Below are positions 1-64,000 of a stretch of DNA of 64,000 nucleotides, one piece after another. The DNA comes from Aquimarina macrocephali JAMB N27 (GTDB lineage: Bacteria > Bacteroidota > Bacteroidia > Flavobacteriales > Flavobacteriaceae): positions 1 through 64,000 of the forward strand of contig NZ_JACA01000013.1 of NCBI RefSeq assembly GCF_000520995.1, in the 5' to 3' direction. The notes beneath the pieces were generated by a model. That model saw only the letters and a list, made by a program, of their open reading frames with translations. It did no database searches and was not told the DNA's origin. Position 1 is the stretch's first letter. Every line of letters begins with the position of its first letter. Position numbers and translations under genes: made by a program.

Positions 1-224
1 GACATTTCACACAAAATGATATGCTGCTGGGTATATTCTATCTGATCTTCAGAAATTATATCTAATGAAATAGGTTCCCATACCGAATTTGCCAACAAAA
101 CACCTGTAACCTTAGCTTTATCTTGTTTTTGTAGCTTAATAGTTTTGATCTTATCCAGTGCTTCTTTCTTGGTAAGCTTTCCTCTGGAGATATCTCTATA
201 TATTTTTATTAATTCTTGTTTCAT
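1..224 (-). CDS. trans-AT polyketide synthase, N-terminal part (runs off window)
   Basis: Only the first 74 codons are present; the gene continues beyond the left edge. The ATG (complement of 222-224) lies 10 bp after the stop of the PKS gene at 235-19524, so the two are surely co-transcribed. Residues about 1-30 contain RGKLTKKEALDKI, the pattern of the paired-helix docking domains found at trans-AT PKS protein junctions. It mirrors ISIEEAAEL at the C-terminus of the preceding protein. Residues about 38-55 (VLLANSVWEPISL) look like the start of the structural half of a ketoreductase. I infer that this protein supplies KR and ACP to the KS-DH half-module that ends the upstream protein. The PKS identity rests on this short N-terminus and on context. 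Confidence 0.8.
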   Translation of the reverse strand, partial: MKQELIKIYRDISRGKLTKKEALDKIKTIKLQKQDKAKVTGVLLANSVWEPISLDIISEDQIEYTQQHIILCEM

Positions 225-234
225 GTGTATAAAA

Positions 235-3200
235 TCAATTTAACTCAGCTGCTTCTTCTATTGAGATTTCATTATTAAGAACTTTTTCAATTATGTTTTT
301 ATAAAAATCATCATCATAGGTTCCATCAATTGATATTTTTTGAGAAGTAAAGCCTGTTTCTCTATTCAGAGTTCGTGATGAAAACCCATGCATCTGTACA
401 CAAATATTTCCTTCGTGATCGCATAGATCAAGATCAATTTTAATGAGTTTATCTCCAGGTTTACTGTCTTTTGCATAGCGTGCCCAGACAAACATTTCTG
501 GGACGCAAGCAGAGATTATTCGTATAGTTTCTAACGAGAAAGGGAGTAATGGATGGGATGGTAAATCATTTAAATCAACCATTAACCCAATACATGCCTG
601 AAGTGCACTGTCCATTAAACCTGGATGTAAAGTGAAACCTTTCTGGTTGGTTTTATTCTCTATTGGCATACTAAGATGTGCGAGGAGTTGATGCTCTCCC
701 ATATAAATTGCAGTTACTCCCTGATGTGCCGGGCCATAATCAAGCCCAAACTGTTTAAAAGAACTATAAACAGTAGAAGATTCAATTGTTGTTTGCTTCA
801 TCTGTTTCCTAAGTTGATCAGTATTCAGTTTGGAAGGTATTTCCCTTCTTCTGAATATAGCTTCTCCTTGGCAATGTATAGTCTCTTTCTGCTCCTCTGT
901 TTCATCATTCAGACTATATATCTCAAATTCTATTTTTTCTACAGCATCGCCTTTTTCTTCATTTTCAAATAGGGCTATTGATACCGCTTTATATTTTTCA
1001 ACAACTACAGGCTTTAACCATACTGTATTTTGCAGTTCCAAAATGAATTGTTCTCCATGAACAGGTGACGCATGATTTATGGCAACCTGAGCCATTTCTA
1101 AATAGGCGACCGCTGGTAATACCTTGTTTCCATCCACCTGATGATCCTTTAAAAAGAATTCTTCACCATTAAAAATGGTTGTATAGCTTTGCTGACTTAA
1201 ATCAGAAGTATTTTGATGGAGCAGCGGATGAATTGTTGTAGTATTGCTTTCTGGTACCCTAATTAGCTCGTTGTTTTTGGAGATGTTACACCAGTAACGT
1301 TCTTTTGCAAATGGATATGATGGTAAATGAATACGACTGGGCTTAACTTCTGTATATAACTTATTCCAATCTAATTCCAGACCCTTTATCCATAGATCAG
1401 CAAGGTTGGATAGTTTATTTTTGGTTATCCATTTATTAATAATTTCCTGCAGGTCAATATCTCTACTAAACAGAGTGCGAATATCCTTATTTCGATTAGC
1501 TTTCCCTATCCAGGTATTTTCAATTGCACGTTCTCCATCAATATAAGCTTGAAGTTTTTGAGCCAGTTCTTCTACCGAATTAACAATAAAGCTCAAGCGT
1601 TCTTCCATAGCTTCCCTACCCACCTGTAAGGTATAAGCCATATCTGCCAAATCAAGATTTCTAGTTGATTGCAATCCTTCTTCTTCTATTTGAATAAACT
1701 CAAAGAGATCCTTGGCCTTTTGCAGCAACTGCTCATGTGTTTTGGCCGAAAGTGGTATTATTACAAGGTTTTTTGTTTTGGAAATAGGATTACTTCTTGG
1801 TTCGATATATTCTTTAATGACCAGATGAGCATTAGTACCACTATGTCCAAAAGAGTTAATCGCTGCCATTCTAGCTCTATTAGACGGTTTCCAGTCTTCT
1901 ACTTCGGTATTTATATAGAAAGGAGATTCTTTAAATTCGATTAAAGGGTTGATAGTTTTGAAGTTTAACAACTTTGGTATTTTATTGTGTTGCATAGACA
2001 ATAGTACTTTGATCAATCCAATAACTCCAGCCGCCGCCGCTGTATGACCAATATATGATTTAGCACTACCAATAGCACAAAACCCTTTATTGTCTGTAAA
2101 ATTCTGGAAAGCTCTTACTAAAGCATTTGTTTCTACTGGGTCTCCTAATTTTGTTCCTGTTCCGTGTGCTTCAACATAATTGATTTCTTTTGGATCAATT
2201 TTGAATTTTTTATAAACATCTACAATAAGTTTTTCCTGGGCCTCTCCATTAGGTGCCGTGATTCCATTACTTGCTCCATCCTGATTAATCCCTGATCCGG
2301 AGATCAATCCATAAATCTTATCTCCTGATTCAATAGCATCTTCCAAGCGTTTCAATACTACAATACCTATACCTTCAGAGATAATAGTTCCGTTTGCTTC
2401 TTTATCAAAAGTGAAACAACGACCATTAGGAGAAAGCATTTCTATCTTATCTAAACGAATGAGTACGTTCTCATCTAAACATGCATTGACGCCTCCTGCC
2501 AATGCCAAATCTGTTTCCTTATTTCTTAAGCTTTCGCATGCCAAATGCAACGCTACTGCCGAAGAAGAGCAACCTGTATTAACAACAAAGGATGGACCAT
2601 TAAGGTTTAAAGTATAGGACAAACGAGAAGCTATAATAGCATCGGAATAGCCTGTAAAAGTTTCTCCTGTGTATCCTGTAGGTTCTGCTCCTATATAGAT
2701 ACCTGTTTGAGAGCCCGAAAGATCTTTTGGATTGTATCCCGAATTTTCGATAGCATTCCAACTTTCTTGTAAAACCAATCGTTGATGTGGATTCATCGAC
2801 TCTGCTTCCTTAGGAGAAATATTAAAGAACAGAGGGTCAAAACAATCTCTGTCTTCAACTATTCCACCCCATTTACATCGTGTTTTATCTGGTTGTTTTT
2901 CGGTACTGAAGTATTTTCTTTGATCTAAGTAACGATTAGGAAGTTCATCAACTCCATCAACTCCCTGTATCAGATTTTGCCAGAATTGACTAATATTATC
3001 TGCTTTTGGGAACATCCCTGATATTCCAACCACAGCAATTTCTGAACTGTTGCCTTCAATTTTTTCGGAAGCATGTTTTCCAAACAAATCTGTTCTAAAA
3101 GCAAATCTGTTTTGAGGTAAAATACTCTCTATACTAGCTGCCTCTTCTTTATATATCGGTTGTCCTGGATCCTCCTCTGTTGTTACCGAAATATCATGTT

Positions 3201-6200
3201 GTATTTCCAGGTTGGATTCTATCTGTGCCTGATAAGAGTTATTTATATGTTTACTCAAACGATTTACCGATGAGTGTTCAAAAATGATAGCAGTATTTAA
3301 TGAAATAGAAAGTAATTCATTTACTCGATTTATAAAACTTACTCCTAGAATTGAATCAATTCCATAATCTGAAAAGGCAATATCTGAATCGATATTTTCT
3401 GAGGAAATTTTTAAAGTCTCGGATAAACTACTCAGGATTTTAGTACGAATATGTTCCCGTATATTTTGTGAAGGTTTCGAAACTAAGCTTTGCTCTCGTA
3501 TTGAAACAGTTGTTTGTTTCTGAATCTGGGCAGGCTTACTTTTGGTCACAGCTGGAATAGTTTTGGCAATTATCTCTTTCGGTTTTACTGATATTTTTTG
3601 CCTAATTACCCCATTACTCTGAGCCATAATTATCTGTTGGCCGACAAAATGTGTTTCTTCTGCCGGAAACAATACTAAAGGAAAACCTTCTTCTTTTAGA
3701 ACTTGTTTCCAAGTAGCAGGAAATACCCCTGGGCTACCTGGCATACGAAGATCAGCATCCTTGAAAAGCCACCATCCGTCTAATAACCCAAATGTCAAAT
3801 GATTAAAGAGTGCTGGAGTACTTAATTCATTGATCAACAAATATCCGTTTTGATGTAGAATGGTCTTTGCATTCTGTATAGTACGTCGTATATCTTTGGT
3901 AGCATGTAACACATTAGCAGCAATCACCAGGTCATAAGTACCAATTTCAATATCCTGATCCTCTATAGGTTGTTCTATATCAAGCCTCTCACAGTGTATG
4001 TAAGGGTTTTCTGGTACATAATTTTTTTCTGCATGGAAAAAGAATGCTTTTGAAAGGTCTGTATAGCAATATTTCTCTATCGATTTCTTAAAAGGCTGCA
4101 GTTTTGAAAAAACAATAGCTGAAGTTCCTCCTGTACCTGCTCCAATTTCAAGTATTCTTAATTTAGCATTAGGCTCTAATTGTAATCTTTGATGTACATA
4201 TGCTACTACCGCATTGGCTATAATTTCATTAAAGGTATCAGACTGTAGGTTGTTTTTATATACTCCTTCCACTTTTTCCATAGAAGAATTGGGAAATATG
4301 ATGTCTGTAGCCAAAACCTTGCCTTGTAAAACTTCTGGCAGTTTTTCTAAACAATCATGTACAAGTGTAACCCACGCTTTACGATCTTGGTTTTGTAAAT
4401 ATTTCTCTTTTTCTATATTCCATTTACTCCAAATCTCTTTAGTATTTGCTTTTTTCCATTCAGTAATGACATTGTCTTCATATTGAATATATCCGTTTTG
4501 TTTCAACCTTTGTAGACAAGTATTCCACCAAGGGATATATTTATCTAAAATCCCACATTGTTTATATAAGGTGGATATTTCTAATGTCTTCTCGTTACTA
4601 TTGGATTTTATCAACTGATCTATTTGACAAAACAATAATTGATAAAGCCAATCTTCTAACTTACTATTCTCTTCAATGTGCTTCAGTTCTCTGACTTTTT
4701 CCTGCGGAATCTCGATTGTAGATTCTGATACTATTATTGAAGATGAATCTGGTATTCTTGTTAAGGATATTAATTCTTCTTTATTGTAATTCATCAATGT
4801 CTCAATATGCTGTGATGTTTTCATACATAAAACCTGATGAATCCTTCCTTGCATAAGTTCACTAACGAATTGTTCAAAGCATTTAAATCCTTCATTGTCC
4901 TCCAGAGCTTCGAAATTCCCAGTAGAAATATCTTCATTACGTTCTGCAATAGTTTCAATTGAAGATTTCCAGAATCCCCAATTTATAATTCCAACAGGAA
5001 AATCTGATTGCTTTCGAATTGAGTGAACAAAGCTATCAGCATACGTAATTCCGCTCGCATATGCAGAAAGTTTAGCTGCTCCAGAAAAAGAATAGGCCTG
5101 TCCCGAGGAGAAATAACACATAAAATCGAGAGGTTCCTTTTTCAGAGCAGTATAGAATACCCTGCTTCCTCGAGCTTTCAGATCAAAAATCGATCTGAAT
5201 TCCTTTTCTGTAGTTTGATCTAATGAATTTTCAAAATCAAAGACCATTCCGGCAAAAATGGCTCCATTTATACTATGATATTCCTGTGTAATGGATGCTA
5301 CTGCTTGTTCAAAATCATTCTGATTAGTAACATCAGCTTGGATATACTTCAAATTCCCTCTGGATTCTTTACATAATTCCATCGCCACCTGAACCTTCTT
5401 TGAGGTTACTTCACTTCTTCCTATCCATACAACTGTGGCTTCATACTTTTTGATTAGTTTACGTGTAATGACTTTACCAACAGTACCGCTTCCGCCTACG
5501 ATAAGATAGACACCATTCTGACGAATAGCAGAATTAACCGGAGTGTTCCAGTCTAATTTATATAATGTTTGACGATACCTCTTTCCTGATCGAATTTTAA
5601 ACACTTCACCTCTATCTGTAGAAGGTTCTTGAAGTATAGTCTCTAATACTTTCTTACGACTGTCTGCCGTTTTTAGATCTTCTGAGGACAAATCAAGGTT
5701 TCTAACCCGAAATTGATAACTCCCTTGAGCAAGTGAATACGCCAAACCTGTAATACCTGCTCCCCCATATTGATTTGGTTCTTCATGAATAGAGTGAGTA
5801 TCCAGTGTTAACACATAAGATTCGATCTTCTCTTTTATCTTATTGTTTTGCTTAAGAACTTTAACAAGACGTGAAAATTGAATTTCATTGCTTTTATGAC
5901 TATACTCCAATTTATTTAAACTTAACGAATTAGAGAATTCATCTTGCATAGAAAGAAAATACAATGCATCTATTTCATCGATATTCTTCAAACAACTTTG
6001 AAATCCTTCAGGGTCGTCTGTACCACATAGCCACTCCTTGTCGGATACCTGCTCTGTTTTATTTGCCACTCTAACCAGAAGGGGCTTTATATTATTCTGA
6101 TCATAATATTGTAGAATTTCCTTTTCAAACCCTAAGGTGGATCCACTACAAACAATTAATACTGTTTTATGAGTTACAGTAGTGTTTTGTGACAATACAG

Positions 6201-9200
6201 GTTGTACTTCCCATTTGGTCTGATAACTTACTCCATCCCATAATTGAGCTGTTTCTATAGTGGTTCCTTTTGGTTTTATTTGTGAAGAAACGACTAGTTC
6301 CAAACCTCTCATAGTTATAGCTACATTCCCCTGTTGATCGCACAGGTCAATGTCCAGTTTAATTTGCTTGTCATCAGGTTGAGTTTCTTGTGATAATCGT
6401 ACCCAAGCAAACATTTCTTCGACACAAGCAGACACAACAGTTAATGAATCCAAGGCTACAGGGATCAATGGTTCTGCACTTCCAATTAACACTACACTTG
6501 CCTGTAATATACTATCTATGATACTGGGATGTAGCACATAATTGCCTTGACTTGTAGATGGTATTTTACACTTTACCAACAATTGGTTATTTCCTTGATA
6601 TATAGCTTTTAGTGCCTGAAAAGATTGCCCATAACTTATACCAATATTGTTTAGAGTAGTATAGAGATCAGATATTTCTACAGAATCTTCTCCCATTTGT
6701 CTCATCAAACCTTGCACGTCTAATTTTGAAGTATTAGATGCTATACTAAAAATTGCATTGCCTTTAAAATGACATATTTCTGCACCAACCTCTTGGCTAA
6801 AAATTTCGTAACTGATTTGATTTTCATTCAGTGGAGATAAAACGATCTTAATATTTTTATCCTTATTAACAATACATGGTTCCACCCATTCTAAATGGTG
6901 CATTTCAATAATTAGTGATTCTTCTGCTATAGGTAAAGCCATTTTAACAGCAGCTCTTGCCATTTCTAAATAAATACTAGTTGGTAATACTTTATGTCCT
7001 TGATATTGATAATCTTTTAAAAAGAATTCGTTTCCTCTAAAAGTTGAACTATAGCTTTGTTGAATAAGATTGGAAGTATTTTGATGTACTAATGGGTGTA
7101 GTTTATGTAAGCTACTTCCTGATTGATCTTTCGGTATTGTATTTATCCAATAACGTTCTTGAGCAAATGGATAAGTAGGTAAAGCAATACGTTTGGGTTT
7201 ATTATCTCCATAGAATTTTTTCCAGTCTATAGTCAAGCCTTTGACCCATAACTCAAGTAATTTGGGAAGTTTCTTACGGATAATCCATTTATCAATTGCC
7301 TCTTTCATGTCATCATCATCATTGATAATCCTAATATCTTCCTGATTGCGCTTTGCTTTACCTCTATAAGTGTCTTCAATGTCTTCAACATCATCAAGAT
7401 AATCTTGAAGTTTTTCGGTCAATTGGGTGACTGATCCTACTATAAATCCGAGGCGTTCTTCAAACTCTTCTCTACATACCTGAAGACTATATCCTAACTC
7501 TTGTAAATCAATAGTCTTCTGAGGTGGTGATACAATAAAATCTAGCAAATCATGAGTTCTTTGTTGTAACTGCTCTTCGGTTCTTGCCGAAAGAAGAATC
7601 ATTACTTTCTCATTTTGAGTCGTTCGAGGAATCGGATGTGTATTTTCAATAGATTCCTGATATTCTTCGATAACCACATGAGCATTGGTTCCACTTCGTC
7701 CAAAGGAACTTACGGCTCCCAGGTATGGTTTGCCTTCCTCCTTATTCCACTCACAGGTTTCTTTATTTATAAAAAACGGACTATCATTTCTGGTGATATA
7801 ATCATTTTCCTCTTGGCAGTTTAAACTTCCCGGAATTTGACAGTATTGCATGGCTTTTAGTAAATTAACCACACTAACTAACCCAGAGGCTGCCAATGTA
7901 TGTCCCACATTACTCTTACAACTCGTCAAAGCACAATGCTCTCGCTTTACCTGGGATTGTTTGTCACTATTTAGCCTTTTAAAAGCTTTAACCAAAGCAT
8001 TTATCTCAACAGGATCACCCAGTTTGGTACCTGTACCATGAGTGACGATATATGATAGATCATTGGTCTCAATTTGGTAATCTTTGTAAACCTTTTCTAT
8101 TAACTCGGATTGTCTGTCTCCATTAGGTGCAGTAACTCCATTTGTTTTACCATCGAAATTAATGCCACTAGCTTTGATTGTGCCATATATTGAATCACCT
8201 TCTTCAATGGCTGCTGATAATGGTTTCAGCATTAGTACTACAACAGATTCTCCCACTCCAATACCATTTGCATTTTTTGAGAAAGAGTAACAATGACCGT
8301 CTTCTGATAGCATGCCTGCCTCACTCATCATCATGTAATTTTCTGGTGAAAGGAGCAGTGAAATACCCGCTACTATTGCCGATTTACATTCTCCTTGACG
8401 CAGACTTGATACAGCCTGATGTAGGGCTACCAATCCTGATGAACACGCTGTATTTGTAGCAATAGTCGGCCCATGTAAATCGAGGAAGTAAGAGAGTCTA
8501 GAACTCATCATGGCATTACCACTGGTAGTAATACCTTGCCGTCCTGTGATTTGGTCGTATTGGCTTTCTTCCATTCCTACAAAAACACCTACTTTTTTAC
8601 CTCTAATATCATTTGGAGATATTCTTGCATCTTCTATCGCTTTGTAAGTTTCCATTAAGAGTAGACGTTCAGCAGGATCCATTTGCTCAGCCTCACGAGG
8701 GGAGATTTCAAAAAACAATGGATCAAACTCATCCACACCATGAATAAAGCCTCCTTTATTGGTAACCATTTTATTGTTGGTATCACCTGGAGCGGTAAAA
8801 TAATCATGCCAGTTCCATCTGTTAGAAGGTATTTCAGTAATTACATCTTTACCTTCTGCAAGCAATGCCCAAAATTGATCTACTGTTTGAGCCTGTGGAA
8901 AACGCCCAGACATACCCACAATTGCAATAGGTTCCTGATTCATTGTAGCAGGCAGCGCAGAATTAAATCGAGGTCTAAAACGATGATTAAGATCTGGCTT
9001 AACACTTTCTAATTTAGTTGTAGAAATTTTTCCTTTATCAGTTTCATTAACAGCTTTAGTCTGGTTGTAAAAACTTTCTATGTGTATAGCATGCTCCTGC
9101 AGAAAATACTCTCCCAACTTACTAATAGTAGTAGCACTAAAAAATATTGCTGGTGTTATTTCTAATCCAAAATAAGCTGTCAGTCTTTTAGCAAATTTAC

Positions 9201-12200
9201 TCAGGCTAATAGAGTCAAAACCATATTCTGTTAAATTCTTAGTAGTACTTAGTTCTGTTTTTTTGATTTTAGTCAATCCAGAAATCTGTTGCTTTAAGTC
9301 GGAAATGATACATTCCTTCATTGAAAGTCCCTGGTACTGAAATTTCCGTACTTTATCCTCGGTGTGTTTTGTTTGTCCATGAACGCTTTCTACAATAATT
9401 GGTTGCCTAACCTGATATAATCGATTCAATGTCTGCTCAAGACGGGATGGTTTTCCCAGCATCACAAGTGTTTGTGTCATATCTGACTTTAAAAGGTCAT
9501 GCCAAAGGTCTATACCTTGCGATGTTTGTAATGGTTCCTGACCACTGCTTTTCAAATAAAAGGAAGTTTGTTCCTTATCACTTGTTCCCATATTGCCTTC
9601 TTGCCATAGTGGCCAGTTAATGACAACTGTTTTTCCATTACGTTGCTCTTTTTGTTCACGATATTGACTATAGGCCATTTGGAAACGACTAGCTACTGCA
9701 TAATCACAAGAACCAAAATCACCAAGTAAAGCCGATACTGATGAAAAGTAGCAAATGAAATCTAATGAAGGTTCATCAAATATCTCATCTAATAGTATGG
9801 AACCAATGGTTTTAGGATGAAGTACTGTATTGATATCTTCTGCTGATCTATTGTAAAAAGGTTCTGAGGATTCTACTCCTGCTGCATGAATAATACCAGA
9901 AAGGTTAAAAGGCAGATCAGATTTCAAAGCTAATATTCCCTTTCTGTCACTAACATCAACAGATGTATAGTATACTTCTCCCGTACCCGTTTCTTTTAAA
10001 CTCTTAATTTGCTCTTCAATATCAGAGGTTATCCGACGCCTACCTACCAATAGAAGATTGGCATTATAATTTTTCGCCAGATAATGAGCAAACTGTAAAC
10101 CTAAATTACCACAACCACCTGTAATTAAATAACTTCCATTTTGTTTCAGTACAGATTCTTTGTCTGTTTTATCGGTTTTACATGATTGTATTGATAGTAT
10201 ATATCTCTTCTTATCCTTATACCATAATACTCCGTTCCGTTGTGATGCATCTAACAACTGTTTAGATGTACAGGAAGGTATATCTGTATAAAGTAATGAT
10301 ACTTGAATATTTGGTAGAAGTAATTTTAATGATCGTTCAAAACCAATCCAAGAGTAATCCCAACAAGTATTAACTTCTGAAGGATTATAATATCCGACAA
10401 GTGTCACGTGAGTTACTGAAGATATAGATGATTTAATAGTTTTAAACAAATCAAATAACATGTGAACACCTGTTTCACCCTGACCTTTCCCCCAAGTATA
10501 TATGATGCGAACAGGTTTACTCTCTTCATCAGTAACTCGATTAAGTATTTTACCAATATCGTTTTGGTTAGTTGGATGACAATGGTATAACTTCGGTGTC
10601 ACTTGCCGAAAACTATCAGCCTCCTCGACCATAATGGCTTTGGACAACAGATTCTCTGTTTCAATTACCAATTTTTCACGAAAATCCTTATCCGTAAAAA
10701 TAATGGTCTGTTGATCATCCAATCCTGCCTCTGTATTGATACCTGATTGATCTTGCCAATATTCTCTAAAAAATAATGTTTGTGTTGTTTCTTGTGTTTG
10801 AAACAGTTCTTTGTTGGTTACATTTTCATTAATGTTAGTAAATGCTTCTATTCTTGTTTGATTATCACTACCAAGTGATAACTCTCTAATTTGTATACAA
10901 ACACTGCCTTGGTCGTCATACAGATCTATATCCAAACTGAAATTTTCATCTCCTGATTGATGGTTTTTTGAAAAACGAATCCATATATGCATGTTTTGTG
11001 TACAAGGTGATACTACTCGTATCGACCCTAAATTCAGAGGAATTAATCTCTCATGCTTATTTTCAAAAAAATCAACAACCCTTAATATATGTTCCATGAT
11101 TGCAGGATATAACACAAAACCTTTTTGGTTACCCAGAGTATGATCTGATAAATTTAATTGAACTAATAATTGATACTCTTTCTGATGTATATCTACAATT
11201 TCTGAATGAGCTATACCCATTTCATCTTGCGTCATCTGTCCTTTAAGCCACTCTATGTCCTTTTGATTTGATACTAATGAATTACTAATACGTGCAACTC
11301 CCTGGCAATGGATTATTTCTTCGTTTCCTGTATTACTACATATTTCATAATCAATATGAACGTTATCCTTTTCATATAAAGAAATTGTAAATTCTGTATC
11401 GGGAACAGCTATCATAGGATCCGACCATACTATATTATTTAACTCTATACCGGATTCTGATTGTAATGGTAATGAGTGTCCAATAGCCGCACGAGCCATT
11501 TCTAAACTAGCTAATTCTGCTATGAATTTTACCCCAGTCTGTTGATCATAATTTAAAAATGATTCTTTGCCATTAAATATTGAGCTATAACGTTGCTGAT
11601 GAATCATAGATGTATTCTGGTGCAGCAAAGGATGTACTATAGTTCCCGAAGTTTTTGGCGATGAGAAATCACTAACCTCTTCATTAAACCAATATCGTTC
11701 TTTAGCGAATGGATAAACTGGCAAATTTACTCGCTGAGGTTTGTTCTCTCCGTACAATTTATTCCAATCCAGATCATGCCCTTGAACCCATAAACTGATA
11801 AGATTAGAAAGTTTTTTCTGCTGAATCCATTTATCAACGGTTTCTTGTAAATCGGTATCATTAGAAAATAAGGAAATAGTGGTTTTATTACGTTTTGCTT
11901 CTCCCAGGAATATATCCTGAACATTTTTTTTGCCTTCTATATATGTTTTTAATTTTTTTATTAATTGATCTGCGGTATTAGCCACAAATCCCAGACGTTG
12001 CTCCATCTCCATTCTTCCTATCTGTAACGTATATGACACTTGAACCATATCAAAGGATTGTCTCTCTTTATCAATATATGTCAACAGATCAATCGCCTTT
12101 TGCTTCAATTGTTCCTCGGTTTTGGCAGATAAAAGGAAAACACAATCATTATTTGAAACGCTATCTGAATTCTTGATATTTCTATCTAACGATGACGGGT

Positions 12201-15200
12201 ACTCTGCTATAACCATATGGGCATTGGTCCCACTAAAACCAAAGGAGCTGATAGCTGCCTGACGTCTTTGCGTTTCTTCAATGTTCCAATCTTTTAATTT
12301 TGTATTAACATAGAACGGGCTGTCTTTCAAACCGATATGTTCGTTCAATTTTTCAAAATTAATAGTTGGAGGTAGTTTCTTATATTTTAGTGACATCAGA
12401 AGCTTGATCATACCAGCAACTCCAGCAGCCATTAAGCAATGACCTATATTACTTTTTACTGACCCCAGAGCACAGTACTCCTTTTCTGGAGTGTATTTTT
12501 TAAAAGATTCTACCAAGGCTTCTACCTCAATCGGATCTCCTAATTTTGTTCCTGTTCCGTGGGCTTCAACTAACTGAATGGAAGATGGATCAATATTATA
12601 TTTATCATAAACTTCTTGTTGCAACTTAGATTGAGCTTCTGTATTTGGAGCTGTGATTCCATTAGTCTTACCATCTTGGTTAGTACCCCAGCCTTGGATA
12701 ACTCCTAGAATATTGTCTTTATCTCTTTCTGCATCCTCCAGTCTTTTTAGCATAACTACTCCAACCCCCTCGCCAGGTACAAATCCATTGGCTCGTTGAT
12801 CAAAAGTATAGCATGTTCCCTCTGGTGATAACATCCCCATTTGCGAAGTCTTAACATGCATATCAGAACCAACACCAACATAAACTCCTCCTGCCAGCAT
12901 AAGATCACTTTGACCAAGAATTAAGGAATCACAGGCGTTGGCAATGGCCACCAATGAGGATGAACAAGCTGTATCAATGGTTAAACAAGGTCCCTGTAAG
13001 TTTAGGAAATAAGATATACGTGCAGCCAATATAGAATTATCTCCACCTGTAAAACCATAAGCACTTGTTCTTAGATTCTTTGATAACAGATGATAATCTC
13101 CCTGACCACAGCCTACAAATACACCGCATTTGCTATTAGCCAATGATTCGGCATTGTAACCTGCATATTCTATGGCATGCCAACAGGTCTGCAAAAACAG
13201 TCTCTGTTGCGGATCCATATGCTCTGCTTCTGAGGGTGATATATTAAAAAATAAGGGATCAAAAAGATCATGTTCTTCTAATGCCCCCATCCATTTGCTA
13301 TAGGTTTTTTCTGAGATTGCCTCCCCTTCCTGATAGTACTTATCAATATCCCAGCGTTCTTTGGGTATTTCACTAATACAATTTTCGCCCTGAGCTATAT
13401 TTTGCCAAAATGCTTCTACATCTTTGGCTTTAGGAAACTGACCTGCCATACCAATTACGGCTATGGATTTTGATTGATGTTCTAAAGGTACAGTTGGTTT
13501 CTGTGCCGATAAATTGTACTCAGAAACAGGGTTTTCTAATGTTGATGATGAAGCGTTAATACTTTGTAATTCTATAGGATTATTGGCATGATCAGTTTGT
13601 TTTTCCAGAACTTCCTGAACAGGTAATATTCCTTCTTTTTCTGCTTCTGTTTTTACATAATTACTGAATTGCTTCAGATTTGGATAACTATAAATTTTAG
13701 TTGCATTAATAGAAATCTTATATTTTTCATTGATCTTTCTTATCCAGGTCACTCCAATAATTGAATCCAAACCAAGATCCACAAACTGGCTTTCCTCATC
13801 GATCTCTTCATCTTGCATATGTAATTCTTGGGCCAATAGTTCTTTGAGACTTGCCAAGATCATAGACAACACATCCGTACCCTGAGATATGTTATCGAAT
13901 CCGGAAGAAATCGATCCTTCTGCTTGGATTGCCTGATCCATTGTATCTTCTGTGGTAGTATTGAAATTGTTTTCAATACGTTCCAGAGTCTCAGAACGGC
14001 CAACAAATGTTTTTTCGTGCATGGCCAATTCCAGACTGTATGTTTCTTCCAAACGGATTCTTAACTTATCGGTCAACTGATCCTTAAGAGCTATTAAACT
14101 ATCCCGAGAATTACCTGCCAGCTGTTTGGCAAGAGTAAGCGCAGCAGAAAAAACCTCTTTACGGGGTAAAACCGGCAGAGGCAGTCCTTTTTCCTTTAAC
14201 TCCTGACCAGAGTATTCCACTCCTGTCAACAAAGTATCTCTTGCCAAGTCATATCCTATTCTCTCAGGAAAGATCAGAGTCGATCCCGCCCCGGGAGTAA
14301 ACCCATAGCTCATATAAGGACTCACATAATGCCCTCCTTCACTGAACAACGGAAAATCACAAAACATTCCCATCGACCAGCCCGCACCGATCCCATGACC
14401 CTGCATAGCACCTATCACGGGGATCTTACATTTAAGTGCCAAGTGGTATATTTTAGCATCAGTAAATTTAATTTTACCCTCTTGGATATCCAGTAACATT
14501 TCTTTAGTTCCTCCTGAAATGAAATAATTATCATATCCTGTCAATATCACTACTTTATAGGCCGAGGATCCCGCTATATGCTCGAATATCTCTGTGATAC
14601 CATCTATGAAGGCGTCAGAAAACATATTCTTCGCCTCTCTATCCTCCATCCTTACCTCTACTATCCCTTCCTTGTATACCGTGGCCCGTATAACTTCTGA
14701 CTTTAGTTGAATCTCTGTAGGTTCCTGTGGTAAAGAAGTCTTGACTTTTTCTTCAGCTTCTCGCCACAACGGTAATTGATCTATCTCTTCAAGAGTTGCT
14801 GCTACTCGATCCTTCTTCCATTGTCTTATAGCTTCTATTGAAAGAGAACTCCATAGAGCCGCTAATTCCATAGCTGATGAAAAGGGATCCTTGGATACTA
14901 ATGTCCCTCTCACTTGCTGCTGCAGCTCAACACCTCTATATATCTTGTTTGACAACAATACTTCCTGGCATACATAAGATCCCAATCGATCTTTGAATAT
15001 ATATCCTGCCTGTCTTGATAATTCTGGTATCGCTAAAAGGCCAGTAGCTGAATAGCCTCCCTCTGTTTGATAAATACATACATCACAAGATTGAGCAATC
15101 AGCCAACCAATATCTTTCGCATTTTTCCTTATTGCCGATATCACGGGGATTGGTGATTCTATGAGCAACCGTTGGAACTCTAGAATTTCTCTTACCGATC

Positions 15201-18200
15201 CAGATACATCAGATACTCTAAGGAAACCTTCATCATCACTGGTAAGTACGATCGCTTTATGGTACCTTTCCTTCCTAACCTGACTAAGGATATCACCAAG
15301 ACCTGATACAAGGGTTTTTAACCGGTATTTTTTCTCTCCCGTATGTATCCTCATTACCAGTATCTGATCCTTATCTGTTCCAACTGTTATATACTTCGAA
15401 CGGGAAAAAACCTTGGATGGGGTTGAAATTGTAGTATCTTTTATCTTCAATGATTCAACTACACTTAACCCATCTGTTAGCCTTAAAATATTTCGCCCTA
15501 AGTGTTGCTTCAGAAGATGAAGGGAAACCTGTGGTTTGCCACATAGGGACTGAGCCAGTTTTTCTGTACGAACTCTTACCTCTTCGGAAGGAACAATTGG
15601 AATGCTCCAGCCTCTTTTCTTTAACTTATATCCTCTTGATACCCCTGATTGATATAGGAAATCCCTTGCGAAAACTTCTCCAAAACGTTCTCTGAAAAGC
15701 AATTCTTCTTCTAATGTAGGTAACGATCCTTTGTCATAATCTGTATAGGAATATTGGGCTTCCTGGCTGCATACCATAAAATCACACAGTGCGCCCAACA
15801 GGAAACCACTACCTGTAGCATCCCCTTGCACCTCTGCTATTATTGGATAGGGGAAATAAGCTATGGAACGATAAAGTCCCTGCTCTACCGATTCGTTATA
15901 TGATTCGCGCCCTCCTTGAAGAAAGGTATTTCCATTACCTCGAAGCAACAATACTTTTAGCTCTGGTAGTTGTTGTACATACTCCAGACTATGTATTAGC
16001 TCTACCACTAATTCACGAGAAAGAGTGTTATTCCCGTCTGCATTCACCTCCAGGGAATAAGTACCATTACCTTGATCAAACAGCTTTATATAAGAAGGGG
16101 TATTTATAGTATGGTTTCCCTTCAGAGTCTCCTCTAATGTATCCGAAAGAGTAAACTGTATTTTTTGGTCCACCACCTGTTCTATTTCTTCCATTTTTAT
16201 TTGCCCCGGGGGCATTAATGGAATATTAATAGGTTTTGACAGGGTCTCCTTATCAAAATCTTGAACCATTGGAACCTCTTTCTCTGTCTTCTTTAAAATC
16301 TGTGAAGGAATAGAGAGTTCTTCCGAAATGTTGGAAGTTTTGATTTTTACTTTTTCTTGTACTTTTTGTGTGGTTATTTGAGGATATTTTTCATCAAGGT
16401 CTTGCTGTTTTTTATAAGAAACCCAATATCCCTTTTTATGGTCAAAAGGATATGTTGAAATTTCTAGGGTTTTAGAGTTGATTGGATACAACTCTTCCCA
16501 TTTTATGGTATTACCTTGACACCATTGTTCTGCTACATTCCCCAAATTAAGACTATCGACAATGATTTTATTATGATCTAGTTGGTCTAGTTTTGATTTT
16601 TTTATTCTACCTACATAGATGTTTTGTAGGGAAGATCCTTCTATAAAATTTACCAAATATGCTTTGAGATCTTCGATAGTATTATATACAAAAGCTAACC
16701 TATGCTCCATCTCCTCTTTGGTAGCTTGTAGGGTATATGATAATTGATAAGGAGTTACCGAAGAATTTTGATTTATATAACTCAGTATTTTTTTTACATA
16801 ATCTTTCAGTATTTCTTCACGTCTTGCAGATAATATAAATAAGTATGGCCCTTCGATTCTTGAAGTGTTCTCTACCTCATCTTCCTTATAAGATTCTAAA
16901 ACTATATGAGCATTAGCGCCTCCTATTCCAAAACTACTTACTCCAGCTATAAGAGAGTTTTTATCGTTATTTGGTAGCCATTCGGTTCCTTTTTCCAGAA
17001 TACGAAAAGGTTTATTTTCAATTTCAATTTTACTGTTTATGTTTTTGAAGTTTTGACTAGCAGGCAGATAATTATGTTTCATTGCCATAGTTACCTTTAG
17101 TAGTCCGGCAATTCCGGATGCTGCTTCTAAATGACCAATATTTGTTTTTATTGATCCTATCCCGCACCAGGGAGTATGGTTTTCATTTTTTTCACCTTGT
17201 AATGATTGAAAAGCTTTGGTTAAACCCAATACTTCTATTGGATCTCCTAAGCTCGTACCTGTGCCATGTGCTTCTATATACGAAACATCCTGTATACTGA
17301 TATTGGCTTTTGTATATGCTTCTTCAATAAGTTGTTTTTGTTTGTTTGGGTTAGGTACAGTTACCCCACCAGAATAACCTCCATGATTTACGGCTGTACT
17401 TTTAATTAAAGCCAACACATTATCATTATCGGCAATCGCTTTTTTCAAAGGTTTTAAAAGGAACATCACGGCTCCTTCTCCTCTTACATATCCGTTGGCT
17501 CTTTCATCAAAAGTGTAGCACTTACCATCAATACTTAACATATTGGATTCTCTGTAAGCAATACTCTTTGTAGGTTCGCACATGAGGTGTATCCCTCCTA
17601 CTATAGCTTGTTCACATTCATTTTGTTTGATTGAAGTAATCGCATTATTTATGGCAACCAACGATGAAGAGCAAGCCGTGTCTATTGTTAAACTAGGGCC
17701 ATCAAAATCATAAAAATATGAAATCCGGTTTGAGAGAAGTGCCATTGCTGTTCCTGTCGCAGAAAACTCTTGAAGTTTAGGGTTTTTATGTAGTAAAGTC
17801 TCATAGTCGCTCCCGCTGGCTCCAATAAAAACACCTGTTTTACTCTTTTTTAATACCGAAGGTTTGTATCCAGAACTTTCTATGAGTTCCCATGTGAGTT
17901 CAAGAAGAATTCTTTGCTGTGGATCTATCATTTTTACTTCTCTTGGGGATATCCCAAAAAAGGATGCATCAAATTTGTCTATATCTTTTATGTAGGCTCC
18001 GTAATTAATTCCTCTATGAATTCCGTGTATGTCAATATCTTCTGGCCAATCCCATCTATCTTTTGGAGTAGTTGTGATGCAAGAATTTCCATTCACTAAA
18101 TTTTCCCAAAATTCTTCTTTAGTATTTGCTCCAGGCATTTTTAATGAAAGTCCTATGATAGCAATATCATCAGATTCCACAGGGTTTTCCTTATCTATTA

Positions 18201-19524
18201 CTACTTCATTATCTTTATTCAGATTAGGTGTGGTATGGTATGTTGAAAGCAGAAAAGATGCAATTTCTTTCACTGTAAATAGTCCATAAAATGTGCTTGG
18301 ATTACTTTGGAAGCCATACTCTATGTTAAGATGTTCTGAAAGTTCTGTATATACAATGGATTCAACTCCAAACCTCCTTAAATCTGTATGAATAGTAATC
18401 TCGTTATTTTCTAAAATTTTAGAAAAAAAGTTGATTATAGTTTCGCATAGTTGTTCTTCGCTTAAATCGCTATTACCTTTGAAATTTTGATTAAGTATAG
18501 GAGAATCATCCGGAGATTTAGTAGTATTTATATTTGGTGTATTTGTTTCTAAGAAAGGCTTCGTTTCACCTTCCTTTTCACCTTTAATCCAGACACTTGC
18601 GATTTTTAAAGGTTCTGATAGTTTTTTAATTGTAAATATCTTTGCTATTAACATTCCATCCTTTTCTCTTACTAAAGAAGAACTTAGTTTAATTGTATTG
18701 TTATCCAGGTAAGAAAAGTCTTCTAAATTATATGCCAATTCTTCATTTGCATTAGCATTTCCATAGTAGTGTATATCTCTCGCAATAGTAGAACTATCTT
18801 TGGCCCAATTATAGTTTTCGATTTCTCCATTGTATTTTTCCTGAAAAAAACTCAATTCACATTTATCACTTATTTTTGGGTAAGAAGCAAAATATAAAAG
18901 ACCAACACCGTTGATATCATCATAAGAATCAATTTGGTATTTTCTTTGAAATAAAGGTTTTACATCTGTATAGATATCAAATGAGCTATCATTAAGAATG
19001 ATTTCTTTTGTATCGTTATCTTCTTCTTTTTCAGGTTGAAAAAAACAAGATTTTACTTTAAAAAAATCTTTGGCAACTTTAGGAAGTTTATTGTGAACCG
19101 AAATATTTTTATGTTCTACGCTTAGAGGTGTTCCTTTTATTAATTTTTGATTATTTCCTGAACTTCGAGAAGAAAAAACGGACATTAATTCTGTCTTTAT
19201 TTTTTTATTTAGCCCAGTCACCTCACCATTACTAAAAAACATCTTGTTACCATACTTTGACAGATAACTATTAATCTCTATTTTTTCGTTTTCACTGAAT
19301 TCTCCCAGACAATTATTAGATTCCCATTTTATTCGAACAAAGCTAGCATACAACCTATTTCCGTTACTGTCAACCAATTTATCAGACTCTGTTTTCAGTC
19401 CTTCTGATATCATTTTCCAATGTATATCACCTAGTTCTTTCATTAACCAGTTTTCGGACAGTCCATCCCATAACATTTGTGGTATGTTTAGACTATATGT
19501 TCGATTTTCGGACACTTTATTCAT
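235..19524 (-). CDS. trans-AT PKS with LnmK-like loading domain, triple ECH and four KS domains
   Basis: 6429 residues. Approximate domains: LnmK-like double-hot-dog acyltransferase/decarboxylase 1-310 (SENWLMKELGDIHW, INGVGLLYFASYP; Tyr59 in RLYASF is a candidate nucleophile); ACP (GVES) about 360-430; KS1 453-875 (TACSSS, EAHGTGT, NIGH); three crotonase/ECH domains 1146-1330, 1375-1550 (degenerate) and 1611-1840; ACP 1885-1955 with DSIIGVTW, i.e. Trp at Ser+6, the beta-branching flag; KS2 2021-2438; DH 2628-2890 without the HxxxG His and with Asp changed to Glu; KR 3128-3308; ACP (GFDS); KS3 3528-3951 (TACSSG); DH 4138-4411 with Tyr for the catalytic His; KR 4668-4840; C-methyltransferase 5110-5290 (LEIGAGTGG); ACP (GIDS); KS4 5495-5908 (TGCSSS, EAHGTGT, YIGH); DH 6101-6390, intact (DHQVDGNKVLP, MDSALQ); C-terminal docking helices ending EEAAELN. 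There is no AT domain and no N-terminal docking segment, so this is probably the first protein of the line. Its loading unit may be propionyl, from LnmK-type decarboxylation of methylmalonyl (inference). Confidence 0.95.
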   Translation of the reverse strand: MNKVSENRTYSLNIPQMLWDGLSENWLMKELGDIHWKMISEGLKTESDKLVDSNGNRLYASFVRIKWESNNCLGEFSENEKIEINSYLSKYGNKMFFSNGEVTGLNKKIKTELMSVFSSRSSGNNQKLIKGTPLSVEHKNISVHNKLPKVAKDFFKVKSCFFQPEKEEDNDTKEIILNDSSFDIYTDVKPLFQRKYQIDSYDDINGVGLLYFASYPKISDKCELSFFQEKYNGEIENYNWAKDSSTIARDIHYYGNANANEELAYNLEDFSYLDNNTIKLSSSLVREKDGMLIAKIFTIKKLSEPLKIASVWIKGEKEGETKPFLETNTPNINTTKSPDDSPILNQNFKGNSDLSEEQLCETIINFFSKILENNEITIHTDLRRFGVESIVYTELSEHLNIEYGFQSNPSTFYGLFTVKEIASFLLSTYHTTPNLNKDNEVVIDKENPVESDDIAIIGLSLKMPGANTKEEFWENLVNGNSCITTTPKDRWDWPEDIDIHGIHRGINYGAYIKDIDKFDASFFGISPREVKMIDPQQRILLELTWELIESSGYKPSVLKKSKTGVFIGASGSDYETLLHKNPKLQEFSATGTAMALLSNRISYFYDFDGPSLTIDTACSSSLVAINNAITSIKQNECEQAIVGGIHLMCEPTKSIAYRESNMLSIDGKCYTFDERANGYVRGEGAVMFLLKPLKKAIADNDNVLALIKSTAVNHGGYSGGVTVPNPNKQKQLIEEAYTKANISIQDVSYIEAHGTGTSLGDPIEVLGLTKAFQSLQGEKNENHTPWCGIGSIKTNIGHLEAASGIAGLLKVTMAMKHNYLPASQNFKNINSKIEIENKPFRILEKGTEWLPNNDKNSLIAGVSSFGIGGANAHIVLESYKEDEVENTSRIEGPYLFILSARREEILKDYVKKILSYINQNSSVTPYQLSYTLQATKEEMEHRLAFVYNTIEDLKAYLVNFIEGSSLQNIYVGRIKKSKLDQLDHNKIIVDSLNLGNVAEQWCQGNTIKWEELYPINSKTLEISTYPFDHKKGYWVSYKKQQDLDEKYPQITTQKVQEKVKIKTSNISEELSIPSQILKKTEKEVPMVQDFDKETLSKPINIPLMPPGQIKMEEIEQVVDQKIQFTLSDTLEETLKGNHTINTPSYIKLFDQGNGTYSLEVNADGNNTLSRELVVELIHSLEYVQQLPELKVLLLRGNGNTFLQGGRESYNESVEQGLYRSIAYFPYPIIAEVQGDATGSGFLLGALCDFMVCSQEAQYSYTDYDKGSLPTLEEELLFRERFGEVFARDFLYQSGVSRGYKLKKRGWSIPIVPSEEVRVRTEKLAQSLCGKPQVSLHLLKQHLGRNILRLTDGLSVVESLKIKDTTISTPSKVFSRSKYITVGTDKDQILVMRIHTGEKKYRLKTLVSGLGDILSQVRKERYHKAIVLTSDDEGFLRVSDVSGSVREILEFQRLLIESPIPVISAIRKNAKDIGWLIAQSCDVCIYQTEGGYSATGLLAIPELSRQAGYIFKDRLGSYVCQEVLLSNKIYRGVELQQQVRGTLVSKDPFSSAMELAALWSSLSIEAIRQWKKDRVAATLEEIDQLPLWREAEEKVKTSLPQEPTEIQLKSEVIRATVYKEGIVEVRMEDREAKNMFSDAFIDGITEIFEHIAGSSAYKVVILTGYDNYFISGGTKEMLLDIQEGKIKFTDAKIYHLALKCKIPVIGAMQGHGIGAGWSMGMFCDFPLFSEGGHYVSPYMSYGFTPGAGSTLIFPERIGYDLARDTLLTGVEYSGQELKEKGLPLPVLPRKEVFSAALTLAKQLAGNSRDSLIALKDQLTDKLRIRLEETYSLELAMHEKTFVGRSETLERIENNFNTTTEDTMDQAIQAEGSISSGFDNISQGTDVLSMILASLKELLAQELHMQDEEIDEESQFVDLGLDSIIGVTWIRKINEKYKISINATKIYSYPNLKQFSNYVKTEAEKEGILPVQEVLEKQTDHANNPIELQSINASSSTLENPVSEYNLSAQKPTVPLEHQSKSIAVIGMAGQFPKAKDVEAFWQNIAQGENCISEIPKERWDIDKYYQEGEAISEKTYSKWMGALEEHDLFDPLFFNISPSEAEHMDPQQRLFLQTCWHAIEYAGYNAESLANSKCGVFVGCGQGDYHLLSKNLRTSAYGFTGGDNSILAARISYFLNLQGPCLTIDTACSSSLVAIANACDSLILGQSDLMLAGGVYVGVGSDMHVKTSQMGMLSPEGTCYTFDQRANGFVPGEGVGVVMLKRLEDAERDKDNILGVIQGWGTNQDGKTNGITAPNTEAQSKLQQEVYDKYNIDPSSIQLVEAHGTGTKLGDPIEVEALVESFKKYTPEKEYCALGSVKSNIGHCLMAAGVAGMIKLLMSLKYKKLPPTINFEKLNEHIGLKDSPFYVNTKLKDWNIEETQRRQAAISSFGFSGTNAHMVIAEYPSSLDRNIKNSDSVSNNDCVFLLSAKTEEQLKQKAIDLLTYIDKERQSFDMVQVSYTLQIGRMEMEQRLGFVANTADQLIKKLKTYIEGKKNVQDIFLGEAKRNKTTISLFSNDTDLQETVDKWIQQKKLSNLISLWVQGHDLDWNKLYGENKPQRVNLPVYPFAKERYWFNEEVSDFSSPKTSGTIVHPLLHQNTSMIHQQRYSSIFNGKESFLNYDQQTGVKFIAELASLEMARAAIGHSLPLQSESGIELNNIVWSDPMIAVPDTEFTISLYEKDNVHIDYEICSNTGNEEIIHCQGVARISNSLVSNQKDIEWLKGQMTQDEMGIAHSEIVDIHQKEYQLLVQLNLSDHTLGNQKGFVLYPAIMEHILRVVDFFENKHERLIPLNLGSIRVVSPCTQNMHIWIRFSKNHQSGDENFSLDIDLYDDQGSVCIQIRELSLGSDNQTRIEAFTNINENVTNKELFQTQETTQTLFFREYWQDQSGINTEAGLDDQQTIIFTDKDFREKLVIETENLLSKAIMVEEADSFRQVTPKLYHCHPTNQNDIGKILNRVTDEESKPVRIIYTWGKGQGETGVHMLFDLFKTIKSSISSVTHVTLVGYYNPSEVNTCWDYSWIGFERSLKLLLPNIQVSLLYTDIPSCTSKQLLDASQRNGVLWYKDKKRYILSIQSCKTDKTDKESVLKQNGSYLITGGCGNLGLQFAHYLAKNYNANLLLVGRRRITSDIEEQIKSLKETGTGEVYYTSVDVSDRKGILALKSDLPFNLSGIIHAAGVESSEPFYNRSAEDINTVLHPKTIGSILLDEIFDEPSLDFICYFSSVSALLGDFGSCDYAVASRFQMAYSQYREQKEQRNGKTVVINWPLWQEGNMGTSDKEQTSFYLKSSGQEPLQTSQGIDLWHDLLKSDMTQTLVMLGKPSRLEQTLNRLYQVRQPIIVESVHGQTKHTEDKVRKFQYQGLSMKECIISDLKQQISGLTKIKKTELSTTKNLTEYGFDSISLSKFAKRLTAYFGLEITPAIFFSATTISKLGEYFLQEHAIHIESFYNQTKAVNETDKGKISTTKLESVKPDLNHRFRPRFNSALPATMNQEPIAIVGMSGRFPQAQTVDQFWALLAEGKDVITEIPSNRWNWHDYFTAPGDTNNKMVTNKGGFIHGVDEFDPLFFEISPREAEQMDPAERLLLMETYKAIEDARISPNDIRGKKVGVFVGMEESQYDQITGRQGITTSGNAMMSSRLSYFLDLHGPTIATNTACSSGLVALHQAVSSLRQGECKSAIVAGISLLLSPENYMMMSEAGMLSEDGHCYSFSKNANGIGVGESVVVLMLKPLSAAIEEGDSIYGTIKASGINFDGKTNGVTAPNGDRQSELIEKVYKDYQIETNDLSYIVTHGTGTKLGDPVEINALVKAFKRLNSDKQSQVKREHCALTSCKSNVGHTLAASGLVSVVNLLKAMQYCQIPGSLNCQEENDYITRNDSPFFINKETCEWNKEEGKPYLGAVSSFGRSGTNAHVVIEEYQESIENTHPIPRTTQNEKVMILLSARTEEQLQQRTHDLLDFIVSPPQKTIDLQELGYSLQVCREEFEERLGFIVGSVTQLTEKLQDYLDDVEDIEDTYRGKAKRNQEDIRIINDDDDMKEAIDKWIIRKKLPKLLELWVKGLTIDWKKFYGDNKPKRIALPTYPFAQERYWINTIPKDQSGSSLHKLHPLVHQNTSNLIQQSYSSTFRGNEFFLKDYQYQGHKVLPTSIYLEMARAAVKMALPIAEESLIIEMHHLEWVEPCIVNKDKNIKIVLSPLNENQISYEIFSQEVGAEICHFKGNAIFSIASNTSKLDVQGLMRQMGEDSVEISDLYTTLNNIGISYGQSFQALKAIYQGNNQLLVKCKIPSTSQGNYVLHPSIIDSILQASVVLIGSAEPLIPVALDSLTVVSACVEEMFAWVRLSQETQPDDKQIKLDIDLCDQQGNVAITMRGLELVVSSQIKPKGTTIETAQLWDGVSYQTKWEVQPVLSQNTTVTHKTVLIVCSGSTLGFEKEILQYYDQNNIKPLLVRVANKTEQVSDKEWLCGTDDPEGFQSCLKNIDEIDALYFLSMQDEFSNSLSLNKLEYSHKSNEIQFSRLVKVLKQNNKIKEKIESYVLTLDTHSIHEEPNQYGGAGITGLAYSLAQGSYQFRVRNLDLSSEDLKTADSRKKVLETILQEPSTDRGEVFKIRSGKRYRQTLYKLDWNTPVNSAIRQNGVYLIVGGSGTVGKVITRKLIKKYEATVVWIGRSEVTSKKVQVAMELCKESRGNLKYIQADVTNQNDFEQAVASITQEYHSINGAIFAGMVFDFENSLDQTTEKEFRSIFDLKARGSRVFYTALKKEPLDFMCYFSSGQAYSFSGAAKLSAYASGITYADSFVHSIRKQSDFPVGIINWGFWKSSIETIAERNEDISTGNFEALEDNEGFKCFEQFVSELMQGRIHQVLCMKTSQHIETLMNYNKEELISLTRIPDSSSIIVSESTIEIPQEKVRELKHIEENSKLEDWLYQLLFCQIDQLIKSNSNEKTLEISTLYKQCGILDKYIPWWNTCLQRLKQNGYIQYEDNVITEWKKANTKEIWSKWNIEKEKYLQNQDRKAWVTLVHDCLEKLPEVLQGKVLATDIIFPNSSMEKVEGVYKNNLQSDTFNEIIANAVVAYVHQRLQLEPNAKLRILEIGAGTGGTSAIVFSKLQPFKKSIEKYCYTDLSKAFFFHAEKNYVPENPYIHCERLDIEQPIEDQDIEIGTYDLVIAANVLHATKDIRRTIQNAKTILHQNGYLLINELSTPALFNHLTFGLLDGWWLFKDADLRMPGSPGVFPATWKQVLKEEGFPLVLFPAEETHFVGQQIIMAQSNGVIRQKISVKPKEIIAKTIPAVTKSKPAQIQKQTTVSIREQSLVSKPSQNIREHIRTKILSSLSETLKISSENIDSDIAFSDYGIDSILGVSFINRVNELLSISLNTAIIFEHSSVNRLSKHINNSYQAQIESNLEIQHDISVTTEEDPGQPIYKEEAASIESILPQNRFAFRTDLFGKHASEKIEGNSSEIAVVGISGMFPKADNISQFWQNLIQGVDGVDELPNRYLDQRKYFSTEKQPDKTRCKWGGIVEDRDCFDPLFFNISPKEAESMNPHQRLVLQESWNAIENSGYNPKDLSGSQTGIYIGAEPTGYTGETFTGYSDAIIASRLSYTLNLNGPSFVVNTGCSSSAVALHLACESLRNKETDLALAGGVNACLDENVLIRLDKIEMLSPNGRCFTFDKEANGTIISEGIGIVVLKRLEDAIESGDKIYGLISGSGINQDGASNGITAPNGEAQEKLIVDVYKKFKIDPKEINYVEAHGTGTKLGDPVETNALVRAFQNFTDNKGFCAIGSAKSYIGHTAAAAGVIGLIKVLLSMQHNKIPKLLNFKTINPLIEFKESPFYINTEVEDWKPSNRARMAAINSFGHSGTNAHLVIKEYIEPRSNPISKTKNLVIIPLSAKTHEQLLQKAKDLFEFIQIEEEGLQSTRNLDLADMAYTLQVGREAMEERLSFIVNSVEELAQKLQAYIDGERAIENTWIGKANRNKDIRTLFSRDIDLQEIINKWITKNKLSNLADLWIKGLELDWNKLYTEVKPSRIHLPSYPFAKERYWCNISKNNELIRVPESNTTTIHPLLHQNTSDLSQQSYTTIFNGEEFFLKDHQVDGNKVLPAVAYLEMAQVAINHASPVHGEQFILELQNTVWLKPVVVEKYKAVSIALFENEEKGDAVEKIEFEIYSLNDETEEQKETIHCQGEAIFRRREIPSKLNTDQLRKQMKQTTIESSTVYSSFKQFGLDYGPAHQGVTAIYMGEHQLLAHLSMPIENKTNQKGFTLHPGLMDSALQACIGLMVDLNDLPSHPLLPFSLETIRIISACVPEMFVWARYAKDSKPGDKLIKIDLDLCDHEGNICVQMHGFSSRTLNRETGFTSQKISIDGTYDDDFYKNIIEKVLNNEISIEEAAELN

Positions 19525-19756
19525 TATATTATAATCATTAAGAATTGGAAAATAAGCACCTACGCCAGGTCTTTTATGACCTTAGCGAATTGAATAAAAT
19601 TTGCAATATCAATTGGGGGAGAGTGTAGATAACTATCCTGTGTTATATTACTAACAACATCAGGTTTTCTATTAAGATAGAGAGCTTCCTCATAAGCCAG
19701 TATTGCCTATGATCTACAAATTCAGAAGTCAAACTGGGGGTTTTATATCAGGTTCT

Positions 19757-20587
19757 TTATATCATCATCTCTTCAGGCTGATTAACTTCCTGAACATAAT
19801 CAACCTTAGCATTACGATATTTTTCTTTATCTAATATCTTGGGCATTTTTGCAAACGCATAGGGTAGCATACTAGGGATTAACCAATTAGCTAATGCGTA
19901 TGGAAAGTAACCTCCTGGATCAACTGCATCGTATACAAATTCATATTCTACTTCACCATTCTTTAAAGGAGTGTATCGCCATCTATTATGCATTTTTGTC
20001 ACCCGATGACAACGTTTATTAACGGGTAGTTTATCTGGTGCAGCTACAAAATTGAATTTCATTTCTTTACTAACAGGGTCTTGTGAAAATTCGGATTTAA
20101 CTACAAATTCTCTATGCTTGAAAGGAGGAAAAAGTTTTTGTTTAAAAGTATAATACACCTGTTTTGGATCTGCTCCATCCAGCTTTGGGTCTGATCCATT
20201 TATATAGTATGAATCAAACATACCCACATCTTTTGCTGCATCAGGATTTCGCATAAGCGTTAAAATACTTGCTAATTTGGCTTTAAGTCTTCCCACTATT
20301 TTAATTTTCAACCAAGTTTCTCCGGGGACTTTTAAAGTATACACCACCATTCCTTTCTTATCTGATTTCATTTTCCATTCGCCAGAACCTGAATTTTTCC
20401 AAAGGGAATGAATTGAACTTATAATAAAAGTAAGTAGTAATATTTCAACAAAAACTAATACAATTATTCCTAATTGTCCTTCTAAAAATTGATCCCATAC
20501 AAAAGGTGCCGTAATTGCAACAGCAATGCTTAATAGTGTTAGCCCTAGTAAAAAACCATTGGTTTTATTTTTTTCTGAATTTTTCAT
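19757..20587 (-). CDS. START-like lipid-binding membrane protein
   Basis: 276 residues. Two hydrophobic segments at about 12-32 and 38-60 would anchor the protein in the membrane. The rest (about 75-255) reads like a START/Bet v1-type hydrophobic-ligand domain: EWKMKSDKKGMVVYTLKVPG, then a central beta-rich part, and a C-terminal helix with DPGGYFPYALANWLIP, typical of START proteins. It is the last of four non-PKS genes between the PKS genes of the operon, 86 bp after the GMC gene start-to-stop gap and about 230 bp before the giant PKS. START domains bind lipids or polyketides, so handling or partitioning of the hydrophobic product is a reasonable guess. No catalytic residues can be named, and the ligand is unknown. 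Confidence 0.7.
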   Translation of the reverse strand: MKNSEKNKTNGFLLGLTLLSIAVAITAPFVWDQFLEGQLGIIVLVFVEILLLTFIISSIHSLWKNSGSGEWKMKSDKKGMVVYTLKVPGETWLKIKIVGRLKAKLASILTLMRNPDAAKDVGMFDSYYINGSDPKLDGADPKQVYYTFKQKLFPPFKHREFVVKSEFSQDPVSKEMKFNFVAAPDKLPVNKRCHRVTKMHNRWRYTPLKNGEVEYEFVYDAVDPGGYFPYALANWLIPSMLPYAFAKMPKILDKEKYRNAKVDYVQEVNQPEEMMI

Positions 20588-20673
20588 GTCATTTATAATT
20601 TTTAGTGTAATAAATCAAAACTGTATGTTTCAAATAGTTTTGAACTTATTCAGATGGTTAAATATTTATTTTT

Positions 20674-21942
20674 TTAAAGAGAAGTTGCCAAATTTCTGGC
20701 CAAATATTTGGCCAGGCAAACAAGTGTAAGAGTTGGTGTTATTCTTTCGTTTTCGGGTAATATGGAACCATCGCAAACGTACAAATTGCTATACTCAGTC
20801 TGAAGCTTCTCATCGATATGTTCCTTAATTTTGATTGTTCCCAGAGCCCCCCCGGATATAAGATCGGTTTTAAAAATTTTTCTAGCTCCAGCATTTTTTA
20901 ATATTTCATTAGCCGCTTCCATTCCTTTCTCTAATCGCCGGTGATCATTATCCGTCAACTCTTTATGATATTTTCCATTTTCAGTGAGTTCACCTCCAAC
21001 TGGTTCTTTGATCTTAACAGTGATTCCAATATGTTTTGGGTATGATGCTATACGTAAAGGCTTACCCGAGACGAGCATCCCTACATTGAATAGAAAGCGA
21101 TGAAAATTGGCATCCATCAATTCAATATCATCGTCCAACTTTCCCCCCATACAACCACAGAAGTTTTCTTCTGACGAAAGGTCTGGGACTTTTCCTATAA
21201 GGCCAATACTTGGATTAATGTAAAAACCATGATTCACTACATTTTTGACTCCGCTATTTTTAAGAATAATGGGAGTGGCCAAAGAACCAGCTGCAAGAAT
21301 TATTTTTTCTCCATATGCTTTAAATACCTTCTTTTTTTTCCCAATATAGTATTCAACACCAATAGCCTTTTTATTATCAAGTATAGCTTTAGAAACAGTA
21401 GCTTGATTAACCAAAATTGCTCCATTTCTAAGAGCATCTTCTACATAGGTTCTAGCTTTCCATTTTACTTCATAATAATTTTTGTGATTGAATTTTGACT
21501 GATCTACCAACATCAACTTCTTTTCCCAGTCATAACCTAACTGTCTGGCACTTTCACCTAATCTTTTTGCCTGACTACCAATTAATCCATCCGAAATTTC
21601 GGCAACTGGTAATTCTTTACGGGCTTGTTCTAGATCTTCGGTAAGATCTATTCCTAAATTCTTGAAAGTTTCTATAGGTGGCAGATCTGCTACGGCAAGA
21701 TACATAGCTGTTGTACCTCCGGTAGTAAAAGCTCTTAAATCTTTCAGTTTATCTGCAACACGTACTTCGTTAGAAATTTTGGCATATCCCATAATGGATT
21801 CTTTAAGAGGTGCATTTCCTCCTCGTTCCAGGATCAAGACTTTTTTATTTTGTCTGCTTAATTCTTTTGCAATTGTGGCACCGCAAGTTCCTGAACCTAC
21901 GACAATAGCATCATAATGCCCCTCATTGTTTGAATGTTTCAT
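20674..21942 (-). CDS. GMC-type FAD-dependent oxidoreductase
   Basis: 422 residues. The N-terminus has the FAD-binding Rossmann motif VVGSGTCGATIAKEL (residues about 12-26) followed by VLILERGG. The C-terminus (SNLYVCDGSILPENERITPTLTLVCLAKYLA) matches the GMC C-terminal domain, which carries the substrate-oxidising residues in cholesterol oxidase and glucose-methanol-choline enzymes; its Asn-Pro-type motif reads ITPTLT here. The protein is shorter than the 500-550 residues usual in the family. It lies inside the PKS operon between a LolA-like and a START-like gene, so post-PKS oxidation of an alcohol or lipid-linked intermediate is likely but unproven. The gap to the next gene upstream holds a strong hairpin (22018-22050). 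Confidence 0.82.
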   Translation of the reverse strand: MKHSNNEGHYDAIVVGSGTCGATIAKELSRQNKKVLILERGGNAPLKESIMGYAKISNEVRVADKLKDLRAFTTGGTTAMYLAVADLPPIETFKNLGIDLTEDLEQARKELPVAEISDGLIGSQAKRLGESARQLGYDWEKKLMLVDQSKFNHKNYYEVKWKARTYVEDALRNGAILVNQATVSKAILDNKKAIGVEYYIGKKKKVFKAYGEKIILAAGSLATPIILKNSGVKNVVNHGFYINPSIGLIGKVPDLSSEENFCGCMGGKLDDDIELMDANFHRFLFNVGMLVSGKPLRIASYPKHIGITVKIKEPVGGELTENGKYHKELTDNDHRRLEKGMEAANEILKNAGARKIFKTDLISGGALGTIKIKEHIDEKLQTEYSNLYVCDGSILPENERITPTLTLVCLAKYLARNLATSL

Positions 21943-22017
21943 ATGTACTATTCCTTATAAAGTTTCTATGAGTTTGTGGTGAATTGGCAACTATAAAATG
22001 TGAATGAATTATGGTTC

Positions 22018-22050
22018 TGTATACTGATAACTACCCGTTATCAGTATACA
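22018..22050. other. strong hairpin in operon gap
   Basis: Perfect inverted repeat with 14-bp arms (TGTATACTGATAAC and its complement) around a 5-nt loop TACCC, in the 216-bp gap between the LolA-like and GMC genes. On the minus strand, the direction of the operon, it is not followed by a T-run; on the plus strand it is followed by T-rich sequence. It could be a pause or processing site, or a plus-strand terminator for antisense transcription. An operon with a dedicated NusG-like factor is a natural place for such a site (inference). Confidence 0.7.
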
Positions 22051-22158
22051 TTTTACTTTTGACTATCAGCCTATTACATCAAATGGTTTTATAACCTGAC
22101 TATACATTCTAAAGTTTACTATCGCTCCTTTTGTCAAGCTTTTTATATATCTGTATTA

Positions 22159-23046
22159 CTATTTTAAGTTATTACGAAGTCTGATTAAATTCCGTTCTCT
22201 AAACGTAAAATCTTCCAAAGTCCTTGTACTTAAAAAATCATCCGAAATTTCTTGATCAAAGGCTACCGAAATCATATTCATGATACTTATCGTGCGAGTG
22301 GCAAGGTTATTTATAGTTAATCGCCTTGCGATCCAAACGTTATCAATTTCTTCAATTTTTGACATGGTCATCTGTTTATAATGGTCTCCATGAACATATA
22401 AGTTCTTCTTTAAACTGATATATCTTTCTTTATCTATCCATGATACTGTTTTACTATATTTTGATTTTTTCGCCCTTTCTGCTGTAGGCGTATACTCAAT
22501 AACCCAGACCTCACGTCCCTTATAGCTTTCTTCTTTCAAAATCTTGAAATTATATTCATCAACTTTTAAGTCCTCCATATCTTCAAGAGAGAATTCAGAC
22601 CCAAAAAAACTTCCGCTACTATCATTACTATCACTGCTCGATGCCAGGCGCTTAACTTTACTCAATTCTGGCAAATAGATCCAACTATCGTTATCCTTGC
22701 CAAGCTCACCATACTCATAGGTCAACATACCTACTCCCTGTTCTTTTTTAGGTTCAATTATAATGGAGACCGATCGGCTATCCTGATGGTTTTCTCCATA
22801 ATTTTTAGCAACACTCTCCAGCAATTTCTTTCTTGCTTCTTCGGTGCATACAATTCTTTTATTTGATACAGTATATTTACAGGTCGATAATTTTATTCTC
22901 TGAACTGATGTGTTAAAGGATTCTTTGGCTACTTTTTGCACCTTTATCATGATATCTTTTGCCGACTGGGTTGGCAATATCTTTTTTGAAAACGACGATA
23001 TCAAAACGGTCACAACAACCAATAAAACAATCTGCTTTTTTTTCAT
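22159..23046 (-). CDS. LolA-like outer-membrane lipoprotein-sorting family protein
   Basis: 295 residues with an N-terminal signal peptide (KKKQIVLLVVVTVLISSFSK). The body has the signature of the LolA-like family usually annotated 'outer membrane lipoprotein-sorting protein': WIYLPELSKVKRLAS, a Ser-rich stretch, then FFGSEFSLEDMEDL and KGREVWVIEYTP. Proteins of this type are commonly encoded beside RND/MMPL exporters and are thought to carry a lipophilic cargo across the periplasm. Here the gene directly follows the MMPL gene in the operon (269-bp gap), which supports a joint export route for the polyketide or a lipid conjugate. The cargo is inferred. Confidence 0.8.
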   Translation of the reverse strand: MKKKQIVLLVVVTVLISSFSKKILPTQSAKDIMIKVQKVAKESFNTSVQRIKLSTCKYTVSNKRIVCTEEARKKLLESVAKNYGENHQDSRSVSIIIEPKKEQGVGMLTYEYGELGKDNDSWIYLPELSKVKRLASSSDSNDSSGSFFGSEFSLEDMEDLKVDEYNFKILKEESYKGREVWVIEYTPTAERAKKSKYSKTVSWIDKERYISLKKNLYVHGDHYKQMTMSKIEEIDNVWIARRLTINNLATRTISIMNMISVAFDQEISDDFLSTRTLEDFTFRERNLIRLRNNLK

Positions 23047-23210
23047 TATTTATTTATTTAGGTTGAAAAAAATTTTAATAATAAACTATAAGGTTAAACA
23101 ACCTTTGCTACAGATAATCAAACCATATCCACAAGAGTAATACGTTGTTGGTCTTGGCTCCTTTAAACAAAAGCCAAAAGAAAACACCGGTTGCTCTGGT
23201 TGTTCTCCTA

Positions 23211-23226
23211 TTGGTCAAATGACCAA
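23211..23226. other. short palindromic hairpin TTGGTC-N4-GACCAA
   Basis: Six-base arms around AAAT in the 269-bp gap between the MMPL and LolA-like genes. The arm TTGGTC also occurs in GGTTGGTCA repeats in the leader of the operon (about 43083, 43279 and 43392). No T-run follows on the minus strand, so it is not a convincing intrinsic terminator. The function is unknown. Confidence 0.4.
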
Positions 23227-23315
23227 AATGGTTTTCCATTTATTACCTTGTATTAAGTCAAATTATGTAAATACTGGAGGGTTTCCATTTTACCTTTTTA
23301 TGACTTTACTTAGAG

Positions 23316-25895
23316 TCATTTTTGCACTACCATTTTTCTTTGAAATTTTGGTTTACCTTTCTTTTGAAATTTTGGCTTGAAGACCAAAATTAACGCTGGT
23401 AATAAGAAAAGATCACACATTAAAGCTGAAAAGATCGCAATTGAACCAAATTTTCCAACATTTGCTGTTCCCTCCATAGCTGAAAAGGATAATATACCGA
23501 AGCCTAATCCTAAAATTAAACTTGTAAAAGTAACTGCCTGACCAACTTCTTTTATGGTATGATACAAAGCTTTTTTAATATCTCCATCTGCCACTAGCTT
23601 ATCTCGATAATGACTGATAAAATGTACAGTGTCGTCTACAGAAATACCAACTACCACCGGAAGTAACAACAGTATATCTATATCTACAGATCGCCCAGTC
23701 AATCCCAACAACCCTAAGGTTAACATTGATGGAATAAGGTTAGGGATAATCGCTATCAAGCCTCCCTGTATAGATCCAAAAACGAAAATTAAGACTATGG
23801 TCACCGCTATCAGTACCATAATAATGTCCTGTAATCCATTACTAACAATAACCTGCACAAACCTCATATTCATAGGAAGCGCTCCTGTTATTGATACTCT
23901 GGTGTCGGGGTAGTATTGTTTGAGTGCTCCTACTGCTTCATCAATATCCTTTTGCATACCATCGTATATGTTTAAATATTTAAGAGAACCAACATTATAT
24001 AATTGTACAGAAATGTGAGATTTACTGTAATTGTCAGAAACTTGTTTTCTACGATCTTCTGGGTTTGCCAGGTTAAAAAGAAAAAGGGTTTGGGATAAAG
24101 CATTTTGATTGTCGGGAATAATATACATCTCTTCCTTTTCTTCATTCAATGTTTTATTGGCCTTTTTTACAACTTCTACCAAAGATGATGTTCTAACAAC
24201 TACATCACTATATTTAGTTTCTAACTTTCGTTGTAATTCATCAATTGTATTAAGTACAAATGGATTTTCAAATGCGTTTGTCTTGGATAAGTCCAGGTAA
24301 ATTTCCATATTCAGACTTCCCATCATTTTTTTGTCAATAATTTCCGCAGATTCTCTATAAGGACTACCTTCGACAAATTGGTTAGCGATGTTAGTATCTA
24401 TTTTAAGTACAGTTACGCCATAAATATTTATTCCTAACACTAGCAGAAATAACAAAATAATACTAATAGGATTCTTTTGCACTATAGACGGTACACTATT
24501 CAATCTTTTTTGTAAAAACATGGAAAAATTGGGTAGGTACTTTCCTGTCGATAACCTGAATTTCTTTTTTTGTTGTGTATTTTCCCTTCCAGGTGCCCAC
24601 ACATCCAATAATAAGGGCAAAAAGAAGATGGTAAGAATACAAGCAAAAGCTACACCCGCCGCAGACATAATACCGAAGACCTGAATACGCGGAATTGGAA
24701 TCAGAAAACAAGCTAACATACCTATTATATTAGTAAACGCAGTCAATACAATTGCTTTATTAGTTGATGCAAATACTTTTTGTATTGATGTTTTTCTGTC
24801 ATTTCCCTCATTTCGGAAATATACGTAGCCCGAAAATATGTGGGCGGCATCACATACTCCAACGGTTAGGATCAACATGATCGTTAGCATTAAAAAGACT
24901 GTTACTTCTACACCTAACCAACCTGCTAAACCAACGGTCCATACGGCACTTATTATAACTATTAAAAGTGACCAGGCTACCGCACTAAATGAGCGGATAA
25001 AAAACCATAACAGAATAGATATTATCAATAAAAGCCCTAAATAAATCGGGCCTGCTTCTTTAATAGCTATAGCTTGCTGTTCGTAGGCCAGAGGAGCATT
25101 TCCTACTGCATAGTATTCTAAATGCTTTTTATATTCAGGTTTTCCCAAGATGGTATTGATTTCCTCCATTAAAGGAACCAATTCACTTAAGTCTGCACGT
25201 TTAAAACGAACTCTTTCTTCGCTTTTTTTGATTTCATTCATATCGGCAACAACCATTTCATCCATTTCCAGAGTATCCTCAAGTCCTTCTTCTGTAACAA
25301 TAGATGATTCCTCTTCCAGTAGCTCAGTCCCAAAGTCAGTTTCAATAAGCATTCCCCCATACTTCATATCCTTTGAAAAGAACAGTAATGGAAAAGACTT
25401 CTGAGATTGCGCAAGTTTACGAATCTCTTCTATATCCTCTTGTCTAGTTGGGACATTATCCCCTACCAGTTTTCGGGAAACCAATACATCGCCTTCTGCT
25501 GTTAAAACAGAAGCGTTAACAAGAGTGTTGACTTTAACAATATGTTTTAGCGCTGTTGAATCATCATTATGCTTTGTTTTGAGAATATCCTCGCGGATTT
25601 TCTTTATCACCTCCAAAGATTTAGTAGAAAACACATCCCCATCTAAAGGTTTATAGGCTATGTAAACTCCTTCATTACTTCCAAATTCTGCCTTAAACTC
25701 ATCCATCGCTACCAAAACCTCATCATTTTCCGGAAACCATCCTTCAATAGTCATATCAAATTTGGTCTTTGGCACCCCCAAAAATGTAAATATTGTAATA
25801 GCCACAAAAGCTAACCAAATAATCAATCTTCTTTTCCGAACCATTTGTGTAACATTTTCGAAAAAATTTGTTTTGGATGTTAAGTTCTTGCTCAT
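23316..25895 (-). CDS. RND superfamily exporter (MMPL type)
   Basis: 859 residues with two homologous halves: each has one N-terminal transmembrane helix (about 20-40 and 480-500), a large periplasmic loop, and a bundle of hydrophobic segments (about 285-440 and 690-845). Typical stretches are FPENDEVLVAMDEF in the first loop, VGVCDAAHIFSGYVYFRNEG in the first bundle and VVVGISVDDTVHFISHYRDK in the second, matching the predicted RND exporter group related to MmpL and hopanoid transporters. Proton-driven transport of a lipid-like molecule out of the inner membrane is the expected role. The gene follows the TE-containing PKS (90-bp gap) and precedes the LolA-like gene, so it is the best candidate exporter for the polyketide and may confer self-resistance. 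Confidence 0.9.
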   Translation of the reverse strand: MSKNLTSKTNFFENVTQMVRKRRLIIWLAFVAITIFTFLGVPKTKFDMTIEGWFPENDEVLVAMDEFKAEFGSNEGVYIAYKPLDGDVFSTKSLEVIKKIREDILKTKHNDDSTALKHIVKVNTLVNASVLTAEGDVLVSRKLVGDNVPTRQEDIEEIRKLAQSQKSFPLLFFSKDMKYGGMLIETDFGTELLEEESSIVTEEGLEDTLEMDEMVVADMNEIKKSEERVRFKRADLSELVPLMEEINTILGKPEYKKHLEYYAVGNAPLAYEQQAIAIKEAGPIYLGLLLIISILLWFFIRSFSAVAWSLLIVIISAVWTVGLAGWLGVEVTVFLMLTIMLILTVGVCDAAHIFSGYVYFRNEGNDRKTSIQKVFASTNKAIVLTAFTNIIGMLACFLIPIPRIQVFGIMSAAGVAFACILTIFFLPLLLDVWAPGRENTQQKKKFRLSTGKYLPNFSMFLQKRLNSVPSIVQKNPISIILLFLLVLGINIYGVTVLKIDTNIANQFVEGSPYRESAEIIDKKMMGSLNMEIYLDLSKTNAFENPFVLNTIDELQRKLETKYSDVVVRTSSLVEVVKKANKTLNEEKEEMYIIPDNQNALSQTLFLFNLANPEDRRKQVSDNYSKSHISVQLYNVGSLKYLNIYDGMQKDIDEAVGALKQYYPDTRVSITGALPMNMRFVQVIVSNGLQDIIMVLIAVTIVLIFVFGSIQGGLIAIIPNLIPSMLTLGLLGLTGRSVDIDILLLLPVVVGISVDDTVHFISHYRDKLVADGDIKKALYHTIKEVGQAVTFTSLILGLGFGILSFSAMEGTANVGKFGSIAIFSALMCDLFLLPALILVFKPKFQKKGKPKFQRKMVVQK

Positions 25896-25985
25896 AACTA
25901 GGTGTATTACATGTTTAAACAGTAATCCAATAGATCTTAATTTCTACTGGTATCGGTTGATTGTATGCTATCTATTTTTAGTCTA

Positions 25986-28900
25986 CTAATGCTTTTGAAG
26001 TACTTTTTGCTTTATGGTAGGTTTCTTTGATGTAGTCTTATTGAAAAAAGCATTTATTTTTCTAGCAATTTTTTTGCTATTATCCTTATCAATAATTGAA
26101 AAATGGTTAGCGTCAATAGGGTTGATAAGGACAGGCTTATGCAGTAATTCATTCCAACCATAATCTTCAGGAGCATTTTTATATACATCTGTATAACCCT
26201 CTGTGGCTTTAAAGAGTAATATTTCTACTTCTTCTGGTAATTTTGAAGGTTCATAAGCACGGCAATATTTATCATTGGCGATCGTGGTATAGATACTTGT
26301 AGCCAATTGTTCTTTCGGAAAATTAAACCCCAGATCCTTGACGTTATCATATATATAATCAACAATTTCATTTTCAGAAACCTGCTTAAGTTGCTCTGCA
26401 TCCAAGATCACATTCTGGCCAGATGCGTTAATGAAGATAGATTTAATCCCCTCTACTAAATCATCAATCATATGACCACTTTCCTTTGTAGGAGACATAC
26501 AGTCTACAAGTATTAAAGCTTCTACGGTTTCTTTTTGATCTAATAAAATCCTAGTCATTTCATAGGCAATTGTACCACCATTAGAAAATCCTAATAAACG
26601 ATACGGACCAGTTGCCTGTACTTCTTTAATCGCTTCTATATTGGCTTTAGCTATAGCCTCTACACTATCAAGTGTAGTATTTTCTTTTATAATCCCTACC
26701 GGTTCTAAACCATAGAATGGTTGTTTTATCCCCAATGCTGAAATAAGATGTTGCAGGGTTATTACGTTCCCATCTGCACCAGGAACTGCAAAAACAGGTC
26801 GTTTCTTACCTTTTACTTGCATGGGCACCAATGTTTTGCGCATCAATTTAGATACTACCTCGTTAGGTTTTGATTCTGTTTTTCCTATACTTTTGCTCTC
26901 ATACTCCTTATCATTAGTAACTTGTATTTTTTGAGCTTTTTCCAAATAGTTCTCCACTAAATATTGGGTAAGGGTTTTAATTTCTGAATTATTGAATAAA
27001 ATAGCTGGTGATATATTAATTTCCAATAAATCATTGACTTGAGCGATCATGGTTATCAGACCAATAGAATTCATCCCCAGGTCTAAAAAACTGCTATCAT
27101 CAGGAATTTTTTCAATTGGTTTGTTTATTTGAAGTGATATCTCATGTTTCAGAAAAAGCTCTATTTTTTCGGCGGGTTTCATGAGATTATTTTCCACACC
27201 GTTATCAGACCTGAAAAAGAACCACTCAGCCTGTATGGGATTTTCGTTAATTACTTCAATCTCGTTATCTTTTATACTTTTTGGTACTGATTGTTTTTCC
27301 TTAGCCTCTGATTTTTCTATAGTACCTATATCGATCCAATATTTCTCTTTAGCAAAAGGATAATCTGGTAAGGATACTAAGCGCGTATTTTTGTCTTTCC
27401 AAACTTTTGTCCAATCTATAAGAAGACCACTAGTCCAAAGTTGTGCAAGTTGCTCCCACTGCGAAGCCTTTAAACTTTGTTCAATCATGGTACTTATCAT
27501 ATCTTTTGTTAAGATTTTGATTATTCCATTTTCTTTATTGAGATTGATATTTCCATAAAAGATTCCTTCCTTTTCCAGCGATATTTCCTTATCTGAATTT
27601 TTGACCATGATCAACTTTTCAAGCAAATCTGCATGCGAGGAAGCTACTATGGATAACCTTTCATCCATGGCATCACGACCTACCTGCAAAGTATAGATCA
27701 AATCCTCAAAAGATAAATCAGCTTTAGTATTAGATAAATAATCAATGTAGCTATCAATGTATTCATTCAAACGTTCATCATCTTTCGCAGAAAGAATAAA
27801 TAACTGAGATGATGTGGTAGTTTCTATTTTGGATACAGGCTCTTTAGTAGGGTATTCTTCCAAAACGATATGCAAATTAACTCCGCTATCTGCAAAGGAA
27901 TTAAGTCCTGCTCTAATTGGAGTATCATTATGTTTGCGTAACATATCAAAAGGCAACTCCTTATTAGCTATGTATAAAGGATGAGACGGGTTATCAATAT
28001 CTAGAAAGGTGTTTATCTTTTTCCCAGATATGGTCATTGGAAACTTTTTATGATACAGTGAAAGTGACAGTTTAATAAAGCTAGCCAATCCACTAACGGC
28101 TTCCAGATTTCCTATATTTCCTTTTACACTACCTAAAGCGCATTTTTTTTCTTTTGATTTATCTCCTATAAATGCATTTTTAATCCCCTCGTATTCAAAG
28201 GAATCTCCCCATTTTGTGGCATATCCATCAACTTCGATGTAGTTTATTGACTCAGGGGTTATTGCGGTTTTTTTATAGCAGTTGGTTATGACATTAGTAA
28301 TCGCCTCATGTTTAACTTCTGACAAAAATCTGGCATTACCTCTATTGTTCTGATGACTGCCTTTGATAACACCATAAATTCTATTATTATCTCTTTTGGC
28401 ATCATCCAATCTTTTTAAAACAACTGCCGCCACCCCTTCTCCTCGGGTAAAACCATTAGCATCATCATCAAAAACTCCACACGTTCCGGTCGGTGATAAC
28501 ATACCATATTGTGATAATGAGATGTAGTCATCTGCAAATAAATTTAAAGACACACCTCCTACGACCGCTGTACTACTTTCATTATTGAGCAATGAGTAAT
28601 ATGCTCGATTAATCGCTACTGCAGAACTGGCACAATTAACATTTATTGACTCACTGGGACCACAAAAATCAAATAAAAATGAAAGCCTGTTTGCCAGGTA
28701 ATATGTAGGGCTTGAAGACGTGAAAACAGGTCCATATTTGCCTACCTGTATTTTATTTATGTTCTTTCTTAGATAATTTTCATATTCTGAGTATTCATAT
28801 GCAACATATATAGCCGTATCAGATCCGGCTAATTTTTTAGGCGCTATCCCGGCATCCTGAAATGCTTTATAGACTTCTTGCATCAGCAACCTCTCCTGAG

Positions 28901-29783
28901 GGTCTATTAATATCGCTTCTTCTGGGTCAAGGTTAAAAAATTTCGGATCGAAACAATCTACATTATTGATCAATGCTCCCCATTTAGAAACAGTCTTACC
29001 TGGAGATGTTAATTCTTGATAGTAATCTTCCCAATTCCATCTTGACTTTGAAATTTCCTGAATGCTATTTTTGTTATTCATTAGGTTTTCCCAAAATGTC
29101 TGAATATTAGGGGCATCCGGAAAATTACAGCTAAGACCTACAATGGCTATATCGCAGGTTTGGGATGATGGTTTAGTTGTTACTTTTGCAACAGGCATCT
29201 GTTTTTCTATTCCATTGAAGTCGTTCTCATTACTTTGATGAAGATTGTTGTAATAATCCATCATATCATCAATATGATGAGTCAATAAAACGTCAACAAT
29301 TTCATCAACCGACCTAAATGAACGGTATGATAGATCTATATTATACCTTTGATTTATAAAATGTAATAACTCATGATAGGATTCCTTGACCGATCTTCTA
29401 TCCCTAAATTTGCGACTTCTTGCCGAGACAGAATTAATACCTTTTTTAACCGAAGTACTTTTGGTTCCTAATTCTTTTTGTGTTTCTGATGGGTTATTTG
29501 TATCGGATATGTTGCCGATATTATCATTATTCACAGGAATTATTTCTTCTTCCAGTAAATCAGCCAGTTCTTTAGTAGTATTTACATTTACAAATTTTGA
29601 AGGAGATAGTGTAATACCGAAGTTATGGGATATTTTATTGATCAATTCCATAGAAATAATAGAATCAATACCAAAATCTTCGAACTTGGCATTAACATCT
29701 AGTTTCCCTGCAGGAAGCCGCAATGTTGCTTCAAAAATCTTTGTAATCTCTTGTAAAATATTCTGAGTTGTTGCTACCGTCAT
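25986..29783 (-). CDS. terminal PKS protein: ACP, degenerate KS, ACP, thioesterase
   Basis: 1265 residues. ACP 10-80 (FGIDSII, Ser about 39). Residues about 130-165 resemble the second half of a carrier domain without its Ser helix (YNIDLSYRSFRSVDEIVDVL). KS 209-638 keeps the active-site Cys (NVNCASSAVAI, about 384) but lacks both catalytic His: HGTGT reads DGYATK and NIGH reads NIGN. ACP 875-945 (LGMNSIG). Type I thioesterase 981-1244 with GFSNGG (Ser about 1067), Asp in LVDCMSP and His in DANHFSII. The start ATG overlaps the aminotransferase stop by 4 bp (ATGA), so the two are translationally coupled. The TE marks this as the last protein of the assembly line although it is encoded mid-operon. 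The KS probably passes the chain on without elongation (inference). Confidence 0.92.
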   Translation of the reverse strand: MTVATTQNILQEITKIFEATLRLPAGKLDVNAKFEDFGIDSIISMELINKISHNFGITLSPSKFVNVNTTKELADLLEEEIIPVNNDNIGNISDTNNPSETQKELGTKSTSVKKGINSVSARSRKFRDRRSVKESYHELLHFINQRYNIDLSYRSFRSVDEIVDVLLTHHIDDMMDYYNNLHQSNENDFNGIEKQMPVAKVTTKPSSQTCDIAIVGLSCNFPDAPNIQTFWENLMNNKNSIQEISKSRWNWEDYYQELTSPGKTVSKWGALINNVDCFDPKFFNLDPEEAILIDPQERLLMQEVYKAFQDAGIAPKKLAGSDTAIYVAYEYSEYENYLRKNINKIQVGKYGPVFTSSSPTYYLANRLSFLFDFCGPSESINVNCASSAVAINRAYYSLLNNESSTAVVGGVSLNLFADDYISLSQYGMLSPTGTCGVFDDDANGFTRGEGVAAVVLKRLDDAKRDNNRIYGVIKGSHQNNRGNARFLSEVKHEAITNVITNCYKKTAITPESINYIEVDGYATKWGDSFEYEGIKNAFIGDKSKEKKCALGSVKGNIGNLEAVSGLASFIKLSLSLYHKKFPMTISGKKINTFLDIDNPSHPLYIANKELPFDMLRKHNDTPIRAGLNSFADSGVNLHIVLEEYPTKEPVSKIETTTSSQLFILSAKDDERLNEYIDSYIDYLSNTKADLSFEDLIYTLQVGRDAMDERLSIVASSHADLLEKLIMVKNSDKEISLEKEGIFYGNINLNKENGIIKILTKDMISTMIEQSLKASQWEQLAQLWTSGLLIDWTKVWKDKNTRLVSLPDYPFAKEKYWIDIGTIEKSEAKEKQSVPKSIKDNEIEVINENPIQAEWFFFRSDNGVENNLMKPAEKIELFLKHEISLQINKPIEKIPDDSSFLDLGMNSIGLITMIAQVNDLLEINISPAILFNNSEIKTLTQYLVENYLEKAQKIQVTNDKEYESKSIGKTESKPNEVVSKLMRKTLVPMQVKGKKRPVFAVPGADGNVITLQHLISALGIKQPFYGLEPVGIIKENTTLDSVEAIAKANIEAIKEVQATGPYRLLGFSNGGTIAYEMTRILLDQKETVEALILVDCMSPTKESGHMIDDLVEGIKSIFINASGQNVILDAEQLKQVSENEIVDYIYDNVKDLGFNFPKEQLATSIYTTIANDKYCRAYEPSKLPEEVEILLFKATEGYTDVYKNAPEDYGWNELLHKPVLINPIDANHFSIIDKDNSKKIARKINAFFNKTTSKKPTIKQKVLQKH

Positions 29784-31549
29784 ATCGTTACTTCTTTTTC
29801 CTGGAAATTGTTCAAATCAGAAATAATTAATTTCCTTAGTTTTTCCATTTGATCATTTTTTATAGATTCTTGCTCCGGATCGTTTCTCATATCGGGAATG
29901 TCCGGTATTGCCGACTGGATATTTTCTTCAATTTCATCTTCTTCAATACTATCAGACACATAAAAGAAATTTTCCTTCAACAGTGTATCAATGCTTTTCT
30001 TTACAATTCTTATAATGGATTTTATATCTTTATCGGAGTGAGCTACAGTAAGAAAACAATTGCCCGAAGGGCTGGTTTCGACACCATTCATTCTCATCAA
30101 TACGAAAACGAACTCCTTCACCACTCCATTGGGGTCATCTAGAAATTTAAACCTAAATAATGAGCTGAAATATTCAATTATCAATGGTACCTTTTTTACT
30201 TTAAAAAAAGAATTCAACTCTTCACACATGAGTCTAGTTTTTTCATTTAATTCTTGTAGAAAGCATGAGTTAGAATCACAAGTTTCATTTTCTGAGGTTG
30301 AACACCTTTTTTTAATTTCAGTGAGTATCGAAAGTGTAGAAGCTAGCTTAATAGGATTTCTTGTATGCGTCCCGGCCATAAGTGCTTTTTTAACACTCGG
30401 CATAGAGTTATCATCATAATCAAACACTCCACCGTCTACATAATTCATGTATTTAGTAAGTCCGGCGATCATTCCTGAAGGCATACCACCAGCAGGGATT
30501 TTTCCATAAGTAGCAAGATCTCCTTTAATCTTCCAAAGACCTTGCACTCCGTTACAACAAACCCTAAATCCAGTGATCATTTCATCCATAACCAACAAGA
30601 TGTTTTTTTCAAGGGTCAGCTTACGTACTTCTTTCAGGAAGTCAATAGGCTGGTTAGCCGGGTTTCTAGATTGTACTGGTTCTACCAAAACACCCGCAAT
30701 TTCATCTGCTCTATCTTCTATAATATTAAGGTCGTCCATGTTTCCGTAATCCAAGACAATAAGCTCATCGGCAAATTCCTGGATCATTCCCAGTCCCATT
30801 GCTATGCTATTGCCAAACTGATCTTTGGCTGCAAGTACTGTATCAGATAATCCATGATACGCTCCTTCAAAAATTACTATTTTTTTCTTTTGAGTAGCTG
30901 CTCGAGCTATCCTTATTGCCCACATAACTGCCTCTGTTCCGGATTGTGTAAAAAGAACCCTTTCATGGCCTGTAAGTTCACTAAAAAGTTTGGTTGCCTG
31001 AGAAAGCTCTTCTGTATACCCTACCAAAGGATACCCTTTATCCAACCGTTTTGAGATAGCCTCTTTTATAAAGGCTGGTTGATGACCAAATAAGTTAACC
31101 CCATTATCACTGGCTATATCAATATATTTATTATCGTCAATATCATAAAGATATGCTCCATCACCCTTACTATAAGTTAGATGAAATTGTAAACGCTTTA
31201 AGGCTTTTTTCAATCCTCCAGTTCTTCTTTGATCTACAAAATACTCCTGGCACTTAGATGCGTTCTCTTTGGATTTAGGTGCAGTTCTTTCTAGTTTCTG
31301 AGCCATTTGATCAATGAATCCCTTATGTTCTTCATTTAATTGAAGCTCGGTCACTGCTTTAAGTGTATTATCTTTTTTATCAGAAAAATTATTCTCCACC
31401 ATATTCACACTATTTGATAAATGTGTTTTTAGTTTAGAAACCATATAATTTTTCTCATTTTCAGGTAATTCTTCAAAGAATTTTAAAGCTTCTTTCTTCT
31501 CTATTTTCTTTGAAACAATCTTTTCCAATATATCGTCGATTACTGTCAT
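29780..31549 (-). CDS. PKS-associated class III aminotransferase with docking segment
   Basis: 589 residues, longer than a free-standing class III aminotransferase (about 430). Residues about 1-35 (EKIVSKKIEKKEALKFFEEL) match PKS docking helices, and a linker leads to the PLP domain at about 120. Family motifs: FTQSGTEAVMWAIRIAR, FEGAYHGLSD, VMDEMITGFR, and TYGKIPAGGMPSG with the PLP Lys near residue 349; it is closest in style to glutamate-1-semialdehyde aminomutase-like domains of PKS/NRPS lines. It lies between the PKS ending in KS-DH* (16-bp gap) and the ACP-KS*-ACP-TE protein (4-bp overlap). The likely reaction is conversion of a beta-keto thioester on a carrier to a beta-amine, as in the AmT domains of iturin/mycosubtilin synthases. 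The amino donor cannot be read. Confidence 0.9.
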   Translation of the reverse strand: MTVIDDILEKIVSKKIEKKEALKFFEELPENEKNYMVSKLKTHLSNSVNMVENNFSDKKDNTLKAVTELQLNEEHKGFIDQMAQKLERTAPKSKENASKCQEYFVDQRRTGGLKKALKRLQFHLTYSKGDGAYLYDIDDNKYIDIASDNGVNLFGHQPAFIKEAISKRLDKGYPLVGYTEELSQATKLFSELTGHERVLFTQSGTEAVMWAIRIARAATQKKKIVIFEGAYHGLSDTVLAAKDQFGNSIAMGLGMIQEFADELIVLDYGNMDDLNIIEDRADEIAGVLVEPVQSRNPANQPIDFLKEVRKLTLEKNILLVMDEMITGFRVCCNGVQGLWKIKGDLATYGKIPAGGMPSGMIAGLTKYMNYVDGGVFDYDDNSMPSVKKALMAGTHTRNPIKLASTLSILTEIKKRCSTSENETCDSNSCFLQELNEKTRLMCEELNSFFKVKKVPLIIEYFSSLFRFKFLDDPNGVVKEFVFVLMRMNGVETSPSGNCFLTVAHSDKDIKSIIRIVKKSIDTLLKENFFYVSDSIEEDEIEENIQSAIPDIPDMRNDPEQESIKNDQMEKLRKLIISDLNNFQEKEVTI

Positions 31550-31564
31550 GACTTTACTTTTCCT

Positions 31565-34500
31565 TTAGTATACATCTTTTAATAATTTATCAAAACTAGC
31601 ATCAGAATCCACTATCTCAGCGTATTCTGTCTGGTTTGAATCATAATTTTGCACGGCATTTACTAACATTTCAAAATTCTTATATGAACCTTTAATCGAT
31701 CGTTTATGTAAGGTGTTGTCAAATGCCAGAGACTTCATCTTAATACATACCTTACCCGATTCATCAGTAAGATCAATATCCACTTTAACCGTATTATCCT
31801 CTGGTTTGCTTCCTTTTGAATAACGAACCCAGGCGTACAATTCTCTATCGCAGGGAGAAAATAATGTCATAGATCTTATTCCGAATGGTAATAAGGGTTG
31901 GTTTAATTGCGGATCCAGATCGGTCAATAAGCCAATTGCTAATTGAAATGAGCTTTCCAGAATACTTGGATGAAGAGTATAACTTTCATAATTATCTTCT
32001 ACAGTTTTTGGTAAACTTAACCGAGCAAGTATTTGATCTTCTCCCTTATAAAAGGCTTTTATTCCTTTAAGAGAAGGACCATAACTCATATCCATCTGCT
32101 CTAAAATGTCATACAGTTTTTCAGGATCCAGTGGTTCTGCTGCGAAGTGAGTTTTGAGTTGCATTATATCAAGTTTTGTTGAAGCCTGATCTCTTCCTGG
32201 TGCAACTTGTCCTTGACAATGAATTATTTCTTTTTCTCCTTCAGTACTATAAATTTCATAGTCAACTCCTTTGTAATCATTTTCAAAAAGGGATATGTTG
32301 ACTTCCCTTTTTTCTTTAAAAGTAAGCAGGTGTTCCCATGAAGTATTTTGTAACTCCAGAATTATCGATTCATTAAAATCTGGCATCGCTTTTTCTACTG
32401 CTACATAGGCCATTTCCAAATAGGTAGTAAGAGGCATCACATTTTGCTCTTGTATCTTATAATCTTTTACAAAAAATTCTTTGCCACTGAAGATTGAAGT
32501 ATAGCATTGCTGACTTAGTGTCGAAGAATTATAATGTAACAACGGATGAAGTTTTTCAAATTCTCCATTAGATTTTGACTTTTCACTATCAGCCAGATTA
32601 AACCAGTATCTCTCACGTGCAAAAGGATATGTTGGCAAACTAATGCGTCTGGGGATTGCCTCTTTATAAAGTTGCATCCAATCAATATTAATGCCTTTTA
32701 CCCAAGCTTCAGTTAAGTTAGAATAACTCTTATCCCTAAAGTACTTGTCTATTAGTGTTTCTGAAGAGTCATTATTTCCTTCTGAATCTATAAAATCTGA
32801 ACTGTTATTTTGTTTAACCCTTCCGTAGAAAACATCTTCTATATTTTCTTTTTGACTTAGATAAACGGAAAGTTTTTCTTTCAATTGTTCGGTTGAACTT
32901 ACAACTAGTCCCAAACGTTCAGCCATCTCATCCCTACCGATTTGTAGTGTAAAAGCAAGATCCGAAAGATTATCATTATGTTTTTCTACGTGGTCGTATA
33001 ACAATTGAGCATATACTTTAAGTCGATCTTCGGTTTTTGCAGAAAGCACAATGATATGTGGTTCCTTTGATTCAACTGGTGAATGATCTTCTTTCGGAAT
33101 ATATTCTTCTAAAACGATGTGAGAATTTGCTCCGCCAAAACCAAAAGAGCTTACTCCCGCTCTTCTGGGTAAGGTATTATCTTGATCATCTTTTATAGTT
33201 TCCCAGTTCTGTGTTTTATCCACGATGTACAGCGGACTTCCTTTAAGGTTGATGTATGGATTAAGTTCTTCAAAGTGGAGTGTTCCTGGTATTTTTTTAT
33301 GCTTTAGAGATAACAATACTTTCAGAACACCAGCTATTCCAGCAGCAGTCTCTAGATGACCAATATTAGTTTTTACAGAGGATAAACCACAATGAGGAGT
33401 TTCTGCTGAAGCTTTATTATGCTTTTTATATAATTCTGAAAATGTTTTATTCAGAGCCTGAATTTCAATAGGATCGCCTAAACTGGTACCGGTACCATGG
33501 CATTCGATATACCCAATTGTTGAGGGGTCAATATGAGCCTTTTCATAGGCTTCAACCAGCAAATCAGTTTGGGCTACAGGATTAGGAGCCGTAAGCATGG
33601 TAACTTTTCCTCCATGGTTTTCGGTAGTTGCTTTTATAACTGCATAAATATGATCTCTATCAGCTTCTGCTTTATCCAGAGGTTTAAGGAATATAGCTCC
33701 TGATCCCTCCCCTCGCACATATCCATTTGCACTCTTATCAAAGGTTTTGCATTTCCCATCACCGCTTAGCATACCTGCCATCCCAAATGAAATATAAGCT
33801 GCTGGGGTAAGCATTAACTGTACTCCTCCGACTATTGCCATATTACAACTTCCTGTATGTATCGATTCTATTGCCCTATGGATTGCAATCAAAGAACTGG
33901 AACATGCTGTATCAAGTGGAGCACTAGGCCCACGAAGGTTTAATAGGAAAGAAACCCGGTTAACCAATACAGAATGGGAGTTTCCTGAAGCGGTATATCC
34001 ATCAAGCGGAATTTGATTATCTACTAATGAATCTGCATAATCTCTAGTCGCTACGCCAACAAATAGCCCTGTTTTGGTACCTGACAGGTCAGAAACTTTA
34101 TGCCCCGAATCCTCAATAGCTTTCCAGACGGTTTCTAAAAATATTCGTTGCTGTGGATCCATCATTTCTGCTTCTCTAGGAGAAATTCCAAAGAATGATG
34201 GATCAAACTTATCTACGTCATTCATAAAACCTCCCCATTTAGAGTTGGTCTTATTTTTCTCCTTAAAAGGATCTCCGTCGTAATCTTCCCAATTCCAACG
34301 GTCTTCAGGAATTACAGAGACTAAATTCTTTTCGTTTTCCAGGTTTTCCCAAAATTCCTCTAAATCTTTTGATCCTGGCATAACCCCGCTCATTCCAACT
34401 ATAGCGATCGGCTGATCAATAAAACGGCTTTCTGTGGATAATCCAATTCCCGAAGTTTGAGTATGTGATTGTTGATCCGATGCATTGCCATTCCATCCTT

Positions 34501-37500
34501 TATCAATGTTAAATACAACTCTCTCCCCATCAACATATTTTTCTTTTTCCGTTGAAGATTGAGTTGCTTCTTTCTTGGTGTCTGATGAAGTAGAAGCACC
34601 TGAAATTTTATGAACACCCAGTACTTCATTTTTATGTTCTCTCGAGAGAAATGTTGCGATTTCCTTAATCGAAGGATATTCAAAAAAGAGTACTGGAGTT
34701 ACATCCAGTTTATAAAATTCATTGATTCGGTTTGCATAAGTTGTTAGACCTATGGAATCAAACCCCAGATCTAATAATATTTTGTCGTACGAAATATCTT
34801 CTGGATCCAGTTTCAATAATTCCATAACGATTTCAGATAGTGTACCCCGAACTATCGTGAACAATTCTTTATCTGCCTTTTGATCCACCACCTGTACTTC
34901 AGAATCAAGTGAGGTTACATCGCTTGATGATACAGGTTCAGAAATTTTCTTCTCATTAATGCCCCAGGCTCTTTCTATTTTTTCTTGTATTCCTTCTAAT
35001 ACTATGAATTGAGTTTTTTTGGCATGAAGACCTTTCTCAAATGCTTCCAGGCCAGTTTCAATACTTAAAGGTTTTATTCCCAGATTCTTTTTGAAGAAGA
35101 GTTCAGTTTGTTCATCCAATTTCATTCCTCCATCTGCCCACAAAGACCAATTAAGGCTTAGTGTTACTCCTGATCGTTCTCCCTTTTCCTGTAACGATTT
35201 TCGTTTACCGGCAAAGGAATCCATAAAGTGATTGGCAAATGAATAATCACACTGGCCTGCATTTCCTCCAACTGCTGCAAGGGATGAAAACGTCACAAAA
35301 AAGTCCAGGTTTTCATCTTTGGTTACTTCATCCAAATGGAGAGTTCCATATACCTTAGGAGCAAAAACCGCTTCCATTTCTTCACGTGTTTTATTTCTTA
35401 TGTATGAATCTCTTAAAACACCTGCACTGTGAATGATTCCGTTGATTTCTCCAAATTTTGATTTCGTCTTTTTAATAAGGTTCTCAACATCTTTATGGGT
35501 AGAAACATCTGCTGACATATACATTACCTCGGCACCGGTTTCATTTAATTCATCTAACTTGGCTTTACGTTCACTCGAGAGTTTAGATCTACCAGTAAGC
35601 ACCAATCGCGCTTTACATTGAGTGGCTAAATATTCAGCAAAAATGAGCCCCAATCCTCCTGCTCCTCCGGTAATAATATATACGCCTTTTTCTTTCAATC
35701 CCAAACCATCGGTAGGGCCAGAACCTTTAGCTTGGAGTAGAGAAAATTCTTTTACTTTTCTGATATAACGTTCTTCTTCCTGGTAACGAATAGTCATCGC
35801 ACTAAAAGTATCAGGATGCAACTCTGTCAAAACTATATCCAGGATTTTATCATAAGAACTCTTTGACTGTTGGATTTCCAAGATCTTGCAATACAGTTTT
35901 GGATGTTCCATCTGAAGGGTTTTAGCAAATCCATTCATTGCTTCATGATGCGGTTGGATACTATCATTTTGCCCTAAATACAGATATAATAATTGAACAT
36001 TATCGAGCTTTTGTTCGATCAGCGATTGGCATAGGATAAGGAAGGAGTAAATGCCTTTATTAAACGATCTACCTAAAAACCCTTCGTTATACTCGCCTTC
36101 TTCTTTTAATGCTATATCTATTGGCCACGCAAAACATATTTTCTTGATAATATCCTTATTCAAAGCTTCAAAAAGATTCTTAAAATCCTTATCATTTTGT
36201 GGATTAATCTTGTACCTCTGATCACTTAATTTCTCATAAGAATCTCCAGGTTCGACCAGTATAATATCGTCATCCTTCTTAAATCGATTTTTATAAACTT
36301 TTCGGAGTTTTTCATCTGGACTAAAAAGTAAAACAGGCCCTGATTCATCAAGTGTTACTTTTTCTTGTTCTAATGAAGATTCGTGCCATTCGTGAGAATA
36401 ATACAGTTTTGAATATTCTTCTTCTTTGGTCTGATCCGGCTTTTCGTGAACACTAACAAGTGGAACTCCTATAGACTCCCTAATTTTTACTAGGATCATT
36501 CCGTTTTCATCCACAATAAAAACATTCACCTTAGATACTTTAGAACCAGGGTTATTTACCTTTTTGACATAACTAAAACATTTTGATTTTAGTGGTTGCA
36601 TAATTTCGACTTCGCCAATTGAGTACGGTACAAACATTTCTCCGGTTTGTGCTCCTAATTGTGCTGCCATACCTGCTTGGAAAGAACCATCCACAAGGGA
36701 AGGGTGAAGCAGATAATCATTAAAATCGTTGTTTCTGATTTCTGGAATAAGAAGTTCTCCTAATATTTCATCGTCATTTTTGAAAATATCCTGAAGCACC
36801 TGAAAACTTGGCCCCAAATCCAGTCCCAGTGATTTAAAAAGTGGATATGCTTCCTTTCCATTGGTAACTTTTGAACATCTCGTACGAATTTCTTCTAAAT
36901 CTATATATTCGGGTACTGCAGTCAACTCCTGATGGGTTGCGTATAGAAGTTTCCCTTGCGAATATATCTGCTTTGCATTATTTTCTTCTTCACTAAATAC
37001 TTCAAAATGTACAGATTCTCCATTAGGTTTCAGTTCAATAAATACTTCTCTGGGAGCCGAATCAACTACCGTGAGTGGACTTAACCAGAGGATATTTTTA
37101 ATCATTTGAACTTTTCTTCCCGTCGCAAGTTCTCCGGCTTTTCTTGCAAAATCCAGATAAGCAACACCTGGTAAAGTTGGGATCTCCGATACCAGATGAT
37201 CATATATAAAGAAATCCCTGTCATGAAAAGTTTTCTTGAAAACCTGTCTTTCGAATGTCGATTCATTAGAATCGATTAACGGATGAAGGGCTGTGGTTGA
37301 ATGTAAGGTAAGGTTAGATGATTCTGAAGTATCATCAGAAATCCAGTGTCGCTTATCTGCAAAAGGGTAAGTTGGCAAAGAAATCTTTACTCCTTTTTCC
37401 AGAGCTTGTATTCCTTGCCAATCTGCAAGAAATCCAACACTCCAGAGTTGGGCTAGTTTACTTAAATCTCCACTCTGAGATAAGAATTTAATAAACTCTT

Positions 37501-40500
37501 CTTTCTCCTTACGATTTAATAAACGTGTAATATTTTGACTGTTTTTTACTTCTCCAACATGCATCGTATTGTCTTGCTTGCCGTCAATAAATGAAGTAAG
37601 TTTTTGAACCAGTTCTTTTTTTGTTTTTGCAATAATAACCAGGCGATGATCAAAAGATTTTCTTCCTATTTGTAAAGTATGAGCTATATCTTTACTGTTA
37701 AGTAGTTCTTCTTCTGATAAATCTTTCTGAAGGAATGTGCGCAAGCGAACTGCTGTTTCCCGAAGTTGATTTTCATTTCTGGCCGAAAGCGGAAAGATAT
37801 ACTCTTTAAATTTTGAAGGTAATTCTTTTTGTTGCTCAACTGGAGTTACGTATTCTTCAATGATAATATGTGCATTGGCTCCTCCTGCTCCAAAAGAACT
37901 AATTCCTGCTCGAAGAGGGTATTGAACACCATCAATTTCCTTAGGTTTCCATTCTTTAACCGTTTGCTCTACATAGAAAGGTGAATTTTTAAAATCGATG
38001 AAAGGATTTAACTCAGAAGAATGCAGGGAAGGAACAAGTTTTCTATGTTTCATTTGCAAAAGTACCTTGTGCAATCCTACGATACCCGCTGCGGCTTCAA
38101 GGTGCCCAATATTGGTTTTTACTGAACCTATAGAGCATTCTTGTTTATCTACATTATATTCCTGAAAGGCAGTATTTAAACCCGAAATTTCGATAGGGTC
38201 ACCTAGTTCTGTCCCTGTTCCGTGCGCTTCTACATAACCAATGCTTCGGGCGTCAATTTTTGCATTCTCTAATGCTGCAGTAACTACCTGTGCTTGTGAT
38301 TTAGGACTGGGCACCATAAATCCACTGGTTTTTCCACCATGATTGACGGCGATACCTTTGATCACTCCGTAAACATGATCTCCGTCCTTTACTGCTTTAT
38401 CAAGAGGTTTAATATAAACGGCACCAACGCCTTCACCAGCTACATAGCCGTTAGCACCTTTACCGAAGGTACGGCATACGCCATCTGCTGAAAGTGCTCC
38501 TCCACTTTTATTAATATCTATTTTACTTTGATGTACATCAAGATTAACTCCTCCTACAATGGCGCCAGAGCATTCTCCTTTATAGATTGCTTCACAGGCC
38601 AGATATAATGCACTTAGACTCGAGGAGCAAGCTGTATCTATAGGTAAACTCGGGCCAGAAAGGTTAAAAGCATACGACACGCGATTGGCAATGCCCCATA
38701 AATGTGAACTGGGACTAACAAAATTCCCTTTTAGTTTTTCTTCTGTACCGACCACCTGATAAAGTGTCCATACTGCTCCTACATAAACTCCTATATTTCG
38801 GGGAGCATTGTCGTCTATTAATGTTTCTGGGTAATAACCAGCATCTTCGAGTGTTTCCCAGGCCACTTCAAGAAAAAGCCTTTCCTGAGGATCCAGATAT
38901 TCTGCTTCTCTAGGAGAGATATTAAAAAACAGCGAATCAAATTTGTCTACATCATCGATGAATCCTCCGCGGTATTTCTCTGAAAATTTATTATGAAGGC
39001 GTTGCTCAAAACGGGTATCGGGGATATCTTCAACACAATCTCTTCCTTGAACCAGGTTGTTCCAGAATTCATTCATGTTTTTGGCCTTAGGGTAACGGCC
39101 GGCTATCCCAACAATAGCAATATCTCCTGTTTGGTAAGGTTTATTACTTTGTATACCCTCATTTGCCTCAGTTTCCTTTACCTCAATATCTAGATCAGTT
39201 TGTGTAGATTTTTCTTTGGTTGCCGAATCTATTGAAGAGGCTCCAGAATTAAGTGTTTTTGAAACTACTTCTCCAGAAGGGTTATGATATTTTTTGAGTT
39301 TAAAATTGGTATAGATATTCCCAAATGTTTCTGATTGATTTTCCTCTGGTAAGATCTCAGAGATATTATTTTTTTTCTTAAAGGCTTTAATCAACCTATT
39401 GGTGATTTCCTCTATTTTTTCATGTTTTAAACCCACCGGAATGGCCAAGCGCACCAGATTATTAATTTCTGTGTCTTTTTGCATTCCTACATTATGAGCC
39501 CCTGCACGAATCCCAGTATTTAGATATAACCAGGATACAAATGACGCTACAGGGTACTTAAATGATTTAAATTCGGGAACCTGTTTAACATCAATCAATA
39601 TACAGTGTCCTAATGCTGGTTGTACGACAGGAATTCCTTGTTGTTTTAAAACTCTCCAGATTGTCCGTACAGATTGTAGTCTATTACGAACTCGAGTCTC
39701 AATTTTATTCTTGTTATGAAAGGATAACGCAATGACTTTTTTATCGATTACATCAAGCCCAATGCTTTCTTCCTGAACAAAATTTTGAATTTTATTGTAG
39801 AGTTCAACATCATTTGTACCGATCAATCCTCCTTTGTCTACACAAAAATTCTTAGCCAGACTTGTAATTATAGCATCTGCATAAGAGGTCATTTCCTTTA
39901 CTACATCCCAAACATTTTTACCGATAAATTCGTTTTCATGTTCCAAGATAAATAAAGCATTTTCTACAATTCTTGTAGTATCAAAAACAAGAGGAATTGC
40001 ATATTCTGAAAGGAAATTTTTAACTTGTTTGAGATGCTGTAAGGATACTGGCGCTCCGCCGGCTGCATTATCATTCATCTCGATAAAAACAAAAGCCACA
40101 GACTTAGGATCTTCTTCTACTTGCTTTTTAAGAGTCTCCCAATTTAGGTTTCCTTTATATTGTTCTTCAGAATCTAGTCTGTACACCTCGGGATGTGGTA
40201 GCTCTATTGGTGTAAATCCATTTTCAATCTGATGGAAAATCGTGGTAGGAAAAAGCAAATTCTGAAGTACTTTCCCTTTTTTAGGCCAAGATTTACAAAA
40301 AGCGCGTTCTGCAGTGCGACCAGCAGTAGTTAACGTAAAATAAGAAAATGGGAAAATACTTTTTAAGCTCTCGACCAAATCTACCGGTTGTTGAAGCTGC
40401 GTATACAAAAAGCCTAACTGGTTTTGAATAGCGGGTAACTCCAATTGAGCCCACGAGTCGGTTTTCAGATCAAACGTAACCTGATCATCTGGAATATTCA

Positions 40501-42106
40501 ATGGGTTATAACCATACTCTGATAACATAACAGATCGCTCTTCTCCTTCAATCACCAATCTGTGTTTCTCTTCCTGTTCATTTCCTTTAACCTGATTAAA
40601 TTTTCCAATTGTATTTGATGTATCCTGTTTCCTTGTTTTTAGTTCTGATGCAGCAGCTTGCTTATTTAATTTGGAGAAGGTGTGATTTTCTTCATCTGAA
40701 GTTTGCATTTTCATTGGATCTGCAATCATCATAATAATGTCGGTTACATTATCAGGGTTGCTTCCTACAGGCCTAGAAAGAAATACAGTATTATGCTCTG
40801 GTCTAAATTTATTTTTGAACTGTAAATTTCCTTCATCATTAAAAATATTTTGCCCACGCAGATAATCCAGTGTTTTGTCCAGTTCAGAATCTGCATTTGA
40901 TGAAGAGTCTAGTTTACAACCATACGTACCTCCTAAACTTAAAGTGGTATACTCTTCGTCTTCTAAAATTTTGATAATATTCACGATTGCAAATTCTAAT
41001 CCTCCTAAGGGCATATCCTTTGGGTAGAATTCTAAATCCATTAAATACCCATTTTCTTCTGATGACAATCTTGAAATAAGGATTACGTTCTGTAGGACAT
41101 CGTCAAGATATGTTAGAAAAAGCCTGTGTTCTACACTTAAATTACCAGATAGAATTTCTTCTTTAACCATATAGATGAGTGGGTTAACCATTGTCCTGGG
41201 GGCGCACCATTCATCTATAATTCTGGCAATATTTTTATCTATCTTTTTATTAGAACCATTCTGGTATTCTTCGGTTCTGCATTTTCCTGTCCTTTCAAAC
41301 TTTGATACCTGATAGCGTAAACGACGCATCTTGCTTCCTTGAAGCGTGAAGTTTTTTATATTTACCCTTGACAAAACGCCAAAGGGAGTAGCAGTAAATA
41401 AAACTCCTCCAATCGAATCTATTTGTTCGACTGTGAAAAGGTTGAGTTCAAAATCATTTTTGGTACAGTATTGATATATTTCTTCTGTAATAATGGGTAG
41501 ATAATCTTTGGCTCCTGTATAGCTATATACTAATATGATATCCTTATAACGGCTATAGTTAAAGTATCCCTTTTTATCGGCGCCAATAAAAAGATTAGGA
41601 GCTATATTCCTTGTACCTCTTGATGCAGAACCTTCATTCTTATGTTGATTAAAAAGCTTTTTTACTAATTCCTGTAACTCAGGATGTTTAATAGCTTCTT
41701 TTTCTAGTATAAGAATGGCCGTTTTTTGCGAAGTATTTTTTAATTGATTGTTAACTACTTCCGAAATTTCTTCGGTAGAATTTAATGTTTCCTCATCAGA
41801 ATGCTCGGTTACATAACTATCATCTCCTTCTTTCTTAAATTTTTCCTGAAGTACCTCCTCATATTTATCAACGAAATAATTACTTAAATCACCAATATTG
41901 AAATTTTCGAAAAGTAAAGTTTTTGGTAAAGTTCCAAATTCCTCTTCTAATTTCTTAATAATCTGCAGAATACGAAATGAATCAATCCCTAATTCCTGAA
42001 ATGGAGTAGAAATACAATTATCTCCTATTGATATTTCAGCAATTTCGGATATAAGAGATGTAAGATAACTCTCTGTTGATTCTAATAGTATTTCTTTATC
42101 TATCAT
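31565..42106 (-). CDS. trans-AT PKS with DUF2156 and PLP C-S lyase (SH-like) didomain
   Basis: 3513 residues. ACP 10-85 (LGIDSFRI). Residues about 180-445 match the GNAT-like C-terminal domain of MprF/DUF2156 proteins (FTLQGSKMRRLRYQVSKFER, MDLEFYPKDMPLGGLEF, LSLGGTYG, LQFKNKFRPE). Residues about 530-905 match the beta-eliminating lyase family (tryptophanase, tyrosine phenol-lyase): GGAPVSLQHLKQV, FDTTRIVENALFI and SLAKNFCVDKGGLIG, with the PLP Lys (about 751) in the register of the family SxKKDxxxNxGG. Then KS 995-1418 (TACSSS, EAHGTGT, NIGH); DH 1612-1875 (DHLVSEIPTLPG, VDGSFQ); KR 2142-2318 (TGGAGGLG, GVLRDS suggesting B-type); ACP (LGFDS); KS 2564-2999 (TACSSS, ECHGTGT, NIGH); DH 3189-3462, degenerate (Tyr for His, Glu for Asp). 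It ends SFDKLLKDVY, a possible short docking helix. ACP-DUF-lyase order equals the leinamycin LnmJ DUF-SH arrangement, so sulfur insertion is predicted. Confidence 0.94.
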   Translation of the reverse strand: MIDKEILLESTESYLTSLISEIAEISIGDNCISTPFQELGIDSFRILQIIKKLEEEFGTLPKTLLFENFNIGDLSNYFVDKYEEVLQEKFKKEGDDSYVTEHSDEETLNSTEEISEVVNNQLKNTSQKTAILILEKEAIKHPELQELVKKLFNQHKNEGSASRGTRNIAPNLFIGADKKGYFNYSRYKDIILVYSYTGAKDYLPIITEEIYQYCTKNDFELNLFTVEQIDSIGGVLFTATPFGVLSRVNIKNFTLQGSKMRRLRYQVSKFERTGKCRTEEYQNGSNKKIDKNIARIIDEWCAPRTMVNPLIYMVKEEILSGNLSVEHRLFLTYLDDVLQNVILISRLSSEENGYLMDLEFYPKDMPLGGLEFAIVNIIKILEDEEYTTLSLGGTYGCKLDSSSNADSELDKTLDYLRGQNIFNDEGNLQFKNKFRPEHNTVFLSRPVGSNPDNVTDIIMMIADPMKMQTSDEENHTFSKLNKQAAASELKTRKQDTSNTIGKFNQVKGNEQEEKHRLVIEGEERSVMLSEYGYNPLNIPDDQVTFDLKTDSWAQLELPAIQNQLGFLYTQLQQPVDLVESLKSIFPFSYFTLTTAGRTAERAFCKSWPKKGKVLQNLLFPTTIFHQIENGFTPIELPHPEVYRLDSEEQYKGNLNWETLKKQVEEDPKSVAFVFIEMNDNAAGGAPVSLQHLKQVKNFLSEYAIPLVFDTTRIVENALFILEHENEFIGKNVWDVVKEMTSYADAIITSLAKNFCVDKGGLIGTNDVELYNKIQNFVQEESIGLDVIDKKVIALSFHNKNKIETRVRNRLQSVRTIWRVLKQQGIPVVQPALGHCILIDVKQVPEFKSFKYPVASFVSWLYLNTGIRAGAHNVGMQKDTEINNLVRLAIPVGLKHEKIEEITNRLIKAFKKKNNISEILPEENQSETFGNIYTNFKLKKYHNPSGEVVSKTLNSGASSIDSATKEKSTQTDLDIEVKETEANEGIQSNKPYQTGDIAIVGIAGRYPKAKNMNEFWNNLVQGRDCVEDIPDTRFEQRLHNKFSEKYRGGFIDDVDKFDSLFFNISPREAEYLDPQERLFLEVAWETLEDAGYYPETLIDDNAPRNIGVYVGAVWTLYQVVGTEEKLKGNFVSPSSHLWGIANRVSYAFNLSGPSLPIDTACSSSLSALYLACEAIYKGECSGAIVGGVNLDVHQSKIDINKSGGALSADGVCRTFGKGANGYVAGEGVGAVYIKPLDKAVKDGDHVYGVIKGIAVNHGGKTSGFMVPSPKSQAQVVTAALENAKIDARSIGYVEAHGTGTELGDPIEISGLNTAFQEYNVDKQECSIGSVKTNIGHLEAAAGIVGLHKVLLQMKHRKLVPSLHSSELNPFIDFKNSPFYVEQTVKEWKPKEIDGVQYPLRAGISSFGAGGANAHIIIEEYVTPVEQQKELPSKFKEYIFPLSARNENQLRETAVRLRTFLQKDLSEEELLNSKDIAHTLQIGRKSFDHRLVIIAKTKKELVQKLTSFIDGKQDNTMHVGEVKNSQNITRLLNRKEKEEFIKFLSQSGDLSKLAQLWSVGFLADWQGIQALEKGVKISLPTYPFADKRHWISDDTSESSNLTLHSTTALHPLIDSNESTFERQVFKKTFHDRDFFIYDHLVSEIPTLPGVAYLDFARKAGELATGRKVQMIKNILWLSPLTVVDSAPREVFIELKPNGESVHFEVFSEEENNAKQIYSQGKLLYATHQELTAVPEYIDLEEIRTRCSKVTNGKEAYPLFKSLGLDLGPSFQVLQDIFKNDDEILGELLIPEIRNNDFNDYLLHPSLVDGSFQAGMAAQLGAQTGEMFVPYSIGEVEIMQPLKSKCFSYVKKVNNPGSKVSKVNVFIVDENGMILVKIRESIGVPLVSVHEKPDQTKEEEYSKLYYSHEWHESSLEQEKVTLDESGPVLLFSPDEKLRKVYKNRFKKDDDIILVEPGDSYEKLSDQRYKINPQNDKDFKNLFEALNKDIIKKICFAWPIDIALKEEGEYNEGFLGRSFNKGIYSFLILCQSLIEQKLDNVQLLYLYLGQNDSIQPHHEAMNGFAKTLQMEHPKLYCKILEIQQSKSSYDKILDIVLTELHPDTFSAMTIRYQEEERYIRKVKEFSLLQAKGSGPTDGLGLKEKGVYIITGGAGGLGLIFAEYLATQCKARLVLTGRSKLSSERKAKLDELNETGAEVMYMSADVSTHKDVENLIKKTKSKFGEINGIIHSAGVLRDSYIRNKTREEMEAVFAPKVYGTLHLDEVTKDENLDFFVTFSSLAAVGGNAGQCDYSFANHFMDSFAGKRKSLQEKGERSGVTLSLNWSLWADGGMKLDEQTELFFKKNLGIKPLSIETGLEAFEKGLHAKKTQFIVLEGIQEKIERAWGINEKKISEPVSSSDVTSLDSEVQVVDQKADKELFTIVRGTLSEIVMELLKLDPEDISYDKILLDLGFDSIGLTTYANRINEFYKLDVTPVLFFEYPSIKEIATFLSREHKNEVLGVHKISGASTSSDTKKEATQSSTEKEKYVDGERVVFNIDKGWNGNASDQQSHTQTSGIGLSTESRFIDQPIAIVGMSGVMPGSKDLEEFWENLENEKNLVSVIPEDRWNWEDYDGDPFKEKNKTNSKWGGFMNDVDKFDPSFFGISPREAEMMDPQQRIFLETVWKAIEDSGHKVSDLSGTKTGLFVGVATRDYADSLVDNQIPLDGYTASGNSHSVLVNRVSFLLNLRGPSAPLDTACSSSLIAIHRAIESIHTGSCNMAIVGGVQLMLTPAAYISFGMAGMLSGDGKCKTFDKSANGYVRGEGSGAIFLKPLDKAEADRDHIYAVIKATTENHGGKVTMLTAPNPVAQTDLLVEAYEKAHIDPSTIGYIECHGTGTSLGDPIEIQALNKTFSELYKKHNKASAETPHCGLSSVKTNIGHLETAAGIAGVLKVLLSLKHKKIPGTLHFEELNPYINLKGSPLYIVDKTQNWETIKDDQDNTLPRRAGVSSFGFGGANSHIVLEEYIPKEDHSPVESKEPHIIVLSAKTEDRLKVYAQLLYDHVEKHNDNLSDLAFTLQIGRDEMAERLGLVVSSTEQLKEKLSVYLSQKENIEDVFYGRVKQNNSSDFIDSEGNNDSSETLIDKYFRDKSYSNLTEAWVKGINIDWMQLYKEAIPRRISLPTYPFARERYWFNLADSEKSKSNGEFEKLHPLLHYNSSTLSQQCYTSIFSGKEFFVKDYKIQEQNVMPLTTYLEMAYVAVEKAMPDFNESIILELQNTSWEHLLTFKEKREVNISLFENDYKGVDYEIYSTEGEKEIIHCQGQVAPGRDQASTKLDIMQLKTHFAAEPLDPEKLYDILEQMDMSYGPSLKGIKAFYKGEDQILARLSLPKTVEDNYESYTLHPSILESSFQLAIGLLTDLDPQLNQPLLPFGIRSMTLFSPCDRELYAWVRYSKGSKPEDNTVKVDIDLTDESGKVCIKMKSLAFDNTLHKRSIKGSYKNFEMLVNAVQNYDSNQTEYAEIVDSDASFDKLLKDVY

Positions 42107-42154
42107 TTTCTTTGTAATAACTATGAAAAAGTACCTGAATAGTTAATATTTTGC

Positions 42155-42188
42155 TGAGTTTTTGTAGGTGTTATACTGCAAAAACTCA
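42155..42188. other. leader hairpin before first PKS gene
   Basis: Perfect 10-bp arms TGAGTTTTTG and CAAAAACTCA with a 14-nt loop, in the 257-bp gap between the NusG-like gene and the first PKS gene. There is no T-run after it on the minus strand. Because it sits directly between an antiterminator and the first very long target gene, it is a candidate RNA or DNA signal for loading that factor, or a pause site (inference). Confidence 0.6.
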
Positions 42189-42363
42189 ACAAATACCTCT
42201 GATACTTTTTATAAAAATTTATTAATATCTATTCGTTCCCTTCCTCGAGTATAAAAGTGCTTTTTTCGTTTTAAGCAGATTTAACTTTAAGACATAAGGT
42301 GAATAGTGTTAAACATCTAGATTAACACCGAAGGGATATTTTGAAAATACAGGGAGTGGGTGG

Positions 42364-42951
42364 CTACTTTTCTTTAACTGTACAGGGACTATTTACTTTT
42401 TGTAAAATATTGGTACAAACATTAATAAACACTGTATGGTTTATTTCTTTGAGACGAATCCCAAATCTTGTTTTACCTTTTTCCTGTACCAAAATGCCTT
42501 CGTGCCCGGTTAAAGGCCCGTGAACAATTTTTACTTGCTCTCCTTCGCAAAAAATAGTTTCGACAGAAACATCTTGTTCAAGTAATAGCATTTTTTTAAT
42601 AGTATTTATATCATTTGGTGGAATGACGGAAGGATTTTGTCCACATTTAATATATGTAGCTATTTTGGGAATTCTGGAGATATCATATATCTCGCTCATT
42701 TTAGTATTTACGAAAATATAGCTTGGAAAAAGTGGAGATTCTATGAGTTTTTTCTGTCTATTTTTCCAAACTTTTAATGTTTTAGTCAATGGAAGAAACG
42801 CATCATATTCTCTTGCTAAAAGATCGTTGTATACTATTTTCTCGGCACGTGGTGAAGTATAAAAAACATACCAGTTTTTTTCATTTCTTTTTCTTCTTCT
42901 CTCCAGTACCGTTCTCGGATATATGGTCTGATTAGGTTTAGGTGTATTCAT
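42364..42951 (-). CDS. NusG-like specialised transcription antiterminator (UpxY/LoaP type)
   Basis: 195 residues. The N-terminal NGN domain starts with NWYVFYTSPRAEKIVYNDL (about 26-44) and continues PLFPSYIFVNTK; the C-terminal KOW domain is EGEQVKIVHGPLTGHEGIL (about 146-164). The housekeeping NusG of Bacteroidota is a different, longer protein; short NGN-KOW paralogues at the head of polysaccharide (UpxY) or polyketide (LoaP) operons act as operon-specific processive antiterminators. This is the first gene of a minus-strand operon of at least 42 kb, 257 bp upstream of the PKS genes, exactly the expected position. It probably acts on RNA polymerase to suppress premature termination. The gene's own leader and first codons are duplicated upstream (42928-43318). 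Confidence 0.88.
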   Translation of the reverse strand: MNTPKPNQTIYPRTVLERRRKRNEKNWYVFYTSPRAEKIVYNDLLAREYDAFLPLTKTLKVWKNRQKKLIESPLFPSYIFVNTKMSEIYDISRIPKIATYIKCGQNPSVIPPNDINTIKKMLLLEQDVSVETIFCEGEQVKIVHGPLTGHEGILVQEKGKTRFGIRLKEINHTVFINVCTNILQKVNSPCTVKEK

Positions 42952-43318
42952 TATTTAAGTCGGTTTATTAAGAGTTGATAAAATATCTTTAATCTTCTAG
43001 GATCAATTAATAAAGTTGGAATATCAATAGATCTTAGATACGTGGTTGTGGATAAATATATTTAACAATTGGACATACTTATGGTTGGTCAATTAGCATT
43101 TCCAATCAACTGATTCTTATTTGGTTTTAAAAAATCTGGTTAGGTTTAGGTGTAGCCATTATTTAAGTCGGTTTATTAAAAGTTGATAAAAATCTTTAAT
43201 CTTCTAAGTTCAATTAAAGAAGTTATGAGCATCAATAGACGATTGTAGATATGCATTTTTAAGATTGGACATACTTCTGGTTGGTCAATTAGTATTTTCC
43301 AATCAACTGATTCTTATC
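42928..43318 (-). repeat. imperfect tandem duplication of antiterminator leader
   Basis: Two units of about 185-190 bp, roughly 42928-43119 and 43136-43318. Shared blocks include TTAGGTTTAGGTGTA, ATTATTTAAGTCGG, TCTTTAATCTTCTA, GGTTGGTCAATTAG and CCAATCAACTGATTCTTA, in the same order. Unit 1 contains the start codon and first codons of the antiterminator gene plus its leader; unit 2 contains a copy of the same start region that is cut short. GGTTGGTCA(A/G)TTAG appears a third time at about 43392. The units have diverged by point changes and small indels, so the duplication is not recent. Confidence 0.85.
43127..43159 (-). pseudogene. truncated second start of antiterminator gene
   Basis: Within repeat unit 2 a start codon opens MATPKPNQIF and then a stop, against MNTPKPNQTI at the start of the intact gene. 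It is a ten-codon relic, or possibly a leader peptide. If it is translated it could couple translation to transcription of the operon; relic is the simpler reading. Confidence 0.6.
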
Positions 43319-44030
43319 AATTTAAAAAAAAGTAATTAATGGGGTATTGGTAATATTAAGATTCGAAAAAGTTCGAATATCACACCGGGGGTTGGTCAGT
43401 TAGCAAAATTTGCTTTTGACCTGTGTTCACTTTTTAAACATTTCTTATCTCTAATAAAAAATAAGAAACGATAATGAAACTTCACTTCGTTTTTTTACAA
43501 AGATTATTTCACCAGTAAAATTATAATGACTTTCTCACATATCTTCTTAATTTTATGTTAATTTTATAATGCGTACTAGTATAAATAACAATTTGAACAC
43601 ACTGCATTTTTCGAGTAGATTCAAACAACCACAAAGCATTATGAATCAATTGATTACAATTTTAAAATTCTCAATCAGCGCTCCAAAAAACAGAAAAAAG
43701 CCTATTTAGTAAGCGTTTATATTCCTAATAATATTTTGTTGAGAAGCATAATATCCTTTATCAGGATAACCATTAATGATGTTCTTTGCAAATACAAAGT
43801 TGTTTATTAAATAACAATTTACAGACTTCTGAAGGCATTCTATCCATAGTGAAACAGTCTTCAAATTCTTTGAAACTTATATTTTTAGTTTATTAGTATC
43901 GTTGAGGGATTTTTAGGTATAGTCGAAAATAATAAATTGAATTGAATAATGATGTTTATTTCCAATTCACTTAAGGTATTCGTCTGTCCAAGTGCATTTT
44001 GATTAGACATATTACTGTTTGTATATTCCT
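43319..44030. other. non-coding stretch upstream of PKS operon
   Basis: No credible gene is visible. The stretch holds a nested hairpin at 43394-43421 (GGTCA...TGACC around AGCAAA-A-TTTGCT, with possible outer CACA/TGTG pairing) and an 8-bp inverted repeat TTTCTTAT/ATAAGAAA at 43441-43468. The promoter of the minus-strand operon should lie here or within the tandem repeats, but I could not identify a convincing -33/-7 pair. From about 43600 rightward the sequence looks featureless. Confidence 0.55.
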
Positions 44031-44317
44031 ATGAAGTTGGCCCCACCTATTTTAAATCTAAAAGAAGAAAAAACAAGAAGCGATCAAGTCATTAAAGAAT
44101 TTAAAATTATTGGAATTTCTATAAAAACAACCTATGAAAATGGTAATCTGCCAAAGACATAGAAATAATATGGGAGAAATTTTGGAATAATGGGTCATGG
44201 AACTTCCGTTTGCGAAATTTCTTATGAAGATGACAAACTCATTCTAAAGGAGGAATTTGAAATGTCCACTGAAAGTGGAAAAAAGAGCTTGGAGTAAACA
44301 TATTTAAAGAATTATAA
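44031..44317 (+). pseudogene. frameshifted gene fragments of unknown family
   Basis: An ATG at 44031 opens 43 codons (start MKLAPPILNLKEEK). The reading shifts frame twice afterwards: IEIIWEKFWNNGSWNF continues in another frame, and GHGTSVCEISYEDDKLIL in a third. The first half vaguely resembles GyrI-like small-molecule-binding domains (IIGISIKTTYENG, then IWEKFW), but I would not name it. It is clearly broken. Confidence 0.45.
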
Positions 44318-44320
44318 TCA

Positions 44321-44518
44321 ATGTATATTAGTAAAGAAAGTAAAGAGGAAACTGAAATAAGATTAATCAGAGTATTAAAATCAGCAAACTTTAAGGTTTA
44401 TCAAGAACCATATTATTTCAGAGAGTTACCTTTAAATAACTTTGTAATGGACCCTAATGCATTAGCTATTGTTAGAGATGATGAGATAATCAGTTACATT
44501 CACGAATTAAGAACATAA
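44321..44518 (+). CDS. small hypothetical protein
   Basis: 65 residues beginning MYISKESKEETEIRLIRVLK and ending SYIHELRT, rich in charged residues, with no signal peptide or membrane segment. I do not recognise the family. It starts 3 bp after the end of a broken gene and is followed by two more relics, so it may itself be a remnant of a longer gene. The coherent amphipathic composition (IRLIRVLKSANFKVYQEPYY) suggests it was once real coding sequence. Confidence 0.4.
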   Translation: MYISKESKEETEIRLIRVLKSANFKVYQEPYYFRELPLNNFVMDPNALAIVRDDEIISYIHELRT

Positions 44519-44548
44519 ACTGTACACAACAATATAAACTCACCCGAA

Positions 44549-44678
44549 ATGAAAGAGCAAATCAAAAAACATTTTAGTAGATATGTTGAGTTTAGTGAAG
44601 TGGAAATAGACGAAATCTACTCAAAAGACTTTCGAAAAAAAAGATTATTTACTTAAAGAAGGTGAAATATGCAAAAGG
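44549..44678 (+). pseudogene. N-terminal relic of a Crp/Fnr-family regulator
   Basis: The ATG opens MKEQIKKHFSRYVEFSEVEI, then DEIYSKDFRKK; a one-base frameshift follows, after which DYLLKEGEICK continues the typical start of a Bacteroidota Crp/Fnr cyclic-nucleotide-binding domain. The sequence then runs directly into an SDR fragment, so the rest of the regulator has been deleted. Relatives of the same family are intact at 57111 and 61115. Confidence 0.65.
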
Positions 44679-44926
44679 CAGGTTTACATTCTTTAACTCA
44701 ACATTTAGCTATGGAATTAGCAGATGATAATATCAGAGTTAATGTAGTTTCTCCAGCAGTAGTAAACACACCCGTTTATCACGGAGTTTTTGGAGGGAAA
44801 GAAGAAGCTGAAAAAGCATTGGAAGGCTTTAATGGATTTCATCCAATTGGTAGAAATGGTAATCCTTCCGATGTTTCGAATAGTATTTTATTTCTACTCT
44901 CAGAAAAAGCATATAGCTTAGTATAA
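44669..44926 (+). pseudogene. internal fragment of a short-chain dehydrogenase (SDR)
   Basis: The reading frame gives QKAGLHSLTQHLAMELAD, then NIRVNVVSPAVVNTPVY, the helix after the catalytic YxxxK and the following VxPGxxxTP-like strand of SDR enzymes. The NAD-binding half and the catalytic Tyr are missing at the 5' side. The 3' side ends LLSEKAYSLV instead of the usual LSxxASxxTGxxxxVDGG. It is therefore truncated at both ends and fused at about 44670-44680 to the Crp/Fnr relic. Confidence 0.75.
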
Positions 44927-44928
44927 AA

Positions 44929-44975
44929 GCCAGTTGCCAACAACGAGTATAATTAATTACTAATTGGAAACTGGC
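44929..44975. repeat. long inverted repeat after SDR relic
   Basis: Arms GCCAGTTGCCAA (44929-44940) and TTGGAAACTGGC (44964-44975) pair over 12 bp with one mismatch around a 23-nt AT-rich loop. The left arm runs into CAACAACGAGTATAATTAAT. Text of this style is, from memory, frequent after genes in marine flavobacteria. It resembles a cassette-end structure but lacks clear integron attC core boxes. Confidence 0.5.
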
Positions 44976-45305
44976 GCACGTCCTTTTCCGTAACTACTCA
45001 TACCCAAACACTTGGCAAATTTAAAAAACTGACCTAATGTAAAATATGACAAAAAATAAGATATATTTTGCTGAACCTCTTTCTAGCAGAGCTGAAAACT
45101 CTTAAATCAAAAACTTTGATTACAAATTTAAAATATTGCTTTTAAGGCTTTTACACACTAAAGAGATGAAGATGAATTAAACAAGCCACCTTCTCAAGGA
45201 ATAATGCAATTAAAAAGAAAGAAGGCTATTTTCAACTTAGATGTTAAACAAGTATTAGATTGTGATATTTAATTGTTTGTTTTAGATAGAAGGGCACCAG
45301 ATGTA

Positions 45306-45420
45306 GGAGCCTGTAAGGAAATAGTATACAAGTAAAAAATGCCTAAACGAGTTTTTTATACTTAGATATGACTCGATTTTTGATAGAATACTTCAGTGAG
45401 TATTTATTATTCATATTTAA
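45306..45420 (+). pseudogene. 3' relic of an outer-membrane protein gene plus spacer
   Basis: Aligned to the end of the intact gene at 62307-63152, this strip reads SKKCLNEFFILRYDSIFDRI, then LQ, a stop, and VFIIHI, against SKKLPIRGFFVLSYDPVFDK, then ILQGGFMIHI in the intact gene. Nucleotide similarity begins near 45306 and continues past the stop into the operator/promoter at 45423-45500. The rest of 44976-45305 shows no gene I can support. Confidence 0.75.
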
Positions 45421-45422
45421 CT

Positions 45423-45500
45423 TTTTATGTGATGTACATCACATAAAATTCGTGATTTACACCCTATTAAACTGAACTCAAATTCCTCAATTTTGTAATG
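45423..45500 (+). promoter_or_regulatory. Crp/Fnr-type operator and promoter
   Basis: 45423-45448 is a perfect 26-bp palindrome whose core TGTGATGTACATCACA (45428-45443) equals the classical TGTGA-N6-TCACA Crp-type site. The promoter box TCAATTTTG has its TTTG at 45492, 64 bp after the start of the core. The same block recurs before the tautomerase gene (63163) and the same spacing before the DoxX gene (61720). It probably drives the desulfurase-like gene at 45531. Confidence 0.8.
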
Positions 45501-45530
45501 TAGACCATTACTTAAAACTACTATTTAATA

Positions 45531-46763
45531 ATGAAACTTGATTTAGAATTTGTACGCTCACAATTTCCCGCTTTTTCAGAACCTACTCTAAAAGGGTGGG
45601 CATTTTTTGAAAGTGCCGGAGGATCCTATCCTTGTATGCAAGTAATTAATAGATTGACCGACTTTTACATGAAAAACAAGGTGCAGCCTAATTATCCCTA
45701 TCCAGCTTCTATGTTGGCGGGAGAATTGATGGAGACTTCTTATAAAAGAATGGCTGATTACTTGAATGTTCAAGATTCAGAAATTCATTTCGGCCCATCC
45801 ACAACTCAAAATGTTTATGTTTTGGCAAATGCTATGCGTCCAATGTGGAAGGATGGTGACGAAATCATTGTTTCTTGTCAAGATCATGAAGCCAATGCAG
45901 GTGCATGGAGAAAATTAGCAGACCAAGGAATAAAAATTGTAGAGTGGCACGTACATTCGGTAACAGGATTGTTAAATTTAGATGAATTAGAAAGTTTATT
46001 TTCTGACCGCACAAAAATGGTTGCTTATCCACATTGTTCGAATGTAATAGGTCATATTAACCCTGTTAAAGAAATTAGCCAAATAGCTCATAAGCATGGG
46101 GCACTATCAGTGGTTGATGGAGTTGGTTTAGCTCCACACGGTTTTCCGGATGTAAAAGATCTGGGAATGGATATTTATCTTTTTTCATTGTACAAAACCT
46201 TTGGACCTCATCTAGGGTTGATGTACATAAATAATGAGTTGATAAGACAAATGGAAAATCAATCTCATTTTTTCAAGGATGGGATAACAAAGAGTATGTT
46301 AACACCAGCAGGACCTGATCATGCGCAAATTGCAGCTGCTAACGGAATATTAGATTATTTTGATGCGGTTTATAAACATCATTTTGATGAGGAAGCAGAA
46401 CCTGCTCAGAGAAACAAAGCATTGAATAGATTATTTCACGAACATGAAAGAGCCCTTTTGGAGCCCTTACTTGATTTTTTAAGATCTTGTGATAATGTTC
46501 AAATAATAGGTCCTGATAATACAGAATTAAGGGCGCCAATAGTTTCTATTATCCCTAAACAAAAAAAACTTAAAAATGTTTATGAATCCTTAACAGGGCA
46601 CAAATTAATGCTAGGTATAGGCAATTTTAATGCGGTTCGACCTCTTATAGATTTAGATATTCCAAGGCAACCTGGAGTTTTAAGAATTTCTTTTTTACAT
46701 TACAACAGTATGGAGGAAATTAATCAGTTGTTAAATGGATTAAAAGTCGTGCTTGAGGACTAA
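45531..46763 (+). CDS. class V aminotransferase, cysteine desulfurase-like
   Basis: 410 residues. Fold-type I PLP enzyme of the NifS/SufS/isopenicillin-N-epimerase group: FFESAGGSYPC near the N-terminus, HFGPSTTQNVYVLANAM, CQDHEANAGAWRKLA, YPHCSNVIGHINPVKEI, VVDGVGLAPHG with the PLP-ring Asp, and LFSLYKTFGPHLG with the PLP Lys (about 227). The conserved catalytic-loop Cys of SufS cannot be placed with certainty, so desulfurase activity is not assured; a racemase or lyase role is possible. It is preceded by a Crp/Fnr-type operator and promoter and followed, 62 bp on, by an AraC regulator. It lies on the strand opposite to the PKS operon, past a strip of gene relics, so its membership in that pathway is doubtful. 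Confidence 0.85.
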   Translation: MKLDLEFVRSQFPAFSEPTLKGWAFFESAGGSYPCMQVINRLTDFYMKNKVQPNYPYPASMLAGELMETSYKRMADYLNVQDSEIHFGPSTTQNVYVLANAMRPMWKDGDEIIVSCQDHEANAGAWRKLADQGIKIVEWHVHSVTGLLNLDELESLFSDRTKMVAYPHCSNVIGHINPVKEISQIAHKHGALSVVDGVGLAPHGFPDVKDLGMDIYLFSLYKTFGPHLGLMYINNELIRQMENQSHFFKDGITKSMLTPAGPDHAQIAAANGILDYFDAVYKHHFDEEAEPAQRNKALNRLFHEHERALLEPLLDFLRSCDNVQIIGPDNTELRAPIVSIIPKQKKLKNVYESLTGHKLMLGIGNFNAVRPLIDLDIPRQPGVLRISFLHYNSMEEINQLLNGLKVVLED

Positions 46764-46825
46764 TTTTAATATGCTGTCGTACACGAATATAAATAAACGT
46801 GAGTAACAAACTTAAAGTATTGAAT

Positions 46826-47575
46826 ATGATCTACCACCAACAAAAAGCGAATGCCATTTTGAAACCCTATATCAGATGTTTTTGGTGGTTAGATAACGAT
46901 TCATCAAAAAATATAGATTACACAATTTTGCCTGACGGTTTTTTTGATATTATCGTTCGCTTTGATAATTACGAATACGATAGTACAGTGCTAACCGGAA
47001 CATATACAAAAGAGATTGAAGTGGCAATCCCACCAAATCATCAACTTTTCGGAATACAATTCAAATTACTAGCTGCGGAATATATATTCGGTGAAAGTAT
47101 TGCTCCATTATTAAACTCCGAAAAAAAGTTACCCAATAATTTTTGGGATCTAAATATGTTAGATTTTTCCGAAAACTTAGAAACTATTGATAAGTTAAGT
47201 TCAATAATAAGTCATGAAATTGATAAGCAAAATAATCTAGACAACCGAAAACTTCATCTTTTTAGGTTATTAAGCCAAACTAAAGGCAATCATAGCGTGA
47301 GTTATTTTGCTGATAAAGTGTTTTGGTCTAGTAGGCAAATCAACAGATATTTTAATAAAATGTTCGGGCTTTCACTAAAAAGCTATTGTAATATATTACG
47401 ATGTTCTGCATCATTCAAAGACATCAAAGAAGGAGATTTATTATCAAACCAAAACTATTACGACAGATCCCATTTTAATAAAGAAATAAAAAAGTATACC
47501 AATCACACTCCGAAAAACCTATCTAGCAACGAAAACGACCGATTTTTACAAATTTCTATCATACCCAACAAGTAA
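46826..47575 (+). CDS. AraC-family transcriptional regulator
   Basis: About 249 residues from the ATG at 46826 (MIYHQQKANAIL); an in-frame GTG at 46799 would add nine residues and is the weaker choice. The N-terminal part (LKPYIRCFWWLDND, LPDGFFDIIVRF, FGIQFKLLAAEYIF) matches the DUF6597-type sensor domain seen in many AraC regulators of Bacteroidota. The C-terminal part has two helix-turn-helix units: VSYFADKVFWSSRQINRYFN with FGLSLKSYCNILR, and YYDRSHFNKEIKKYTNHTPK, a standard AraC ending. The inducer is unknown. It may regulate the preceding desulfurase-like gene or the envelope genes that follow. Confidence 0.88.
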   Translation: MIYHQQKANAILKPYIRCFWWLDNDSSKNIDYTILPDGFFDIIVRFDNYEYDSTVLTGTYTKEIEVAIPPNHQLFGIQFKLLAAEYIFGESIAPLLNSEKKLPNNFWDLNMLDFSENLETIDKLSSIISHEIDKQNNLDNRKLHLFRLLSQTKGNHSVSYFADKVFWSSRQINRYFNKMFGLSLKSYCNILRCSASFKDIKEGDLLSNQNYYDRSHFNKEIKKYTNHTPKNLSSNENDRFLQISIIPNK

Positions 47576-47608
47576 CTTTGTGGTGTTACGAAACATAATA
47601 AACTGGGA

Positions 47609-47701
47609 ATGGATAAAGAAGTACTTGCTTGGAAGAACAAAGGCCAAAGAGTAGATATAAATGGTCATCAAATATTTTACATAACAACAAAGAATATTTA
47701 A
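47609..47701 (+). pseudogene. 5' relic of an alpha/beta-hydrolase gene
   Basis: 30 codons beginning MDKEVLAWKNKGQRVDINGH and QIFYITTKNI, resembling the first strand of alpha/beta hydrolases (INGHQIFYI). It then ends at a stop and nothing of the hydrolase core follows. It is probably a truncated gene start. Confidence 0.4.
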
Positions 47702-47705
47702 GCAA

Positions 47706-48443
47706 ATGAAAAACGCACTTTACATTTTACTATTTACGATTGGAACTTATATTCAGGTATTTAGTCAAGAAACATTATTAAGTCCAATAAATAATTCAGC
47801 TATCAAAAAACTTATGAAGTCCGAAACATCGGAGATGAATTGGTTTATGATTAACGGCTCTGATAAGATGCAAATAGGAAAAGTACAAACAGAAATTCAG
47901 AAAAAAAAAGATAATGTATGCATTATAACAATGGTAAACATGACACAGTCAACTACAAAATGGATTGACAGTACCGTTGTTGGAATACAGAATTTTGAGC
48001 CTAAATATCATTCGTCATACAATCAACAAAGAGATATGGTATTAAAATTCGGTAAAAAAATTACTGGTTATTATTTAGATAAAAAAACAGATACCAAAAC
48101 AGAAATTGCTGAAGAGCCTAAAACCTCTTTTTTTGATAGCAATTTCTATCCTCAATTAATAAGATTTCTTCCCTTAAAAGATTCATACTCAAACACTATT
48201 TCAATTTTTAACTATAATCCCACAGCCGGAATAGGCGTGATTACTGCAACAATTAAAAATACAGAAGAAACGACTTTTAGTTTTAATGGGAAAGAGAGAC
48301 AAGTTTGGAAAGTTGAAACTACCGATGATATTTCAAACAACACTGCCATAATTACCTATTACATTGACACGTCAACTAGAAAAATATTCAAACAGGAAAT
48401 TGATTTTGATGGCAGAAAGATGTTGATGGAATTAATAGAATAG
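47706..48443 (+). CDS. secreted hypothetical protein (DUF3108-like)
   Basis: 245 residues with a signal peptide (KNALYILLFTIGTYIQVFSQ, cleavage after about residue 20). The mature part is a beta-rich periplasmic domain ending TAIITYYIDTSTRKIFKQEI, a pattern seen in DUF3108-type proteins, where a lipid-carrier-like half-barrel is suspected. It starts 4 bp after a relic and is followed 47 bp later by an alpha/beta hydrolase gene on the same strand, so the two may form a unit. No catalytic motif is visible and the function is unknown. Confidence 0.6.
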   Translation: MKNALYILLFTIGTYIQVFSQETLLSPINNSAIKKLMKSETSEMNWFMINGSDKMQIGKVQTEIQKKKDNVCIITMVNMTQSTTKWIDSTVVGIQNFEPKYHSSYNQQRDMVLKFGKKITGYYLDKKTDTKTEIAEEPKTSFFDSNFYPQLIRFLPLKDSYSNTISIFNYNPTAGIGVITATIKNTEETTFSFNGKERQVWKVETTDDISNNTAIITYYIDTSTRKIFKQEIDFDGRKMLMELIE

Positions 48444-48490
48444 CGGAAATTTTGCATCAATAAAAACGAGTTGGCAGTAAGATAAAATGA

Positions 48491-49318
48491 ATGAAATTAA
48501 TAATAAAAATTATCCAAATTTTCTCAAGTAAACTAGTTTCAAAAATTGCTTATAAGTTTATGAGTAACCCAAGAACTAGAAAATTAAGGAAATCAGAAGA
48601 GAAAGTTTTAAATGAATCATCAATAAATAATATAAAATATTTAAACTTTGAAATCACCAAATATGAATGGGGTATTGAAAATACTAAAATAGCCCTACTT
48701 GTTCACGGTTGGGAAGGTCAAGCAGGCAATTTCGCATCGGTAATAAATGTGCTTACAAAAAACAACTATAAAGTTATTGCATATGACGCACCTTCTCATG
48801 GCAGAAGTTCAAAAGGTAGCACGAATATGTTTCAATTTTCAGATTTCCTAGAAACTGAAGTTCTAAATTTTGAGCCTCATTTAATCATTAGTCATTCTTT
48901 TGGAAGCGTTAATACAGCAACTCTATTAAGGAAAAATCCTAGCTTAAAAATCCCTTTATGGATTTTGGTAACTACACCGCACAGGTTCATTATGAGAGTC
49001 AATGAAATGTCCAATCATTTTGGATTAAATTCCAAAACTAAAAATGAATTAATCAAACGAATTCAAAATGATACTCAAGAAAACATAAATCAACTTGATA
49101 TGGCAATCTATTGCAGTGAATTAATAAATTTAAAAAAAGCAGTAATTGTTCACTCAAAAGAGGATAAAGTTTTACCAATTGAAGGAGCAAGAAATGTTTC
49201 AAAATCATTTAATAATTGCAGTATGATTGAATTAAATAATTTAGGCCATTATGCTATTTTATGGTCAAAAGAACTAAAAGAAATTATAGATAAGAATACT
49301 ACTGCCAAAAATGTATAA
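48491..49318 (+). CDS. alpha/beta hydrolase
   Basis: 275 residues. The fold markers are LLVHGWEGQAGNF (oxyanion strand), VIAYDAPSHGRSS, the nucleophile elbow SHSFGS (Ser about 137), HSKEDKVLP with the likely acid, and LNNLGHYAILW with the catalytic His near the end. The family is lipase/esterase-like (Hydrolase_4), and the substrate cannot be told. It is cytoplasmic or membrane-associated, since the N-terminus is only mildly hydrophobic. The 3' end lies 10 bp before the chosen start of the next gene, indicating co-transcription. Confidence 0.85.
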   Translation: MKLIIKIIQIFSSKLVSKIAYKFMSNPRTRKLRKSEEKVLNESSINNIKYLNFEITKYEWGIENTKIALLVHGWEGQAGNFASVINVLTKNNYKVIAYDAPSHGRSSKGSTNMFQFSDFLETEVLNFEPHLIISHSFGSVNTATLLRKNPSLKIPLWILVTTPHRFIMRVNEMSNHFGLNSKTKNELIKRIQNDTQENINQLDMAIYCSELINLKKAVIVHSKEDKVLPIEGARNVSKSFNNCSMIELNNLGHYAILWSKELKEIIDKNTTAKNV

Positions 49319-49328
49319 AAATAAAATT

Positions 49329-51155
49329 ATGAAAAACAGTATCTCAATCCTTTTCATCATATTTCTTTTTCAGTCATGTGCCAAAAAATCAAAGATTGAT
49401 ACGACCAGTAATTTAATTAAAAAGGTGGAAGCTGGTATCCCAAATCGATCATACATAGCAGGCGATTCAACATGGACTATAGAAGAACGTATGGAACACT
49501 ATGGGGTTCCAGGTGTTAGTATTGCTGTAATACATAATGGCAAAATTGCGTGGACTAAGGGTTACGGTGTCATGAATAAAGAAGATGATTCTCCAGTGAC
49601 CGAGCAAACACTTTTCCAAGCATCATTACTTAGCATGCCTGTAACTGCATATGGTGCATTACGTCTTGTAGAACAAGATAAAGTCACATTAGATGAAAAC
49701 ATTAACAGCTATTTAAAATCCTGGCAATTACCAGACAATGAATTTACTAAAGAAAGGAAAGCCACCATAAAAAATCTTTTGAACGGTACTTCTGGAATAA
49801 ACCTTCACGCCATTCCAGGATATAGTACAGATGAATCTGTACCAACACTTGTAGAGGTCTTAAACGGAATTTCTCCGGCAAAAAATGAGCCAGTTACCGT
49901 AAATAAGGAGCCTGAACTTGATATTTTGGCTGGAGCTTATACGATCATTCAACAAATGATGATAGATATTGAAGCTGAAAAATTCCCAGAGCTTATGGAT
50001 GAGTTGGTTTTACAACCTTTAGAAATGAGCAATAGTACGTTTAACCAAACGCTTTCTTCGGAACAATTAACGATGGCAGCAACGGGTTATTTAACAGATG
50101 GTTCTATGGTAAAAGGCAAATGGCATACCCATCCAACAATGGCTGCAAACGGATTATGGACAACTGCAGAGGATATTGCAAAATTTATTATTAACATACA
50201 GCAAACCCTAAAAGATAATAGTAATAAAAGCTTATCAAAAGACATGACGGCACAGATGTTTACAACATCTGGATATAAGAGTAAATATTGGCCAAATTTT
50301 AAATATGGACTAGGGCTTAGTATTGAGAATAAGAAAAAAGACATCTACTTTGGCCATCACGGATGGAATAGAGGATTTTTTAATTTAATGACAGCTCATA
50401 GAGACAAAGGCTATGGTGTGGTTGTGTTAACCAATTCCACTATTCCAGCTTTCAATCATGAAGTGATTCGCTCTGTTGCCATGGCTTATGAGTGGGATAA
50501 TTATGTTCCGGTACATCAAAAGATGGAAATTAAACAGTCTTTAGTCAATAAAATTACGGGAAGATACATGGAAAATGGTAGGGTTGTAGAAGTTTTTCAA
50601 AAGGACAATCTTCTATTCACTAAAAATATACTTGACGTAGAAGCAGAAGAATTAGTCAAAGTATCGGATAGTAATTTTGTGAGAAGAAATTCCAGCCGAC
50701 TTATCCAATTCAATCCAAACTCTGAGAATGAAAAACTCAATTTGCTTTACATAAATGCAAACAATGGAACAATAGCTTCAACTTTTGTCAAGATGGATAC
50801 TGATAAAAAAGAACCCGTGGAATTTCTTCTTGAAGGTGATTTTGAAAAAGCACTTAAAGCATATAGAACCTTAATTGAAAAGGAACCTGCTTATCCTACA
50901 GCTACTGAAGACTATTTAAATAATCTAGGGCATAGTTTTTTTAATGAGGGTAGAATAGAATTATCACAAGACATTTTTAAAGTGAACATGATGCTCCATC
51001 CAGATAGTTACAAAGTATACGATAGTTATGCAGAAGCCTGTATGAAAGCAGGAGAAACTAATTTGGCCATTTTAAACTACTCAAAATCACTTGAATTAAA
51101 TCCTCAAAATAAAAATGCCAAGGATATGCTTAAGGAATTACAAAAAAGCGAATGA
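49329..51155 (+). CDS. beta-lactamase-fold lipoprotein with TPR tail, catalytic residues lost
   Basis: 608 residues from the ATG at 49329, chosen because it gives a clean lipoprotein signal (SILFIIFLFQSC, lipobox Cys about 15); an upstream in-frame ATG at 49311 overlaps the previous gene. Residues 50-385 have the serine beta-lactamase/PBP fold (YGVPGVSIAVIHNGKIAWTK, PVTAYGALRLVEQDKVTLDE, FGHHGWNRGF). The SxxK motif that should precede PVTA reads LLSM, so the nucleophilic Ser and the Lys are both absent, and the second YSN-type motif reads ILA before GAYTIIQQMM. Residues 510-605 are TPR-like repeats (LEGDFEKALKAYRTLIEKEP, AILNYSKSLELNPQN). It is probably a non-catalytic binding protein of the outer envelope. 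Confidence 0.82.
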   Translation: MKNSISILFIIFLFQSCAKKSKIDTTSNLIKKVEAGIPNRSYIAGDSTWTIEERMEHYGVPGVSIAVIHNGKIAWTKGYGVMNKEDDSPVTEQTLFQASLLSMPVTAYGALRLVEQDKVTLDENINSYLKSWQLPDNEFTKERKATIKNLLNGTSGINLHAIPGYSTDESVPTLVEVLNGISPAKNEPVTVNKEPELDILAGAYTIIQQMMIDIEAEKFPELMDELVLQPLEMSNSTFNQTLSSEQLTMAATGYLTDGSMVKGKWHTHPTMAANGLWTTAEDIAKFIINIQQTLKDNSNKSLSKDMTAQMFTTSGYKSKYWPNFKYGLGLSIENKKKDIYFGHHGWNRGFFNLMTAHRDKGYGVVVLTNSTIPAFNHEVIRSVAMAYEWDNYVPVHQKMEIKQSLVNKITGRYMENGRVVEVFQKDNLLFTKNILDVEAEELVKVSDSNFVRRNSSRLIQFNPNSENEKLNLLYINANNGTIASTFVKMDTDKKEPVEFLLEGDFEKALKAYRTLIEKEPAYPTATEDYLNNLGHSFFNEGRIELSQDIFKVNMMLHPDSYKVYDSYAEACMKAGETNLAILNYSKSLELNPQNKNAKDMLKELQKSE

Positions 51156-51223
51156 AACGAACTTTTAGAAAATAGCAATTAACAAATTGTCACTAAACAT
51201 TTATAAAAATAAAAATTTAAACA

Positions 51224-52102
51224 ATGAAAAAACTACATTTTATTTTGACACTTGTATTTGTACTATTATTAAATGCGTGCAATACTAAAAAACAGAAAGT
51301 AAACGATTCTGATTTTCCACTCTTAGAGAATCCCTTTTTTGCACAAAAACCACCAGGTTTAATTCCTGAAGCTTTTGCTCCTGGTATTGTTTCTATAAAG
51401 CACAGCGATCAAGCAACTGCCTTTTCACCCGATTTAAAAGAGATTTATTTCCGTAGAACTGATGAAGAATTAGAAAAGCATGCGTTGGTTGCCATTCAAT
51501 ACAAAGATAATCTATGGACCGAGTCTTTTGCGGTACCCAATGGGGGCGAGATTTCTCCTAACAGTAAGATTATGCATATAGGAAACGAATATAGAGAGCG
51601 AACCCCTTCTGGCTGGTCAGAGGTGAAAAGTCTTGGCGCACCGTTTGATTCTATTCCCATTATGCGCCTTACGGCTTCATCTAATGGAACTTACTATTTT
51701 GATACGTCACCCTTTTACGATAAGTCAGCTGCAGTAGGAAGTATTCGTTATTCACGACTAATAGACGGCATACATGAAAAACCGATAACATTGGATATTG
51801 ATATGGAAACAAGGAAATTCCACCCATTCATAGCTCCAGATGAATCCTATTTGATCTGGGATGTTCAAGAAAGAGAGGGCGGATTCGGTAAACTTGATAT
51901 GTATATTAGTTTTCGTAAGAAAGATGGCTCATGGGGCGCTGCAATTAATTTAGGAGCTCAAATAAATACAGAACTCTCAGAAGGATCTGGCAGTGTGACA
52001 TCAGATGGGAAATACTTTTTCTTTACACGGTTTCTTAGTAATGGCAAGAAAAATACAATGTGGGTAGATGCTCGGTTTATTGAAGCACTCAGATCCCATT
52101 AA
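51224..52102 (+). CDS. PD40/WD40-like beta-propeller lipoprotein
   Basis: 292 residues. Signal with lipobox FVLLLNACN (Cys about 19). The mature protein has propeller blades of the PD40 type: [48 protein letters not shown] and [20 protein letters not shown]. Such proteins in Bacteroidota sit on the outer membrane or in the periplasm and bind ligands or peptidoglycan; no enzyme motif is present. The gene lies 68 bp after the beta-lactamase-fold gene on the same strand and may share its transcript. Confidence 0.82.
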
Positions 52103-52126
52103 CTACTCATTTAAAAAAATCAACCT

Positions 52127-52915
52127 ATGAAATTAAAATATTATCAGATAGATGCTTTTACTGATAAAATATTCAGTGGAAATCCAGCAAAAGTCGTACA
52201 ACTAAATGAATGGTTAGAAGATGGATTACTTCAGAATATTGCACGAGAAAATTCAGTTGATGCAACTGCTTTTTTTATTGATAAAGGAGACAATATTGAA
52301 TTAAGATGGTTTACGCCTGACTTAGAACTTGATTTATGTGGACATGCCACCCTTGCAACGGCTCATGCACTAACAACAATTTTAGGTTATGCCAAAGACA
52401 GAATAACTTTCAATACCAAAAGTGGACAATTGTTTGTTTATGTCAAAAATAACTTATACGAAATGAATTTACCTGAAAGGAATCCTATTGAAGCTGAATT
52501 GCCAAATTTCATAAAAGAATCTCTTAACAAACAACCTACAGAAGTTTTAAAATCAAGAGATTATATTTTAGTGTATGAAAACGAAGAAGATGTAAGAAAT
52601 ATTAGAATAGATAAAAACACGTTTGACAAGGGAAATATTGACCCAGGAGGCGTTGCAATTACAGCTAAAGGGAATCATTCCGATTTTGTATCAAGATTCT
52701 TCATTCCTCAAGCAACAATATTTGAAGACCCAGTTACAGGTTCTGCTCATGCTTCATTAACTCCCTATTGGAGAAATGTATTAAATAAAAAAGAAATGTC
52801 AGCAATTCAGTTATCGACTCGAAAAGGAAAGTTGTTTTGTACCAGTAAAGAAGACAGAGTCTTAATAGCTGGAAAAGCTAAAACGTATTCTGATGGGATA
52901 ATAAGAATAGAATAA
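52127..52915 (+). CDS. PhzF-family isomerase/epimerase
   Basis: 262 residues. Family markers are YYQIDAFTDKIFSGNPAKVV at the N-terminus, ELRWFTPDLELDLCGHATLA (about 63-82), and DPVTGSAHASLTPYW (about 203-217) in the second half, giving the diaminopimelate-epimerase-like double hot-dog fold. The usual N-x-SETAF around the catalytic Glu of PhzF reads NSVDATAFF here: Glu appears replaced by Ala, with Asp one place earlier. Activity may therefore differ from phenazine-type isomerisation. Most free-standing PhzF proteins have unknown substrates, and nothing nearby points to phenazines. Confidence 0.88.
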   Translation: MKLKYYQIDAFTDKIFSGNPAKVVQLNEWLEDGLLQNIARENSVDATAFFIDKGDNIELRWFTPDLELDLCGHATLATAHALTTILGYAKDRITFNTKSGQLFVYVKNNLYEMNLPERNPIEAELPNFIKESLNKQPTEVLKSRDYILVYENEEDVRNIRIDKNTFDKGNIDPGGVAITAKGNHSDFVSRFFIPQATIFEDPVTGSAHASLTPYWRNVLNKKEMSAIQLSTRKGKLFCTSKEDRVLIAGKAKTYSDGIIRIE

Positions 52916-53069
52916 ACTGACTACAACAATTTGCATATGCACCTTTCGGAGTGCAAACGCATCATACAAGAGATGTTATAAATGGGTGTCAAAATCATGA
53001 TGTCCATTTATAAAAAATGTGATGATAAAATTCGCGATAAGATTCATTATGATTAAAAGTATACAAAGA

Positions 53070-53510
53070 ATAAAAGATTTGAAAGAACAATTAACAGATT
53101 AAAAATATAAATATGAACACAAAAATAGTAATGACCTCAAGTGCCATACTCTTGGCGGGTATTGGAATCCTGCTTTCATTTTTACCAAATGAAGTAATAG
53201 AATATTTAAATATAGAATCAAATATTATTACAATACTCTTTTTGAATTTATTGAGCGCATTATACTTGGGTTTTGGACTATTAAATTGGATGGCAAAAGG
53301 AACGCTAATAGGTGGAATCTATAACAAACCAATTGCAATTGGAAATCTAATGCATTTTGGAGTCGGCGCAATTGCTTTGGTTAAAGTTGGTTTAAACATC
53401 CAAACGCATTCAGTAATTGTTATTTCACTTACTGTGGTATACTTGATTTTTGCGGTTCTTTTTTTCTATATATTTAGAAAGAATCCGACTAAAATGGGAA
53501 AGAAAAAGCA
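53070..53510 (+). repeat. duplicated segment, copy 1
   Basis: This segment and 56535-56970 are diverged direct repeats about 3.47 kb apart. Each includes a tail of an upstream coding sequence (AAAGAACAA(T/C)TAACAGATTAAAAA) and a whole gene for a small membrane protein. The central parts are almost identical, for example GGAAATCTAATGCATTTTGG and AAACATCCAAACGCATTCAG. Confidence 0.85.
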
Positions 53511-53517
53511 ACCATAA
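53113..53517 (+). CDS. small integral membrane protein (paralogue of 56582-56974)
   Basis: 134 residues with four hydrophobic segments (about 7-25, 38-58, 72-93, 98-122) and a basic C-terminal tail (RKNPTKMGKKKQP). I do not recognise a named family; proteins of this size and layout are annotated as hypothetical membrane proteins in flavobacteria. It is about four-fifths identical to the protein at 56582-56974, and the most conserved stretch is LNWMAKGTLIGGIYN. The upstream DNA is also shared between the copies. Confidence 0.75.
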   Translation: MNTKIVMTSSAILLAGIGILLSFLPNEVIEYLNIESNIITILFLNLLSALYLGFGLLNWMAKGTLIGGIYNKPIAIGNLMHFGVGAIALVKVGLNIQTHSVIVISLTVVYLIFAVLFFYIFRKNPTKMGKKKQP

Positions 53518-53584
53518 GCAAAAAACACACCAGGCGCTTTATACAAGAGGTTATTTGTATGTCAATATAAAAAAAAGGGAAATA

Positions 53585-53998
53585 ATGAGTCCGAAAACTG
53601 CTATTAAAATAATGTTATGGATGCTTATAGTAATAATACTTTTTCATTTAAGTATTATTCTAAAAATAGTTCCATATGAAATAACTTGGGGCGGGAGGCT
53701 TAAAACTGACGCTGAGATATATATTTTTGAAACTATTTCGATACTAATAAATCTTTTTTTATGTGCCACCCTTCTTATTAAAGGGGAATATATAAGAGAG
53801 TTTATATCAATGAAAATTATCAATATTACGTTATGGATCTTCTTAGTATTATTTGTATTGAATACTATTGGAAACATATTGGCTAAAACTAATTTCGAGA
53901 AGTTTTTCACTCTGTGGACACTAACTTCTGTAATTCTAATTTGGATAATTCTATGTGAAAACAAATGCGATAGACTTAAAAAGTACCTTAACACCTAA
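53585..53998 (+). CDS. hypothetical membrane protein
   Basis: 137 residues from the ATG at 53585 (MSPKTAIKIMLWMLIVIILF). A longer open frame back to 53450 would overlap the preceding gene and lacks a sensible N-terminus. Four hydrophobic segments at about 8-28, 44-66, 75-97 and 106-124, with short polar ends. The family is unknown. It ends 6 bp before the lipoprotein gene at 54005 and may be co-transcribed with it. Confidence 0.6.
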   Translation: MSPKTAIKIMLWMLIVIILFHLSIILKIVPYEITWGGRLKTDAEIYIFETISILINLFLCATLLIKGEYIREFISMKIINITLWIFLVLFVLNTIGNILAKTNFEKFFTLWTLTSVILIWIILCENKCDRLKKYLNT

Positions 53999-54004
53999 TA
54001 GAAA

Positions 54005-54667
54005 ATGACAAACTTTAATGTATTATTATTAATTATTTTGGGAACAATTTCATGTTCAAACCAAAACAATCCTAAAACTACTATAGATGATGGTGTAAGT
54101 CAGAACTCAATAACTTACCAAATATCAAATCCAACTGTTTTTAGTAACGTACCTGAACAAGTCGAGAAATCCAGTTTTAATACTATCAGTACTAAAAAAG
54201 GTTTTATAACATCTAAATTCACTTCCAATCTTGGTAAATTTCAAGATGCCAAAAATTTTGATTTGAACTTGCAAATCACAAGGCAAACAGAGAACCCTCT
54301 CTTTGAAGCAGGTTCTTTTAATTTAGCAGGACCCGAAATCATAATAGAAGCTCTTATCTCTCCGAAAAACAAAACATTTGCAGTTGTTAATGCCATCAGT
54401 ATAAAAGAGTATGATATACAAAAATCTTTAGGCAACTTGAATCAACTCAAAGATAAATTTGTTTTTTATGAGAATTCGAATAATAAGTTGATTATTGAAA
54501 AGGTAAAAGACATAAAAAAAATAAAGAATGTTCCTGGTAATGTAAAAATGGGTTCTCAACTATTAGAAGGATATGCTTTAATCCATTTAATGGAAATAAA
54601 CTCTAATGAAGTTTTCTCTATAAAATTAGATTTTAGCATGATCAATGATATTAGAATAAGAATATGA
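54005..54667 (+). CDS. hypothetical lipoprotein
   Basis: 220 residues with a lipoprotein signal (NFNVLLLIILGTISCSNQ, lipobox Cys about 17). The mature part begins with a polar Asn/Lys/Thr-rich linker and continues as a mixed alpha/beta domain (GFITSKFTSNLGKFQDAKNF, KNKTFAVVNAISIKEYDIQK). I recognise no family. It is expected in the periplasm or on the inner face of the outer membrane. It lies downstream of a membrane protein gene by 6 bp. Confidence 0.6.
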   Translation: MTNFNVLLLIILGTISCSNQNNPKTTIDDGVSQNSITYQISNPTVFSNVPEQVEKSSFNTISTKKGFITSKFTSNLGKFQDAKNFDLNLQITRQTENPLFEAGSFNLAGPEIIIEALISPKNKTFAVVNAISIKEYDIQKSLGNLNQLKDKFVFYENSNNKLIIEKVKDIKKIKNVPGNVKMGSQLLEGYALIHLMEINSNEVFSIKLDFSMINDIRIRI

Positions 54668-54735
54668 TTTACAAAAATATTACATATAGGAATTACACTA
54701 TTATCAATTTTGTTTTAGCCTAAGAATTAAAAATA

Positions 54736-55482
54736 ATGAAAAAAGCACCCCTATTCATAATTATAATATTATTCACAAACTGCTCTATACCTAGCGAATA
54801 TGATTCTCACATGAGGAGTGTTTCCGAAAAAGGATATGGGGTTATAGTTACTAAAATAACTCAACATGATAAACTTCAGGTACCTGTTAATGCAGTTACA
54901 GATACTATTCGTATGTATCCTTCAATACCTGGATCATATGATAATACTACTTCATTGCGAAATTCTAAACAAATCCCAAAATCAAAACTTCCTAATTACT
55001 TAACATTTGAATATCAATATATTCAAATGTGTGATTGTGCCGGAGTTAGTAAAAGTAAAACAGTAAATTTAATTTACATCGGAGATAGTTTTTCAAGAGA
55101 GAAGGGAGATATTGAAGAAGTAAGTCAAGAAACGGCAGATTTCTATTTAAAAAGAGGTAAATCAGGCTTCACTTTAGCTTCACTGTCAAATAAAAAATAT
55201 AATGAAGAAAATATTTTAAAACAATATGAGAAAGAACTTAAAGTTGCCAAAGTTTATTATCAAAAATATAAATGTAAAACACAAATACTCATTGATGCAT
55301 TAAAGTTCACTAAAACCGTAGATTTAAGACCCTATAAAAACTCAAAAGAAATAAAAAAATTCAGAAAAAGAAATAGAACTGCAGCAGGTAGTTATTATAC
55401 AACAAGAATCACCTATCAGTTCTATGATAATGGCGAAATTAAATTAGCTTTAGAAAATTCCACCACTAACCCGTGGAAATAA
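54736..55482 (+). CDS. hypothetical lipoprotein
   Basis: 248 residues with a short lipoprotein signal (KKAPLFIIIILFTNCSIPS, Cys about 16). The mature protein has a Cys-containing motif (FEYQYIQMCDCAGVSKSK), a lysine-rich middle part and a C-terminal strand-rich end (TTRITYQFYDNGEIKLALEN). I do not recognise a family and no catalytic motif stands out. It is probably periplasmic. It is separated by 68 bp from the lipoprotein gene before it and by 48 bp from the oxidoreductase gene after it. Confidence 0.6.
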   Translation: MKKAPLFIIIILFTNCSIPSEYDSHMRSVSEKGYGVIVTKITQHDKLQVPVNAVTDTIRMYPSIPGSYDNTTSLRNSKQIPKSKLPNYLTFEYQYIQMCDCAGVSKSKTVNLIYIGDSFSREKGDIEEVSQETADFYLKRGKSGFTLASLSNKKYNEENILKQYEKELKVAKVYYQKYKCKTQILIDALKFTKTVDLRPYKNSKEIKKFRKRNRTAAGSYYTTRITYQFYDNGEIKLALENSTTNPWK

Positions 55483-55530
55483 CTTTTGCTAACAACGCTG
55501 ACTGTTGCACAACTAAAAAAAATAGTAATT

Positions 55531-56445
55531 ATGAAAGCAATAATCGCAAATAAAAAGGGGATCGAAAACATAGAAATAAGAGAAATAGACATCCCAAAAA
55601 TTCGACAAAACGAGGTACTTATAAAAATAAAGGCTATAGGTGTTAACCCGGTAGATTGGAAAGGTGTTGAAAGTGGTGAATTTGGAAGTTCTTATATTTT
55701 AGGATCTGATATCTCTGGTATTGTAGAAGGAATTGGAAATAAGGTTACTAAATTCAAAAAAGGGGATGAAGTAATAGGATCATTAGATTGGAATAAACAA
55801 GGTGCATATGCTGAATTTGTTGCTAGTGAAGAAAGGTTCCTAACAACCAAGCCTAAAAATTTGACATTTATAGAGGCAGCTGCAATTCCTATGGCTAGTC
55901 TAACCGCTTGGCAAGGAATTTTTGATAAATTAGGGCTTTCTAAAAATGAGAAAATAGTAATTCAAGCAACTGCTGGTGGTGTTGGTCTTTTTGCCTTGCA
56001 ATTTGCAAAATGGGCTGGAGCATTTGTAATCGCAATAGCATCAGAAAAAAATACTGCCTTTTTAAAATCACTAGGTGCTGATATGGTTTTAGATTATAAT
56101 AAAATTGACTTTTCTGAAACCTTGGAAAATATTGATGCTGTTTTTGACAGTGTTGAAACCGCAGAGGAATCATTCAAGATCTTGAAAAAAGATGGAAAAT
56201 ATGTAGGAATATCCTCATTATCTACTCCAATTTCAAAAAAGCTTATTGCTCAATATGACGTGACCGCGACAAAATATTTATTTAAATCAAATAATAAGCA
56301 ACTAAAAGAAATTGTAATGTTAATTGAAAATAGCGATATAAAAATATTTATTGACAAGGTTTTTTCGTTTTCAGAAGTAAAAAAAGCTCTCAAATATCAA
56401 AAAAATGGACATTCAAGAGGTAAAAACATAATTGTGCCTGATTAA
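55531..56445 (+). CDS. zinc-independent NADP-dependent MDR oxidoreductase (quinone reductase-like)
   Basis: 305 residues from the ATG at 55531 (MKAIIANKKGIENIEIREID); the open frame upstream has no recognisable protein. The GroES-like half contains IKAIGVNPVDWKGVESGEFG and GSDISGIVEGIGNKVTKFKK; the nucleotide-binding half has IQATAGGVGLFALQFAKWAG (AGGVG motif, about 148-167). The Cys/His zinc ligands of alcohol dehydrogenases are absent, which places it with the quinone oxidoreductase/zeta-crystallin branch that reduces quinones or enones with NADPH. It may belong to the redox-stress set of this region. Confidence 0.88.
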   Translation: MKAIIANKKGIENIEIREIDIPKIRQNEVLIKIKAIGVNPVDWKGVESGEFGSSYILGSDISGIVEGIGNKVTKFKKGDEVIGSLDWNKQGAYAEFVASEERFLTTKPKNLTFIEAAAIPMASLTAWQGIFDKLGLSKNEKIVIQATAGGVGLFALQFAKWAGAFVIAIASEKNTAFLKSLGADMVLDYNKIDFSETLENIDAVFDSVETAEESFKILKKDGKYVGISSLSTPISKKLIAQYDVTATKYLFKSNNKQLKEIVMLIENSDIKIFIDKVFSFSEVKKALKYQKNGHSRGKNIIVPD

Positions 56446-56534
56446 ACTACTTTGGTGGGATTGCTTTAAATGCGTTTTATTTTAGACCAAAAACCATAAA
56501 AAGGAAACAGGTTCAACTGAATAAATTGATAGCT

Positions 56535-56970
56535 CAACTAAAAGGCTTAAAAGAACAACTAACAGATTAAAAAAGATAATTATGAATACAAAAGTAGTAA
56601 TGACTATAAGTGCCTTGTTTATGGCAGTTATTGGAGCCCTGCTTTCATTTTTACCAAATGAAATATCCAACTTTCTTAATATTGAACCCAATAATATTAC
56701 CATACTATTTTTGAAAATACTGAGTGCCTTATACTTCGGTTTTGGACTATTAAATTGGATGGCAAAAGGAACGCTAATAGGTGGGATTTACAATAGACCA
56801 ATTGTGATTGGAAATCTAATGCATTTTGGAGTTGGTGCAATTGCTTTGGTTAAAGTTGGTTTAAACATCCAAACGCATTCAGTAATTGTTATTTCACTCG
56901 CTATAGTGTACATAATTTTCGCAATTCTTTTTTTCTATATCTTCAGAAAGAATCCGACTAAAACGGAAAA
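56535..56970 (+). repeat. duplicated segment, copy 2
   Basis: Second copy of the segment at 53070-53510, direct orientation. The short upstream tail before the gene (AAAGAACAACTAACAGATTAAAAA) matches in both copies, so the duplication unit began upstream of the start codon. Divergence is concentrated in the first third of the gene. Confidence 0.85.
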
Positions 56971-56974
56971 GTGA
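56582..56974 (+). CDS. small integral membrane protein (paralogue of 53113-53517)
   Basis: 130 residues with four hydrophobic segments in the same positions as the paralogue; start NTKVVMTISALFMAVIGALL, end YIFRKNPTKTEK. Substitutions between the two copies are mostly conservative, which suggests both are functional. The family is not recognised. It lies 136 bp after the oxidoreductase gene and 136 bp before a Crp/Fnr regulator gene. Confidence 0.75.
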   Translation: MNTKVVMTISALFMAVIGALLSFLPNEISNFLNIEPNNITILFLKILSALYFGFGLLNWMAKGTLIGGIYNRPIVIGNLMHFGVGAIALVKVGLNIQTHSVIVISLAIVYIIFAILFFYIFRKNPTKTEK

Positions 56975-57110
56975 AAATAAGAAACTATTGCCAATAGAAT
57001 TTAATGAACAAGAATAATTAGAAATTAAAAAAGGTGGTCATAGAACAATAATTGTACAAATGATACTTCTTACTTTCACATCGTAGATTAATTAACTCTA
57101 AAAATTAAAA

Positions 57111-57689
57111 GTGTATCAAGAACTAGAAAAACACATAAAAAGTCACGGAAAAATAGGACAAAAAGAATTACAGCAAATAACTGCCTGTTTTAAACCTTTG
57201 AAAACAGATAGAAATGAAATGCTGTGTAATATTGGCCAAACATGTAAATATTTTTATTTTATACGTAAAGGCTGCCTACGAATGTACGAGATTGATACCA
57301 AAGGAAATAAAGTTACAGGCTATTTTGCATTAGAAGACAGTATAATGTCTGCCATAACAAGTTTTGTTTTACAAAAACCTTCAAGAGATTTTTTAGTATC
57401 ACACGAAGCTTCAGAACTATTAGTGATAGGTAGAGAGGATTTTTTTAAGTTAGTAGATACTGTTCCACAATTTGCAACAATATATCATCAATTTATAGAA
57501 TTTGCATTTATTCATTCACAAATGCGAATTTATAGTTTTTTAGGGATGGAAGGAATTGACAAACTTAAATGGGTTATGGAGCACGAACCGAAATTACTGT
57601 CCCGTATTTCGAGTAAAGCAGTTGCATCTTATTTAGGCATGACTAATTCTACGTTGAGTAAATTACGAGCAAAATTGAATAATATGTAA
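57111..57689 (+). CDS. Crp/Fnr-family transcriptional regulator
   Basis: 192 residues from a GTG start (YQELEKHIKSHGKIGQKELQ). The N-terminal half is a cyclic-nucleotide-binding-like barrel (CKYFYFIRKGCLRMYEIDTK, ALEDSIMSAITSFVLQKPSR), and the C-terminus has a compact helix-turn-helix (SSKAVASYLGMTNSTLSKLR). There are no Cys residues arranged as in FNR, so a small-molecule ligand is more likely than an iron-sulfur cluster. A palindrome TTGTCATAA(G/C)ACAA occurs directly after this gene and twice more within 2 kb, each before a transcription unit; I infer that this protein binds it. Confidence 0.87.
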   Translation: MYQELEKHIKSHGKIGQKELQQITACFKPLKTDRNEMLCNIGQTCKYFYFIRKGCLRMYEIDTKGNKVTGYFALEDSIMSAITSFVLQKPSRDFLVSHEASELLVIGREDFFKLVDTVPQFATIYHQFIEFAFIHSQMRIYSFLGMEGIDKLKWVMEHEPKLLSRISSKAVASYLGMTNSTLSKLRAKLNNM

Positions 57690-57692
57690 ATG

Positions 57693-57706
57693 TTGTCATA
57701 ACACAA
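57693..57706 (+). promoter_or_regulatory. operator TTGTCATAACACAA before EamA gene
   Basis: Matches the palindrome TTGTCATAAGACAA with one mismatch in the right arm, 60 bp upstream of the EamA start. The expected TTTG promoter box at +40 is not clear here (AATTTC), so this copy is the weakest of three. Confidence 0.55.
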
Positions 57707-57765
57707 TTTCTATTGCTTCAAGTATCTTTAATTTCTCATCTTTATACTTGTAAAGTATTTAATCT

Positions 57766-58659
57766 ATGAAAGCAGTACTTTACTTAATTCTCGCAACTAT
57801 TTTTTTAGGGCTAAATTTTCATTTAGCAAAAATAATACTACATGAAGTTAACTTTATTGAAGCTGGTTTTTGGCGCTTCTTATTTGGAGTTGGAGCATTA
57901 GTTTTTTTAGGATTTAAAAAATTGCCTAACTCACAATTAATCACTAAAAATATAAAGGGTATTTCTTTAACAGGGTTCGTCGGTCTCTTTGGCTTTAATA
58001 TATTTTTCTTTCTAGGATTAATGAATAGCTCTGCTGTTAACGCAGCTCTCATTGTAAGTTTAAATCCTGCGTTAACGATTCTTTTTTCACATAAAATATT
58101 GAAAACATCCATTAAAAAAACACAAGTTCTTGGTGTTTTCATTGCTTTTATGGGAGTTACGTATGTCATCTTAAATGGGGAAGTTACCAACCTCAAAAAC
58201 CTTCAATTTAATTATGGAGATATTCTCATATTAATTGCTAATGTATTTTTCGCACTACATCATGTTTGGGTTAAAAAATATGGCACAACAATTTCGAATT
58301 TAAATTTCACCCTTCTAACAAGTTCTTGTTGTCTAATAGGTTTCTTAATGCTAATACCAATTAGTGAAATGGAAGTGATTACAACACACACAAACGGTTT
58401 TTGGATGGCTACATTTGGAATTGGGTGTTTGGGAACTGCTCTAGCCTATTTTTTATGGCAAAAAGGAGTTAAAATTACTGGAGCAGATAAAGCAGGGATT
58501 TTTATGAATATTGTTCCTTTGTCAGCAGCAATACTCGCTATCTTTTTTAACGAAAGCTTACATACGTATCACCTTATTGGAGGCTTTATTATTATTCTAG
58601 GAGTGCTCATTACAAGAAATAAACCCTCCAAATCTAAAATTCATAAACCGTTGTCATAA
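57766..58659 (+). CDS. EamA-family transporter (DMT superfamily)
   Basis: 297 residues with ten predicted membrane helices in two repeats of five. Typical stretches are LGLNFHLAKIILHEVNFIEA and NSSAVNAALIVSLNPALTIL in the first half, and GCLGTALAYFLWQKGVKITG and FMNIVPLSAAILAIFFNESL in the second, the standard EamA signature. It probably exports amino acids, metabolites or drugs across the inner membrane; the substrate cannot be told. The stop codon lies inside the operator of the next gene (58650-58665), so packing here is tight. Confidence 0.9.
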   Translation: MKAVLYLILATIFLGLNFHLAKIILHEVNFIEAGFWRFLFGVGALVFLGFKKLPNSQLITKNIKGISLTGFVGLFGFNIFFFLGLMNSSAVNAALIVSLNPALTILFSHKILKTSIKKTQVLGVFIAFMGVTYVILNGEVTNLKNLQFNYGDILILIANVFFALHHVWVKKYGTTISNLNFTLLTSSCCLIGFLMLIPISEMEVITTHTNGFWMATFGIGCLGTALAYFLWQKGVKITGADKAGIFMNIVPLSAAILAIFFNESLHTYHLIGGFIIILGVLITRNKPSKSKIHKPLS

Positions 58660-58665
58660 GACAAC
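58650..58665 (+). promoter_or_regulatory. operator GTTGTC-ATAA-GACAAC and promoter of hydrolase gene
   Basis: Perfect palindromic arms GTTGTC/GACAAC. A promoter-like box CTCAAATTTGC has its TTTG at 58691, 40 bp after the TTGTC start, identical to the spacing at 59632. The centre is about 33 bp upstream of TTTG, near -40, the class II activator position. Confidence 0.75.
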
Positions 58666-58738
58666 ATTTATCATTTCAATACTTCTCAAATTTGCTTAGT
58701 TGTTGAACAATGAAGTTCATCATATCAAAATATAAATT

Positions 58739-59464
58739 ATGAGCACGTCAAAAACATTTTTATTAATTCATGGAGCTTGGGAAGGTGCTTGGGCTTGGAA
58801 AGAAACAACTCAATTTTTAGAAAGAAAAGGTAATAAAGTGATTTCTATAGACCTTCCTGGTCATGGAGATGATATAACACCAATTTCTGAAATTAATTTA
58901 GACCTTTATGTTAATAGAGTTAAGGTGGAATTAAACAAATTTTCTGCCCCAGTTGTTTTAGTAGCCCATAGTTTTGCCGGTTATGTAATTTCGAAAGTTG
59001 CAGAAGAAGTACCACAAAAAATAGAAAAGTTAATTTTTATTGCGTCTGCGATTCCTTATAAAAGTAAGCCAGCCATTAAAATATTTGAAGAAGATAAGGA
59101 AAGTGAATTTATTGCCAACTTAATCTTTTCTGAAGACCAAATTAGTGCAACCATGAATAGAGAAACCATTAAAAATATCGTTTTTGGAGGCGCAACTGAT
59201 TCACAAATTGATGAGGTAATACCTCAATTAGTGGAGCAAGCAACAAAACCTTTCTTTGAAATTGTGGAGACTACAGAAAAGAATTTCGGTAGTGTTTCTA
59301 AGGCATATATCGAAACAAAACATGACCGCGTATTAAGTTTAACTGCACAAAGAATGTTACAAAAAGAGACTGGAATTACAGAATCAGTTCTTTTGGATAC
59401 CGGTCATGTTCCCCTAGTAACAACACCTAAAGAGCTTGCGAATGCTTTGATAGAAGTATCCTAA
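58739..59464 (+). CDS. alpha/beta hydrolase (esterase, EstC/MES-like)
   Basis: 241 residues. FLLIHGAWEGAWAWKETTQF is the typical N-terminal strand and oxyanion loop of plant-MES/EstC-like esterases; VISIDLPGHGDD follows. The nucleophile elbow is VAHSFAGYV (Ser about 82), the acid is probably Asp in ETKHDRVLS, and His is in LLDTGHVPLVTTPKELA. The substrate is probably a small ester or lactone. It has its own operator/promoter of the TTGTCATAAGACAA type and so belongs to the putative regulon of the Crp/Fnr protein at 57111. Confidence 0.88.
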   Translation: MSTSKTFLLIHGAWEGAWAWKETTQFLERKGNKVISIDLPGHGDDITPISEINLDLYVNRVKVELNKFSAPVVLVAHSFAGYVISKVAEEVPQKIEKLIFIASAIPYKSKPAIKIFEEDKESEFIANLIFSEDQISATMNRETIKNIVFGGATDSQIDEVIPQLVEQATKPFFEIVETTEKNFGSVSKAYIETKHDRVLSLTAQRMLQKETGITESVLLDTGHVPLVTTPKELANALIEVS

Positions 59465-59631
59465 TTAAATTAGAACATTTGTTTTGAGTGAGCTTACTTA
59501 TCTAATTTATTGGTTAGTAGGCTTACTAATTTATAATCATCATGTGTATTTGACATATTAAATTGCCCAGTTACAAAATCCTATAACTAGTAAAATAGAA
59601 GATTGATGATAACATAATGTCTCTTAAACCA

Positions 59632-59645
59632 TTGTCATAAGACAA
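59632..59645 (+). promoter_or_regulatory. operator TTGTCATAAGACAA and promoter of YdhR-like gene
   Basis: Perfect palindrome TTGTC-ATAA-GACAA. The promoter box CATCAACTTTG has TTTG at 59672, again exactly 40 bp after the operator start. It drives the gene at 59724. The rest of the gap 59465-59631 shows no gene. Confidence 0.75.
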
Positions 59646-59723
59646 CTTTTAAATCTTCAATACTCATCAACTTTGTATGGTCATTTGGCAATTCAGCTAG
59701 ATGATTAAAAAACATAAAAAAAC

Positions 59724-60044
59724 ATGAGTGAGTTAAAAAAAGTTTTCGTTTACACAGAGTTGCAAATTTCGGTTCCATTTACAGAAGTTCCTTGGAAAAA
59801 AATTAATGAAGGAATTAAAAAACAAGAAGGTTTTGTTAGAAAAACATGGCTTTCAGGTTTAAATTCTAACACGGTAGGTGGTTTATATGAATTTAGTTCA
59901 TTAGAAAGTGCTCAAAAATTCGCATGGGACTATTTTCCAAATGAACCAAGAGCTTTTGGCGTAAGCTTTCAAACAAAGATTTTTGATGGGGAAATTGTGG
60001 AAGACGCAAGTAGAGACATGAAATCACCACATTATAACTACTAA
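59724..60044 (+). CDS. YdhR-like small mono-oxygenase family protein
   Basis: 106 residues, with a dimeric alpha/beta-barrel style sequence: KKVFVYTELQISVPFTEVPW, then INEGIKKQEGFVRKTWLSGL and NTVGGLYEFSSLESAQKFAW. The 'GGLYEF...A..F' pattern and length agree with the YdhR/antibiotic-biosynthesis-monooxygenase-like family, cofactor-free proteins linked to oxidation of aromatic or quinone compounds. Activity is not demonstrable from sequence. It has its own operator and promoter (59632) and is followed by a strong hairpin. Confidence 0.7.
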   Translation: MSELKKVFVYTELQISVPFTEVPWKKINEGIKKQEGFVRKTWLSGLNSNTVGGLYEFSSLESAQKFAWDYFPNEPRAFGVSFQTKIFDGEIVEDASRDMKSPHYNY

Positions 60045-60060
60045 TCTATAATAGTATTAG

Positions 60061-60100
60061 ATAGAGGAAACTCTAGTTTTTAGACTAGAGTTTCCTCTAT
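60061..60100 (+). terminator. strong bidirectional hairpin, terminator-like
   Basis: Perfect 16-bp arms ATAGAGGAAACTCTAG and CTAGAGTTTCCTCTAT around the 8-nt loop TTTTTAGA. It starts 16 bp after the YdhR-like stop. The plus-strand downstream sequence is TCTCAATTT then A-rich, so there is no ideal T-run. Only 22 bp separate it from the next start codon, so it must also be read through or serve as a 5'-UTR element for the PfpI gene. Confidence 0.75.
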
Positions 60101-60122
60101 TCTCAATTTAAAAAAAAATTAA

Positions 60123-60791
60123 ATGAAACATATACTCTTTATTGTGACCAGCACCGATATAACTGGTACAGGGAAACACCCTGCTGGATACGAATTTTCA
60201 GAAATTGCCGATCCTTATTTTGAATTTATTAATGATGGATACACAGTAGATTTCGCAAGTATTTTGGGAGGAACCCCACCATTTGTAGGCTACAATTCGT
60301 CCCAAAAAATCAGCAAGAAGTTTAAAGAAAGTAATGGATTTAAAAGACTGAATTTTAGTCATAAACTAGTTAATGTAGACATTGATGCATATGATGCTAT
60401 TTTCTTCCCAGGCGGTCTCGGATTAATGACAGATATGGTCGATAATCCATTGGTTAAAAAAATCATTAAAGAAACCTATGAAAATGAAAAAGTTATTGGT
60501 GCAGTATGTCACGGACCAAGTGCTTTACTCAATGTTATTCTATCAGACGGTAGCAACTTATTAGAAGGAAAAAAAATTAACTCGTTTACAAAAGCAGAGG
60601 AGGATATTGATAAGCATTTATTAGGAGATGTAATCCCGTTTATGCTTGATGAAGAATTGATAAAACAAGGGGCAATATTTTCGCATACGTCACCTTTTGA
60701 ATCATATGTTGTTGCAGACGGAAGCATAGTGACTGGTCAAAATCCAGCATCTGCATCATTTGTAGCCATTGAAATGATAAAACTACTATAA
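60123..60791 (+). CDS. DJ-1/PfpI-family protein
   Basis: 222 residues. KHILFIVTSTDITGTGKHPA starts the fold; DAIFFPGGLGLMTDM is the conserved loop, and AVCHGPSALLNVI carries the nucleophilic Cys (about 128) followed by His, the Hsp31/DJ-1 glyoxalase-type elbow. A Glu in YEFSEIADPYFEF is the usual partner acid. Such proteins act as glutathione-independent glyoxalases or deglycase-type chaperones. It lies in the cytoplasm (no signal). A second, exported member of the family starts at 63889. Confidence 0.88.
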   Translation: MKHILFIVTSTDITGTGKHPAGYEFSEIADPYFEFINDGYTVDFASILGGTPPFVGYNSSQKISKKFKESNGFKRLNFSHKLVNVDIDAYDAIFFPGGLGLMTDMVDNPLVKKIIKETYENEKVIGAVCHGPSALLNVILSDGSNLLEGKKINSFTKAEEDIDKHLLGDVIPFMLDEELIKQGAIFSHTSPFESYVVADGSIVTGQNPASASFVAIEMIKLL

Positions 60792-61114
60792 AAGAAATTA
60801 AATAATCAAAAGTATTATTTATTACCACATCTCATATTGATTTAGTTAATTCGGGATTAAAAAGGGAGGTGACTTGAAGAAGAGTAGCTCTATATCAGGC
60901 GTTTTAAAAATTGAAGAAGAATATAACCACTTCTGGCTAGATTACTTTTCATCAAAAGTCAATAAATATAAAATGACTAGAAAAGCCTTCAGTATTCAAT
61001 TGAAAACAACTCAGATAGCCATCTAATTTGCATTTGATGCCAATTCTATTCAAAGATTTCAATATATTGGCCTATATAAATTTTACTATTATAGAATGTA
61101 AACCCTCTATTAAA
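60792..61114. other. gap without a supported gene
   Basis: 323 bp between the PfpI gene and the Crp/Fnr start. One frame reads TTSHIDLVNSGLK near 60830, faintly like a PfpI-family start (VTSHDxLxxTGxK), but with stops soon after. An open stretch in front of the Crp/Fnr gene extends to 61028 with no recognisable protein. I see no clear promoter. Confidence 0.5.
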
Positions 61115-61681
61115 ATGGAATTACATCCACTAAAAATACATATTGATGAAATTGTTCCTCTCACAGACAAGGAGTTTGACTATATCTTAGGACACTTTAC
61201 CGCTGTAAATAAACGGAAAAATCAGTTCATTATACAAGAAGATGATCTAGTTGATAAAGAATTCTGGGTAATTAAAGGTTGTTTAAAATCCTATTTTTTT
61301 GATAATACTGGGAAAGAACATATTTTGCAATTTGCGATGGAGAATTGGTGGGTGACCGATTACGATGCCTTTACTAATCAGAAAGTAGCTAATATTTCTG
61401 TAGATTGCATTGAAGATTGTGAGCTCTTATATATAACTTATCAAAACCGTGAGAAGCTCAAAGCTGAAATGCACAAAATGGAAAGGTTTTGGGCAAAAAA
61501 GACAAAATTGGGTTACATCGCACTTCAAAATAGAATTCTTTCCTTACTTAAAAACACAGCAAAGGAACGCCATGACATGTTTTTCAAGAAGTATCCTGAA
61601 CTCTTTCAACGTGTTCCTAAAAGATTAATTGCCTCTTATTTAGGCGTCTCTCGTGAAACCTTGAGCAGACTAAATGATTAG
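61115..61681 (+). CDS. Crp/Fnr-family transcriptional regulator
   Basis: 188 residues from the ATG at 61115 (MELHPLKIHIDEIVPLTDKE), chosen because homologues start near this point; an open frame reaches back to 61028. Sensor half: FWVIKGCLKSYFFDNTGKEH, FAMENWWVTDYDAFTNQKVA. C-terminal helix-turn-helix: RVPKRLIASYLGVSRETLSR. The two-residue end after the recognition helix (LND) is typical of Bacteroidota Crp/Fnr proteins. It ends 39 bp before a GTGA-N6-TCAC operator, which recurs before the tautomerase and desulfurase-like genes. I infer that this is the regulator of that set. Confidence 0.87.
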   Translation: MELHPLKIHIDEIVPLTDKEFDYILGHFTAVNKRKNQFIIQEDDLVDKEFWVIKGCLKSYFFDNTGKEHILQFAMENWWVTDYDAFTNQKVANISVDCIEDCELLYITYQNREKLKAEMHKMERFWAKKTKLGYIALQNRILSLLKNTAKERHDMFFKKYPELFQRVPKRLIASYLGVSRETLSRLND

Positions 61682-61719
61682 CCTTCATATTACTGACAAA
61701 AATTTAACTTTCAAATTAA

Positions 61720-61787
61720 CGTGACTTACCTCACACAAATATTGTGATATAGCTCCTATAAGATTAACCTCTTACTTTTCAACTTTG
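61720..61787 (+). promoter_or_regulatory. Crp/Fnr-type operator and promoter of DoxX gene
   Basis: CGTGACTTACCTCACA (61720-61735) has GTGA-N6-TCAC. The promoter box TTCAACTTTGC has TTTG at 61784, exactly 64 bp after the operator start, as at 45428 and 63163, although this copy is not part of the duplicated block. The operator centre is about 56 bp upstream of TTTG, a class I-like position near -62. Confidence 0.75.
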
Positions 61788-61819
61788 CATCATATATAAT
61801 TTTAATCTAAAAAGAAAAT

Positions 61820-62236
61820 ATGAAAGCATTAAAAACAGAAAAAAATAGTGATATAGGGTTATTATTGCTCAGATGCACTGTTGGAATATTGATAGTATTT
61901 CACGGTATTGCAAATATGAATTCCAACTACGCTTTCATTAAGAGCTTACTTAATGGTATTGGAATGCCAGAATTTCTGGCATATGGAGGTTTTATAGGAG
62001 AAATAATTGCTCCAATACTCATTGTAATTGGTTACAAAGCACGCTTGGGCAGTTTAATTTTAGCTTTCTTTTTCTTAGTTGCTATTTTACTTGGGCATAG
62101 TTCCGATATTTTTTCTCTTAATCAGTTTGGTGGTTGGGGAATCGAACTTCAAGCCCTCTATTTCTTTGGTGCAATCGTAGTATTCTTTACAGGCGCAGGA
62201 AAATATGCCTTATCTATAAATTCCAAATGGGATTAA
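61820..62236 (+). CDS. DoxX-family membrane protein
   Basis: 138 residues, four membrane helices. LLLRCTVGILIVFHGIANMN, GMPEFLAYGGFIGEIIAPIL and GYKARLGSLILAFFFLVAIL are typical of DoxX/DoxD-like proteins, where they sit in the inner membrane and are linked to thiosulfate:quinone chemistry or to oxidative-stress resistance complexes. The length is usual for the family. It is controlled by the adjacent Crp/Fnr-type operator. The exact role is unknown. Confidence 0.88.
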   Translation: MKALKTEKNSDIGLLLLRCTVGILIVFHGIANMNSNYAFIKSLLNGIGMPEFLAYGGFIGEIIAPILIVIGYKARLGSLILAFFFLVAILLGHSSDIFSLNQFGGWGIELQALYFFGAIVVFFTGAGKYALSINSKWD

Positions 62237-62306
62237 TTTTTTTAACAAGGTGTAAATAATACTACTTACACCTTTAGTTATCTTTCCTCTAATTCCATTT
62301 GCAGCA

Positions 62307-63152
62307 ATGAAAAAATGTTTCTTTTTTTTATGCTTGACGATTGTTTGGTCAACTTGTACTGCCCAAATAACAAAAATTGATATTGATGACAATTTCACTC
62401 TGGATAGAGTTTACTTAGGATTGAACAGTTCGACCGGAATTAAACTTGACGAGTTAAGTAATACAAATTTCGTCTCATTGCAGACCGGTATTATGATAAG
62501 CAACAGACTGAGTCCAACATTAAAAATACGGTCTTTCGGTGCTATGCGTCTTGAAAATAATGAAGAAATAAGCGGTTTTAGTGCTTATGAAATCATCATT
62601 ACTCCACATAAAAAATTAGCAATTCACATAGGGGCAATGACTACCCCGACCACAGAGTTAAGACCAAATCCAACAACGTGGCAGAGTCAAGTAGAGACAA
62701 ATGCCCAAGCGAAGATAATCGGTGGGCGTACGGGAATAAAATTACGCTATAATTTGAATTCAAAATCAGCGATTTCCTACGGTGTTTTTAATCATAGTGG
62801 AGTATTAGCTCATCATGTAAAATTTAAGTACGATAAAGTAAGTGTTGCGGGTTATATAGAATCTGATTTTTTCTTTACCGCAGTAGAATATCAATCAAAA
62901 AAAATCAATACAACGATAACATATCTGTACAATAAAGAACTATCGGCATCGCTCTTTTATAATTTTTCAAATCAGTATAGTTTATTATTGGATTCCGAAT
63001 ATAATTTCCTTACCGAAAGAGTAATCAAAACCAATATTGGTCTAAGGAAATACTATGCAAGTAAAAAATTGCCTATTCGAGGTTTTTTTGTACTTAGTTA
63101 TGACCCGGTTTTTGATAAAATACTTCAGGGAGGGTTTATGATTCATATTTAA
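62307..63152 (+). CDS. secreted outer-membrane beta-barrel-like protein
   Basis: 281 residues with a signal peptide (KKCFFFLCLTIVWSTCTAQ, cleavage after about residue 20). The mature part alternates hydrophobic and polar residues in strand-length segments (GRTGIKLRYNLNSKSAISYG, TTITYLYNKELSASLFYNFS) and ends in FMIHI. A small outer-membrane barrel is likely, but no named family is recognised. A broken copy of its last 30 codons lies at 45306-45420. The downstream region is the duplicated operator/promoter. Confidence 0.7.
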   Translation: MKKCFFFLCLTIVWSTCTAQITKIDIDDNFTLDRVYLGLNSSTGIKLDELSNTNFVSLQTGIMISNRLSPTLKIRSFGAMRLENNEEISGFSAYEIIITPHKKLAIHIGAMTTPTTELRPNPTTWQSQVETNAQAKIIGGRTGIKLRYNLNSKSAISYGVFNHSGVLAHHVKFKYDKVSVAGYIESDFFFTAVEYQSKKINTTITYLYNKELSASLFYNFSNQYSLLLDSEYNFLTERVIKTNIGLRKYYASKKLPIRGFFVLSYDPVFDKILQGGFMIHI

Positions 63153-63162
63153 TTTATTTCTA

Positions 63163-63230
63163 TGTGATATACCTCACATAAAATTCGTGATTTACATCCT
63201 ATTAGACTGAATTCAAATTCTTCAATTTTG
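63163..63230 (+). promoter_or_regulatory. Crp/Fnr-type operator and promoter of tautomerase gene
   Basis: TGTGATATACCTCACA (63163-63178) with TTTG of the promoter box at 63227, 64 bp on. The block from the end of the upstream gene to this box is nearly the same as 45385-45500. It drives the tautomerase gene and probably the SDR remnant behind it. Confidence 0.8.
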
Positions 63231-63265
63231 GAATGTAAATAAATAATAATCTGAATAGAAAAGTT

Positions 63266-63460
63266 ATGCCATACATAAATATTAAAGTTACTGATGAAGG
63301 GTTGACAAAAAGACAAAAGCAACAATTAATTGCAGGAGCAACTCAATTAGTTGTTGACATACTAAATAAAAATCCAGAAACCACGCACGTAGTAATTGAT
63401 GAAGTGCCACAGGATAACTGGGGAGTGAGAGGGAAACAATATTCAGAACTTAATAAATAA
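63266..63460 (+). CDS. 4-oxalocrotonate tautomerase-family protein
   Basis: 64 residues, the usual family size. After removal of Met the N-terminus is PYINIKVTDEGLT, giving the catalytic Pro1. It continues KRQKQQLIAGATQLVVDILN (amphipathic helix) and THVVIDEVPQDNWGVRGKQY, the second strand and beta-turn of 4-OT-like enzymes; the Arg expected near position 11 is not clearly present (Leu-Thr-Lys-Arg follows at 13-16). Keto-enol tautomerase activity is likely, with unknown substrate. It sits behind a Crp/Fnr-type operator. Confidence 0.87.
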   Translation: MPYINIKVTDEGLTKRQKQQLIAGATQLVVDILNKNPETTHVVIDEVPQDNWGVRGKQYSELNK

Positions 63461-63473
63461 ATATAGAAAAATA

Positions 63474-63857
63474 ATGAAAAACAAAACAGTAATTATTACA
63501 GGTGCATCATCTGGAAATTGCAAAACACTTTATTGAAAAAGAGAGCAATGTTATAATGAATTCTTCAAATGAAGAAAATTTGAAGAAAACCTATGAAGAG
63601 TTCGAGTCTCCTTTAAAATGCTTTCTATTTGGCCGGAGATATAAGCAAGCGAGAAACTGGACAAAAATTAGTGGCGCTGGCCTTGGAAAAATTCGACTCA
63701 GCTGATGTTCTGATTAACAATGCTGGTCCATTTACTGAACAGAATAGGAGAAGTAAATGAAATCGCCGAAGCAGCTTACTATTTAGCCAGCGCCGACTTT
63801 ATAACAGGAGAAACTATTAACTTAGCAGGAGGTCACTCCGTTGGTCACGCTATCTAA
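63474..63857 (+). pseudogene. short-chain dehydrogenase with frameshift and internal deletion
   Basis: The start MKNKTVIITGASSG is a perfect SDR NAD(P)-binding strand. The frame is lost within the glycine motif; the next frame reads EIAKHFIEKESNVIMNSSNE. A further shift gives GDISKRETGQKLVALALEKF and DVLINNAGPFTEQ, the NNAG motif. The sequence then jumps to GEVNEIAEAAYYLASADFIT with GETINLAGGHSVGHAI, the SDR C-terminus. The segment with the catalytic Ser and YxxxK is deleted. The gene is therefore dead, although both ends are well preserved, which suggests recent decay. Confidence 0.85.
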
Positions 63858-63888
63858 AAAAATCTATAAACAATTAGACAAATTAGAA

Positions 63889-64000
63889 ATGAAAAATTTA
63901 CATAAAATCATCTTAGTAGGAGTTTTGGCCTTAATGAGCACTGCAGGGTATTCTCAAAAATTAAAAAAAACAAAAGTTCTATTTGTAGTTACCTCTCATG
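63889..64000 (+). CDS. exported DJ-1/PfpI-family protein, N-terminal part
   Basis: 37 codons before the window ends. KNLHKIILVGVLALMSTAGY forms a signal peptide, followed by SQKLKKTKVLFVVTSH. The last stretch is the first strand of DJ-1/PfpI (type 1 glutamine amidotransferase-like) proteins, as in KHILFIVTS of the intact member at 60123. It probably acts in the periplasm. The remainder is not visible, so the family call rests on one strand and the neighbourhood. Confidence 0.55.
   Translation, partial: MKNLHKIILVGVLALMSTAGYSQKLKKTKVLFVVTSH

Follow-up and report, generated by a model that had tools for sequence, protein, structure and literature searches.

The window analysed here is a stretch of 64,000 nucleotides of the Aquimarina macrocephali JAMB N27 genome (contig C13, positions 1-64000), which contains part of a trans-AT polyketide synthase (PKS) cluster. 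Its features are the following.

31565..42106, minus strand: whole PKS ORF, named pksA, 3513 aa (ORF list, Pfam)
41870..42064, minus strand: N-terminal ACP, residues 15-79, proposed carrier for sulfur addition (Pfam)
40697..41611, minus strand: DUF domain (DUF2156 / LPG_synthase_C; MprF-type tandem-GNAT fold), residues 166-470
39410..40483, minus strand: SH, a PLP-dependent (thio)cysteine lyase-like domain, core residues 542-899
39851..39853, minus strand: codon for the PLP Schiff-base lysine, pksA K752, equivalent to TPL K257 (alignment)
37847..39115, minus strand: KS after SH, residues 998-1420, Cys-His-His kept
36473..37288, minus strand: DH, residues 1607-1878
35093..35698, minus strand: KR, residues 2137-2338
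34646..34840, minus strand: second ACP, residues 2423-2487
33098..34402, minus strand: second KS, residues 2569-3003, Cys-His-His kept
31721..32551, minus strand: terminal DH-like domain, residues 3186-3462
42364..42951, minus strand: NusG-family gene just upstream of pksA
29780..31549, minus strand: class-III aminotransferase, 589 aa, next gene after pksA
25986..29783, minus strand: terminal PKS, ACP-KS-ACP-TE, 1265 aa
19757..25895, minus strand: accessory genes for a 276-aa protein without Pfam match, a GMC oxidoreductase, a LolA-like protein and an MMPL exporter
235..19524, minus strand: 6429-aa trans-AT PKS, ending in KS-DH without an ACP

The stretch 39395-41560, which a sequence-only reading had singled out as a leinamycin-type DUF-SH didomain, corresponds to residues 183-904 of the single pksA ORF, where Pfam places, in order, ACP, LPG_synthase_C, Beta_elim_lyase, KS, DH, KR, ACP, KS and DH. 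The motifs cited in that reading are present in the protein (LGIDS at residues 39-43, GGAPVS, FDTTRIVENALFI and SLAKNFCVDKGG), and its count of two further KS modules after the didomain is correct for pksA, a third KS coming in the next PKS protein. The KS of the terminal PKS, flanked by an ACP on each side and with the TE after the second, has lost both active-site His (VDGYATK, NIGN). The DH-like domain that closes pksA is probably inactive, judging from its sequence: in the aligned homologue from another genome, G458, the catalytic His is replaced by Tyr and the Asp by Glu, and the window protein reads DYKIQ and LES at the corresponding positions.

On the upstream side, the NusG-family gene directly precedes the 10.5-kb PKS gene; such an arrangement is known from long synthase operons with operon-specific antitermination. 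A comparison with Rfam gave no family above its gathering score in the region 41900-45700. A 2.6-kb stretch otherwise devoid of ORFs of 100 aa contains an 85-aa ORF (44669-44926, plus strand) resembling the C-terminal part of a short-chain dehydrogenase, which by eye is probably a gene remnant.

More of the cluster is found on contigs C45 and C85, which carry further PKS genes, an HMGS, a discrete ECH, two acyltransferases, a discrete KS, two discrete ACPs and a phosphopantetheinyl transferase. In G458, whose didomain is 91% identical to that of the window, the cluster is continuous and yields 15 KS-linker matches, compared to 12 in the window genome; part of the cluster is therefore missing from the assembly of the latter. 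The 6429-aa PKS contains three consecutive enoyl-CoA hydratase-like (ECH) domains in one module (residues 1165-1831); two more such triplets were observed in G458, and C85 (L027) was also noted for this feature. C45 also encodes a protein without Pfam match (L026:14160-15416, minus strand; 411 aa in G458), flanked by one PKS that ends in KS and one that starts with DH-KR-ACP, which looks condensation-like by eye (HVVADG).

The lyase part of pksA matches Beta_elim_lyase (residues 575-873, E 5.3e-23) and its top PDB match is 9cen (E 7.2e-54), a PKS thiocysteine lyase domain; both its fold and its PLP site agree with the solved GnmT-SH. In phylogenetic analysis it groups with the PKS-embedded SH domains, apart from free TPL and tryptophanase (100/100), in a tree where the long actinobacterial and free-lyase branches meet. 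This tree comprised 50 SH rows from 54 named loci, those without a well-covered SH domain being left out, to which the window and 9cen were added; its free-lyase rows came from 18 of 19 loci plus one TPL fragment. The window SH is placed among Bacteroidota SH domains, and the 41 non-actinobacterial SH rows come together with a support of 84/89 only.

The residues of the PLP site, whose loss would have spoken against a lyase, are all retained: K752, D709, R712, N680 and F619 are each found in 32/32 SH rows, as is G596, while R597 is kept in 27/32. Two changes near the cofactor count against the sulfur-adding role proposed below, since the position of TPL T124 is Pro in 32/32 SH rows and that of TPL K256 is Ala in the window. 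TPL Arg381 has been described as lost in the embedded lyases (PMC3870968); the equivalent residue is His871 in the window, and His in 32/32 SH rows and in 9cen. A DUF2156-like domain directly before SH, preceded by an ACP, is a further feature of the SH family that is present in pksA, and the same order, DUF-SH after ACP, is found in the thiocysteine lyases GnmT, LnmJ and WsmR of the guangnanmycin, leinamycin and weishanmycin systems. A free-type tryptophanase or TPL fused by chance is ruled out by the SH tree and the residue alignment. By analogy with its relatives, the SH domain is predicted to have C-S lyase activity on an ACP-bound (thio)cysteine adduct. Cleavage has been measured in vitro for the SH domains of GnmT, LnmJ and WsmR (PMC8479088); our search of the literature, which covered its sources in part, found no assayed SH domain from outside Actinobacteria.

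The preceding domain matches LPG_synthase_C, of the DUF2156 family, over residues 173-443 (E 1.5e-16), and has the tandem-GNAT fold of the synthase domain of the aminoacyl-phosphatidylglycerol synthase MprF. Differently from the MprF-type enzymes, it has no membrane part and the Arg of their DLMR motif, which has a catalytic role in MprF, is gone: the motif reads DLEF, with D, E and F invariant in 32/32 sequences. Across these 32 DUF sequences, from Actinobacteria to Bacteroidota, 55 columns are invariant. Thus, tree, residues and fold bear out the assignment of the didomain to the leinamycin sulfur-installing kind, and for this reason a sulfur-bearing intermediate is the best prediction for the locus.

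Didomains of this type are widespread. With residues 165-905 of pksA, 453 database proteins match at E<=1e-3, far beyond chance; among the 120 matches listed, SH is followed by KS in 120/120 and an ACP lies directly before the DUF in 118/120. A scan of named genomes, one per species, retrieved 54 DUF-SH loci, 12 actinobacterial and 42 non-actinobacterial. The arrangement KS-ACP-ACP-DUF-SH is present in 11/12 actinobacterial loci, the twelfth being truncated, while ACP-DUF-SH-KS opens one ORF in 36/42 of the others, belonging to Bacteroidota, Pseudomonadota and Acidobacteriota; in the remaining 6/42 the domains extend across neighbouring ORFs or meet a contig end. In several Lysobacterales and Tahibacter loci (L082, L087, L089, L102, L103) the ACP of the sulfur module is a separate ORF of 111-146 aa just before the DUF. 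In a sample of the phylum, a match to the full didomain was obtained only in the window's own genome (1/395); the next best (E 2.8e-48) covers residues 357-726, and among the matches listed the frames are about 456-900 aa, mostly of free-lyase size. Two lyase matches, L033 (G050) and G058:C12:37883-38959, lie in frames of ~900 aa, ~2x the usual length, and are possible tryptophanase fusions in other Bacteroidota.

As an alternative, the didomain might be a relic without function in this assembly line, a reading consistent with its presence in only 9/66 Aquimarina genomes searched; product sulfur is not known either. Conservation of the five PLP-site residues and of the 55 DUF columns from Actinobacteria to Bacteroidota, together with a didomain identity of 74-99% across Aquimarina and Fulvivirga, makes this highly improbable.

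The location of the didomain outside Actinobacteria, as proposed in the sequence-only reading, is confirmed, but the branch is not new, since DUF-SH of this layout or of non-leinamycin families were published between 2013 and 2024 (PMC3870968, PMC8479088, PMC7618002). Likewise, its mid-line position ahead of further KS modules holds, yet it is the usual layout among the relatives listed and not a special trait. In 2013, A9ECY5 of Kordia algicida, a flavobacterium, was listed as CP-DUF2156-PLP3-KS-KR-CP-KS, and Lysobacter F8TUA6 shares its protein start (PMC3870968, Table 2); the start of pksA is the same. These two proteins are likened by published layout; the relatives aligned instead, Kordia antarctica P0050 and Lysobacter enzymogenes L080, have didomains 59% and 50% identical to that of pksA. 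In 2021, 109 DUF-SH clusters were described, including three non-leinamycin families (PMC8479088), whose modules were reported in 2024 to contain one ACP and no TE (PMC7618002); one ACP and no module TE are also what pksA displays, and the surroundings of these modules are variable. In the literature searched, as far as its sources could be consulted, no product of a non-leinamycin DUF-SH was found named.

Conversely, the didomain of pksA is only 34-37% identical to those of the aligned actinobacterial loci, where KS-ACP-ACP-DUF-SH is contained in one protein and lies near its end. In pksA, ACP-DUF-SH opens the protein, KS modules follow, and the KS-DH would reside on another protein. The terminal module of leinamycin (LNM) biosynthesis, KS-ACP-ACP-DUF-SH-TE in one protein, is also not found in pksA, which has a single N-terminal ACP, no TE and more modules after the didomain. 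Thus, the window module is real and a typical non-leinamycin DUF-SH; the domain pair, the non-actinobacterial branch and the position before KS are already known, and what this study adds is the pairing of a split module, the affinity of its ACP and the fold of its DUF.

We consider it likely that ACP-DUF-SH is the second half of a split KS-DH module and that it equips the beta carbon of an unsaturated polyketide, bound to its own ACP, with a sulfur group derived from thiocysteine (-SSH or -SH). The domain order suggests that the KR of the preceding module would produce a beta-hydroxy acyl chain, which the terminal KS-DH would hand to the N-terminal ACP and dehydrate, generating an alpha,beta-unsaturated thioester. 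The DUF would then add L-thiocysteine (or L-cysteine) to the beta carbon, as proposed for the leinamycin systems, and the PLP-bound SH, by homology, would break the C-S bond of the cysteinyl group, so that the chain keeps an -SSH or -SH and an aminoacrylate is released, which decomposes to pyruvate and ammonia. The sulfur-bearing chain would finally be accepted by the next KS, with two KS modules, the aminotransferase and the TE protein to follow.

The pairing comes from the open ends of the G458 cluster. The KS-DH of the giant protein pairs with the KR-ACP of the next protein, whose own KS-DH pairs with the following KR-ACP; the KS of 4745 pairs with the DH-KR-ACP of 4617, and the TE protein contributes the ACP for the last KS-DH of pksA. 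With these ends taken, ACP-DUF-SH is left with the KS-DH that closes the 4617-aa protein. An acidobacterial locus (L095) has the two halves side by side: the PKS upstream of its HMGS and ACP-DUF-SH ends in KR-ACP-KS-DH, with a KS 67% identical to the terminal KS of 4617 (next best of 15, 49%), and the KS after its SH is 70% identical to the first KS of pksA (next, 56%). In both partners the terminal DH retains the catalytic His and Asp in the alignment. With its KS-DH after a KR module, this layout would be able to provide the unsaturated thioester for conjugate addition. In the window genome the KS-DH partner is on a separate contig, C45, and the order is deduced from G458 and L095, the latter being the only non-Aquimarina locus with the partner next door; at the other non-actinobacterial loci, a search of as much as 10 kb of upstream sequence found no PKS with a KS-DH end. 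A role of DUF-SH as loading module, its gene being often the first, is made unlikely by relatives that suggest a place near the end of the line. In some, such as P0037 and P0041, ACP-DUF-SH-KS-ACP is accompanied by a thioester reductase domain (PF07993), in others, such as P0009 and P0016, by a TE (PF00975).

The KS of the split module has an intact Cys-His-His and may thus elongate; without a KR in the module, the DH would then have no beta-hydroxyl to remove. The intact KS and the lack of a KR fit a rival route, that of the model published for module 8 of leinamycin (PMC7618002): the KS elongates, an HMGS cassette turns the beta-ketone into a carboxylated beta-branch, and thiocysteine adds to the branched enoyl. 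The cluster holds HMGS together with single discrete copies of ECH and KS and two discrete ACPs, and HMGS was above the cut-off in 34/34 DUF-SH genomes, representing 34 of the 54 named loci, versus 4/14 control genomes. However, HMGS is presumably required anyway by the modules with in-line ECH domains, of which G458 has three triplets, and the partner DH, needless for branching, keeps its catalytic pair. Overall we regard this route as unlikely.

The ACP comparisons lean against it as well. The 38 N-terminal ACPs group with ten second tandem ACPs of the actinobacterial systems (99/99), in a tree of 74 ACPs with few columns (65), and not with the first tandem ACP, the branching one; grouping them with the latter is 15.7 log units worse, though not rejected (AU test, p 0.116), and a grouping with the ACPs of ECH-containing modules is not rejected either (p 0.065). 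First tandem ACPs group instead with five ACPs of ECH-containing modules (94/96, not starred). No Trp is present at +6 after the Ser in the N-terminal ACP of pksA; in the ECH-module ACPs it is found in 1/5, that of the giant protein, the other 4/5 having Phe. A profile of the N-terminal ACPs gives second tandem ACPs 34-44 bits and first tandem ACPs 16-24 bits, yet higher scores, 49-55 bits, were obtained for three ordinary ACPs from the cluster of the window itself. In the leinamycin systems branching takes place on the first tandem ACP only, and the same report leaves open on which of the two sulfur is added (PMC7618002). Since the single ACP travelling with DUF-SH outside Actinobacteria resembles the second tandem ACP, we lean, on these sequence comparisons, towards the second rather than the first as the site of leinamycin sulfur addition.

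Whether the split module would leave a hydropersulfide or a thiol depends on the substrate of the SH domain. Two genes of the cluster are relevant to sulfur supply.

L025:15124-17118 (contig C45), minus strand: cysteine desulfurase-like gene
L025:17969-19186 (contig C45), minus strand: cysteine desulfurase-like gene

One product is NifS-like (405 aa, SSGSACS motif) and matches TIGR03402 with E 6.4e-115, below the model cut-off; the other is a SufS-like fusion of 664 aa (RYGCHCA motif), whose N-terminal part of about 240 residues has no Pfam match. A SAM methyltransferase and a C_GCAxxG_C_C protein are encoded there as well. The full-length fusion was found in only 6/27 DUF-SH genomes searched, namely four of the genus Aquimarina, Fulvivirga marina and Chitinophaga varians, adjoining HMGS in the last two; it is therefore an accessory of this cluster type and not of DUF-SH in general.

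These genes enter the comparison with a simpler chemistry, compatible with either enoyl route, in which the DUF adds cysteine and SH, as a plain cysteine lyase, leaves a thiol instead of a hydropersulfide. LnmJ-SH was first shown to be a cysteine lyase, and all three tested SH domains cleave both cysteine and thiocysteine substrates (PMC8479088); moreover, no feature of the examined sequence separates the two products. Conversely, in all three measured domains the thiocysteine adduct is favoured by a factor of 50 to 106 (PMC8479088), and two desulfurases in the cluster suggest persulfide handling, with the limit that the fused one is restricted as described. A plain cysteine lyase is thus a possible but less favoured reading.

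The fold of the DUF, pointing to the aminoacyl-tRNA transferase superfamily, offers a concrete lead to the sulfur donor. Cysteinyl-tRNA synthetases have been reported to make thiocysteinyl-tRNA(Cys) (PMC5660078). It is conceivable, though we give it little credence, that the DUF is a repurposed aminoacyl-tRNA transferase using this donor and that ACP-DUF-SH is one transferable unit, with sulfur always added on its own ACP. If so, the domain would perform the conjugate addition while the enoyl chain is bound to the adjacent ACP, and a persulfide-charged tRNA of translation would feed a polyketide synthase; the cassette would span from the leinamycin systems, where its ACP would be the second tandem one, to Bacteroidota.

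As for the product, the window cluster, judged by sequence, probably corresponds to that of cuniculene or is closely homologous to it, and the product is probably cuniculene or a congener, because of the distribution of the cluster and the exclusion of other PKS clusters in Aquimarina sp. Aq78. Cuniculene has been reported from this strain, and its trans-AT PKS cluster in Aq78, Aq349, EL33, RHTr2 and A. muelleri. The named DUF-SH carriers include Aq78, RhTr2 and A. muelleri; Aq349 and EL33 are not among the carriers in the one-genome-per-species scan. The Aq78 locus (L058) is 95% identical over pksA, and by KS-linker search it is the only large trans-AT PKS cluster of the Aq78 genome, so that the likeness, to a different strain, is one of homology and exclusion. 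Genomes G428 and G412 have DUF-SH DNA identical to the Aq78 and A. muelleri loci; G428 gives 13 KS-linker matches above cut-off on three contigs, which by ORF sizes are of the same cluster, and one weaker match elsewhere.

Should the cluster make cuniculene, then sulfur, or a position that has lost it, could be looked for in a compound that has been isolated before, from a strain amenable to culture. Two questions on the family, namely which tandem ACP carries the sulfur addition and what the DUF does, may be tested at this locus, and the non-actinobacterial module would offer a simpler, one-ACP system to establish the site of sulfur addition.
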